From positions 1-38,414 of the IMG/VR virus record IMGVR_UViG_3300025942_000014: a stretch of 38,414 nucleotides of DNA. The stretch is one strand, 5' to 3'. This DNA comes from a virus. The notes beneath the pieces were generated by a model. That model was not told the origin of the DNA and searched no databases. It saw only the letters and a list, made by a program, of their open reading frames with translations. This document shows positions 1-38,414 of the stretch, in pieces; the stretch's first letter is position 1; each line of letters starts with the position of its first letter. The translations under genes were made by a program, and so were the position numbers.

Positions 1-571
1 CGGGGGCGGGGGCGGTGTGATCAATGCGATCGCCGCGGGCGGCGGTGGCGGGGCGGGCTCGCCTGTCGAGCGCGTGGGCAATCCCATCGCGGCAGCGTAC
101 ACGTTCGTCCTCGGCGCCGCTGGCGCAGGGGGATCGACGGCCGGGGGAGCCGGGGGCAACGGGGGGGACTCGACATTCAGCGCAGGCGGCGTCACGGTAA
201 CCGCACCAGGCGGCACAGGCGGATCGGGCGATGCAGCCGGGACGGCGGGGGCCACAAGCAGGAGCCGCCGTGGCGGAACCGGCGGAGTGCTCTCTACGAA
301 TGGCACCACGAACGGCGGCGGGGCTCCCGGGCACCCGTCCATCATGGTGCGGATCAACGCCCTGGACGTCATGGCGATCAGCGGTGCGGGCGGCAGCTCA
401 TCCATCGGCGGCGGCGGCCTCGGGCATTCGACCCCAGGCGCGACAAGCGCGGCAGGGAACGCAGCCACGGGGCCGGCCGCGGGCGGCGGCGGCGCCATCG
501 ACGACGGCACGGCGGCCCGTGCGGGCGGCGCGGGCGGCGATGGTTACGGCATCCTGGAGGAATTCAGCTAG
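1..571 (+). CDS. Glycine-rich tail protein, C-terminal part (continues from right end of window)
   Basis: The frame is open from base 2 to a TAG at 569-571, with no start that needs to be used. A GTG lies at 17, but glycine codons continue upstream of it. The product is almost pure glycine-rich low complexity (runs of GGGGG, AGGAGGNGGD, a VGNPIAAAY segment), as in the C-terminal domains of phage tail-fibre or collar proteins. It joins in frame to the ORF that begins at 37945 and leaves the window at 38414; the joined protein would be about 346 residues. Its stop overlaps the stop of the convergent minus-strand lipoprotein gene by 3 bp. Role as a tail/receptor-binding component is inferred from composition and neighbours. 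Confidence 0.75.
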   Translation, partial: GGGGGVINAIAAGGGGGAGSPVERVGNPIAAAYTFVLGAAGAGGSTAGGAGGNGGDSTFSAGGVTVTAPGGTGGSGDAAGTAGATSRSRRGGTGGVLSTNGTTNGGGAPGHPSIMVRINALDVMAISGAGGSSSIGGGGLGHSTPGATSAAGNAATGPAAGGGGAIDDGTAARAGGAGGDGYGILEEFS

Positions 572-801
572 TCGCAGGTCGCGACACAGAGCGCCGGGAC
601 CAGCGACTGGGCCTGGCCGCTGTAGATGCGCACCACGCAGTCGACGGCAGGCTTCAGGGAGCCGTCTACGTTGAAATATTGGCAGGTCGCGGTCGCCTCG
701 CCCGGGCAGAGCTGCCCTCCCAGCGTGCCCTCACAGACAGGGACCGACAGGTTGTCGCCACAGCCACACGCTACAAGCACCATCAGAATGAACGTCTTCA
801 T
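568..801 (-). CDS. Small lipoprotein (77 aa)
   Basis: A classical lipoprotein signal peptide opens the protein: MKTFILMVLVACGCGDN, with a lipobox ending at the first Cys (about residue 12). The mature part has several further Cys residues, suggesting an exported disulfide-stabilised domain. Short Cys-Gly-Asp-rich lipoproteins like this are common in Myxococcota, which hints at the host. The ATG at 801 is preferred over the in-frame GTG at 816 because the signal peptide starts there and because the repeated element at 804-823 sits 2 nt upstream, with the same spacing as its copy before the gene at 14043. It stands alone on the minus strand between late genes, so it is probably a lysogenic-conversion or accessory gene. 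Function unknown. Confidence 0.75.
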   Translation of the reverse strand: MKTFILMVLVACGCGDNLSVPVCEGTLGGQLCPGEATATCQYFNVDGSLKPAVDCVVRIYSGQAQSLVPALCVATCD

Positions 802-803
802 AT

Positions 804-823
804 CCAGATGATACACACGATAC
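804..823 (-). promoter_or_regulatory. Start-anchored promoter-like element (class B), copy 1
   Basis: Read on the minus strand, the sequence GTATCGTGTGTATCATCTGG lies 2 nt before the ATG of the lipoprotein. It matches 19 of 20 bases of the copy at 14021-14040, which is also 2 nt before an ATG. TATCAT resembles a -10 box and ends exactly 6 nt before the start codon, so transcription could begin at the start codon itself. The -35 side is weak. Confidence 0.5.
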
Positions 824-861
824 AGATGACACGCTACAATTGATTGTGGACACAGCGCATT

Positions 862-881
862 AGAAACGCCCGTGCCGTTGC
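862..881 (+). promoter_or_regulatory. Start-anchored late element (class A), copy before the nozzle-like gene
   Basis: The 20 bases AGAAACGCCCGTGCCGTTGC lie directly before the GTG at 882. The element shares the AAC-N4-GTGC core with ten other copies in this window, all at the same distance from a start codon. No Shine-Dalgarno sequence is present here. Confidence 0.7.
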
Positions 882-3800
882 GTGCCCAAGCCGCAGCGAT
901 CCACGGTTCAAATTCCCCTCGTCGGTGGCCTCGACACCAAGACCGCGCCCGACCTGGTGCAGCCGGGGAGCTTCCTCGAGGTCGAAAACTGCTGGCGCGA
1001 CCGCACTGGCGAATTCCGCAAGCGGTTCGGCTCGGCGGTGCTGCCCACTGCGACGGTGGAGGGGGCTGTCACGCCGACGGTGCTCGGTCCGCAGTTCTTG
1101 GCGAAGATCCGCAACGGCCTGTTTCGGATAGACGCGGGGCGCGCTGGCGATACGGCTGATCTGGCGGCCTTCTCGGCCAGCGCTCAGAAGTGGGCGCCGA
1201 TGTACGAGGGCGACCAGGAAGCATCAATGCTGCCGGCGACCATCGCGGCGATCCCGTCTCAACTTGACCGGTCTCTCCCGGACAGCGCCTCGGCCGGAGG
1301 GTTCTCGCTGGTCGTGCACGAGAAGGAAAGCGGGTCGAACACCATCGAGGCTGTGATCGTCGACTCGGCCACGGGCAACATGGTCGGAGCGCCTCGCTCT
1401 ATCGGGTCGATTTACCAGCGCCCCCGTTGCGCGGCGGCCGGTGGATACCTGTGCCTGTTCTACATCGACACGACAAACCGGTGGCTGGTCGTCGACGTGT
1501 GGAATACGGCCGCGCTTCCGCAGTTCCCAACGAACTACCAGATCGCCACCAACGTCACGGCGGCTGAGCCGTACTTTGATGTGATTCCTCGGCCCGGGGC
1601 GTCGACGATCCAGATCGCCTACCTGAACAACGCCGCCTCGATCACCGGGCGAGAGTTCAACCCAGCAACCGGCGCCACTGTCGCAACCGCGACGTTCGGC
1701 GCGGCGACCAACGCCGACCAGTGCCTGGCGTGGATGGACGATGCGACCGCGTCGGGCAGCTACTACCTGATCACCGCCGGCAGCGTCGGTGGCGTCGTGG
1801 TGCGCACCCTGTCGACGGCCTTTGCGGTCACCGCCACGCAGACGTGCGATGCCACCGCAACGGCGAACGTGCGCAACGTGACCGGGTTCTTCATCGCGGG
1901 CGGTGACAAACGCATCTACTGGGAGCAGGCCGCGTCCCCAACGTACAATTCGCTGGTCAAGTGCTGCTCTATCGTTGCCGGTGTCGCCACGGTGGTAACG
2001 GCGATCCGCGGGGTTTGCCTCGGGTCGAAGGTCTTCCTTCGGGGGCCGAGCACCGATCGCTACGTCCTGCTGACCTACGATTCGTTGCTTCAGCCGGTGC
2101 ACGTGGTGGCCTACCTCGGCGCTCTGCCGAACCCTGGCGCGACTCCGGTACTGATCGGGAAGATATTCCCCGGAGAGGGGGGCGGGCGGACCGCGCGCCA
2201 GGGCGCCCTCCCGTCCGTTTCGCTGCTGACCGGCTCGGGCACGGCGCTCGCGACCTATGCCGTGGCGCTGCCGCGCTCGATCGCCGTCACCACCGTCGGC
2301 GGCGTCTCGCTTCAGGTGCGGAACACGCAGCTGATGAAGCTGGATTTCGCGCAAGCCGACCTTGGCCCGCCGATCGAGGTGGCGGGCGTGATGCTGATGC
2401 CTGGCGGCGTCCTGCGCCAGTACGACGGGGGGCCTTACGTCTGGGCCAGCAATCCGGAGTTGCTGCCGGAGGCGCTCACGTCCACGCCGGCCACGGGCGG
2501 CGGGGCCCTGACGCTGCTGGGGATCTACCGGTGGGTGGCGGTGTACAAGTACATCGACGGCGCCGGCCGGGTGCACTGGTCCGCGCCATCCGCAGTCATC
2601 GCGTCGACGCTGACCGGGACGCAAAACCAGAGCGCCATCACCGTCCCGGCGCTCCGGATCGATCTGCGGACCGACACCAACACGTCGCTGAATGCACTGG
2701 CTATGGTGTCCGTTGCGCTCTATCGCACCGTCGCCAGCGGGACCGTCTTCTACAAGGTCGCCGAGGCCGCCAACGTCCTGGCCGCCGACACCGTCTCGTT
2801 CACCGATCAGCTTGCGGACAGCGCGATCACGTCGAGAGAGTACATCTACACGACGGGAGGAGAGCTGCCCAACTTCGACGCGCCCGCCCTATCGTGCATC
2901 GTCGAGTACAAGGGCCGCATCGTCGGGATCCGGGCCGAGGATCGGCGCAGTGTCTGGTACTCGAAGCTGATCCGGAACGGCGTGTTCCCCGGCTTTCACC
3001 CTACGTTCACGTTGACCTTCGACGCCTTCGACGGCGACCTGACCGCCCTGGGCGTGCTCGACGACAAGATGATTTTCTTCAAGCGCTCGACCATCTACGC
3101 GCTGTCTGGCGATGGCCCCGACGACCGCGGGGTGGGCGGGTTCAACGACCCCGCCCAGGTCACGAACAGCCAGGGGACGATCAACCCGCGGTCCGTTCTG
3201 CAGGACCCAGATGGCCTCTGTTTCGAAGGCGCGCGCGGGATCTGGCAGCTCAAGCGCTCGGGCGAACTCTCGTTCATTGGCGCCCCCGTGCAGGCCTACT
3301 TCACCGGTGGTGGGCGGGACATCACCGCGGCCGTGCTGCTCTCTGACTACTCGCAGCTCCGCTTCTTCACCGCGGCGGGCCGCACCTTCGTCTGGGACTA
3401 CCTTCAGCACCAGTGGTACACGTTCACGGGACAGCCCGCGGGCGCGGCGGTGGCGATCGGCTCGACGATCTACTGGTCGCACCCGACCACCGGCGTGGTC
3501 AGCTACGAGACGATCGGCGCGTACGGCGACAACGGCGTGGGCTACGCGCAACGGGTCGTTCCCCCGTGGCTGTCGCTGGCGGGGCTGGCTGGCGCCGAGC
3601 GCGTGAAGCGCCTGGCGCTCATCGGCGAGAACGTTGGCACCCACGCCGTCAAGGTCTCGACGTACCTGAACTTCAACGAATCGGCGCCGGCCTTCACGCC
3701 CAAGACGCTGTCGGGCGCCTCGGCGTGGCCTGAATCGGAATGGCGATGCGACGTCCAGCGGTGCACGTCGGCGAAGTTCGCGATCGAAGAGTCGGCCGCC

Positions 3801-3896
3801 AACACGGGCGCCGGGTTCCGTCTGTCCGCCGCGACGCTTGACGTGGCCGTGCAACAGCGCCTGCGCCGACTCCCGTCCGCCAACCGCGGGACGTAG
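882..3896 (+). CDS. Large tail protein, nozzle/stabilisation type (1004 aa)
   Basis: This very long, beta-rich, low-Cys protein opens with a segment typical of podovirus tail nozzle or stabilisation proteins (IPLVGGLDTKTAPDLVQPG, about residues 11-29: mainly 'all data must be kept' type residues GLDTKT and LxxVENC). Its C-terminal half has the Trp/Tyr/Asp-rich strands of a beta-propeller (SVWYSKLIRNGVFPGF, MIFFKRSTIYALSG, then FEGARGIWQL). Length and content fit the T7 gp12/P22 gp10-like class that closes the podovirus tail. The GTG start is set by the class A element immediately upstream. Its stop is followed after 5 bp by the palindrome preceding the next gene. Assignment is by style and context; no specific homologue is claimed. 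Confidence 0.65.
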   Translation: MPKPQRSTVQIPLVGGLDTKTAPDLVQPGSFLEVENCWRDRTGEFRKRFGSAVLPTATVEGAVTPTVLGPQFLAKIRNGLFRIDAGRAGDTADLAAFSASAQKWAPMYEGDQEASMLPATIAAIPSQLDRSLPDSASAGGFSLVVHEKESGSNTIEAVIVDSATGNMVGAPRSIGSIYQRPRCAAAGGYLCLFYIDTTNRWLVVDVWNTAALPQFPTNYQIATNVTAAEPYFDVIPRPGASTIQIAYLNNAASITGREFNPATGATVATATFGAATNADQCLAWMDDATASGSYYLITAGSVGGVVVRTLSTAFAVTATQTCDATATANVRNVTGFFIAGGDKRIYWEQAASPTYNSLVKCCSIVAGVATVVTAIRGVCLGSKVFLRGPSTDRYVLLTYDSLLQPVHVVAYLGALPNPGATPVLIGKIFPGEGGGRTARQGALPSVSLLTGSGTALATYAVALPRSIAVTTVGGVSLQVRNTQLMKLDFAQADLGPPIEVAGVMLMPGGVLRQYDGGPYVWASNPELLPEALTSTPATGGGALTLLGIYRWVAVYKYIDGAGRVHWSAPSAVIASTLTGTQNQSAITVPALRIDLRTDTNTSLNALAMVSVALYRTVASGTVFYKVAEAANVLAADTVSFTDQLADSAITSREYIYTTGGELPNFDAPALSCIVEYKGRIVGIRAEDRRSVWYSKLIRNGVFPGFHPTFTLTFDAFDGDLTALGVLDDKMIFFKRSTIYALSGDGPDDRGVGGFNDPAQVTNSQGTINPRSVLQDPDGLCFEGARGIWQLKRSGELSFIGAPVQAYFTGGGRDITAAVLLSDYSQLRFFTAAGRTFVWDYLQHQWYTFTGQPAGAAVAIGSTIYWSHPTTGVVSYETIGAYGDNGVGYAQRVVPPWLSLAGLAGAERVKRLALIGENVGTHAVKVSTYLNFNESAPAFTPKTLSGASAWPESEWRCDVQRCTSAKFAIEESAANTGAGFRLSAATLDVAVQQRLRRLPSANRGT

Positions 3897-3901
3897 TTGT
3901 T

Positions 3902-3954
3902 GGACACCGCGTCCGTTAATTCGCCGCGGCACCGAGAAACGGCCGTGCCCGTTC
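3902..3954 (+). promoter_or_regulatory. Composite late control element: palindrome plus class A element
   Basis: A 13-bp near-palindrome GGACACCGCGTCC (3902-3914) is followed by TTAATTCGCCGCG (3916-3928) and then by the class A element at 3935-3954, which ends at the ATG at 3955. The same three-part arrangement occurs at 28734-28786. In both cases the palindrome begins exactly 53 bp before the start codon. This is the entire gap between the two genes. Confidence 0.65.
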
Positions 3955-5592
3955 ATGGGCTTTTGGGACACCGTCGGAAAGATCGGAAAGGTCGCACTTG
4001 AAACCAACCCGGTGACGGCGCTGCCGACGTGGGTAGGGGAGACCGCCACTGGCGGCAGGGGCGCAGAGGCCACGGCGGATGTCGTAGGCGACGCATGGGA
4101 CACGCTGAACGGGGCGGGCGATCACCCTCCGGCGCTGCCTCCCCCTGGGTCGAACGCGCCGCCCGCGTTGCCTCCGCCTGCTGACCCGTCCGCCGTGAAT
4201 CAGGACACGGCCGCGTCTCGCGCTCTGCTCGCGCAGCTGCTTGGCCAGTACGGCAATTACCAGGGAGTGGCCGCACCGACCGCGGGCTATGCCACCGCGG
4301 CTCCGGCGTCGACGGCGCAGGGCTCGACGGCGCAGGCGGCCAGCTGGGCGCCTGTCGTGACGGCGCAGGGCGGACAGATTGGCCAGGCGGCCTCGGTGGC
4401 GCCAATGTCCTTCGGCGGGCCGATGTCGGCTGGCGCGTCCAGCTCCGGATCGGCTGCCCAGGCGCTGGCGGCGCTTGCCGATCCGGCGACGACCTACGCG
4501 GGCGCCACGATCGACAAGACGGACAGCAACGAGGTGCGCGCGCGCCAGCTGTCCCTCGCCGACGCGCTGACCAGCGTGATGAACGGTGGCGGTCCGCAGA
4601 GCCCGGCGGCGGCGCAACTGCAAATGGGCCTCGATCAGGCGCTGCAGCAGCAGGCCGCCATGGCCGCGAGCTCGCGCGGGCAGAACGTCGGGCTCGGGCA
4701 GTACAACGCCGCGATCCAGGGCGGACAACTCGCGGGGCAGGCCAATCAGCAGGCGGCCCTGCTCAAGGCGCAGGAGACCGCCCAGGCGCGCGCCCAGCTC
4801 GCCGGCCTCCTGAACGACACGCGCGGCCAGGACATCGGCCTTGCATCGAACCAGGCGGGACTCACGAACCAGGCCGGCATGTTCTCGGCTGGCGAGGTCA
4901 ACAAGGGCAACCAGTTCAACGCCGGCCAGAAGAACAACGTCGGCATGTTCAACGCCGACCAGCAGAACCAGAACCAGCGCCTCGATGCGCAGCTGGGCAC
5001 GCAGGCGTCGATCGCCAACATGACCAGCGGCAATCAATACAACGCGCAGATGAACGCCCTGGCCCAGGCCCTGGCGATCCAGAACGGGCAGTGGAGCCAG
5101 GACACCAGCCTGGCCAACGCACAGCTGGGCCAGCAGAACAACCAGTTCAACGCCGGCCAGTCGAACAGCTACAACCAGGCGCTGGCGCTGGCGCTGCAGC
5201 AGAACAATCAGTTCAACGCAACCCAGGACCAGCAGAACAGCCAGTTCAACACGGGCCAGTCGAACACCTACAACATGAACCAGGCCCAGCTCAACCAGGG
5301 CGTGAACCTGGCGAACCTGGGTTCGGCGCTGGGCACGAACCAGCTCAACCAGACGGGGCAAAACAACATCCTCGCGGCGCTGATGACCGGCAACGGGCAA
5401 CTGCTGGGGGCGGACGCATCGATCTACGGGACCCAGACTGGTGCGAATACCCAGATGGGCATCGCCCAGATGAACGACAGCCTGCAGAGGTACCTGCAGC
5501 AGCAGAAGATCGACCAGGAAAACAACTTCAGCACCAAGGATCTGATCAACACGATCATCGGCGGTGGTAGTACCTTGCTGAAGTTTGCCTAG
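3955..5592 (+). CDS. Gln/Asn-rich internal virion (ejection-type) protein (545 aa)
   Basis: The N-terminus (MGFWDTVGKIGKVAL) is short and amphipathic, followed by a Pro/Ala-rich linker. From about residue 290 to 490 there are repeats built on NQFNAGQ or related units (NQFNAGQ, NVGMFNADQ, NQFNAGQSNSYN, NQFNATQ, SQFNTGQ) alternating with Ala/Leu-Gln stretches. Such Gln/Asn-rich repeat proteins are frequent among podovirus internal or ejected proteins, and two more large internal-type proteins follow. It lies directly after the nozzle-like gene. The ATG at 3955 is chosen because the class A element abuts it; in-frame codons upstream overlap the preceding gene. Enzymatic motifs are not visible. 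Role in DNA ejection is inferred. Confidence 0.6.
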   Translation: MGFWDTVGKIGKVALETNPVTALPTWVGETATGGRGAEATADVVGDAWDTLNGAGDHPPALPPPGSNAPPALPPPADPSAVNQDTAASRALLAQLLGQYGNYQGVAAPTAGYATAAPASTAQGSTAQAASWAPVVTAQGGQIGQAASVAPMSFGGPMSAGASSSGSAAQALAALADPATTYAGATIDKTDSNEVRARQLSLADALTSVMNGGGPQSPAAAQLQMGLDQALQQQAAMAASSRGQNVGLGQYNAAIQGGQLAGQANQQAALLKAQETAQARAQLAGLLNDTRGQDIGLASNQAGLTNQAGMFSAGEVNKGNQFNAGQKNNVGMFNADQQNQNQRLDAQLGTQASIANMTSGNQYNAQMNALAQALAIQNGQWSQDTSLANAQLGQQNNQFNAGQSNSYNQALALALQQNNQFNATQDQQNSQFNTGQSNTYNMNQAQLNQGVNLANLGSALGTNQLNQTGQNNILAALMTGNGQLLGADASIYGTQTGANTQMGIAQMNDSLQRYLQQQKIDQENNFSTKDLINTIIGGGSTLLKFA

Positions 5593-5649
5593 GGCCTGAG
5601 CGGTCGTTCAGCCTTGCAGCCGCCCGGGCGCCCGGTGCACGCTTGGCGC

Positions 5650-6126
5650 ATGCGAAAGTTCATTGGCGGCGTTCTGCTGGGGTGCATCGTATCGGCCGGG
5701 ATCGCCATCGCCCAGGTCCACGTGCGCGGATACACGCGCTCGAACGGGACCTATGTGGCGCCGCACGTTCGTAGCTCGCCCAACGGAACGACCGCCGACA
5801 ACTGGGGCGCGAATGGCAATGTCACCCCGTACGAAGGGATCGCGCCAGCCACCGCAGCCTCTACCTCGATCGCCGAGAACAATGCGATCCTGGCCGCCGC
5901 AGCGGGTCCGTCGGCGCCTCCTTCCAGCCCCTGTGCGACGACTCCGGTTAGATATTCGGTCTGCGATCCCGATACCGGCAAGTGCTGGATAGAGGCGAAC
6001 TTCCTGACCAAGACCGGATGTGAGTCATATTTGGCGATGCAGGGCGCATGGTGCCATGACGAGCCCGGCAAGATCATCTGCGACCGCACACAAAAGCGCC
6101 TCGGCCGCCGCAGCTGCTCGGAGTAG
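5650..6126 (+). CDS. Secreted protein with GYTRSNGTYV motif (158 aa)
   Basis: A signal peptide or N-terminal membrane anchor is clear: MRKFIGGVLLGCIVSAGIAIAQ. It is followed by VHVRGYTRSNGTYVAPHVRS and DNW, a motif common in small exported bacterial proteins of unknown function (GYxRxxGTYVxPHxRSxP...DNW). The C-terminal half has six Cys residues (for example CDPDTGKCW, GCESYL, WCHDEPGKIICD), suggesting disulfides outside the cytoplasm. It sits among virion genes, which is odd for a host-like secreted protein; it may be carried cargo or act in lysis or envelope modification. The ATG at 5650 is preferred to an upstream in-frame TTG because the signal peptide starts there. Confidence 0.65.
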   Translation: MRKFIGGVLLGCIVSAGIAIAQVHVRGYTRSNGTYVAPHVRSSPNGTTADNWGANGNVTPYEGIAPATAASTSIAENNAILAAAAGPSAPPSSPCATTPVRYSVCDPDTGKCWIEANFLTKTGCESYLAMQGAWCHDEPGKIICDRTQKRLGRRSCSE

Positions 6127-6136
6127 CAGCCGCCCG

Positions 6137-6156
6137 AGAAACGTCGGTGCCGGGGT
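6137..6156 (+). promoter_or_regulatory. Class A start-anchored element before gene at 6157
   Basis: AGAAACGTCGGTGCCGGGGT abuts the GTG at 6157. It shares AAC-N4-GTGC with the other copies. The start codon is GTG, as at 882 and 29031. Confidence 0.65.
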
Positions 6157-7617
6157 GTGCACACCGACCCCGTTACGGGCCAGATGGTCGCGGACCCCGG
6201 CGATAGCCTCGCCCCGGGAATCACGCCAGGACAGGTAGCCTCCACCGAGACCGAGGGCACCAGCACGTCCCGCGGCGGACTCGCGCCCGCTGCCCAGGCG
6301 CGTCTCGACGCAGGGCGGGCCATCGATGCGACCGCCGCAACGGGGATGGTCGACGCCGTCGCCAAGGCTGGTGCGCTGGCAGAAGAGCGCGCTCGAATCG
6401 AGCAGGAAAAGGCGAACCGCGAAGCCGCCGTCACCGCCGAGTACAACAACCGGCGGTTGCAGGCGTTGGACGCCGCCGACAAGGACATCCAGGCCGCTCG
6501 CGCAGCCCACAAGCAGGCCTTCGACGACTACCGCAAGATGGGCGTTGGCGATTTCTTCTCGGACAAGGACCCGGCGACCGGCAAGGAAACCCGCAACACG
6601 GGGCGCATGGTGCTGGCCGCGATCACGGTGGGGCTCGGCGGGTTGATGCAGCGGTCGAACGGCGGCCGAAACACCGCCCTCGAAGCGCTCAACAAGACGA
6701 TGGACGACTACTTCGCCCGCGAGCGCGAGAAGATCCTAAAGGCGCGTGACGTCGCGGCCGAGGCGAAGGGCAATATCGGCGACGTGGCGCAGAACCAGGT
6801 TGCCGCGCTGAAGGCTCTCGATATCAAGGAGGCTGCCGCGCGGTCGAACGTGGCCGACGAGATGAAAGTCCGGCTGGCGGCGTTCGGTGTACCCCAGGCT
6901 CAGATCGACACCAACCGGGCCGTGCTCGAGCAGCAGCAGAAGGCCGCCGAGAAGCTGCAGAAGGTGGACGACTCGGAACGCACGCACATCGTCTCGACGC
7001 ACACGCGCGCGCTGCAGCAGCCGGGCACGGGCCAGGTGTTCGGCCCTGGCGGCAAGCCGCTCGTCGACGTGGGCGACAAGGTGAAGGCGAAGGACATCAA
7101 CGCCGTCATCGCGAACGCCCGCGAGATGGCCCAGTCGATCAAGGAACTGGCCGAACTGGACAAGAAGGGCGTGTCCATGCCGCTGGTCGGAGAGACGGCC
7201 CAGCGTCGCGAGTCCCTGCGATCGTCCATCCTGCTCAAGGCGAAGGAGCAGGCGAAGCTGGGCGCGCTGTCGGGCGGCGACATGTCGATCATGGAGAGCC
7301 AGCTTGGCGGAAAGCTGTCCGACGCAACGGGGGCTGGCCGGGGCGCTCGCCTTGACGAGATGGCGAAGCTCCTGGATCGCGGGACCACCGCGTACCTCGA
7401 CAGCCAGGGCCTTGCGGGCGCCCAGGTGCTGGAGAGCGTCGGCGTGACGCCCAAGGCGAAGCCGGCCGCTGCGCCGGCTGCCGCTGCGACCCCCACCAAG
7501 GCGCCTGCTTCCGGCGGTGGCCTGTCATCCGCCGATCGCGCCAAGCTGCTGCTCCACCTGAAGCGCAACCCGAACGATCCGCGCGCGCCGGACATCCGCG
7601 CGGCGCTGGGGATGTGA
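6157..7617 (+). CDS. Coiled-coil internal virion protein (486 aa)
   Basis: The protein is Ala/Lys/Glu-rich with long predicted helices. A charged coiled coil covers roughly residues 60-130, a Gly-containing hydrophobic stretch lies near 150-160 (MVLAAITVGLGGLM), and further helices follow to about residue 420. The tail is an Ala/Pro linker and a small basic domain (SADRAKLLLHLKRNPNDPRAPDIRAAL). This architecture fits the second of the ejection or internal-core proteins of podoviruses, lying between the Gln/Asn-rich protein and a larger glycine-zipper protein. The GTG start is fixed by the class A element. It is separated by 1 bp from the next gene and probably translationally coupled to it. 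No catalytic motif is recognised. Confidence 0.55.
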   Translation: MHTDPVTGQMVADPGDSLAPGITPGQVASTETEGTSTSRGGLAPAAQARLDAGRAIDATAATGMVDAVAKAGALAEERARIEQEKANREAAVTAEYNNRRLQALDAADKDIQAARAAHKQAFDDYRKMGVGDFFSDKDPATGKETRNTGRMVLAAITVGLGGLMQRSNGGRNTALEALNKTMDDYFAREREKILKARDVAAEAKGNIGDVAQNQVAALKALDIKEAAARSNVADEMKVRLAAFGVPQAQIDTNRAVLEQQQKAAEKLQKVDDSERTHIVSTHTRALQQPGTGQVFGPGGKPLVDVGDKVKAKDINAVIANAREMAQSIKELAELDKKGVSMPLVGETAQRRESLRSSILLKAKEQAKLGALSGGDMSIMESQLGGKLSDATGAGRGARLDEMAKLLDRGTTAYLDSQGLAGAQVLESVGVTPKAKPAAAPAAAATPTKAPASGGGLSSADRAKLLLHLKRNPNDPRAPDIRAALGM

Positions 7618-7618
7618 C

Positions 7619-9631
7619 GTGGACGCGATCGACGAGATCCTGTCGAAGGTGAAGCCGGCCGCTGCGCCCAGTGGCGACAGCATCGACGCGATCCTGGCCA
7701 AGGCGCGGCCCAAGGAGCCCTTCGACGCCATCGTTGCGCGCACGCCCGGGCCGGCAGAGGCACCGCAGGGACGCCAGTACACGTCGGCGCCGATCGATGC
7801 CCTGCACGAGCAGATCGCGGCGCTGCAGGCCGACGAGCAGCGGCGCGCTACCGATCCGTCCCTGGCTGGGCGCTTCAAGCGCGGGTTCGGCAACGCAGCG
7901 GCGACGTTCGCTGGCGGCGCACACGCCGTCGCCGAGACCGCGGCGCACCCGATCGACACGATCACCAGCGGCCCGCGGCGGCGCCAGTTCGTTCGTGGGG
8001 TCGACGACATGCTGACCCTCGGTCACGGCCAGCGCCTCGCCGCCCGCGTCGGCAACGCACTGGGCGACACGCCCGATGTGGCGATCGGCCCCGAGACGTT
8101 CGGCGGCGGAATCGCTGGCAGCGGCGGGATGCCGGTGCCCAACACGCAGGCTGGCGATCAGGCAGTCGCGCCCGAGTTCCGCCAGCTGGGAAACGTTGCT
8201 GGCGTCGTCGGCCCGGGGCTGGGTCGCGCTGCGGCTGGAACGCTGGCCGAAGCGCTCGGGCGGCGCGCGCTGGCAACCGGCGCCGCCCCTGGCGTCGTCG
8301 GCAACCTCGCTGCGCGTGCGTCCACGGCGCCGCTGGGCGGCCTGGGGGAAGTCTTGGCCAACGCCGGCCAGCAGGCCGCGGGACGGCTGATCCCCGGCCT
8401 GGGCGCGGCGCCTGGGGCGGTGCGGGGCATGCTCGGCTATCAGCTCTCGGCGCCTGCTGCTGCTGGCCTGTCCGCCGATGCCGAAGGGGATCGCGTCGGC
8501 GCGGCCCTGGATGCTGCAACCGATCCGTTCGGCAACCTGGTAGCGGGTGGGCTCGGTGCAGCGATCGGTGGCGCGCCCGATCGCGTCGCCAACCGGATCG
8601 TCAAGGACGTTCCGCACGGCGAGGCCACCGCGAAGCTGTCCACCGCCAAGAAGTTCGAGGCGCGGATCGGCCCGGACGGCGAGTTCCTGCAGAACATGCT
8701 GGACCGCGATCCGAAGCTGGAACGCCAGCTGGCGATCAGCGCGAAGAGCAACCCCAAGAAGGTCGCCGAAACAGCGCAAGGCCGCATCGAGCGGTACGAC
8801 GCCGCGAACGATCGGCTGTACGACAAGATCGACAACGCGCCCGATCGCCGGTTTGTGAGCGGGCCTGACGTCGGGCGGCCGATCGGCGGCATCGACGTGC
8901 ACGCGATCGACCAGGCGCTGGCCAAGCTCGAGGCGACCGCCAAGGACAAGATGCAGCTGGGTCAGACCGGCCCCGTCGCCAAGGTCCGCGCCGCGCTGGC
9001 CGAGGCGTACGGCGAGGTCATGGAAGACGGCTCGAAGAAGGTTGTCCCCGGCACCGTGAAGCCGTCCCGCGACGTGCGCAGCTTTGCCAGCAACGATATC
9101 GGGAAGGTCGCCTTCGCTGGCGATCCGAACATCGATCCTCCGGAGCGCATCCGGGCGCAACAGCGGATGTACCGCGCCGTCACCGACGTGATCGAGGACG
9201 CCGCCAAGGGCCGGCTGTCCCCGGGCGAAGTCGCGAAGCTGAAGACGGCAAACCGCGACCTGTCGATCCTGGTGCCGATGCGAGACGCCCTGAAGGAACG
9301 GGCGGCAAAAGAGGCCGTGGGGCGGACGTCTCTCTACTCGCTGCTCGGCGGCTCCGGCGTCGGCGCGTCGGTCGGCGCGGGCGTTGGCATGGGCGTCGCC
9401 GGCCCGCCGGGTGCGTTCGTCGGCGCCAAGGTAGGGGCGGGCGTCGGCGCAGCCGGTGGAGCCATCGCGGGACGAGCTGCCCGGACGCTCGACTACGAGC
9501 TGATGCGCACGGCGCGCGAGCAGGGCGGCACGGCGGCCGCCGCGAAGTTGATGCAGCTCTCGCGGCAGGGCGCCACCGACGATGAACTGCGCACGGCGCT
9601 CGACCGCATGGGCATCAAGCTCGCGGATTGA
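7619..9631 (+). CDS. Large internal virion/ejection protein with glycine-zipper segment (670 aa)
   Basis: The N-terminus repeats the motif IDAILAK/IDEILSK twice (about residues 4-10 and 22-28). A Gly/Ala-rich helical middle follows. Near residues 575-625 there is a glycine-zipper stretch (GVGASVGAGVGMGVAG ... GAGVGAAGGAIAG) of the kind that inserts into membranes. The C-terminus is helical. Size, order and composition fit the third ejection protein of a podovirus, which might form or line a trans-envelope channel. The GTG start is 1 bp after the upstream stop, and the stop is 1 bp from the stop of the convergent minus-strand gene. No lytic transglycosylase motif is evident. Functional assignment is inferred. 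Confidence 0.55.
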   Translation: MDAIDEILSKVKPAAAPSGDSIDAILAKARPKEPFDAIVARTPGPAEAPQGRQYTSAPIDALHEQIAALQADEQRRATDPSLAGRFKRGFGNAAATFAGGAHAVAETAAHPIDTITSGPRRRQFVRGVDDMLTLGHGQRLAARVGNALGDTPDVAIGPETFGGGIAGSGGMPVPNTQAGDQAVAPEFRQLGNVAGVVGPGLGRAAAGTLAEALGRRALATGAAPGVVGNLAARASTAPLGGLGEVLANAGQQAAGRLIPGLGAAPGAVRGMLGYQLSAPAAAGLSADAEGDRVGAALDAATDPFGNLVAGGLGAAIGGAPDRVANRIVKDVPHGEATAKLSTAKKFEARIGPDGEFLQNMLDRDPKLERQLAISAKSNPKKVAETAQGRIERYDAANDRLYDKIDNAPDRRFVSGPDVGRPIGGIDVHAIDQALAKLEATAKDKMQLGQTGPVAKVRAALAEAYGEVMEDGSKKVVPGTVKPSRDVRSFASNDIGKVAFAGDPNIDPPERIRAQQRMYRAVTDVIEDAAKGRLSPGEVAKLKTANRDLSILVPMRDALKERAAKEAVGRTSLYSLLGGSGVGASVGAGVGMGVAGPPGAFVGAKVGAGVGAAGGAIAGRAARTLDYELMRTAREQGGTAAAAKLMQLSRQGATDDELRTALDRMGIKLAD

Positions 9632-9632
9632 C

Positions 9633-10424
9633 CTACTTCGACGCAACCCTGGTGGCGCTGGTCTCGGTCGCCTTGGCGATGTCCGGGGCGGCCCCGGCCG
9701 CGGGCGCCTGCTGCTGCTTCGCCTTGTCCTGCTGGAACGACAGGTGGAGCCGCGCCGCGAGCTCGGGCGTGATGGTCTCGGCGCCCAGGAAGATGCGCAG
9801 CAGCCGATCGCGCCGCCACGGCAGTTCGAAGCTCGTCTTTTGCGCCACCAGCGAGGCCAGCGCCCCGGGCACCGACTCGGCCACGTCCTGGTAGAGCAGG
9901 GGGTAGACCCCGCCGAGAACCTGCATCTCTTCGCGCAGCAGCGTCCCGCTCTCCATGTTGGCGAAGATCAGTTGCGGGTCATGGACGACGGCCAGGGCGC
10001 GGCGCAGCCTGGCTAGCGCCGTGTCGGGCGGCGGCTCGGGCTTGGGGCCGGTGGCGGTCGGACGGTTGTAGATAGGCACGAACGGGCGCAACACCACCAG
10101 CGCGCGCTCGGTCGCGTCGTGCAGCGCCATCTGCTCCGCGGCGTTATCGGTGCCAGACAGCGTCTCGATACGCGCTTCGTCATCGGGGGGCGCGAGCAGG
10201 CTGGCGATCGAGGCCTTGTAGTCGATCTTGGGTGGCAGCTTGAACTTCTCGAACGAGTCCGGGCCGCCTAGGAATGCCTTCATCGCCGCGCGGAGCTTCT
10301 TGGGGAGCTGGGCCGCTTCCTGGCGCATGGCCTGGGTAATGCGCACCGGTCCGCCTGCGAGAACCGTGTCCAGGCCCACGACGGCTAGCAGCGCTTCGCC
10401 GAGGACTGCAATCGCTGGATCCAT
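9633..10424 (-). CDS. Minus-strand protein of the internal-virion block (263 aa)
   Basis: This is a helical protein with a conserved-looking central part (RPFVPIYNRP, about 95-104; LRRALAVVHDPQLIFANME, about 125-143; VYPLLYQDV). The pattern 'DP-x-L-x8-G-T-L ... YP-x-LY' is familiar from C-terminal regions of phage internal or polyvalent proteins. It ends with a Gln/Ala-rich tail. It is the only large minus-strand gene inside the rightward virion block. Its ATG at 10424 carries its own class A element on the minus strand, back to back with that of the gene at 10464, so it is probably co-expressed with the late genes. A virion role is inferred from that shared signal; no specific function is recognised. 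Confidence 0.65.
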   Translation of the reverse strand: MDPAIAVLGEALLAVVGLDTVLAGGPVRITQAMRQEAAQLPKKLRAAMKAFLGGPDSFEKFKLPPKIDYKASIASLLAPPDDEARIETLSGTDNAAEQMALHDATERALVVLRPFVPIYNRPTATGPKPEPPPDTALARLRRALAVVHDPQLIFANMESGTLLREEMQVLGGVYPLLYQDVAESVPGALASLVAQKTSFELPWRRDRLLRIFLGAETITPELAARLHLSFQQDKAKQQQAPAAGAAPDIAKATETSATRVASK

Positions 10425-10444
10425 GCAGCGGCACCGCCGTTCCA
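10425..10444 (-). promoter_or_regulatory. Class A element on the minus strand
   Basis: Read on the minus strand, TGGAACGGCGGTGCCGCTGC abuts the ATG at 10424. This is the only minus-strand copy seen, and it precedes the only large minus-strand gene in the virion block. It is direct evidence that the element tracks gene starts and not one replication strand. Confidence 0.7.
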
Positions 10445-10463
10445 GGAACAGGTGTGCCGGGGC
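10444..10463 (+). promoter_or_regulatory. Class A element before gene at 10464, abutting the minus-strand copy
   Basis: AGGAACAGGTGTGCCGGGGC abuts the ATG at 10464 and shares one base with the divergent minus-strand element. The two start codons are only 39 bp apart, so the two elements make up the whole divergent intergenic region. Confidence 0.7.
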
Positions 10464-10832
10464 ATGGGTGTCAGCCGCATCGACAAGTTGATCATCGACC
10501 CGGCAGGGGCCAACAACATGACCGGCACCGCAACGGTCCTGTCGACGCCGATCCGGATGGACTCGCTGCAGCAGCTGTCCTTGGAGCTGTCTTACACCGG
10601 AACGCCCAACGGCACGCCGACGTGGGAGGACAGCGACAGCTACGACCCGGTCACCAACCCCAACGCGACGTTCTTCACGCTGGCCACCACCGCAGCACTG
10701 GCGGCGATCGCGGCGGCTGGTTCACAGATGGTCGCAGTGACCAAGCGGGGCAAGTGGGGGCGCGTGCGCTACGTCAACACGTCCGGAACCGGTCAGCTGA
10801 CCGTGCGGGCCTTCGGCACCGGAGTCGTCTAG
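10464..10832 (+). CDS. Small virion-type protein (122 aa)
   Basis: A beta-rich, Thr/Gly/Ala-rich protein with no Cys, starting MGVSRIDKLIIDPAG, then segments such as YTGTPNGTPTWEDSDSYDP and RYVNTSGTGQLTVRAFG. This is typical of small virion or decoration proteins with an immunoglobulin-like or jelly-roll fold. The ATG at 10464 is preferred over the upstream GTG at 10452 because the class A element ends exactly at 10463. It is followed after 3 bp by the membrane protein gene at 10836. The exact role is unknown. Confidence 0.6.
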   Translation: MGVSRIDKLIIDPAGANNMTGTATVLSTPIRMDSLQQLSLELSYTGTPNGTPTWEDSDSYDPVTNPNATFFTLATTAALAAIAAAGSQMVAVTKRGKWGRVRYVNTSGTGQLTVRAFGTGVV

Positions 10833-10835
10833 GCC

Positions 10836-11222
10836 GTGCGCGAGCCGTCGCGATTCCCGCGCGTGGTCGACGAGCCGGCACCGGCGCCCGACGTCGATCT
10901 GCGCCCGTGGTCGTCTCGGAACGCGAAGGCGTTCGGGACGATCATCGGCACCGCCCTCGCGACGCTACTCGTGGGCACCGGCGGACTTACCGGCCTGGCG
11001 CACGTCGCGGGAATCGCGACCGTCAAGGAGATCGCCGCCCTCGACGAGAAGCTGACCGCCGCGGAGCGCACGCGGGCGACGGCATCGGACGTCGACAGCA
11101 AGCGATTCACGGCCATCACGGCAAAGCTGGACGCGCTGGCGAAGGACACGAAAGCGCTGCGCGCGGACGCCGCCAAGAAGACGAAGAGGCCAAAACCAGA
11201 CGCCGGGGGCGCGAGTGAATGA
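10836..11222 (+). CDS. Single-pass membrane protein with coiled coil, holin/spanin-like candidate (128 aa)
   Basis: An approximately 35-residue Pro-rich N-terminal tail precedes one hydrophobic segment (about residues 33-60: FGTIIGTALATLLVGTGGL). A charged helical region predicted to be a coiled coil follows (about 65-112), and the end is Lys-rich. One transmembrane helix followed by a coiled coil fits either a class III-like holin or an inner-membrane spanin, and the gene sits where lysis genes are usual, just after the virion genes. No homologue is recognised, so the lysis role is only inferred. The GTG start lies 3 bp after the previous stop. Confidence 0.55.
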   Translation: MREPSRFPRVVDEPAPAPDVDLRPWSSRNAKAFGTIIGTALATLLVGTGGLTGLAHVAGIATVKEIAALDEKLTAAERTRATASDVDSKRFTAITAKLDALAKDTKALRADAAKKTKRPKPDAGGASE

Positions 11223-11532
11223 TAACTCCCTGGACCGATCGGCTGATAGCATCTGGGACGGGATTTACCGGGGCCGGGCGAGCAGTCACCGACGAAATCT
11301 CGCAAACGTCGCCAGTGAAACGGCACGCGTCGCGGTCCTTATCGCGCAGGGCTCGCGCCTCGTCGATCGCCTTCCAGGCGCGGATCGACAGGTGGAGCTT
11401 CTTGGCGTCTGCGACGAAATAGACGAGTTGGTTGAGTCGATGCGCCGCACGTCCGAGCACCTGCGGGCCGAGGCTGGCGTTGCGGTCCCGGTGGTGCGGC
11501 CTGGGTTCTGGGCGAGGTTGTTTCGCCGATGA
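11215..11532 (+). CDS. Small helical basic protein (105 aa)
   Basis: It begins MNDNSLDRSADSIWDG and continues with helical segments containing many Arg (SSHRRNLANVASETARVAVLI, ELVESMRRTSEHLRAE), ending in a short aromatic/basic tail (FWARLFRR). The GTG start overlaps the previous gene by 8 bp, and its stop overlaps the next start by 4 bp (ATGA). It has no signal peptide or recognised motif. It is part of the small-gene cassette 10836-12663; function unknown. Confidence 0.5.
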   Translation: MNDNSLDRSADSIWDGIYRGRASSHRRNLANVASETARVAVLIAQGSRLVDRLPGADRQVELLGVCDEIDELVESMRRTSEHLRAEAGVAVPVVRPGFWARLFRR

Positions 11533-11825
11533 GCTTCTTCGATCCCGAGAAGACGCCGACATCGCCGCCGGGGTCGTGCTGGCGGTGCGAGCGCTTTCAC
11601 GCCGTGTTCGTCGACGCGCCCATGCCGGGCTCGCGCTACGAGATCGAGCGCGTGCCCACCTGCGTGCTGGCCCAGGACTGGGCGTGGTGTGCCGTGAGCT
11701 TCTTCCTGCGCCTGGGCAAGTACGAGTTCTACCTGGGCCCCGACCACCGCGAGAAGCCGCGGATCCCGTACGACCTCGACCGACGCCGCCGACCGGCAAT
11801 TCCGCCTCGGCAGGACGACAAGTGA
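11529..11825 (+). CDS. Hypothetical protein with CWRCERFH motif (98 aa)
   Basis: A possible small zinc-binding site, CWRCERFH (about residues 18-25), is followed by further Cys residues (PTCVLAQDW, WCAV), and the tail is Arg/Pro-rich. Aromatic residues are frequent (RLGKYEFYLGPD). Start and stop are set by a 4-bp ATGA overlap with the gene upstream, and a GTGA overlap is possible with the longer form of the gene downstream. No family is recognised. Confidence 0.5.
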   Translation: MSFFDPEKTPTSPPGSCWRCERFHAVFVDAPMPGSRYEIERVPTCVLAQDWAWCAVSFFLRLGKYEFYLGPDHREKPRIPYDLDRRRRPAIPPRQDDK

Positions 11826-11842
11826 ATCACGAAAGGACCACC

Positions 11843-12427
11843 ATGTTTCGAAAGCTCAAGCTCCTGATCATCCTCGCTGGATGCTGCGCCGCCTGCGGGA
11901 CCATCCCCGAGTCGACGGCACCCGCAGGGGCCGTCACCGCCGTCGAGTCCGCCGTCGCTCTCGACGGCAGCATGACGATGACCGGACAGTATGCCTGCGC
12001 TGGCGTCACCTATCTGATCGAGCAGCCGATCTCCCAGACGCAGTCCCGGCGCTGCTGCGGACTGAGCAACGTCTACAACACGAAGATCGGTCAGTCCGGC
12101 TTGCCCTCGGGAACGAATTGGTCCGGCTACACGAAGGTCCAGCTGCTGTGCAACAACATCACCATCCCGGTGTCGCCAGTCTGCGGCTCCGGCGGCGCGC
12201 TTTGCGCCACCGCCCGCGTGAATTGCGCGATGTACAACAAGCCCAACGGCGCGAGCTCCTGGACGTACTCTGGGACCGTCGAGACCGGCTGCATGCTCTA
12301 TCCCGACTACGCCGCGCACGGGCTCTATCAAATGGACCTGTGGTACCAGGGCGGCGGCAACGGCGTGGGCATCTCCGCGTGTTCGAGCGGCTTCGGGGCA
12401 AACCTCTACTACCTGTTCGGCGGATGA
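11843..12427 (+). CDS. Cys-rich lipoprotein (194 aa)
   Basis: A lipoprotein signal peptide is clear (MFRKLKLLIILAGCCAACG, lipobox LAGC at about residues 11-14). The mature protein has about a dozen Cys residues, including an adjacent pair (RRCCGL), and is rich in Gly, Ser, Tyr and Asn, suggesting a disulfide-bonded beta protein on the cell surface. The ATG at 11843 is preferred over the GTG at 11822 because a good Shine-Dalgarno (GAAAGGA) lies 7-13 bp upstream and the signal peptide begins there. It lies where an endolysin would be expected but shows no known catalytic motif. It may be a lysogenic-conversion or superinfection-exclusion protein, or part of an unusual lysis module. Confidence 0.65.
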   Translation: MFRKLKLLIILAGCCAACGTIPESTAPAGAVTAVESAVALDGSMTMTGQYACAGVTYLIEQPISQTQSRRCCGLSNVYNTKIGQSGLPSGTNWSGYTKVQLLCNNITIPVSPVCGSGGALCATARVNCAMYNKPNGASSWTYSGTVETGCMLYPDYAAHGLYQMDLWYQGGGNGVGISACSSGFGANLYYLFGG

Positions 12428-12663
12428 CCAGCGCGCAACTGTCCACCGTCGAAGGTATCATCGTCACGCTGGAGAGCGGCGTGGCGCTGCTCTACCCGCC
12501 CGCCGCGCCCCTGGTGACCGCGATCCGGGCGCTGGTGGAGACAGCCGAGGCGCACGGCATCGTGCCGGTGGAGCTGCCCGAGGGGCAGCTGCGGGAGATT
12601 GCGGCGGGGATGGCGGCGGCCCGGGCCTCAGCGATCACGAGCGATCGGGCGCGTCGGAAGTAG
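12424..12663 (+). CDS. Hypothetical helical protein (79 aa)
   Basis: Helical, Ala/Leu/Glu-rich: MTSAQLSTVEGIIVTLESGVALLYPPAAPLV..., with a hydrophobic N-terminal half and a basic end (ASAITSDRARRK). The ATG overlaps the lipoprotein stop by 4 bp (ATGA). The 3' end overlaps the convergent minus-strand gene by 29 bp. It has no recognised family; it could be a membrane-associated partner in the lysis-like cassette. Confidence 0.5.
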   Translation: MTSAQLSTVEGIIVTLESGVALLYPPAAPLVTAIRALVETAEAHGIVPVELPEGQLREIAAGMAAARASAITSDRARRK

Positions 12664-12859
12664 GCGCGACCCCAAGCCGCGCGAACGCCCGTTCGTAGCT
12701 GGCTTCCCAGCCCCTGGCGATCTCTCGCGCCCACTCGTCCTGGCGATCGGCAAGCATGACCAGCGCCGCCCCGCTGGCGACCCCCGGTGCTGGCACCTTG
12801 ATCCACCGCCCGACGAACGGAATCGCCGCGAGAGCGGCCAGGAAGCCACGGCGCTTCAC
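12635..12859 (-). CDS. Small exported protein with twin-arginine-like signal (74 aa)
   Basis: The N-terminus MKRRGFLAALAAIPFVGRW has a twin-arginine-like motif (RRGFL) and a hydrophobic core, so a Tat-exported or membrane-anchored protein is likely. The rest is Ala/Arg/Glu-rich without further motifs. The GTG start overlaps the RusA stop by 4 bp (GTGA), making it the last gene of a three-gene minus-strand operon. Its 3' end overlaps the convergent gene ending at 12663. Function unknown. Confidence 0.6.
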   Translation of the reverse strand: MKRRGFLAALAAIPFVGRWIKVPAPGVASGAALVMLADRQDEWAREIARGWEASYERAFARLGVAPTSDAPDRS

Positions 12860-13305
12860 GGCGACCCCATCAGCGTCAACCCGGAGGGCAACTGGATCGT
12901 CACACCCACGCCCGGCCCCTTCCCGCCGCCAATCACCTCATCGACCGTCTGCCAGCGATCGTGCCATGAGCGAACGTGCTTCCAGCCGTCGCCAGCCAGC
13001 ACGCCCGCCGCAACCAGGCCGTCGAGCACCAATTTCCGTCCGCCCGCCGCTACGTTGTCCGGGTCGCGCCGCTTGTCCTTCTCGACCCAGTCGAAGGTCA
13101 TCAGCACCGCGCGCTCGAACGGCCCTGGCTTGTCGATGCGCGCGGCCTTCGCCAGCGCCCAGATGGTGTCGGTCCACTGGCGTTTCAGGCGCGCGTAGGC
13201 CATGCCACGGCCGCCGCTGCCCTTGGCGGCGGCCAGCAGTTCATTCAGGCCGGGCAGGGGGCCGGGCACCCACAGGACGGCCATCGTGGCGGTCCTGTGG
13301 ATCAC
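12856..13305 (-). CDS. rusA: RusA-like Holliday junction resolvase (149 aa)
   Basis: The protein matches the RusA family layout. The N-terminal strand PGPLPGLNELL (about 14-24) is followed by the catalytic region RRDPDNVAAGGRK with two Asp (about D81 and D83), and then LVLDGLVAAGVLAGDGW with the third Asp (about D95). RusA-type enzymes cut Holliday junctions, here probably branched DNA made by the Sak4/nuclease recombination pathway before packaging. It is the middle gene of a minus-strand operon. Its GTG overlaps the stop of the upstream gene at 13302 by 4 bp (GTGA). An internal ATG at residue 8 is an alternative start. Confidence 0.85.
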   Translation of the reverse strand: MIHRTATMAVLWVPGPLPGLNELLAAAKGSGGRGMAYARLKRQWTDTIWALAKAARIDKPGPFERAVLMTFDWVEKDKRRDPDNVAAGGRKLVLDGLVAAGVLAGDGWKHVRSWHDRWQTVDEVIGGGKGPGVGVTIQLPSGLTLMGSP

Positions 13306-13463
13306 AGCCCGTGCCGCCGCCTGAACCGCGCGACGGCTGCTCGCCCAGCCGCGGCGAACTGCTGCACCAGCTTGTTCCGGTCGGGGAAAACGTCGCGCAG
13401 GTACTTGTCAGCGCGCTCCGCGTTGGTGGTGCGTGATGGGTCGTTCTTGTGGCTCCGCTTCAT
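13302..13463 (-). CDS. Small basic hypothetical protein (53 aa)
   Basis: A short, strongly basic protein (MKRSHKNDPSRTTNAERADKY..., ending RAAVARFRRRHGL). The start is set by a strong Shine-Dalgarno: on the minus strand AAGGAGG lies 7 bp before the ATG at 13463. It overlaps RusA by 4 bp (GTGA) and leads the minus-strand operon. It is divergent from, and nearly overlaps, the HTH regulator gene; the promoter must lie within the 5' part of that gene. Function unknown; nucleic-acid binding is plausible from its charge. Confidence 0.55.
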   Translation of the reverse strand: MKRSHKNDPSRTTNAERADKYLRDVFPDRNKLVQQFAAAGRAAVARFRRRHGL

Positions 13464-13475
13464 CGTCGAACCTCC

Positions 13476-13946
13476 TTGACCGAACAGCCCAAGCACCGCA
13501 CGATCGGCAGCTTGAAACCCGAGGACCTCGTCAACGAGATCGTGCGCGCCAGGGCCGCCTTGGAAGAGGCGCGCGCGAACGTCACGCGCTTGACCGAGTA
13601 CATCGGCGCGCTCGAGCTGGCCGCGAAATTGAAAGACCCGTCGTTGACTCGCAAGCGTATCGACAGTATCGTATCGTCCGTGCAGCTGCAAGGGACGCCC
13701 AAGGTTTCTAGCTCGACGCTCCGGGCGGCCGGGCGTGCGACCCGCGGCGGCGAGGCGCAGCGGCGCCTATACGAGAAGGACATGACGATCGCCAAGCTGG
13801 CCGAGAAGCTGGGCGAGGGCAGGGCGCGCGTGTCGAAGTGGTTCGGGACCGCCGACGAGAACCGGCCGATCCCACGCCGCTACGCCGAGCAGCTGCTGAA
13901 GGAATACGGGATCCCGCTGTCCGCCTGGGCCCGCATCGCGGACTAG
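13476..13946 (+). CDS. HTH regulator, putative repressor (156 aa)
   Basis: The N-terminal half is helical with a likely coiled coil (about residues 14-52: VNEIVRARAALEEARANVTRL). The C-terminal third has a helix-turn-helix of the XRE/Cro type (about 98-125: EKDMTIAKLAEKLGEGRARVSKWFG), followed by PRRYAEQLLKEYGIPLSAW. It sits exactly between the leftward rusA operon and the rightward early operon, the usual place of a lysogeny switch regulator. The start is uncertain: TTG at 13476 avoids overlap with the divergent gene; GTG at 13449 is possible. The coding sequence contains CGTATC repeats (13656-13680) that recur in the promoter region just downstream, suggesting autoregulation. Confidence 0.7.
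   Translation: MTEQPKHRTIGSLKPEDLVNEIVRARAALEEARANVTRLTEYIGALELAAKLKDPSLTRKRIDSIVSSVQLQGTPKVSSSTLRAAGRATRGGEAQRRLYEKDMTIAKLAEKLGEGRARVSKWFGTADENRPIPRRYAEQLLKEYGIPLSAWARIAD
13656..13680. promoter_or_regulatory. CGTATC repeat cluster inside the regulator gene
   Basis: CGTATCGACAGTATCGTATC and the following GTCCG contain three closely spaced copies of the GTATCG word. The stretch ATCGTATCGTCCGT recurs at 13985-13998. Likely a binding-site array, low to moderate confidence. Confidence 0.35.
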
Positions 13947-14042
13947 TTTCCGGACACGGCGTCCGTTAATTCAGCGCGTCACTGATCGTATCGTCCGTAT
14001 CTTTCCGCTTGCGCGTGTTCGTATCGTGCGTATCATCTGGGG
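13947..14042 (+). promoter_or_regulatory. Early control region: palindrome, CGTATC repeats and class B promoter
   Basis: This 96-bp gap follows the regulator stop. It holds the palindrome GGACACGGCGTCC (13952-13964) with TTAATTCAGCGCG behind it, two further CGTATCGT words (13987, 14020) and the class B element at 14021-14040. In that element TATCAT (14031-14036) lies 6 nt before the ATG at 14043, with TTGCGC (14009-14014) 16 bp upstream as a possible -35 box. Transcription would then start at the ATG. It is the probable early promoter/operator. Confidence 0.55.
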
Positions 14043-14198
14043 ATGGACAACGACACGACGCCCGACGAGATCGAGGAAGAGGAAACGGTCCCGGTCCCCG
14101 CCGAGACCAACCGCGAGCTGGTGTACGGCTCGCACTTGTTCGAGGACGGAGAGATTCCCTGCGCACCGTTCGGCGCCGGTGGAGGTGGCCCGTGGTGA
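14043..14198 (+). CDS. Small acidic protein, first gene of early operon (51 aa)
   Basis: Starts MDNDTTPDEIEEEETVPVP and is strongly acidic in its first 20 residues, then has LVYGSHLFEDGEIPC and a Gly-rich end. The class B element ends 2 nt before its ATG, with no clear Shine-Dalgarno, so it may be translated from a leaderless mRNA. Its stop overlaps the next start (GTGA). Small acidic first-early proteins of phages often act on host factors or mimic DNA, but nothing specific is recognised here. Confidence 0.5.
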   Translation: MDNDTTPDEIEEEETVPVPAETNRELVYGSHLFEDGEIPCAPFGAGGGGPW

Positions 14199-14455
14199 GC
14201 CCGGCAACGGCGGATCGGCTGTTGGCCTGCGCGCGGGTGTCGGCCGCGCTCTCGGATGTGGTGCACCTGGTGCCCCCCGAGCGGCGCGATGAATTCGTGA
14301 TCGCGAGCGCCCAGGTCATGGGGTGCGTCCTCGGCATCCCGTCCGGCGTTGTGCAGTCGGCTTGCGCCAGGGTGACGGCCGAGTTCGACGCTCGGCGTCT
14401 CGGCCGGTGCGAACACCTGCGCGTCCGCGACCTCTGCGACGAGTGCCGGCCGTGA
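14195..14455 (+). CDS. Hypothetical helical protein (86 aa)
   Basis: Begins SPATADRLLACARVSAALSDVVHLV after the GTG start and is helical, with a Cys cluster at the end (RRLGRCEHLRVRDLCDECRP), which may bind zinc. Both ends are set by 4-bp GTGA overlaps with its neighbours in the early operon. Function unknown. Confidence 0.5.
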   Translation: MSPATADRLLACARVSAALSDVVHLVPPERRDEFVIASAQVMGCVLGIPSGVVQSACARVTAEFDARRLGRCEHLRVRDLCDECRP

Positions 14456-14628
14456 AGCTCGACGCCGAGAAGTGGCGCGCCTTCGACGCCCTTTGCCAGC
14501 GCATCGCCGATCGGGCGCGCGGCGATGCGTACGACTCGATTGAATCGTGGACGGACCCTCCGACGTTGCTCGGGTTCGACCACGTGCACCCGGAATTGGT
14601 CGGCCCTGTGCCGACGACTGAAATCTGA
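14452..14628 (+). CDS. Hypothetical protein (58 aa)
   Basis: Short protein KLDAEKWRAFDALCQRIADR... with a C-terminal DPPTLLGFDHVHPELVG segment. The GTG overlaps the previous stop (GTGA). A 31-bp gap with a Shine-Dalgarno (GAAAGGAA) follows before the ATPase gene. No family is recognised. Confidence 0.5.
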   Translation: MKLDAEKWRAFDALCQRIADRARGDAYDSIESWTDPPTLLGFDHVHPELVGPVPTTEI

Positions 14629-14659
14629 CCGACACACCAACCCGAAAGGAACCTGACCT

Positions 14660-15580
14660 ATGCCCTTGAGAATCACGAAAGCGACCGACGCCATCGAAGT
14701 GAAGACGATCACCACCTGCGTCATTGGCGACCCTGGCCTTGGTAAGACGTCGCTGGCCGAGAGCGCAGAAAAGCCCCTGCTGTTGGACTTCGACCGCGGC
14801 GCCCACCGCGCCAAGAACCGCGGGGACGTCGTCGAGATCGCCACGTGGGGCGACGTCACGAACATTCTGCCGGCCGATCTGGTGGCATACCGAACGCTGG
14901 TGGTCGACACCGCGGGGCGCGCGCTCGACTGCCTGGCGGCTGACATCATGGAGCGCGACCCGAAGGCCGGACGAGGGGGATCGCTCACGCTGCAGGGGTA
15001 CGGCGCCCTCAAGGGCCAGTTCACGAGCTGGCTTCGCCTGATGCGCTCGTTTGGCCTCGACGTGGTGCTGATCGCCCACGTGGACGAGCAGAAGAAGGGC
15101 GACGAGACGATCGTGCGTCTCGACGCCCAGGGCAGCTCGAAGAACGAGATCTACAAGTCGGCCGACATGATGGGCCGGCTGTACCTCGACAAGGGGAAGC
15201 GGATCCTGAACTTCAGCCCCACCGACGTGGCGTTCGGCAAGAACCCGGGGCAGTTTCCCCCGATCGAGGTGCCGACCGCCGACGGCGTTGCAGCGCCGCC
15301 CGCTGGCTTCTTGGCCAAGATCATCGCCGACACCAAGGCGAGCCTGAACAAGCTGTCCGCCGAGGCCACCACCGCCCAGGCACAGCTTCTGTCGTGGGCC
15401 GAGCGGATCGCCAAGGCCGAGAGCCTGACCGACTTCGACGCCTTGGCGGCAGCCGGCAAGGCCGAGGGCGCCCCCAAGGCGGTCGGCGCCATGATCGCGC
15501 GGGCGGCGAAGGTCAAGGGCTGGTCCTGGAACAAGACCACCGGCCTGTTTGACCTGGCCGAGAAGGCGAAGGCCGCGTGA
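14660..15580 (+). CDS. Sak4-like RecA-fold ATPase, single-strand annealing/recombination protein (306 aa)
   Basis: A RecA-core NTPase of the AAA_24/Sak4 type. The Walker A motif is GDPGLGKT (residues 23-30) and the Walker B strand is TLVVDTA (79-85). A sensor-like strand follows (VVLIAHVDEQ), and the phage-type motif YKSADMMGRLYL appears near residue 170. The C-terminal part is Ala/Lys-rich. Sak4 proteins promote annealing or strand exchange in phage recombination, usually beside a PD-(D/E)XK nuclease, and that is the next gene here (4-bp GTGA overlap). The ATG has a good Shine-Dalgarno (GAAAGGAA). High-confidence fold; exact biochemical activity is inferred. Confidence 0.8.
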   Translation: MPLRITKATDAIEVKTITTCVIGDPGLGKTSLAESAEKPLLLDFDRGAHRAKNRGDVVEIATWGDVTNILPADLVAYRTLVVDTAGRALDCLAADIMERDPKAGRGGSLTLQGYGALKGQFTSWLRLMRSFGLDVVLIAHVDEQKKGDETIVRLDAQGSSKNEIYKSADMMGRLYLDKGKRILNFSPTDVAFGKNPGQFPPIEVPTADGVAAPPAGFLAKIIADTKASLNKLSAEATTAQAQLLSWAERIAKAESLTDFDALAAAGKAEGAPKAVGAMIARAAKVKGWSWNKTTGLFDLAEKAKAA

Positions 15581-16179
15581 TCCGGCTGTCGGTCACAGAT
15601 CTGGAGTCGTTCCGCTACTGGCGGGACGACGAAGAATCGGAGCTGCCCGATCTGCTTCGCCGGCTGCAGCACCTGGACCCGCCCACAGACCAGATGGAGG
15701 CGGGGCGGGCGTTCGCCAGGCTGATGGAGAGGGCCACCGTCGGCGAGATCGAATGGGCGACCGTCGACGGATGGCGCTTCAGGTTCGACCTGGACGCCGA
15801 GATCGAACTGGCGCCCGTGCGCGAGCTCAAGATCGAGCGCGTCTACCAGACGCCCAGCGGCCCGGTCACGCTAGTGGGCATGGTCGACGGGACCACCGGT
15901 AAGCGGGTCCGCGATCAGAAGCTGACTCAACGCTGGGATGCCGAGAAGTACGTCGACAGCCTACAGTGGCGCGCCTACCTGGCGATGCTTGGCGCGGACA
16001 CGTTCACCTACGACGTATTCGTGGGTCGCTACAAAGGGCAGGACGTCACGATCGGCGAGTACCACCCTTTGACGTTCTACGCCTACCCCGACATGGCCGA
16101 GGACGTTCAGCGGGCTGTGAATGAGCTGGCCGCGATCGTTGCGCACCATCTGCCCGAACGGGTGGTGGCCAATGCCTGA
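15577..16179 (+). CDS. PD-(D/E)XK nuclease, Cas4/RecB-like (200 aa)
   Basis: Opens with the family signature VTDLESFRYW (about residues 6-15). The catalytic core has GMVDG (Asp about residue 90) and then VRDQKLTQRW (about 100-109), which gives the D-x(n)-(D/E)-x-K arrangement. Gln, Tyr and Trp residues follow (DSLQWRAYLAMLGAD). Such nucleases partner phage recombinases in end resection; it is translationally coupled to the Sak4-like gene by GTGA. A Cas4-like iron-sulfur Cys cluster is not seen. The stop overlaps the next start by 8 bp. Confidence 0.75.
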   Translation: MIRLSVTDLESFRYWRDDEESELPDLLRRLQHLDPPTDQMEAGRAFARLMERATVGEIEWATVDGWRFRFDLDAEIELAPVRELKIERVYQTPSGPVTLVGMVDGTTGKRVRDQKLTQRWDAEKYVDSLQWRAYLAMLGADTFTYDVFVGRYKGQDVTIGEYHPLTFYAYPDMAEDVQRAVNELAAIVAHHLPERVVANA

Positions 16180-16339
16180 CGGTGGGGGGAAGGGCCATTT
16201 CACGTCGATGGCCGAGATCCGGACGGCGCTGGCCGACCATGACCGGCGGCTGGCAGCCGTCGAGCGCGACGTGATCGATCTGACGGACGAAGTCGTCAAG
16301 CGCCGGGCGCGTCGGCGCCGACGGAAGCCGAAGCCGTAG
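16172..16339 (+). CDS. Small coiled-coil protein with basic tail (55 aa)
   Basis: MPDGGGKGHFTSMAEIRTALADHDRRLAAV is followed by a predicted coiled-coil helix and a strongly basic end (KRRARRRRRKPKP). The ATG at 16172 overlaps the nuclease stop. The helix-plus-basic-tail design suggests nucleic-acid binding, perhaps as a helper of the recombination genes. No homologue is recognised. Confidence 0.5.
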   Translation: MPDGGGKGHFTSMAEIRTALADHDRRLAAVERDVIDLTDEVVKRRARRRRRKPKP

Positions 16340-16347
16340 GGGTGGTG

Positions 16348-16437
16348 ATGAAACTTCGACGCGACCGAAGCCAGTCACCAACCCCGGATCGCCGCGGAAG
16401 TCGCGCGGCTGCCATCTTGCTGGAGGCTGTTCCATGA
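16348..16437 (+). CDS. Possible micro-ORF before the integrase (29 aa)
   Basis: A short basic ORF (MKLRRDRSQSPTPDRRGS...) is preceded by a GGGGTGGTG purine run as a possible ribosome-binding site and ends in a 4-bp ATGA overlap with the integrase start. That position fits a leader peptide coupling integrase translation to the operon. The integrase also has its own GGAGG at 16420-16424, so the micro-ORF may be chance. Confidence 0.3.
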   Translation: MKLRRDRSQSPTPDRRGSRAAAILLEAVP

Positions 16438-17297
16438 GCCTCCAATTAGAATTGCCCGGTATCAGCCAGGCTGGCACCCTTCGCCACGCCCTCGACCACC
16501 TCCTGACCCACGCGCTGGAATGCGCCGACGCCACAAGGGCGATGCACGCGACCCACGCGCGCTTCCTCCTGGAGTGGTTCGCCGATCGCCAACTAGACGC
16601 GATCGGCTACGCCGACCTGAAGCGGTTCTACGTCGATGAGCAGCGCCGAGGGTTGAGCCGCGAGACCGTGCGCAAGCGGCTGAGCACCCTGCACATGGCG
16701 TTGGCAGAAAGCGTCCGCATGGGCTGGCTCGACAAGGTGCCACCGTGGGTGGTGATCAAGACCGACTCGAAGCCCAGGAACTCGTTCTGGACGCGCACGC
16801 AGTGGGAGGCGGCCCACATCGCGTGCGACGATGACCAGTTGCAGACATGGGTGGCGCTGGGCTTCTGGACGGGGCAGCACACGTCGGACCTGAACCGCAT
16901 GCGCTGGTGCGATGTGGACCTGGTGCGCCGCACCTGGATCAGGCGCAACACCAAGAGCAAGGCCGAGCCGTTAGAGCTCCCGTTGCCTGACCGCCTGTGG
17001 TCGGTGCTGACCGAGCGGTACGAAGCGCTTCAGCCGCACCGCCGCGACCTGATCGCGGGCAAGAGCATGGGCCACCCGAACCGGCCGTTGCGCGAGATTT
17101 GCCACCGCGCCGACGTGCCGCTGATCTCGCCGATCGGACTGCGTCATGGCTGCGAGACGTACCTGAGCGAGCGCGGCTGCAACGAAGAGTTTCAAGTCGC
17201 GTGGATGGGGCTGCGAAGCCCGAGGATGCTGCACAAGCACTACCGCCACCTGACGCCGACGAAGGTGGACGAGGGCCGCAAGGCCATGAACGCCTAG
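16434..17297 (+). CDS. int: Tyrosine recombinase/integrase with atypical active-site residues (287 aa)
   Basis: The SAM-like N-terminal core-binding domain (about 15-105) and C-terminal catalytic domain of tyrosine recombinases are recognisable. The nucleophile Tyr is in HKHYRHL (Y270), Arg II in GLRHG (R237) and the beta-hairpin Lys in NTKSK (K174/176). Three normally conserved positions differ by eye: Arg I in the TGxR motif is His (TGQH, H149), the His of HxxR is Ile (PIGLRH, I234), and the His/Trp before the Tyr is Leu (WMGL, L260). It may be a divergent subfamily or a weakened enzyme. A terminator and a candidate attP follow, supporting a real integration module. Confidence 0.75.
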   Translation: MSLQLELPGISQAGTLRHALDHLLTHALECADATRAMHATHARFLLEWFADRQLDAIGYADLKRFYVDEQRRGLSRETVRKRLSTLHMALAESVRMGWLDKVPPWVVIKTDSKPRNSFWTRTQWEAAHIACDDDQLQTWVALGFWTGQHTSDLNRMRWCDVDLVRRTWIRRNTKSKAEPLELPLPDRLWSVLTERYEALQPHRRDLIAGKSMGHPNRPLREICHRADVPLISPIGLRHGCETYLSERGCNEEFQVAWMGLRSPRMLHKHYRHLTPTKVDEGRKAMNA

Positions 17298-17324
17298 ATC
17301 ACCAACACAACGTTCGACCAAGAC

Positions 17325-17346
17325 GGGGCCCATGGGGCCCCTTTTT
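17325..17346 (+). terminator. Rho-independent terminator after the integrase gene
   Basis: A perfect 7-bp GC stem, GGGGCCC (17325-17331) and GGGCCCC (17335-17341), with a 3-nt loop is followed directly by TTTTT. It lies 28 bp after the integrase stop and would end the first part of the early transcript. Confidence 0.85.
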
Positions 17347-17419
17347 GCGTTCCGGCCATGCTCCCGGCGACCGAAGTCAACGGGGCCAATGTCGATTGGT
17401 GCACGGCGCGTCAACTAAG

Positions 17420-17444
17420 GGTTTCTCGGCCGTATTTCGAGAAA
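17420..17444. repeat. Inverted CGAGAAA words, possible integrase arm or operator sites
   Basis: GTTTCTCGGCCGTATTTCGA followed by GAAAAAC contains TTTCTCG and CGAGAAA as a perfect 7-bp inverted pair. A direct copy of TTCGAGAAA recurs at 17556-17564. Positioned between int and the attP candidate. Confidence 0.4.
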
Positions 17445-17530
17445 AACAACACTTTGACGTTTCGCATCGGTGACATGTAGGTAGAGAATCAAACTTGCGC
17501 GCGGGAACGGACTGTGGCTTTTGTTGAAGG

Positions 17531-17593
17531 GCGAGATGACCAGCACCGTCCACCGTTCGAGAAAGCCCGCTCCGCGCTTCCCGGTCATCTCGC
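17531..17593. repeat. 11-bp perfect inverted repeat
   Basis: GCGAGATGACC (17531-17541) and its exact complement GGTCATCTCGC (17583-17593) flank 41 bp. It may be an integrase or excisionase binding layout or an RNA hairpin stem. It lies about 110 bp before the attP core. Confidence 0.5.
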
Positions 17594-17699
17594 ACATGTC
17601 TGGCGCGTCGAAGCGGGCCTTCTTGGCCGGTGGACTCCCTTGGAGGCCGCATGGAAACGAGCAATCGTCCCAGCGGCGGGGATGCCGGATTTCGGTCTA

Positions 17700-17748
17700 A
17701 CGGACTGAAAATCCATGTGTGGACAGTTCGATTCTGTCCCTGGGCACC
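17700..17748 (+). other. attP: Candidate attP core: 3' half of a tRNA-Phe
   Basis: The segment reproduces the 3' half of a tRNA: GGA-CTGAAAA-TCC anticodon arm (anticodon GAA at 17707-17709), variable GTGTG, T arm GACAG-TTCGATT-CTGTC (17722-17738), then CCTGGGC (17739-17745), discriminator A and CC. The 5' half and a D arm are absent. Phages that integrate in tRNA genes carry this part to restore the gene. It lies 400 bp after the integrase gene. Integration into the host tRNA-Phe gene is inferred. Confidence 0.7.
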
Positions 17749-17865
17749 CCGTCGCACCCGTAACGAAGTAGTCCGCACCGCCGCCAGCGCTATCGCGCGC
17801 GGCACGATGAGCCTGCGCACCGCGCGGGCAGTATTCGGCGTCACCCGCCTGCTCGGGGGTGCGTC

Positions 17866-18765
17866 TTGAGCCGGGTAGAAGTCCGGACACAGGCCGAGCT
17901 GGACGCCGCTCTGCTTGCCGGTTACCTGCCCGTGCTGGTCGGCGACGGAACGTTCGCCATCAGGTCAGGATCGCCCAGGGTCGAGGCGTACGACAGCTCG
18001 GCGCCCACGGTCGTGGCGTACGACAGCTCGGCGCCCACGGTCGTGGCGTACGGCAGCTCGGCGCCCAGGGTCGAGGCGTACGGCAGCTCGGCGCCCACGG
18101 TCGTGGCGTACGGCAGCTCGGCGCCCACGGTCGTGGCGTACGGCAGCTCGGCGCCCAGGGTCGAGGCGAACGGGATCTGCCGGCCGTTCATCCGCGGCGC
18201 GGTCAGCATCACCGCCGGCGCGCTGGTCGCCATCGCGGTGCTGGGCGGCAAGCCGAAAATCACGGGCGGCGGGTTCGTCTCTCGCGCCGACGTCTCGACG
18301 CCCGCGAGCTGGTGCGAGTTCTACGGCGCGAGGGTCAGCAACGGCGTCGCGACGCTCTTCAAGGTCGTCAAGCTCGACTACAAGACCCCGCAGCGTGGTT
18401 TTGCCTACGTGCCAGGCACCATTCCGTCCGCGCCCGACTGGGACGGCGGCGCGCGTGAGTGCGGCGGTGGGTTGCACTTCTCGCCGACCACGCATTCCAC
18501 GCTGACGTTTGCCGAAGGACTGGCGCGCGACCAGCGGAGGTTTGTCGCGTGCCCCGTCGCGCTGGCCGACATGGTCGTGCACCCGGATGGTTCGTATCCG
18601 CAGAAGTGCAAGGCCCCGCGCCTGGCCGGGCCCTGCTGGGAGGTAAACGAGGACGGTGAGCCTGTGCCGGGCGCCGTCGTCTGGTCGCCCCCCGCCGTTG
18701 CCGTGAAGGCCGCGCGCAAGGCGAAGGCGAAGAAGCCCCCAGCCAAGAAGCGAAGGGCGTCATGA
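17866..18765 (+). CDS. Protein with ten-residue AYGSSAP repeats and C-terminal phage domain (299 aa)
   Basis: An N-terminal 35 residues (SRVEVRTQAELDAALLAGYLPVL) lead into six copies of the ten-residue unit V[EV]AY[DG]SSAP[TR] (about 39-98). A hydrophobic segment (VSITAGALVAIAVLG) and a C-terminal domain follow, with motifs CEFYGARV, FKVVKLDY, GTIPSAPDWDGG, ECGGGLHFSP and ACPVALADMVVHPDGSYPQK. The end is Lys/Ala-rich. Proteins with such beta-helix-like repeats and this C-terminal domain are common in phages (I believe the DUF7666 type), without a known function. The start is TTG at 17866. A GTG or ATG alternative with a Shine-Dalgarno is not seen nearby. The next gene overlaps it by ATGA. Confidence 0.65.
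   Translation: MSRVEVRTQAELDAALLAGYLPVLVGDGTFAIRSGSPRVEAYDSSAPTVVAYDSSAPTVVAYGSSAPRVEAYGSSAPTVVAYGSSAPTVVAYGSSAPRVEANGICRPFIRGAVSITAGALVAIAVLGGKPKITGGGFVSRADVSTPASWCEFYGARVSNGVATLFKVVKLDYKTPQRGFAYVPGTIPSAPDWDGGARECGGGLHFSPTTHSTLTFAEGLARDQRRFVACPVALADMVVHPDGSYPQKCKAPRLAGPCWEVNEDGEPVPGAVVWSPPAVAVKAARKAKAKKPPAKKRRAS
17981..18160 (+). repeat. Six 30-bp tandem repeats arranged as two 90-bp units
   Basis: Period-30 units begin at 17981, 18011, 18041, 18071, 18101 and 18131, and a partial copy follows to 18168. The pattern of variants (GAGG, GTGG, GTGG at the unit start) repeats after three units, so the array is also two 90-bp copies that differ at only two bases (GAC versus GGC codons). Confidence 0.9.
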
Positions 18766-18908
18766 GGAGACTGCACCGTCTCGCGTGCGGCGTCGCAGCG
18801 GGCACGCTGATCCTGTCGGCCACCACCTTGGCGATGTGGGTCTTTCTTCGGTCGGCCGAGCTTGGCATCGGGCTGATCCAGGTCGCGTACCGGGCGGCGG
18901 TGCAATGA
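18762..18908 (+). CDS. Small membrane protein (48 aa)
   Basis: MRRLHRLACGVAAGTLILS continues into ATTLAMWVF, a basic start followed by one hydrophobic span, so a single transmembrane helix or signal anchor is likely. The ATG overlaps the previous stop (ATGA), and its own stop overlaps the next ATG in the same way. Function unknown; it pairs with a second small membrane protein. Confidence 0.5.
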   Translation: MRRLHRLACGVAAGTLILSATTLAMWVFLRSAELGIGLIQVAYRAAVQ

Positions 18909-19114
18909 AGAGCGGCGGCGAGACCCTCGTGGCGCTGCTGATCGCCGCGCTGATCTGCGGCGGCTTCTGGGGCATAAGCGAGGCCGTCAGCGCGGTTCGC
19001 TGCGGCGCTCGCTGGGGCGGCATCGAGCACCGGTACCGCGTGATCGGCGGCTGCCAGGTGCGCGGCCGTCAGGGCTGGATACCAGCGTCAGCGTACCGCG
19101 AGGTGTCCCCATGA
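18905..19114 (+). CDS. Small membrane protein (69 aa)
   Basis: MKSGGETLVALLIAALICGG and the following FWGISEA give one hydrophobic helix; the rest is basic with two Cys (RCGARWGG, GGCQVRGR) and ends SAYREVSP. It is linked by ATGA overlaps to the genes on both sides. It may sit in the inner membrane; exclusion or lysis timing is possible but not supported by any motif. Confidence 0.5.
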   Translation: MKSGGETLVALLIAALICGGFWGISEAVSAVRCGARWGGIEHRYRVIGGCQVRGRQGWIPASAYREVSP

Positions 19115-20139
19115 GGTGGGCCGGATATCGCGAGTTGCCGCTCAAGCGGCTGAAGCTGCCCGGGGACATCCCGGCGCGGATGAAGCTCCCCCATGTCATC
19201 GAGCTTTCGAAGTCGATCGACCTCGGGAACGAGCTGATCAACGCGCCGGTGGTCGAGGGCGAGACAGAAGAGCTGCACGCAGGGCGTGACCGCATCGCCG
19301 CTTGCCTCCTGCGCAGAATGAAAAAGGTCTGGTGCCACGTCGCCGTCGAAATGACCGACGAGGACCGGGCGGACCTCGAGCTATTCGAGAACCTCCACCG
19401 GCGCCAGGACAACCGCGACGAGCTGATCGCCCGCCGGGTGGCGCGACTGGCCGGGCAATTACCGGACACGGCGTCCGGAAAACCGGGGCGTCGAAAGACC
19501 GCCCGGGGCGCCGCGCGCGAGCAGGTGGCCCGCGAAATCGGCACCACGCCGGAAGCGGTGCGGGCCGCCGAGAAGCGGGCCGAGGCTGACGAACAGGAGG
19601 AGCAGGAGGAGCCCGCGACGCCCGTCGTGGTGCCCCCGCCCGTCGAGACGTGGGGCGTGCCGGTGGATCACCTGGCGCAGGAGTTCGCGTCGGTGCGGAT
19701 CGCTCAAGAGGCGATGCGAGCGGCCGATCGCCACCTGCAAGCGGCGCAACGTGCGCTTGCTGCACTGGCGGACGGTGGCGGCGTGGCGAGGCACTACCAC
19801 GCGCGGCTGTACGCGGGGGTCCACAATGCGGCGGCTGCGCTGCGGGCGGACATTCCGACGGCGCTCTGCCCGTACTGCAAGGGCGCGCCGCAGCGCCAGG
19901 TGAACTGCAACGGGTGCAGCCGGATCGGCTATGTCGGCGACAACGCGCTACTGGGCGTGGCCGAGGAGCTGAAGCGCGGCGGAGCGGCGGCGTGCGTCCC
20001 TGACGGGAAAGGCGGCTTCATGCCGGCGGTGGTCACGCCCGCCAAGAAGAAGGCGATCCCTTCCGCGGCCAAGGCGCTGCAGATCCTGGACGCGGACGAC
20101 AAGCCGATCGTCGTGCCGCCGGACGAGGACCTATTTTGA
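19111..20139 (+). CDS. ParB-like domain protein with zinc finger (342 aa)
   Basis: The N-terminal ParB/sulfiredoxin-like domain (about 1-110) shows LPLKRLKLPGDIP, the diagnostic LHAGRDRIAACLL in place of GHRRLEA, and ELFENLHRRQDN. An HTH-like region follows (about 130-155: AREQVAREIGTTPEAVRAAEKR). The C-terminal half has an Ala-rich helix (about 195-230) and a DnaJ-like zinc ribbon with CPYC and CNGC (about 252-270). Phage ParB-like proteins act in replication, partition or as nucleases. Here it leads the replication genes. The coding sequence contains one copy of the palindrome seen at late control sites (19464-19476). The ATG overlaps the previous stop (ATGA). Confidence 0.7.
   Translation: MRWAGYRELPLKRLKLPGDIPARMKLPHVIELSKSIDLGNELINAPVVEGETEELHAGRDRIAACLLRRMKKVWCHVAVEMTDEDRADLELFENLHRRQDNRDELIARRVARLAGQLPDTASGKPGRRKTARGAAREQVAREIGTTPEAVRAAEKRAEADEQEEQEEPATPVVVPPPVETWGVPVDHLAQEFASVRIAQEAMRAADRHLQAAQRALAALADGGGVARHYHARLYAGVHNAAAALRADIPTALCPYCKGAPQRQVNCNGCSRIGYVGDNALLGVAEELKRGGAAACVPDGKGGFMPAVVTPAKKKAIPSAAKALQILDADDKPIVVPPDEDLF
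19462..19478. promoter_or_regulatory. Palindrome copy inside the ParB-like gene
   Basis: CCGGACACGGCGTCCGG has 6-bp perfect arms around a 5-bp centre. Its core GGACACGGCGTCC is identical to the copy at 13952-13964, and the reverse complement continues GGTAATT as at 28747-28753. Possible operator or partition-like site; it could also be coding coincidence. Confidence 0.4.
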
Positions 20140-20738
20140 TCGCGGCGCTCTTTGTCCAGAAGGGCGGCTGCTACTGGAACCTGCCAGGCGTCGATCCGTG
20201 GGACGAGGCGAGAGATGCGCGGCTGTACGACGGGCCGCACCCTGTCGTCGCGCACCCTCCGTGTGCGCGCTGGTGTCGACTGGCGGGCCTGGTTGAAGCT
20301 CGCTGGGGCATCAAACGCGGGGACGACGGCGGAACGTTCGCGTCGGCGCTGTCGTCGGTTCGTAAATGGGGGGGGGTGTTAGAGCACCCCGCGTACTCGG
20401 ATGCATTCGCGGCGCACGGTCTGTCGGCGCCAACTGGCCCAGGGTGGCAGCGAACGACGGACGGGGGCTCCGTGGCCTACGTTGAGCAGGGACGGTACGG
20501 CCATCTCGCGAAGAAGGCGACATGGCTCTACGCGTTCGGCGTCGAGTTGCCTCCACTGGACATGGGCGTCATCGCCGACAACCAGTCGAAGGCCCTCGTC
20601 TCCTGGTGCGGCAATCACACGCGCTCAGATGACCAGCGGCCTCGGCTGTCGAAGAAGGCCCGGTCGGCGACCCCGAAGGCCTTCCGCGACCTGCTGATCG
20701 GCATCGCCGAGTCGGTGAACACACGGAGGGCGGCGTGA
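20136..20738 (+). CDS. Putative DNA cytosine methyltransferase-like protein (200 aa)
   Basis: The protein has FVQKGGCYWNLPGVDPWDEARDAR, then VVAHPPCARWCRLAG. HPPC resembles the catalytic PPC motif IV of C5 cytosine methyltransferases. VRKWGGVLEHPAYSD (about 75-90) follows. This is a recurrent phage family usually left unnamed; a DNA-modifying role is inferred from the HPPC motif. It lacks a clear FxGxG S-adenosylmethionine motif I, so it may be a divergent or inactive relative. The TTG start overlaps the previous stop (TTGA). A run of nine G lies in the codons for the WGGV segment. Confidence 0.55.
   Translation: MIAALFVQKGGCYWNLPGVDPWDEARDARLYDGPHPVVAHPPCARWCRLAGLVEARWGIKRGDDGGTFASALSSVRKWGGVLEHPAYSDAFAAHGLSAPTGPGWQRTTDGGSVAYVEQGRYGHLAKKATWLYAFGVELPPLDMGVIADNQSKALVSWCGNHTRSDDQRPRLSKKARSATPKAFRDLLIGIAESVNTRRAA
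20368..20376 (+). repeat. G9 homopolymer in the methyltransferase-like gene
   Basis: Nine consecutive G (codons TGG GGG GGG GTG) lie within the conserved KWGGVLEHP coding segment. A slip of one base would truncate the protein. It can be a phase-variation tract or an assembly weak point. Confidence 0.6.
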
Positions 20739-22450
20739 CCGCGGCGCAGGTCTCCCTGTTTCAGTCCGCGCCGATGCTGCGCGATCTGCGCCACGAGGCG
20801 AAGAGGCGCACGCCGCGCCCCTACCAGCGGGCCACGATCGACACCGCGATCGCACAGTACCGCCAGGGCCTGCGCTCGACGCTGGCAGTGATGGCGACGG
20901 GGACGGGGAAGACGTTCACCGCGTCCCAGGTCATGGCGGCCACGCTGGCCAAGGGCGGCGCGTGCCTGTGGCTGAACGAGCGGGACAACCTGGTCACGCA
21001 GATGTGCCAGGAGCTGCCCGGCATGCTCGGCGTCGACGTGTACCGCGAGCAGGGGCCGATCCGGGCGCTGCCATCGGCACGCGTGGTGGTGGCCACGGTG
21101 CAATCGATGACCGAGGCACGGCTGAAGACGTTCGACCCGGCGAAGTTCAGCCTCATCGTCTGCGACGAGGCGCACCACAGCGTCACGGCGAGCTATCGGC
21201 GGGTGCTGGCCTACTTCGAACGGGCCCGGATCCTGGGGTTGTCGGCGACCCCGCAGCGGCTCGACGGAAAGGCGATGCAGCTGGTGTACGAGGCGACCTG
21301 CGCCGACTACATGATGGGGCCCGCCATCGCCGACGGGTGGCTTTGCGGCGTTCGCGTGGTTCCAGGTCACCAGCGCCTCGACTTGTCGAAGCTGAAGAAG
21401 TCCGGCGACGACTACACCGACGACGCGATCGCGGGACTGCTCACGCCCGAGGTGCTGAAAGGGATGTGCAAGGACATCCACGATCTGCACGAGGGTCGCC
21501 GCGGGGTGAGCTACTGGCCGCGCGTCGAGATCGCCCACGTGGCGGCCAAGACGCTCAACGTGATGGCGCCTGGGAGCGCGCGGGCCGTCGACGGCAGCAT
21601 GTCACGCGACGAGCAGAAGCAGGTCTTCGACGCCCACAAGTCCGGCCAGTTCATGCACCTGTGCAACTGCGGCGTGGTGGTCGAGGGCTACGACGACAAG
21701 GGGATCGCGTACATCTACCAAGGCCGCCCGACCCGCAGTATCTCGCGCCACATCCAGGAGATGGGCCGGGGCGCGCGACCCTCCGAGGACGCGAACATTG
21801 ACGCCTACGCGACGGCGGAAGAGCGCCGGGCGGCCATCCGCGCGAGCTCGAAGCCGGACGCCCTGATCCTGGATGCGGTCGGCAACCTCGGTAAGCACGC
21901 CGTAGCGGACCCGATCGATGCGCTCGCCGGGAAACTCGACGACGAGCCCACCAAGAAGCGGGCGCGCGAGATCTTGGAGCGCGACGGGGGTGGCGACGTT
22001 GAAGGGGCACTGGAGGCCGCACGGCGACTGTCCGACGGCGAGCGGGAAGCCGAGGCCCGACGCGTGGCGCGCGTCCAGGCGGCTCAGTTCGCGTGGGGCA
22101 AGGCGGTGGACCCGTTCGCGGCCTTCGGGCTCGCGCCCCAGGCGGACGTGCCTGGCCCGCTGGCGCCGCCGCCCTCGATGAAGATGCGTCGCTACCTGTT
22201 CGGGAAGATGGGCACCTGCCCGCCGACGCTCACCGACGCGGACGCGCAGCGCCTGTCGAAGACGATCCGTGCGCGCGAGCGGGCGGGCCTCGCCGACCTG
22301 AAGACGGTGCAATGGCTCAGCCGTCACGGCATCGCAGGGCAGCGGATGTACCAGGAGACGGCGAACAAGGCGCGCGCCGCCATCCTGGCGAAGCGCGACT
22401 GGTCGGAGGTCGAAGCGATCGTGTCGGGCCGCGCGGGGGAACTGTATTGA
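20735..22450 (+). CDS. SF2 DNA helicase, DEAH type (571 aa)
   Basis: All main superfamily-2 motifs are visible: Q-like RPYQ (28-31), Walker A ATGTGKT (54-60), Ia-like LNERDNLVTQ, Ib-like VATVQSM, DEAH (144-147), SATP (170-173) and motif VI EMGRGARP (about 340). The C-terminal 150 residues (VEGALEAARRLSDGE, YLFGKMGTCPP and on) resemble the extension of phage RecG/UvsW/DEAD-like replication helicases. It unwinds DNA at the expense of ATP and is followed at once by the primase-like gene, so the pair probably forms the replication-initiation machinery. GTG start, 4-bp overlap with the previous gene (GTGA). The next gene overlaps it by TTGA. Confidence 0.85.
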   Translation: MTAAQVSLFQSAPMLRDLRHEAKRRTPRPYQRATIDTAIAQYRQGLRSTLAVMATGTGKTFTASQVMAATLAKGGACLWLNERDNLVTQMCQELPGMLGVDVYREQGPIRALPSARVVVATVQSMTEARLKTFDPAKFSLIVCDEAHHSVTASYRRVLAYFERARILGLSATPQRLDGKAMQLVYEATCADYMMGPAIADGWLCGVRVVPGHQRLDLSKLKKSGDDYTDDAIAGLLTPEVLKGMCKDIHDLHEGRRGVSYWPRVEIAHVAAKTLNVMAPGSARAVDGSMSRDEQKQVFDAHKSGQFMHLCNCGVVVEGYDDKGIAYIYQGRPTRSISRHIQEMGRGARPSEDANIDAYATAEERRAAIRASSKPDALILDAVGNLGKHAVADPIDALAGKLDDEPTKKRAREILERDGGGDVEGALEAARRLSDGEREAEARRVARVQAAQFAWGKAVDPFAAFGLAPQADVPGPLAPPPSMKMRRYLFGKMGTCPPTLTDADAQRLSKTIRARERAGLADLKTVQWLSRHGIAGQRMYQETANKARAAILAKRDWSEVEAIVSGRAGELY

Positions 22451-23259
22451 CCTCCGCGCCGGCGTGGGCGGTGCTCGAGCGGCGGGGCGATCTCGTCAGC
22501 ATCGGGGAGCGGCGCTACATGTGCGTCTGTCCGGCGCACAAGGACGACAAGCGCAGCCTGCAAATCACGGGCGGCGACACTGGCGCGCTCCTGCTCAAGT
22601 GCTTCGCCGGCTGCAAGTTGGACGACGTCCTGTCGGCGCTGGGGATCACCATGCGCGACCTGTTTGCGCCGTCGGTGGAGCGGAAGCCCACTCCAGCCCC
22701 GGCCCCCGTGAAGGTGGTCGCGCAGTACGACTACTTCGACGAGGCCGGCGTGCTCCTGTACCAGGTGCAGCGCCTCGATCCGAAATCGTTCCGCCAGCGC
22801 AAACCCGATGGCACAGGCTGGTCCTACAAGCTCGGCGACGTCCGCCGCGTGCTGTACCGGCTGCCCGAGTTGCTGGCGGCCCCCGGGCGCCCGGTGCTGC
22901 TCGTCGAGGGCGAGAAGGACGTGGACAACCTGCGCAAGCTCGGCCTGCTCGCTACCACGATCGCCGGGGGGGCTGGTGCGTGGCGGCCCGAGTACGCCGA
23001 TTCGTTGAGCGGGCGGACGGTGATCATCCTGCCGGACAATGACGAGCCGGGCCGTCAGTTCGCAATGCAGGCGTCGACCTGGCTGCTGCGGTCGCTGATC
23101 GTGGTGCTGCCTGGCCTGCCCGAGAAGGGCGACGCATCCGACTGGATTGCAGCGGGGGGCACCGCCCGGCAGCTGGGCGAGCTCGCCCGCGCGGCGGCAC
23201 GGGCGAAGATCCGCAACGCCGAAGAGATAGCGGCCGCGCTGGGGAAGGCGGCGGCATGA
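22447..23259 (+). CDS. DNA primase-like protein with zinc finger and Toprim domain (270 aa)
   Basis: The N-terminal zinc-binding module has CPAH (residues 28-31) and CFAGC (52-56), as in CHC2 primases. A Toprim domain follows: VLLVEGEKDVDNL (about 148-160, catalytic Glu) and ILPDNDEPGRQ (about 193-203, the DxD motif). There is no helicase domain; at 270 residues it is shorter than DnaG or T7 gp4 and relies on the SF2 helicase encoded upstream. The start is TTG at 22447, overlapping the helicase stop (TTGA), preferred because the zinc-finger region begins soon after. It primes lagging-strand synthesis; no DNA polymerase gene is present, so the host polymerase is presumably used. Confidence 0.8.
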   Translation: MTSAPAWAVLERRGDLVSIGERRYMCVCPAHKDDKRSLQITGGDTGALLLKCFAGCKLDDVLSALGITMRDLFAPSVERKPTPAPAPVKVVAQYDYFDEAGVLLYQVQRLDPKSFRQRKPDGTGWSYKLGDVRRVLYRLPELLAAPGRPVLLVEGEKDVDNLRKLGLLATTIAGGAGAWRPEYADSLSGRTVIILPDNDEPGRQFAMQASTWLLRSLIVVLPGLPEKGDASDWIAAGGTARQLGELARAAARAKIRNAEEIAAALGKAAA

Positions 23260-23498
23260 GGTTCCCGTATGAGGTGCCCAACTACTCAGACTTCCGCACC
23301 GGGCTCGACTTCGCGACCGTGCGACAGATGCTGTGGGTCCACAACGACGATCCGAAGACCTGGCGCTACAAGCGCCGCCGGACCGTCCTCGGCTTTTGGC
23401 GACAACTGAAGCAGCAGCTCTACGCGCAGCTGCTCGACCAGGCCGAGACCAGCGAGCCCCCCCCAATGACCCGCCTTTCTGAAGGGAGCGAGCAATGA
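23256..23498 (+). CDS. Hypothetical basic protein (80 aa)
   Basis: MRFPYEVPNYSDFRTGLDFA and then MLWVHNDDPKTWRYKRRRTVLGFWRQLK: aromatic and basic, no Cys. The pattern VRxMLW-x6-P-x-TWR-x-K/R-R-x-VLG is familiar from other phage genomes, but I cannot name the family. ATGA overlaps at both ends. A C8 tract near the 3' end (23457-23464) could slip. Confidence 0.55.
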   Translation: MRFPYEVPNYSDFRTGLDFATVRQMLWVHNDDPKTWRYKRRRTVLGFWRQLKQQLYAQLLDQAETSEPPPMTRLSEGSEQ

Positions 23499-23578
23499 CC
23501 ACGAGAGACCTGACCGAAGCGGTGTTATGGGTCGCGGTCCTTTGGGGCTGCGTCGCGATGGGCTGGTGCCAGCCATGA
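23495..23578 (+). CDS. Membrane micro-protein (27 aa)
   Basis: MTTRDLTEAVLWVAVLWGCV, then AMGWCQP: one hydrophobic helix after a short polar start. The upstream AAGGGAG is a good Shine-Dalgarno, and ATGA overlaps link it on both sides, which supports translation despite its size. Function unknown. Confidence 0.5.
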   Translation: MTTRDLTEAVLWVAVLWGCVAMGWCQP

Positions 23579-24021
23579 GCAAGTCCAGCAACCAGGAGGT
23601 GGCCACGCCGCGCGAATTCCTCGACGCGTTCGAGCAGCGTTTCGGTCGCATCGGCTTCGACCTGGCGGCCAACGCGGACAACAAGGTCGTGCCGTTCTTC
23701 TACGGCCCCGGCTCTGACCTGGGCGAGGACAGCCTGCGCGAGGACTGGACGCTGGTGCGCGAAGGTCCGCTGTGGCTCAACCCGCCGTTCAAGACGATCG
23801 CGCCCTGGGCACGGAAGGCAGCCGGCGAGTCGACGCACGAGCCGATCGCGATGCTGGTGCCCGCCGCGGTCTGCACCGGCTGGTTCGTCGAGCACGTGGC
23901 GCCCTTCGCGTACGTGTTCGAACTGACGCCGCGGGTCTTCAGCACACAAATCCGGGACTGCATCCTGGCGATGTTCACGCCCGAGGGCTACGTGGGCCGC
24001 GAGACGTGGAGGTGGAAGTGA
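23575..24021 (+). CDS. dam: DNA N6-adenine methyltransferase, phage Dam type (148 aa)
   Basis: A short phage Dam-like methylase: the N-terminal EVATPREFLDAFEQRFGRIGFDLAAN contains the S-adenosylmethionine site (FDLAA), and the catalytic tetrapeptide NPPF is at residues 69-72 (LWLNPPFKTIAPW). MLVPA and a terminal W-rich end follow, as in the family. It probably protects phage DNA from restriction. The ATG overlaps the micro-protein stop (ATGA). Length is normal for the family. Confidence 0.85.
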   Translation: MSKSSNQEVATPREFLDAFEQRFGRIGFDLAANADNKVVPFFYGPGSDLGEDSLREDWTLVREGPLWLNPPFKTIAPWARKAAGESTHEPIAMLVPAAVCTGWFVEHVAPFAYVFELTPRVFSTQIRDCILAMFTPEGYVGRETWRWK

Positions 24022-24257
24022 AGCTGCCGATCGTTGTGCTGCGCCACTACCGGAATTCGTGGGACGCTGCGATCTGCGGTGCGCGCGGAAGCCGGCTGAC
24101 GTTCGTCATGCAGCGCAAGGCCATCACCTGCCCGCGATGTTTCGAGCAGTTGGCGGCGCTCTCGCTGAGGCGACCCGGGCAGATCAGGGTGCAATGGGCG
24201 GCTCGCACGAAGGCGATGCGCAGCCTGCCGTCGGACTTCAGAAGGCTGCCGGAATGA
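24018..24257 (+). CDS. Small protein with CPRC motif (79 aa)
   Basis: KLPIVVLRHYRNSWDAAICG and then QRKAITCPRCFEQLAAL: a CPRC half of a zinc ribbon preceded by a single Cys. The C-terminus is basic (RTKAMRSLPSDFRRLPE). GTG start overlapping the Dam stop (GTGA). Probably nucleic-acid binding; no family recognised. Confidence 0.5.
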   Translation: MKLPIVVLRHYRNSWDAAICGARGSRLTFVMQRKAITCPRCFEQLAALSLRRPGQIRVQWAARTKAMRSLPSDFRRLPE

Positions 24258-24304
24258 TTCTTGACATTGCCGCGCCGCGCCTGCCACTGCGGGATTTCAA
24301 GTGA
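24254..24304 (+). CDS. Possible 16-residue micro-ORF in the overlap chain
   Basis: MILDIAAPRLPLRDFK is bounded by ATGA on the left and GTGA on the right, so it bridges its neighbours in the translational-coupling chain. Its only support is that arrangement; it may serve coupling and not make a functional product. Confidence 0.3.
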   Translation: MILDIAAPRLPLRDFK

Positions 24305-24462
24305 CCCGCGCAGTGAAGCCCGAGAAGACAGAGCGCAACGCCCAGGTCGTGGCGGCCCGTGCGGCTGGCTGGACGGTGTCGCAGATTGCCGAGGCGGCGC
24401 ACCTTGCACGGTCACGCGTGCGGGCGATCCTGGCGATGCAGCGGCGGCGGGCGGCGCGATGA
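24301..24462 (+). CDS. Small HTH protein (53 aa)
   Basis: A compact helix-turn-helix fills most of the protein (about 16-43: VAARAAGWTVSQIAEAAHLA followed by RSRVRAILA), resembling resolvase/sigma-like minimal HTH units. It ends in Arg/Ala. GTG start in a GTGA overlap, ATGA at the end. It could regulate the switch from early to late genes or the start-anchored elements, which is inference only. Confidence 0.6.
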   Translation: MTRAVKPEKTERNAQVVAARAAGWTVSQIAEAAHLARSRVRAILAMQRRRAAR

Positions 24463-24737
24463 CCTGCCCGGAGTGCCACGGCTCGGGTTACGTCGCGCCG
24501 GCCGATGGTGCCAGGTACGCGCATCGGTGCCCGACGTGCACGGTGGTGAGCAAGAAGGCCTCGAGCAAGCGCCAGATGCCCCGGAAGTCCATGGCCGAGC
24601 TCGGCCGGGAAGCGGACGTAGCGCTGGCCCGCGCGAATCAGATTGTTCGCCAGTCGGCCACTGAACAAGCAGCCGCGAGACAGCAAATAGGTGCGGCGAC
24701 AAAGCCGCGTACTGGAGGGGGACCCGCGCAAAGGTAG
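24459..24737 (+). CDS. Zinc-ribbon small protein, last gene of early operon (92 aa)
   Basis: Two CxxC pairs (TCPECHGSGYV and RCPTCTVV, residues 2-26) form a DnaJ-like zinc ribbon. A basic helix follows (KKASSKRQMPRKSMAELGRE), with a Gln/Ala-rich end. It probably binds nucleic acid. The stop codon lies inside the loop of a hairpin (CGCGC 24725-24729 with GCGCG 24741-24745), the first of several structured elements of the following gap. Confidence 0.6.
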   Translation: MTCPECHGSGYVAPADGARYAHRCPTCTVVSKKASSKRQMPRKSMAELGREADVALARANQIVRQSATEQAAARQQIGAATKPRTGGGPAQR

Positions 24738-25016
24738 AAAGCGCGTGAGCATCCGACGCCAGGAAAGCCTGGGCTGCATCGGAGCTGGCAAGAGTTGGGT
24801 GTTATCGCCACGCGGCTGGTCACCCGAGGAAGGCCGAAGCTATTCCGAGCTGGTGCAGCAGCTGCCTGGATGCACTCCCCTCTGACTCCGCACCGAAGAA
24901 TAGTCCGAGATGACCACCAGTCAGGAGACTGGAAGGTAGCTCGGTCTCTGGCCGGAGCATGAAAGTAGTCAAGTAAGCTTGACTATCGCGCTGGGCCCTG
25001 CCACATGCGGATCTGA

Positions 25017-25047
25017 AGCACCGATTCGTGAGAACGCCGGTGCTTTT
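25017..25047 (+). terminator. Terminator-like hairpin overlapping the class A element
   Basis: AGCACCG (25017-25023) pairs with CGGTGCT (25038-25044), a perfect 7-bp stem with a 14-nt loop, followed by TTT so that the stem ends in a T4 run. The 3' arm contains the GTGC of the class A copy (25030-25049). It could end early transcription or attenuate entry into the late genes. Confidence 0.45.
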
Positions 25048-25049
25048 GC
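25030..25049 (+). promoter_or_regulatory. Class A element before gene at 25050
   Basis: GAGAACGCCGGTGCTTTTGC abuts the ATG at 25050. It is the most divergent copy but retains AAC-N4-GTGC and the spacing. Confidence 0.6.
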
Positions 25050-25460
25050 ATGAGCGAGAAACAGGTCAGTCCGCGACAGGCCGAGCAACGCAAGCGCGTG
25101 TTGCCGCCGCATCTCTGGAAGCCGGGTCAGTCGGGCAATCCCGGTGGCAAGAGCCGGCAGCGCATCGAGCTGCAAGCGGCCATCGAGAAGATTCACGCCG
25201 GCCCACTGGCGTTGGCTGCCCTCGATCGCCTGCGCCTCATCGGCATGGGCGTGACGACCTTCGGGCTGCGGCAGCTGCCCGCCGAGGACAAGGTGCAGGT
25301 CGCCGCTCTCGTGGCGTACCTGGATCGCGTCGGTGCGCACGTGCCGAAGCGCAAGGAAGAGGACGAGAAGCCGCTGGCCGACCTGTCGCCCGAGGAGATG
25401 GACGAGCTGGCGCAGGAACTGGCGCGCAAGGCCGAGGCGAAGCGGAGCGAGGTGTCTTGA
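25050..25460 (+). CDS. DUF5681-type protein, probable terminase small-subunit partner (136 aa)
   Basis: The signature LPPHLWKPGQSGNPGGKSR (residues 18-36) is that of the DUF5681 family, regularly found next to phage terminase genes. A helical C-terminal part rich in Glu/Lys follows (EEDEKPLADLSPEEMDELAQ). It probably recognises DNA or assists packaging. The ATG is abutted by the class A element. The stop overlaps the next TTG start. Confidence 0.65.
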   Translation: MSEKQVSPRQAEQRKRVLPPHLWKPGQSGNPGGKSRQRIELQAAIEKIHAGPLALAALDRLRLIGMGVTTFGLRQLPAEDKVQVAALVAYLDRVGAHVPKRKEEDEKPLADLSPEEMDELAQELARKAEAKRSEVS

Positions 25461-25999
25461 GCATTCCCGAGCGCCTGCGCCGGGAGTGGTACGGCAAGCT
25501 CAAGGCGGCCGGGTTCGAGGACATCGAGACCGGCGACGAGCACAACGGCCTGCTCAAGACCGACAAGCGGTTCCAGGAAGGGCACGAGAGCGCCGACGAG
25601 GCCCAGGCCGAGTATTACCGGCTGGCCTCGGTCTTCCTGCACGAGCACCGGTGGCAGTTGTCGCGCGACCAACGGATCTGGGCAGCACACGCCGAGGGCG
25701 TGCCGATGCGCGAGATCGCAAAGCGCTGCAAGACCTACGTGCGCCTGGTGCACGCGACCGTCAACCGGCTGCGCGCCATCATGCTGGCCACGCCCAAAAC
25801 GCACATCGGCCGGCCCAAGGTGCCAGGTGGGCGCAGCAGCGTCACCGCATGGAAGCTTCAGGTGCGGTTGACCGACGCCGAGACCGAGGCGCTGCACTGG
25901 CTTGCTGGTGAACTTGGCGTGCCCGCGCGAGAGGCCGCGCGCCACGCGATTCGCCTTTTGGTATCCCAGAAGTCGGGGAACGGGCGTGCTGCTGCATGA
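25457..25999 (+). CDS. DNA-binding protein with HTH and ribbon-helix-helix-like domains (180 aa)
   Basis: An N-terminal helical part (SIPERLRREWYGKLKAAGFED) precedes an HTH (about 80-105: IWAAHAEGVPMREIAKRCKT and following YVRLVHATVNRLR). The C-terminal segment KLQVRLTDAETEALHWLAGE with LGVPAREAARHAIRLLV (about 133-170) looks like a ribbon-helix-helix dimerisation/DNA-binding unit. It could be the terminase small subunit proper, recognising the packaging site upstream, or a late regulator. The TTG start overlaps the previous gene's stop (TTGA). Confidence 0.6.
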   Translation: MSIPERLRREWYGKLKAAGFEDIETGDEHNGLLKTDKRFQEGHESADEAQAEYYRLASVFLHEHRWQLSRDQRIWAAHAEGVPMREIAKRCKTYVRLVHATVNRLRAIMLATPKTHIGRPKVPGGRSSVTAWKLQVRLTDAETEALHWLAGELGVPAREAARHAIRLLVSQKSGNGRAAA

Positions 26000-26175
26000 G
26001 CGAGAACAGCAAGGAGAAACTGCGGCGCGTCCTGTTCGTGGGCTGGATTGGGCCGCCGGCTGAGACTGCCAAGCAAGCCCGCGATGCCATCGCTGATGCC
26101 GTGGCGGAAGCGCTGGCCGGAGAGTACGGCGACCTCGACTGGATTCGTGACCTGCCCGTCAAGGCCGAGCCATGA
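25996..26175 (+). CDS. Small hypothetical protein (59 aa)
   Basis: MSENSKEKLRRVLFVGWIGP is followed by PAETAKQARDAIADAVAEAL and GDLDWIRDLPVKAEP, a helical protein with no recognised motif. ATGA overlaps at both ends tie it into the packaging operon. Confidence 0.5.
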   Translation: MSENSKEKLRRVLFVGWIGPPAETAKQARDAIADAVAEALAGEYGDLDWIRDLPVKAEP

Positions 26176-26591
26176 GCGCCCTGCCGATCGCGGTACGCCT
26201 TGCCCGCGCCGCTGACCTGGCGTTCATTCGCAACAGCTGGCTGCGGAACTACCACGAGCACGGCCACCTGAGCCACGTGCCGAACGGCGTGTTCTTCTCG
26301 GATGCCGGGCACTGGGGCGTGGTGGACAGGTGCCTCACGGGACCGCGCGTGGTGCTGGTCGCGCATCCCGAGGGAGACGAGGACACGATCCTCGGCTGGG
26401 TGTGCGCCGAGTTGGACGTGCTGCACTACGTGTACGTCAAGGCCCCGTTCCGCCGGCTGGGCATCGCCCGCACATTGCTGGGCCAATACAAGCCCATGGC
26501 CACCTGCACTCACTGGACGCCGGTGATTCGCGAATGGGCGAGCCGCGGCCGCGCCTACACGTTCAACCCCTATCTACTGGAGCGAGCATGA
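26172..26591 (+). CDS. GNAT-family acetyltransferase-like protein (139 aa)
   Basis: The fold is recognisable from IAVRLARAADLAFIRNSWLR (6-25) and, in particular, from the acetyl-CoA-binding motif A: LHYVYVKAPFRRLGIARTLL (about 77-96, with the R-x-x-G-I/x-A loop). GNAT-like proteins beside terminase genes occur in several phage groups; the substrate is unknown and may be a host or virion protein. The ATG overlaps the previous stop (ATGA). Confidence 0.7.
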   Translation: MSALPIAVRLARAADLAFIRNSWLRNYHEHGHLSHVPNGVFFSDAGHWGVVDRCLTGPRVVLVAHPEGDEDTILGWVCAELDVLHYVYVKAPFRRLGIARTLLGQYKPMATCTHWTPVIREWASRGRAYTFNPYLLERA

Positions 26592-26830
26592 AGATCCTCG
26601 GAGCAAAGTTCAAAGACACCGTCCGCATCCCTGGCCCACGACCCACTGAAGAGCTGTCCGCGCGCACCAGCAAGGGCGTCGAGATTGACCAGGTAGGCGG
26701 CCTGCTGGTCGTGTCTCGCACCGACGGCGGGCGGGTCCATTCGGTGGGCGTCCCGCTGTCCAACGTGGCGTACGTCGAGTTTGAGGCGACCGAGGCCGAG
26801 GACGTGCCGGCGCCGAAGGCCAAGAAGTGA
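26588..26830 (+). CDS. Small beta-rich hypothetical protein (80 aa)
   Basis: MKILGAKFKDTVRIPGPRPT and then VEIDQVGGLLVVSRTDGGRV, followed by VGVPLSNVAYVEFEA and an acidic/Lys tail (EAEDVPAPKAKK). The 'x-VPLSNV-x-Y' segment is like small SH3-like phage proteins. ATGA at the start, GTGA at the end. Function unknown. Confidence 0.5.
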   Translation: MKILGAKFKDTVRIPGPRPTEELSARTSKGVEIDQVGGLLVVSRTDGGRVHSVGVPLSNVAYVEFEATEAEDVPAPKAKK

Positions 26831-27012
26831 AGCTACGCGTGGCAGCCCCAGCCGAAGAGCTGGCGTCGCTTCTCTGCATCGCCGCCGAAGCCCGCGAAAT
26901 GTCTCCGCGCGAGCGCCGGGAGTGGGCGGTTGACGTCGCGGCGGCGGTTGCCGCTGTGAACGGCGCCGTGGCTGCCGTCTGCCCCGACGACGAAGAGGAC
27001 GGGTCGTGGTGA
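26827..27012 (+). CDS. Small helical hypothetical protein (61 aa)
   Basis: KLRVAAPAEELASLLCIAAEA, REMSPRERREWAVDVAAAVAA and an acidic end (CPDDEEDGSW). GTG start in a GTGA overlap. No family recognised. Confidence 0.45.
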   Translation: MKLRVAAPAEELASLLCIAAEAREMSPRERREWAVDVAAAVAAVNGAVAAVCPDDEEDGSW

Positions 27013-27281
27013 ACGAGGAAGGCGAGGCGTTCGCCAACCTGACCGCGCTGATGCGCCGGCTGGTGCTGGCCGGCCGGTCATCGTTCGGCCATGGCGTCCG
27101 CGTGCGGGACCACGCCCGAGCGTCGTGCGACATGTGCAACGCGGTCGTGCAGGCTGAGATCTTCCTGCGCGAGGCGGACGAGTTCGAAGCGAAGCAGGCG
27201 GTGGTGGCCGAGACGGTGCGCGACCCTGCGATCGACGCGGCGATCATCTCGGCCGCCGAGCAGGTCGCGAAGTTCGGGTAG
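27006..27281 (+). CDS. Small hypothetical protein upstream of terminase (91 aa)
   Basis: Helical, with one CDMC pair (about 41-44: HARASCDMCNAVVQAEIF). The GTG start overlaps the previous gene by 7 bp. Terminase follows after 3 bp. A role in packaging is suggested only by position. Confidence 0.45.
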   Translation: MVNEEGEAFANLTALMRRLVLAGRSSFGHGVRVRDHARASCDMCNAVVQAEIFLREADEFEAKQAVVAETVRDPAIDAAIISAAEQVAKFG

Positions 27282-27284
27282 CCC

Positions 27285-28727
27285 ATGAACGTCCGCGCCA
27301 TCGCGGAGCTGCGAGCCGAGCGGGCGCGGCTCAAGTTCACGCCCGAGGCGTTATGCGGAGAGAACCCCAAACAATTCGCCTTCGTCACCTCGAGGGCGAA
27401 GCGTCTGGTAGCCCGCTGCTCGCGGCGCGGCGGCAAGACCACCAGCGTCGACGACCGGATGCTTCTGCTCGCCCAGGAGCCGCCGTTTATCCCGCAGCTC
27501 TACTGCACGATGACCCGGCGCAACGCCAAGGACATCGTCTGGAACGACCTGCTGCGGGCCAATTACGAGCACGGGCTGGGGGGTATCCCGAATCATGGCG
27601 ACCTGATTCTCAAGATGCCGAAGGGCGCGGACATCGTCCTGGCCGGCGCCAACAACGAGCGCGAGATCGCCAAGATCCGTGGCAAGCGGTACAAGGGCGT
27701 CAACATCGACGAGGCCCAGAGCATCCCCGAGCGGGTGCTAAAGCCGCTGATCGACGACATCGTTGGCCCCACGCTGCTGGACTACGACGGCTACCTGGCG
27801 CTGACCGGCACGCCGGGCCCGGTGCTGGGCGGGACCTTTTACGAGGCTGACCAGGGCACCAAGGCGGGCAAGTGGGAGCGCCATCACTGGACGCTCGTCG
27901 ACAATGTTTACCTGCCAGTTCGCCGGCAAGGTGCCTCCGTGGAATCCATCCTGGCGAAGATCCGGGAAGAGCACGGGTGGGACGCCTTCAACCCGACGTA
28001 TCGACGCGAGTACCTGGGCGAATGGGTGCGCGACGATGACGCCCTGGCACTGCACTACGACCCGCTCCGCAATGCCTGCGACTTCGAGGACGCCCCGCGA
28101 GCCGGCTGGGTCTACGTCATCGCGTTCGACATTGGGTTCGAGGACGCCGACGCGATCGCGGTGCTCGGCTGGGCGCCTGGCGAGCGGGTGTTGCGGCTGG
28201 TCAAGGAGACCGTCGTCCGTCGACAGGGCATCTCGGAGTTGGGCGCGCAGCTGCTGGCACAGGTCGATCGCTACAAGCCGATGAAGATCGTTGGCGACCT
28301 GGGCGCCCTCGGGAAGAAGATCGCCGAGGAGCTGCGCCGCCGATGGGGCCTCAACATCGAGCCCGCCGAGAAGACCCGCAAGGCTGAGCACCTGACCCTA
28401 CTCGACGACGCGCTCCGCACCGGTGCCTTTCTCGCGCCCCCAGTCAGCCAGTTTGCCGAGGACTGCGCGCACATGCAGTGGGATCCGGCAGCGAAGGCCA
28501 AGGGCAAGCTTGAGCTGACCGATTCGTACCACTCGGACATTGGCGACGCCGTGCTCTACGGCTACCGTGTGGCGTTCCACTGGGCCGAGCGCAAGCCCGA
28601 GCCGCCCAAGACCGAGCTGCAGCGCCTCGACGACTGGGAGCGTGCCGAAGGACGCCGCATCGAGGCCGAGCAGCGACGGGGCTGGCTGGACGACACCGAC
28701 GACGCGGGGTGGAACACGCCCGACTGA
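27285..28727 (+). CDS. terL: Terminase large subunit (480 aa)
   Basis: The ATPase domain has a Walker A variant CSRRGGKT (45-52), the Walker B VNIDEA (139-144) and a coupling motif LTGTPG (173-178). The RNase H-like nuclease domain shows its acidic residues in AFDIGFEDADA (D282), VGDLGALGK (D338) and SDIGDAVLYGY (D418, D421). It cuts concatemeric DNA and drives it into the prohead through the portal encoded downstream. Length is normal. The start is ATG at 27285, 3 bp after the upstream stop. Its stop is followed by the palindrome/class A composite. Confidence 0.9.
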   Translation: MNVRAIAELRAERARLKFTPEALCGENPKQFAFVTSRAKRLVARCSRRGGKTTSVDDRMLLLAQEPPFIPQLYCTMTRRNAKDIVWNDLLRANYEHGLGGIPNHGDLILKMPKGADIVLAGANNEREIAKIRGKRYKGVNIDEAQSIPERVLKPLIDDIVGPTLLDYDGYLALTGTPGPVLGGTFYEADQGTKAGKWERHHWTLVDNVYLPVRRQGASVESILAKIREEHGWDAFNPTYRREYLGEWVRDDDALALHYDPLRNACDFEDAPRAGWVYVIAFDIGFEDADAIAVLGWAPGERVLRLVKETVVRRQGISELGAQLLAQVDRYKPMKIVGDLGALGKKIAEELRRRWGLNIEPAEKTRKAEHLTLLDDALRTGAFLAPPVSQFAEDCAHMQWDPAAKAKGKLELTDSYHSDIGDAVLYGYRVAFHWAERKPEPPKTELQRLDDWERAEGRRIEAEQRRGWLDDTDDAGWNTPD

Positions 28728-28733
28728 GTTCCT

Positions 28734-28786
28734 GGACGCCGTGTCCGGTAATTCGCCGCGTCAACCTGGAACGGGCGTGCCGGTTC
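28734..28786 (+). promoter_or_regulatory. Second composite late control element: palindrome plus class A element
   Basis: GGACGCCGTGTCC (28734-28746), GGTAATTCGCCGCG (28747-28760) and the class A element TGGAACGGGCGTGCCGGTTC (28767-28786) precede the ATG at 28787. The palindrome starts 53 bp before the start codon, as at 3902. The centre is the reverse complement of the 13952 copy. Confidence 0.65.
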
Positions 28787-29011
28787 ATGAAGCCAGGCGA
28801 TACCGTGAAGCTGAAGTCCGGAGGGCCGTCGATGACGGTGATGAACCTGAAGCAACCGGCCGCCGCGAGTCCAGCCTATGCGCAACTGCAGGCCGTGTAT
28901 GCCGGCGTCGCGCCGTCTGGGCCCGCGTTCGAGCGGCCGGCCCTGTGCGTCTGGTTCGACGGTGCCATGCACCGTGAGTACTTCGAGGAAGCGGCGCTGG
29001 TCGTTGAGTAG
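28787..29011 (+). CDS. DUF2158/YodC-like small protein (74 aa)
   Basis: The N-terminus MKPGDTVKLKSGGPSMTVMN matches the DUF2158 (YodC) pattern 'GDxVxLKSGGPxMTV'; CVWFDGAMHREYFEEAAL follows as in the family. These short beta proteins are of unknown function and occur in bacteria and phages. It lies between terminase and portal. The ATG is fixed by the class A element. Confidence 0.75.
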   Translation: MKPGDTVKLKSGGPSMTVMNLKQPAAASPAYAQLQAVYAGVAPSGPAFERPALCVWFDGAMHREYFEEAALVVE

Positions 29012-29030
29012 GTAACAGCCGTGCCTTGGT
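29011..29030 (+). promoter_or_regulatory. Class A element before gene at 29031
   Basis: GGTAACAGCCGTGCCTTGGT abuts the GTG at 29031 and its first base is the last base of the preceding stop codon. The whole intergenic gap is the element. Confidence 0.65.
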
Positions 29031-29225
29031 GTGCTCAAGACGGCTGAACTGACCGAGATGCTGCGCGCGATGCGGGCTGAAGGCGTCGCGCGCTTCTCGC
29101 TTCACCCCGACGGCACACCAAACGAGGTGGTGCTGGGCCCGCTCCCAGCGACCATGCCGCCGATGGCCGGCAAGCAGGCCGAGAGCGACGAAGATCTGCT
29201 GTTCGCGCACGAGGGCAGCCAGTGA
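29031..29225 (+). CDS. Small hypothetical protein before portal (64 aa)
   Basis: LKTAELTEMLRAMRAEGVAR and FSLHPDGTPNEVVLGP, ending in an acidic stretch (AESDEDLLFAHEG). This form is frequent just upstream of portal genes in phages. GTG start set by the class A element; the stop overlaps the portal start (GTGA). Function unknown. Confidence 0.5.
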   Translation: MLKTAELTEMLRAMRAEGVARFSLHPDGTPNEVVLGPLPATMPPMAGKQAESDEDLLFAHEGSQ

Positions 29226-31228
29226 CCCGCGAGCCGAGCACGCTCCCGCGCAGCCACGTGTCGGGCAGCAGCAATCCCGACGTCGTAAAGGTGTCGGCGC
29301 GCTGGTGGAAGGCCCCCGACGACGACGACCTGGCGAAAAGCGCGGTTGCCGCAGCGAAGGCCATCGAGGCAAGCGGCCAGCAGCAGGCCCGCGAGAAGCA
29401 GTGGCTGCTGCAGGCGCGGCTCTACGCCAATGCGCCGGTGACGTCGCTCTACAAGATGGGCGTGCGACAGGTGTCGCTCGGGTCGAAGCGCAGCGACGAG
29501 GCGCCCAGCAACCGCGTGAACTACAACGTGGTGCAGAGCTGCGTCGACACCGCGTCGGCCAAGATCGCGAAGAACAAGACGCGCGCCCTCTTCCTGACGT
29601 CAGGGGGCAATTACGACCAGCAGACACGGGCGAAGGGCCTCACCAAGTATTGCGACGGCTGGGCCGCCAGCGTCGGCCTGTACGAGCTGGGGCAGCAGTG
29701 CTTCCAGGACGCGGGTTGGGCGGACGCGGGTATCGCGTACACCTACGAGGACTACGACAGCGGCCAGGTGATGTCCGAGCGGGTGTTGCCGCACGAGCTG
29801 CTGATCGACGACACGGACGCGCTGTACGGCACGCCCCGGGTGATGTTCCGACGGCGGCACGTTGCCAAGGACATCTTGCTCGAGCAGCCGTGGGCGAAGG
29901 GCGACGGCGAGAAGGCGAAGGGCATCCGCGCGCGCATCAACCAGGCGAACCCGGCCGATCCGCTGATGCTGAACGGCACGGCGACCGACCTGATCACGGT
30001 GTACGAGGGCTGGCACCTGCGCAGCGGCAAGAGCGCCACCGACGGGCTGCACGTCATCGTCTGCGACGGCGGGCTGTTGTTCAAAGAGGCGTGGGACTTC
30101 GATTGGTTCCCCTTCGATCTCTTCAAGTGGGGGACGCGGCCGACCGGCGTGTGGGGCCAGGCGATGGCCGAGCAGCTGATCGGCATCCAGATCGAGATCG
30201 GCCGCCTGCTGCGCACTATTCAGCGGTGCCAGCACCTGTGCAGCGTGCCGCGCATCCTGGTGGAGCTCGGGTCGGAGATCGTCGAGCAGCACCTATCGAA
30301 CGAGGTGGGCGCGATCATCAAGTACCGCGGCACCAAGCCAGAACTGTGGGTCGCCGCTGGCGTGCCGCCCGACCTGTTCGTGCAGCTCGATGCGCTGGTG
30401 AAGAAGGCGTACGAGCTGACCGGCATCTCCCAGATGTCCGCCAACAGCAAGAAGCCGGAAGGCCTCGACGCTGCGGTGGCGCTGCGCGAGATGCACGACA
30501 TCGAGAGCGAGCGATTCGTGATCATCGCCCAGCGTTTCGAGAAGTTCTACCTGTCGATCATGGAGAAGATGATCGCGCTGTCCCGCCGCATGTACGCCAA
30601 CAACGTCAAGCTGCGGGTCAAGGCGCCAGGCACCAAGCTGATCGAGTCGATCGACTTCGAGAGCGTCGACATGGAAGAGGACAAGTACATCCTGCGTGAC
30701 TACCCGACGTCCATCCTGCCGACGATGCCCAGCGCAAAGCTGCAGACGGTGCAGGAGCTGTACGGCTCGCAATTGCTCAGCGACCAGACGCCCGCCGCGG
30801 TGTGGGCGCGCAGCCTGCTCGACTTCCCGGACCTCGAAAGCTACCTGTCGATCGAGCAAGCCGGGCTGAACGACGTGCAGCGACTGATCTCGGGCATCAC
30901 CGAGCACGGCGAGTACGACCCGCCCGACGAGTACATCAGCCGCGAGATGGCGATCACCCTCGGCCACAACGCCCTGCTGAAGGCGCGCGCGGACAAGTTG
31001 CCCGAAGCGCGCATCGAATTGCTGCGGCGGTTCATCCAGGAAGCGATGGACCTGCCCACGCCGGGCGGCCCGCAAGCGCAGGGGCCGATGGTGCCTCCCG
31101 TCCTGCCAGGTGCGCCGCCGATGCCTCCTGGCGCCGGACCGATCCCGCCCGGGGGCGTACCGACGACGCCCGGGCCGATGATTCCCGCGGTCCCGTCGGC
31201 CGTGTCGGCGATCCCGGCCGCGGCTTGA
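29222..31228 (+). CDS. Portal protein (668 aa)
   Basis: A large helical protein with features of podovirus portals: NRVNYNVVQSCVDTASAKIA (about 95-114, the conserved core after the clip), DFDWFPFDLFKWGTRPTGVWG (about 280-300), and then ELTGISQMSANSKKPEGLDA followed by VALREMHDIESERFVIIAQR (about 398-440). The C-terminus is a Pro/Gly-rich tail. It forms the dodecameric ring through which DNA enters and leaves. GTG start overlapping the previous stop (GTGA). Size, position after terminase and sequence pattern agree. Confidence 0.8.
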   Translation: MTREPSTLPRSHVSGSSNPDVVKVSARWWKAPDDDDLAKSAVAAAKAIEASGQQQAREKQWLLQARLYANAPVTSLYKMGVRQVSLGSKRSDEAPSNRVNYNVVQSCVDTASAKIAKNKTRALFLTSGGNYDQQTRAKGLTKYCDGWAASVGLYELGQQCFQDAGWADAGIAYTYEDYDSGQVMSERVLPHELLIDDTDALYGTPRVMFRRRHVAKDILLEQPWAKGDGEKAKGIRARINQANPADPLMLNGTATDLITVYEGWHLRSGKSATDGLHVIVCDGGLLFKEAWDFDWFPFDLFKWGTRPTGVWGQAMAEQLIGIQIEIGRLLRTIQRCQHLCSVPRILVELGSEIVEQHLSNEVGAIIKYRGTKPELWVAAGVPPDLFVQLDALVKKAYELTGISQMSANSKKPEGLDAAVALREMHDIESERFVIIAQRFEKFYLSIMEKMIALSRRMYANNVKLRVKAPGTKLIESIDFESVDMEEDKYILRDYPTSILPTMPSAKLQTVQELYGSQLLSDQTPAAVWARSLLDFPDLESYLSIEQAGLNDVQRLISGITEHGEYDPPDEYISREMAITLGHNALLKARADKLPEARIELLRRFIQEAMDLPTPGGPQAQGPMVPPVLPGAPPMPPGAGPIPPGGVPTTPGPMIPAVPSAVSAIPAAA

Positions 31229-31247
31229 GAAACGCTCGTGCCGTTGC
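31228..31247 (+). promoter_or_regulatory. Class A element before gene at 31248
   Basis: AGAAACGCTCGTGCCGTTGC abuts the ATG at 31248 and begins at the last base of the portal stop codon. It differs from the copy at 862 by only two bases. Confidence 0.7.
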
Positions 31248-31646
31248 ATGGCACTCACGATCAGCACCGCGTCGAAGAACCTCGGGCTCAACGCGCAGCT
31301 CGATGTTCTGAATAGCGGCTTTCTGCGTATCTACTCAGGCACGCGCCCGGCCACGCCCGATACGGCGCTGTCGGGCAACACGCTGCTGGCCGAGCTGACA
31401 TTCGGGGCGACCGCGTTCGCGGCTGCAACGGGCGGGACGAAGACGGCTAACGCGATCGGAAGCGACACCAGCGCCGACGCGACCGGCACGGCGACGTTCT
31501 TTCGAGCCTTCAAGAGTGACGGCACGACCGCCGTCGTCGACGGAACGGTGGGGACTTCGGGAACCGACGCGATCATCAACTCGACGTCCATCGTCTCGGC
31601 GACGACCGTCGCTTGCACGAGCATGGTGATCACAGCGGGCGGGTAA
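31248..31646 (+). CDS. Small virion protein (132 aa)
   Basis: Starts ALTISTASKNLGLNAQLDVL and continues SGFLRIYSGTRPATPDTALS. The 'IYSGxxPxxPDxAxxxxxLLAxLxFG' pattern is seen in small structural proteins encoded near portal and capsid genes of many phages. Thr/Ala-rich beta strands follow. ATG is fixed by the class A element. Confidence 0.6.
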   Translation: MALTISTASKNLGLNAQLDVLNSGFLRIYSGTRPATPDTALSGNTLLAELTFGATAFAAATGGTKTANAIGSDTSADATGTATFFRAFKSDGTTAVVDGTVGTSGTDAIINSTSIVSATTVACTSMVITAGG

Positions 31647-31648
31647 CA

Positions 31649-31906
31649 ATGGACGGCACGGCGAGCTATCGGCTGGCGTGGCTGAGGTCGCGAGTCGCAA
31701 ATACCGACGCGGATATCGCTGACTTCTGCGGCCTCACGCCTGCTCGCTTCGCCCTGCTTCTGGCGAGCGTCGCGACGGCGACCCCTGCCGAGACGACGCT
31801 GATTACTGGCGCCATCGAAATCGCGACGCCGCCTGGGCCTGAGATACCCCCCCGCGTGCTGCCGCCCAAGCCGTCTGCGCCAATGGGCGCGACGCAGGGG
31901 CGGTAG
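31649..31906 (+). CDS. Small hypothetical protein (85 aa)
   Basis: MDGTASYRLAWLRSRVANTD, then DIADFCGLTPARFALLLASV and a Pro-rich tail. Begins 2 bp after the previous stop and its stop overlaps the next GTG (TAGTG). A short alpha-helical linker or chaperone for tail proteins is possible; no family recognised. Confidence 0.45.
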   Translation: MDGTASYRLAWLRSRVANTDADIADFCGLTPARFALLLASVATATPAETTLITGAIEIATPPGPEIPPRVLPPKPSAPMGATQGR

Positions 31907-33195
31907 TGGCGGCGACCGTAGCAGGCAGCGGGTCGACCGACGGGACCGGCAGCGCGAACACCATCGCGACGACGGTCACCGGCGTCAACGTCGGCGACTA
32001 CCTCCACGTCTTCTGCACATGGGACGACGGATCCAACAACCTCACGCTGACGTGCGCCGACACGGGGGGCAGCACGTATTCCGCGATGCAGGATACGATC
32101 GGCACCACGCAACGGTGCTGTCAGTTCGGGGCGACCGGCGCCGTGGCGTCGACGTCCGGTGGCAGCGTCACCGTAACCGTGTCGATATTCGACACTCCCG
32201 GCACTACGCCCACCTCGACCGGAACGCGCGGCATCGCGGTCGACATCATTCGCGGTTCATCTGGGTGGCAGAGCGGCGCCGGGGCGCACAAGGGTCAGCA
32301 GCAGAACGGCCCTGGAACCGGGACGGATGCAATCACCACGCCGTCCGCGACGCCTTCAGCTAACCCTGGCGTCGCCGTCTCAATTTGCAGCAGCTCGAAC
32401 TCCGTCGTGGGCAATGCTGGCACCGGATGGACCGACCAGGCCAACGCGTGGGCGGCGACCAAGCCCGCCAACCTTGAGAACAAGGCATTCTCGTCCGGGA
32501 GCGCGCTCGCTGCGACGTATACGGCGGATTCGGGTGGGGGCGGCGCGAACTATCGGACATTGATCGCGCTCTACACGGAGTCGTCCGGCAGCGGAAACAC
32601 TCTCGACGTCGCTGCCACGGTGTCGGTTGCTACGTGCGCTGCCACGCTGGCCAGCACCGACAATCTTTCTGTCGCGGCAACCGTCCCTGCTGCAACGATG
32701 GCGGCGGCGCTCATATCGCCAGACTACGTCATCACGGTAGCCGCGACCGTTCCGGAGCCGACGTGCTCGGCGTCGCTGGCCAGCGCGGACAACCTGGCCG
32801 TTGCAGCTACGATTCCGGTCGCTACCTCGGCCATCGCGCTAGGCAGCACCGACGTCCTGGCCGTCGCGGGGTCCGTTCCGGTGGCAGCGATGGCCGCCAA
32901 CATGACGGCGGGCACGAACAACGTCGCGGTCGATGCGGTCGTCCCGGTTTCGACGTGCGCCGCAACGCTGGCCAGCGCGGACGCCTTTGGTGTCGTCGCG
33001 ACCGTCCCTGGGCCGACCATGACCGCAGCTTTGGCGGCTGACCTGGTCATGGTTGTCGCAGCGATATCGCCCGCCCCGACGATGGTAACGGTCTTGACGA
33101 TTCCGACGGAAACGCCCGTGGTCGCTTCGCCCTGGGCGAAGCTGATGAAGCCCCGCTATGCACGCTGGGCTCGCCGTCGCGACGGCATCACCTAG
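31906..33195 (+). CDS. Repeat-containing tail protein (429 aa)
   Basis: The N-terminal 215 residues look like a beta-jelly domain (NVGDYLHVFCTWDDGSNNLT and GTRGIAVDIIRGSSG). From about residue 228 to 395 seven copies of a roughly 25-residue unit recur, built on VAATVPxxTxxAxLxSxD (for example LSVAATVPAATMAAALIS, LAVAATIPVATSAIALGS, VAVDAVVPVSTCAATLAS). It ends in a basic C-terminus. The GTG overlaps the previous stop. Its place between portal-proximal and capsid genes and its repeats suggest a tail or fibre role. Confidence 0.55.
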   Translation: MAATVAGSGSTDGTGSANTIATTVTGVNVGDYLHVFCTWDDGSNNLTLTCADTGGSTYSAMQDTIGTTQRCCQFGATGAVASTSGGSVTVTVSIFDTPGTTPTSTGTRGIAVDIIRGSSGWQSGAGAHKGQQQNGPGTGTDAITTPSATPSANPGVAVSICSSSNSVVGNAGTGWTDQANAWAATKPANLENKAFSSGSALAATYTADSGGGGANYRTLIALYTESSGSGNTLDVAATVSVATCAATLASTDNLSVAATVPAATMAAALISPDYVITVAATVPEPTCSASLASADNLAVAATIPVATSAIALGSTDVLAVAGSVPVAAMAANMTAGTNNVAVDAVVPVSTCAATLASADAFGVVATVPGPTMTAALAADLVMVVAAISPAPTMVTVLTIPTETPVVASPWAKLMKPRYARWARRRDGIT

Positions 33196-33213
33196 AAACG
33201 TCCGTGCCGCTGC
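33194..33213 (+). promoter_or_regulatory. Class A element before gene at 33214
   Basis: AGAAACGTCCGTGCCGCTGC abuts the ATG at 33214 and starts inside the preceding stop codon TAG. Confidence 0.7.
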
Positions 33214-34392
33214 ATGGAGCGAATCTCGCAACTAGAACCGATAGGCGCCGAAGGCACCGTGCTCACGTCGAACGGCGCCGGTCGAGCGGCTGTCTGGATG
33301 GGCCCGGCGTACCTCGGCAACTGCGGAATGCGCACGTACGTCCCCGGCAGCGCGGGCGGGACGCTGCTGAACATGATGAGCAAGTCGGTTCATCAGGTGG
33401 CAGACGACGTGGCGGCGGTGCAGTTCGCGATCCCGAACTGGCAAGGGACAAGCGAGGCGGGCCCCGGGGCCGCATCTACGGTCACCGCTACCGTGGAATT
33501 CGAGACGGGCCGCCGGTGGCGGCTTACCCTCGCGGGGGCAACGTCCATGTCAATTCCAGACGGCGGCATGATCTGGACCGATCCGCTTCCCTGGGTTATC
33601 CCGCGCGGGCAACGCTTCAACGTCTACTTGTATCGAACGAACGCCGTCGGGTGTGTGTACACGCCGAACGTGCAGGACCACGGCCTGGGGGAGCTGATCG
33701 AGTACAACGTTGGCGTCGACAAGACGGCATCCGGCACGATCGATCCAACGCAGACTGCGCCATGGGCTGGCCCGTGTGGAATCCGGGGCCTGATGACCCG
33801 CCCGAGCGTCTGCTTAATGGGCGACTCGATCGTGACAGGCGAGACCGACACCAGCGATGGCAGCGGCGGGCTGTCGTACGCGCGCGTCCTTCAGAACGCT
33901 GGCATCGCATGGCAAAACCTCGGAATCGGCGGCACTGGAGCGAACGGCTTCCTGTCCGGCGGTCACACTCATCGGGTGGCCCTGGCGTCATTGTGCTCGC
34001 ACCTGATCCAGGAGTACGGGACCAACGACCTGGCTCTTGGCGATACGCAGATGCGCGCCGATCTGAACTCGATAAACGCGCTCATGCCAGCCGCGCAGAA
34101 GAAGTTCCTGACAACGATTACGCCACGGACAACCGGCAGTTGGGCCGACTTGGCCGGCCAGGTGGCCATCGCTCAGCAGGGCGTCATCGACAGCAACAAC
34201 GCATGGCGCCTGACGGTGCCGACCGGGTTCACGGGCTGTTTCGACGTGGCCAACGTCCTGAAGTACCCGGGCACCAGTAAGTGGAAGTTTCCCGGGTACA
34301 CCGCGGACGGTTTGCACCCGAGCGCGACCGCGTACGCAGCGATCGTGAGCAGCGGGATCATCACGCCGTCGAGCTTCTTCCCGTCGTCATAG
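33214..34392 (+). CDS. SGNH-hydrolase-containing virion protein (392 aa)
   Basis: The N-terminal half is beta-rich (about 1-190). The C-terminal half has all four SGNH/GDSL blocks: LMGDS (S205), NLGIGG (G239 region), YGTND (269-273) and DGLHPS (D365, H368). Such domains deacetylate or de-esterify surface polysaccharide, and phages use them on tail fibres or spikes to reach the host envelope. The first residues MERISQLEPI and the domain order support a virion protein with an enzymatic tip. ATG is fixed by the class A element. Confidence 0.8.
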   Translation: MERISQLEPIGAEGTVLTSNGAGRAAVWMGPAYLGNCGMRTYVPGSAGGTLLNMMSKSVHQVADDVAAVQFAIPNWQGTSEAGPGAASTVTATVEFETGRRWRLTLAGATSMSIPDGGMIWTDPLPWVIPRGQRFNVYLYRTNAVGCVYTPNVQDHGLGELIEYNVGVDKTASGTIDPTQTAPWAGPCGIRGLMTRPSVCLMGDSIVTGETDTSDGSGGLSYARVLQNAGIAWQNLGIGGTGANGFLSGGHTHRVALASLCSHLIQEYGTNDLALGDTQMRADLNSINALMPAAQKKFLTTITPRTTGSWADLAGQVAIAQQGVIDSNNAWRLTVPTGFTGCFDVANVLKYPGTSKWKFPGYTADGLHPSATAYAAIVSSGIITPSSFFPSS

Positions 34393-34404
34393 GGAGCCCG
34401 GAAT

Positions 34405-34424
34405 AGGAACACCCGTGCCGGTGC
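34405..34424 (+). promoter_or_regulatory. Class A element before the scaffold gene
   Basis: AGGAACACCCGTGCCGGTGC abuts the ATG at 34425; it lies 12 bp after the SGNH gene stop. Confidence 0.7.
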
Positions 34425-35309
34425 ATGAGCACCGAAGCGAGTACCTCCGCGGCCGCAGCGAGCGCGCCAATCCCCAGCAGCATCCCGAATTCATCGGCGC
34501 CTGTCGCCGTCCCGGCTCCCGCTGCGCCCGCCGTGGCGCCCGCGCCGGCTGAGCCCGTAGCGCCCACCGCCGCAACCCCTCCCGCCCCCGATCTGTCCCG
34601 AGGCTTCGCGTCGCTGGCGGCCGAAGAGCGACGGGTCCGCACCGAGCGCGAACGGACCAAGGCCGAAGCGCAGCAACTCGCCACGTTCACGCAGCAGCTG
34701 CACGCCGCGCGCGCCAACCCGCGCGAGGCCATGAAGCTCCTGGGCTTCACCGAGGACCAGGTGCTGGAAGCGCTGGCCGGCGGAACCCCCGCCGTGCCCG
34801 CCGTCGACGATCGTGTTGCTCGCATCGAGCAGACGCTGGCCGAGCGCGACCGCCAGGCCCAGGAAGCGTCCACGCGCGCCCAGGTCGCCGAGCAGGAGCG
34901 CCAGGCAGACGCGGTGATCGCGAGCTTCCGGAACGACGTCACCGCCAAGATCAAGGCGGCCGGCGAAAAGTACGGCCTGATCCAACTGCACGGCGCGGAG
35001 AGCGAAGTCACCGCGCGCATTGAGAAGCACCTGATCGAGAAGGGCGAGTTACGGCCGTTCGAGGCTGTAGCCGACGAACTCGAACAGGAATACGAGGCCA
35101 AAGCGAGAAAGGCCCTCGAACTACCCAAGCTGAAGATCGTCCCTCAGAGCGAGAACCCCCGGTCCCAGAGCGAGCAGCGGACCAGCACCACGACCACGCT
35201 CACCAACCGCGGCACCACGGCGCCGGCTGCGAATTCGCTGCCCCCGTTGCCGCTCGACCCAGACGCGCGCACGGCGGAACTCCTCCGTCGCCGCGGCCTG
35301 GCGTCCTGA
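34425..35309 (+). CDS. Scaffolding protein (294 aa)
   Basis: An Ala/Pro/Ser-rich N-terminal third (about 1-65) is followed by a long charged helix (about 68-175: AAEERRVRTERERTKAEAQQ and further LAERDRQAQEASTRAQVAEQE) and a basic, Pro-rich end with RTAELLRRRG. Size, Ala/Glu/Arg composition and position directly before the major capsid gene are those of phage scaffolding proteins, which guide capsid assembly and are later lost. ATG is fixed by the class A element. Confidence 0.8.
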   Translation: MSTEASTSAAAASAPIPSSIPNSSAPVAVPAPAAPAVAPAPAEPVAPTAATPPAPDLSRGFASLAAEERRVRTERERTKAEAQQLATFTQQLHAARANPREAMKLLGFTEDQVLEALAGGTPAVPAVDDRVARIEQTLAERDRQAQEASTRAQVAEQERQADAVIASFRNDVTAKIKAAGEKYGLIQLHGAESEVTARIEKHLIEKGELRPFEAVADELEQEYEAKARKALELPKLKIVPQSENPRSQSEQRTSTTTTLTNRGTTAPAANSLPPLPLDPDARTAELLRRRGLAS

Positions 35310-35324
35310 CCGGAGGGATGACCC

Positions 35325-36560
35325 ATGGCTTTCGATCTCACGACTCTCGCTGACGACCTGAAGAACCGGTTCACGCCGGACTTCATCGAGTCGATGGTGT
35401 ACCCGCGCAAGCCCCTGTTCGCTGCGCTCAAGAAAATGAAGGAGATGACGGGCGACAAGTGGTTGCAGCCCGTTGTTTTCGACGACCTGCAGGCGACGTC
35501 CGCGGACTTTATCACCGCGCAGACGCAGTCCGCAGCGGCCGGCCCCGGCCTCGATCGCTTCGAGGTCACGCGCATCAAGAAGTACAGCTTCGCGCGCGTC
35601 GACAACGAAACCATCCTGGCGACCAAGGGGGACCAGGGCGCGTTCTTCCAGGCCCTGACCAAGGCCATCGACCAGAGCATGTCCGCGCAGGGTCGCCGGC
35701 TGAACTGGGAGCTGTACAAGGAGGGCTGGGGCGACATCGGCCAGGTGGCGAACTCCACCTTCGCCGGCACCACCCTGAACCTGACCAACCAGAACGACGT
35801 GGTTCGGTTCTCGAAGGGCCAGACCCTGGTGGTATCGACCTCGCAGAACGCCGCCGTTCTGAAGGCGGGCACCTGGACCGTCGCTGGCGTCAACCGAGCC
35901 GCGGGTACCGTCCTGCTGACCGGCACCCTCGCCGCAGGCATCGCGACCGTCGCGCAGAACGACTGGATCTTTCTCCAGGGCGACCGGGAAGATTCGGCCA
36001 CCCCCACGCGTCGGTGCCTCGCTGGCCTCGAAGCGTACGTGCCGGCCACCGCGCCGAGCTCCACCGCCTTCTTCGCCGTGGATCGGACGCAGGACTCCCG
36101 CCTGGGCGGCCTGCGCTACGACGGAACCGGACAGCCCATCGAAGAGGCGTTGATTGACGCCGCTGCGCTGGCTGGTCGCGAAGGCGCGCAGCTCGACTTC
36201 GGCGTGCTGAACCCGATCACCTACGGACAGCTGATCAAGAGCCTCGGCTCGAAGGTTCAGTACGTCCGCATGGACCAGGGGAGCAACGAGGCCAAGGTGG
36301 GCTTCGAAGGGATCCGGCTGTACACCCCGGCCGGTCAGGTCGACTTCTTCCAGGACCAGGACTGCCCGAGCAATCGCGCCTGGATGCTGCAGCTGAACAC
36401 CTGGATGTTCGGCTCCATGGGTGACGTCCCCCGCGTCATCAACACTGACGGGCTGGAAGTGCTCCGCGGCTCCAACTACGACGGCGTCGAACTGCGCGTT
36501 GGCTACTACGGCAACGTCATCGGCAAGGCGCCGGGCTGGAACATCAACGTCCAAATCTAA
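35325..36560 (+). CDS. Major capsid protein (411 aa)
   Basis: Begins AFDLTTLADDLKNRFTPDFI and has the pattern of P22-like/HK97-fold capsid proteins: ATKGDQGAFFQALTKAI (about 108-124), NWELYKEGWGDIG, a glycine-rich beta insertion (about 135-225), and the P-loop-like CPSNRAWMLQLNTW followed by YYGNVIGKAPGWNINVQI at the C-terminus. The gene has a proper Shine-Dalgarno (GGAGG, 8 bp before ATG) and no class A element, unlike the scaffold. It is the likely most abundant virion protein. Stop TAA is followed by a GC hairpin. Confidence 0.8.
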   Translation: MAFDLTTLADDLKNRFTPDFIESMVYPRKPLFAALKKMKEMTGDKWLQPVVFDDLQATSADFITAQTQSAAAGPGLDRFEVTRIKKYSFARVDNETILATKGDQGAFFQALTKAIDQSMSAQGRRLNWELYKEGWGDIGQVANSTFAGTTLNLTNQNDVVRFSKGQTLVVSTSQNAAVLKAGTWTVAGVNRAAGTVLLTGTLAAGIATVAQNDWIFLQGDREDSATPTRRCLAGLEAYVPATAPSSTAFFAVDRTQDSRLGGLRYDGTGQPIEEALIDAAALAGREGAQLDFGVLNPITYGQLIKSLGSKVQYVRMDQGSNEAKVGFEGIRLYTPAGQVDFFQDQDCPSNRAWMLQLNTWMFGSMGDVPRVINTDGLEVLRGSNYDGVELRVGYYGNVIGKAPGWNINVQI

Positions 36561-36573
36561 GCGGCTGCGGCGC

Positions 36574-36597
36574 GGGCCGGCTGAGCATCGCCGGCCC
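36574..36597 (+). terminator. GC-rich hairpin after the capsid gene
   Basis: GGGCCGGC (36574-36581) and GCCGGCCC (36590-36597) form an 8-bp perfect stem with an 8-nt loop, 13 bp after the capsid stop. It lacks a T run, so it may be an attenuator, processing or mRNA-stabilising element. Confidence 0.45.
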
Positions 36598-36626
36598 CGC
36601 TGCGGTCTCTCAGGAGACACCACCCA

Positions 36627-37055
36627 ATGGCAAATCGAAATTTTGCTCCGCTCTCCGGCTCCGTCAAGCGCGGCGTCGTGAAGCTGGTCGGACGCTTCAA
36701 GACGACCACCAGCGGCACCTTGTCGACGACTGCTGCTGACTTCTCGTCCGCGAAGCAGGCCGGCTTCACGCTGGCCAAGACCGCCGCCAAGACTGGCCGC
36801 TACACCGTCTCGCTGCAGGACAAGTACATGGCCCTGCTGGCGTTGAACGCGGTGCCCAGTGGCGCCGCCGACGCTGCCTATGCGATCGCCAAGGGGACGC
36901 ACTCGTTTCCACGCAACGTCGCGGTGGTCGGTTCGTCGTCTGCCAACGGGTCGCTGGACATCCAGTTCGCGCGCTCCGACACCATGGCCGATGCCGAGGT
37001 CGAGGACGGCGCGACCATCTACATCGAGCTCACGCTCGACAACTCGTCGGTGTAA
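36627..37055 (+). CDS. Capsid-associated structural protein (142 aa)
   Basis: MANRNFAPLSGSVKRGVVKL, GRFKTTTSGTLSTTAADFSS and, near the end, ADAEVEDGATIYIELTLDNS give a beta-rich small protein. It is preceded by a good Shine-Dalgarno (CAGGAGA) and no class A element. Its place after the major capsid gene and its composition suggest a decoration or head-stabilising protein. No specific homologue is claimed. Confidence 0.55.
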   Translation: MANRNFAPLSGSVKRGVVKLVGRFKTTTSGTLSTTAADFSSAKQAGFTLAKTAAKTGRYTVSLQDKYMALLALNAVPSGAADAAYAIAKGTHSFPRNVAVVGSSSANGSLDIQFARSDTMADAEVEDGATIYIELTLDNSSV

Positions 37056-37058
37056 CCG

Positions 37059-37292
37059 ATGGACGCCGCCAAGCAAAAGCTGGCGAACGCTCTCCTGCGA
37101 ACGCCGCGGGTGAAAGACCTGGACAAGGATCCAGATCGGACGCCCGCGGAAAAGCCGGAGATGGTCGGCCTGCAAGATGCGATGCGAAAGCTCGGCAAGG
37201 CGCTCAACGAGGAAGACTCGCCGCGCGCTGCCGAGGCGTTCCGCGACGCCTACAAAATCTGCAACGGCTACAGCACCGACGAAGGGGAGTGA
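37059..37292 (+). CDS. Small hypothetical protein (77 aa)
   Basis: MDAAKQKLANALLRTPRVKD, KDPDRTPAEKPEMVGLQDAM and RDAYKICNGYSTDEGE. Helical, charged, begins 3 bp after the previous stop. The NGYS-type end resembles small head-tail genes of podoviruses. Function unknown. Confidence 0.5.
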   Translation: MDAAKQKLANALLRTPRVKDLDKDPDRTPAEKPEMVGLQDAMRKLGKALNEEDSPRAAEAFRDAYKICNGYSTDEGE

Positions 37293-37298
37293 TCCGGG

Positions 37299-37940
37299 GT
37301 GGCGACCACGCTCCTCCAGCTCCGCAACCGGGTCCGCGACCGCGCCGATCTGGTTGCGGACAACTTCGTCCTCGACGCGACGCTGACCCAGTGGATCAAC
37401 GACAGCGCGCAAGAGCTGTACGATCTGCTCTTGCAGTCGGGGCAGGACTGGTTCGTCACCAGCGCGCCGATCACGGTCACGTCGCCCGCGGTGAGTTTCC
37501 CGGTGCCCACCGGCGCGGTGCGCTTCCACGGCCTCGACCGGGACATCGGCGGTGGAAAGTACGAGAGCATCAAGCGAGGTGTCTTCCGTGAGCGCTTCTC
37601 GTACACCGAGCGCCGCTACGTCGCGACGAAGGCCACGGTGTTCATCTTCCCGGGGACCAGCGCGCCGGGCACCTATGTCCAGTGGTACACCCCGGCCTTC
37701 TCGCCGCTGGTGGCCGACATCGACACCTTCGACGGCATCGACGGGTGGGAGGAATACATCGTTGTCGACGCCGCGCTGAAGTGCCGCGTGAAGGGAGAGG
37801 AGGACACCAGCGATCTCCTGGGCGCCAAGATGGCTTTGCGCGCGCGGATTCAGACGATGGCCGCGACCCGCGACGCCTCGGAGCCGTCCCGCGTCGTGGA
37901 CGTCCACGCGGACGACGAATTCAACAACGACATGTGGTGA
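37299..37940 (+). CDS. Head-tail connector/adaptor protein (213 aa)
   Basis: Begins ATTLLQLRNRVRDRADLVAD with NFVLDATLTQWINDSAQELY, the pattern of P22 gp4-like or T7 gp11-like podovirus adaptors. A beta-rich middle (about 55-120) and helical end (AMALRARIQTMAAT) follow. It joins the portal to the tail. GTG start 6 bp after the previous stop. Confidence 0.7.
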   Translation: MATTLLQLRNRVRDRADLVADNFVLDATLTQWINDSAQELYDLLLQSGQDWFVTSAPITVTSPAVSFPVPTGAVRFHGLDRDIGGGKYESIKRGVFRERFSYTERRYVATKATVFIFPGTSAPGTYVQWYTPAFSPLVADIDTFDGIDGWEEYIVVDAALKCRVKGEEDTSDLLGAKMALRARIQTMAATRDASEPSRVVDVHADDEFNNDMW

Positions 37941-37944
37941 CGCC

Positions 37945-38414
37945 GTGTCGGAATTCTGGCAGTCCCAGGGCAACCGCAACACCGACGCCGCCCAGCAGCA
38001 GATCCAGGTACTACAGGCGGCGCTCGAGGGCCCGCTCCCTCTGCGGACGCTGTCCGTTGCGCAGTCGGCCGTCGTGGACGCGAACGCCAGGTGCGTGCGC
38101 TACGTGGGCAGCACGGCATCCGACGTCCTGACACTGCCCACGGCGAACGCCCTGGGTGCTGGCGTGGGCCAGGCGATCGTGCTGGTCAACACGTCCGCCG
38201 TGGCGATCTCTGTCGTCCCCAGCGGCGCGGACACCCTTAACGGCGTGACGACGGCGTACAACCTCGCGGCGCGATCGCAGGTGCTGTTCGTGGCCGACGC
38301 GCAGGGCGCCTGGTGGGCCATGCCCGTGCCGGACCTGACGGGCAGGCTGCTTCGCTCGACGGTGCTGACCGGCACCAGCCTGACGGTGTTCCCTGGCACC
38401 AAGAGCTACCGACT
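37945..38414 (+). CDS. Tail/collar protein, N-terminal part (runs off right end)
   Basis: The GTG start lies 4 bp after the adaptor stop. The product reads SEFWQSQGNRNTDAAQQQIQ, then VAQSAVVDANARCVRYVGST and SDVLTLPTANALGAGVGQAI. The last codons encode TVLTGTSLTVFPGTKSYR. That ending, followed in typical phage proteins by a glycine-rich run, continues in frame into base 2 of the window (GGGGGV). The final two bases of the window plus its first base form a Leu codon. It is therefore probably one gene of about 346 codons split by the contig ends. Confidence 0.7.
   Translation, partial: MSEFWQSQGNRNTDAAQQQIQVLQAALEGPLPLRTLSVAQSAVVDANARCVRYVGSTASDVLTLPTANALGAGVGQAIVLVNTSAVAISVVPSGADTLNGVTTAYNLAARSQVLFVADAQGAWWAMPVPDLTGRLLRSTVLTGTSLTVFPGTKSYR

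Follow-up and report, generated by a model that had tools for sequence, protein, structure and literature searches.

A conserved element ending in the start codons of late phage genes, and its back-to-back pair between two divergent genes

Twelve genes of a 38.4-kb viral record, analyzed here over its whole length (the window), carry a 22-nt asymmetric element that ends in the start codon itself. This element, class A, has the consensus GRAACGnnsGTGCCGnkGCRTG, and two of its copies stand back to back at 10422-10466 between divergent genes. We favor the view that class A is a translation-initiation signal of late genes, read on the mRNA and replacing the Shine-Dalgarno (SD) sequence, to which we give roughly an even chance, over a compact promoter of leaderless mRNA, which we regard as possible but doubtful. 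The missing SD core and the rigid spacing separate this conserved gene-start element from an ordinary ribosome-binding site, and with the back-to-back pair one compact construct can decide between reading at the DNA level and reading at the RNA level. If reading at the RNA level is correct, class A would constitute a dedicated translation switch for late genes.

The window (GC 67.6%) encodes an SU10-type portal and adaptor, a large terminase, a tyrosine integrase and Dam, as well as a Sak4-like annealing protein, a helicase and a primase. This gene content indicates a temperate phage, which we count as such because of its integrase. Gene content was also used to assign the late region (~25 kb to the window end, plus the start to ~11 kb) and the early region (~11.5-24.8 kb). 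Comparisons were made with two long relatives, G001 (38,498 bp) and G002 (38,106 bp), and with shorter related contigs. The same ~85 bp is found at both ends of G002 (L056:1-86 and the end of L057), and these repeated ends suggest that it is probably a complete genome. Among isolated phages, no nucleotide match to the window was found and TerL matches were limited to remote ones in Vibrio phages, and a prophage-based host search with capsid and portal alignments against a genome collection found nothing. Two short, lipoprotein-like genes at 568-801 (minus strand) and 11843-12427 (plus strand), both without relatives in G001 and G002, are possible accessory genes.

Direct reading of the sequence bears out the central observation of the initial annotation, namely that two class A copies lie back to back between divergent start codons 39 bp apart. 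The 39 bases in question (10425-10463) separate the ATG of the minus-strand ORF 9633-10424 from the ATG of the plus-strand ORF 10464-10832 and hold essentially the two elements alone. The minus-strand copy (10443-10422) reads GGAACGGCGGTGCCGCTGCATG and ends in the ATG at 10424-10422, and the plus-strand copy (10445-10466) reads GGAACAGGTGTGCCGGGGCATG and ends in the ATG at 10464-10466. The copies had been described as sharing a single base, which is true of 23-mers with position -20 counted, the shared base being 10444; as 22-mers, they are separated by that same base. Compared with the strict consensus, the two copies match at 17 and 15 of 19 positions, and in shuffled 38-kb sequences 0.4 matches reach 15 and none exceeds it.

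The pair is kept in both long relatives, with the minus-strand copy at L057:12033-12054 and L054:8533-8554 and the plus-strand copy at L057:12010-12031 and L054:8507-8528. One base lies between the copies in G002 and four in G001, where a 3-nt insertion falls exactly between them and the remaining differences are mainly at variable positions. Because the gap differs in this way between relatives, the copies are independent units with no fixed helical phase. The flanking proteins are conserved as well, at 77% and 95% in G001 and G002 for the minus-strand gene and 89% and 98% for the plus-strand gene, which identifies both ORFs as real genes. The former encodes a 263-aa protein with no PHROG or Pfam match and is a minus-strand gene among plus-strand late genes, while the 122-aa product of the latter is probably virion-related, judging by its position.

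The window contains 11 matches to the relaxed core GNAACNNNNGTGCNNNNNNRTG, where chance predicts 0.05; no shuffle out of 100 attained 11. All of these matches, together with one slightly diverged copy at 25031 that lacks only the first G, end exactly in an ORF's start codon, and the spacing between element and start codon is invariant at every accepted site (12 in the window, 39 including relatives). The conserved block extends from -20 to +2, with the start codon's first base as reference, and nothing is shared beyond it; a common upstream promoter element across class A sites was rejected, given that nothing upstream of -20 is conserved. Within the block, little or no variation is seen in AAC (-17 to -15), GTGC (-10 to -7) and the start codon's TG, and position -20 is only weakly conserved (A in 14 of 29). 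A C or T invariably precedes the start codon, whose first base is an A or G. At orthologous sites of the window and G001, only 1 of 77 positions of the AAC/GTGC core has changed versus ~31% at silent codon sites, and most non-core positions have changed in 14-34% over all comparisons. With its core frozen while the rest drifts, class A is maintained by selection and is no recently copied repeat. Allowing up to three mismatches, we found 8 matches in G001, 10 in G002 and 1-3 in each shorter relative, with none for a reversed control pattern, and pattern scans of the viral collection confined class A to a handful of related contigs. The element is absent from 85 other loci of SU10-portal-type phages, and by our test the 26 longer ones have no other start-anchored repeat; these loci led us to reject class A as a general feature of such phages.

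Apart from the pair, class A copies occupy ten plus-strand sites, at 863-884 (gene 882-3896), 3936-3957 (gene 3955-5592), 6138-6159 (gene 6157-7617), 25031-25052 (gene 25050-25460, the diverged copy, with A as its first base), 25977-25998 (gene 25996-26175, within the upstream ORF 25457-25999), 28768-28789 (gene 28787-29011), 29012-29033 (gene 29031-29225, directly following the upstream stop codon), 31229-31250 (gene 31248-31646, directly following the stop codon of the portal gene), 33195-33216 (gene 33214-34392, with a one-base overlap with the upstream stop codon) and 34406-34427 (gene 34425-35309). The products of class A genes differ from gene to gene, and each gene has one element: the consecutive genes 28787 and 29031 carry one each, and G002, which is without the first of these genes, is also without one element. 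Likewise, genes gained or lost between relatives come and go together with one element each. Gene 33214 is absent from G001 and G002, 25996 is absent from G001, and an extra gene follows L055:6011.

The distribution of class A follows both gene class and translational coupling. Based on our own gene calls, which comprise few genes from one lineage of related genomes, class A is found at 11 of 13 late genes that are not closely coupled upstream (start at least 10 bp from the neighbor), at 1 of 15 closely coupled late genes (25996; Fisher p 5e-5 versus uncoupled) and at none of 11 uncoupled early genes (p 3e-5). The two uncoupled late genes without the element possess a strong SD sequence, GGAGG for the major capsid gene at 35325 and AGGAG for the gene at 36627. 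Class A itself has no SD core, since its core is AAC/GTGC with just 3-5 contiguous SD bases. By the same gene calls, the longest SD match averages 3.4 bases for class A genes versus 3.9 and 4.5 bases in the rest (p 0.011), a modest difference.

Single class A copies are unstructured. Among 31 distinct copies, no consensus helix and no base pair with changes on both sides were found, and the short CGTGC/GCRTG complementarity within the element involves one arm that hardly varies, rendering helix evidence there uninformative. An RNA hairpin in single copies was rejected for want of a conserved helix or compensatory changes, and the window has no match to Rfam families or tRNAs. For the pair as RNA, the predicted folding energies are -38.1 kcal/mol on one strand and -35.0 kcal/mol on the other (z -3.7 and -3.5, respectively), with similar but weaker folds predicted for the G002 and G001 pairs. 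This hairpin arises because two copies are placed in inverted order, and it is predicted to hide both start codons in any RNA spanning the pair; the predicted accessibility of the plus-strand copy rises from 0.19 to ~0.5 once the RNA begins at 10440-10445. That the fold is weaker in G001 suggests that selection acts on something other than the hairpin itself. As a selected feature the hairpin is unlikely, given that complementarity is lost at variable positions.

We propose that class A is read as a linear sequence by a dedicated factor, probably phage-encoded, or by an infection-altered ribosome, with each copy serving only the gene in whose start it ends, on its own strand. An RNA running through both copies would fold into the hairpin described above, a productive mRNA would need its 5′ end within the partner copy, and read-through RNA arriving from either side would be kept silent by the pair. 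The initial annotation had suggested that the pair discriminates between a DNA-level and an RNA-level role, an idea that is sound and that the hairpin sharpens. As a spanning RNA buries both starts, a signal read on RNA predicts 5′ ends within the partner copy; leaderless promoters predict 5′ ends at the start codons of the pair.

A translation-initiation signal explains the fixed register, the rule of one element per gene, the alternation of class A with SD sequences, the tolerance of GTG and the presence of copies in tight operons. The GTG starts of 3 of the 12 class A genes in the window (882, 6157 and 29031) speak for translation, being less expected of leaderless mRNA. Furthermore, where class A follows a second element, class B, the block 34 bp upstream offers a promoter or operator candidate other than class A. 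Several points stand against this reading. The minus-strand gene needs a nearby minus-strand promoter, none of which was recognized, and an element acting as promoter would explain this at once. The predicted hairpin would hinder a signal read on RNA unless 5′ ends lie inside the gap, complementarity of class A to the 16S anti-SD is slight (GGTG in a minority of copies), and the C/T before and A/G at the start form the usual transcription-start pattern. The most elaborate version of the proposal, a phage-specific initiation signal read by sequence that needs a phage-made reader and steers ribosomes to virion genes, with the pair as a two-way insulator against read-through, is rather unlikely in its entirety.

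The principal alternative, plausible enough to weigh even though we doubt it, is a compact late promoter whose leaderless mRNA begins at the start codon, read by an unrecognized phage RNA polymerase, by a sigma-like factor or by an activator together with host polymerase; the pair would then be two divergent promoters. Such a promoter would account for the fixed register to the start codon, for an asymmetric 19 bp plus ATG of about T7-type promoter length, for the restriction to late genes and the missing strong SD, and for the fact that every copy has a pyrimidine preceding the start and a purine at it. It would also give the isolated minus-strand late gene its promoter and make the pair hairpin harmless. 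Conceivable partners are a 53-aa HTH protein (24301-24462; weak Sigma70_r4 and HTH_23 matches) and a 92-aa zinc-finger-like protein (24459-24737; weak Anti-TRAP and DnaJ zinc matches). However, PHROG and Pfam scans of nearly all genes gave no match to an RNA polymerase or sigma factor, nor to the RegA family, and the copies track translational uncoupling, not the heads of operons. In tight operons several begin immediately at the upstream stop codon, one is located inside an ORF, a separate class B block is present upstream of some copies, and class A is GC-rich without an AT-rich melting region.

The divergent gap had also been taken to leave no space for two conventional promoters with leaders. 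The compactness of the element holds, as the conserved block spans -20 to +2 and the gap is essentially filled by two elements, but the promoters may not be forced into the gap: each gene's promoter could overlap the coding region of the opposite gene. A search for sigma70-like sites (-35/-10 hexamers) in 9500-11900 returned none, although the host's promoter type may differ, and silent-site constraint in the codons flanking the pair is not unusual; neither result therefore points independently to a buried conventional promoter. Codons 16-30 of the plus-strand gene look conserved (1 of 14 changed), but so do 12% of 15-codon windows in other genes, and this constraint was rejected as a sign of a buried promoter.

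Class A might instead be a repressor operator, either a stoperator-like site on DNA or a RegA-like site on RNA, that shuts late genes in lysogeny or early infection, which we consider improbable. Stoperators of cluster A mycobacteriophages (PMC9283540) similarly comprise multiple asymmetric sites that follow the direction of transcription and occupy short intergenic gaps in a temperate phage, the integrase making the present phage temperate too. In contrast to class A, they are 13 bp and without a start-codon anchor, and they are bound by the immunity repressor; exact anchoring to the start codon is no described stoperator feature. Operators of T4 RegA (PMC3014915) resemble class A in being unstructured and in overlapping or abutting the AUG of many genes, but they are A+U-rich without a clear consensus, belong to early and middle genes, mediate repression and occur with an SD sequence. 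A repressor also leaves unexplained the alternation of class A and strong SD sequences.

The presumed immunity operator in these genomes is a different element, class B, which consists of the inverted repeat GGACAnnnTGTCC followed by roughly GnTAATTCGnCGCGTCAC as a conserved right flank. Class B lies 34 bp upstream of class A at 3902-3914 (class A at 3936; likely an operator/promoter region) and 28734-28746 (class A at 28768), and at the matching places in G001 and G002. In G006, the matching places carry CGAACATTTGTTCG instead of GGACAnnnTGTCC, and class A is unchanged. From these sequences, class B would be an operator whose specificity switched, and class A would have another reader. Because the presumed immunity operator changed type and class A did not, one repressor reading both is unlikely. 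Further class B copies are present at 13952 and 19464 in the window and in L054, L055, L056, L057 and L061. One class B copy is internal to gene 19111-20139 and to its relatives; the encoded protein, ParB/KorB-like by eye with no confident family match, might bind class B.

A recombination linker, meaning a short repeat without regulatory role that is retained between genes because it helps their exchange, fits the gain and loss of genes between copies (33214, 25996 and the gene after L055:6011) but is highly improbable, since only seven core bases and the start codon are frozen while the others drift, and the copies are limited to late, uncoupled genes and always end in a start codon.

The closest described counterparts of class A are the start-associated sequences (SAS) of cluster K mycobacteriophages, 13-bp sites directly at start codons, about half of which have an upstream inverted-repeat block, ESAS (PMC3203893). 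The ESAS block contains putative SigA-like promoter hexamers (PMC11373665), and the role of SAS is not known, its function in phages having been open since the 2011 description; Microbacterium cluster EF phages carry an SAS-like motif (PMC7302621). Like class A, SAS occurs as ~10-19 short asymmetric copies, mostly in one orientation, at the starts of unrelated genes (cluster K: PMC3203893, PMC11373665, PMC12699233; EF: PMC7302621), and in both systems a subset has an upstream inverted-repeat block, ESAS there and class B here. In contrast, SAS is 13 bp with an SD core at a variable 3-9 bases from the start codon, whereas class A is longer (22 nt), lacks an SD core and takes in the start codon at a fixed spacing. 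SAS marks mainly non-structural genes and class A late/structural genes, and class A, unlike SAS, occurs as a divergent pair with each copy at a gene start. The SAS sequence, GGGATAGGAGCCC or GGGAAAGGACCCC, is not matched by the class A consensus, and the two have no sequence similarity. As it shares the position and two-part layout of SAS but lacks two of its defining features, the SD core and the sequence, and marks structural genes, class A is of the start-associated kind yet no SAS. The pair itself recalls start-codon hairpins of the T4 gene e type (PMC3014915), in which longer transcripts hide the start codon, as predicted here on both strands; unlike that type, the pair hairpin results from the inverted placement of two gene-start elements, and its individual base pairs are not all preserved in relatives.

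Other repeats and small genes were noted in the window. The two small genes at the early/late border (24301-24737) are candidates for a late regulator. Searches with the zinc-finger-like protein and with an HTH_3 protein returned essentially the same contigs, the one addition being an 18-residue match in L116. An inverted repeat TAGTCAAG-N4-CTTGACTA lies at 24966-24990, upstream of the first late gene, and recurs in L061 near 10040-10070; in G006, its arms are partly kept and the loop differs. Tandem GTATC-N4-GTATC repeats (class C) occur at 810, 13657, 13988 and 14021, close to the 0.8-kb divergent start and in the vicinity of the HTH_3 regulator gene 13449-13946, and are present in G001 and G002 too. 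Direct 30-nt repeats with a start-to-start spacing of 30 span 17942-18211, in or opposite gene 17866-18765, and imperfect 63-nt coding repeats are found at 32582-33014 within the fibre-like gene 31906-33195.
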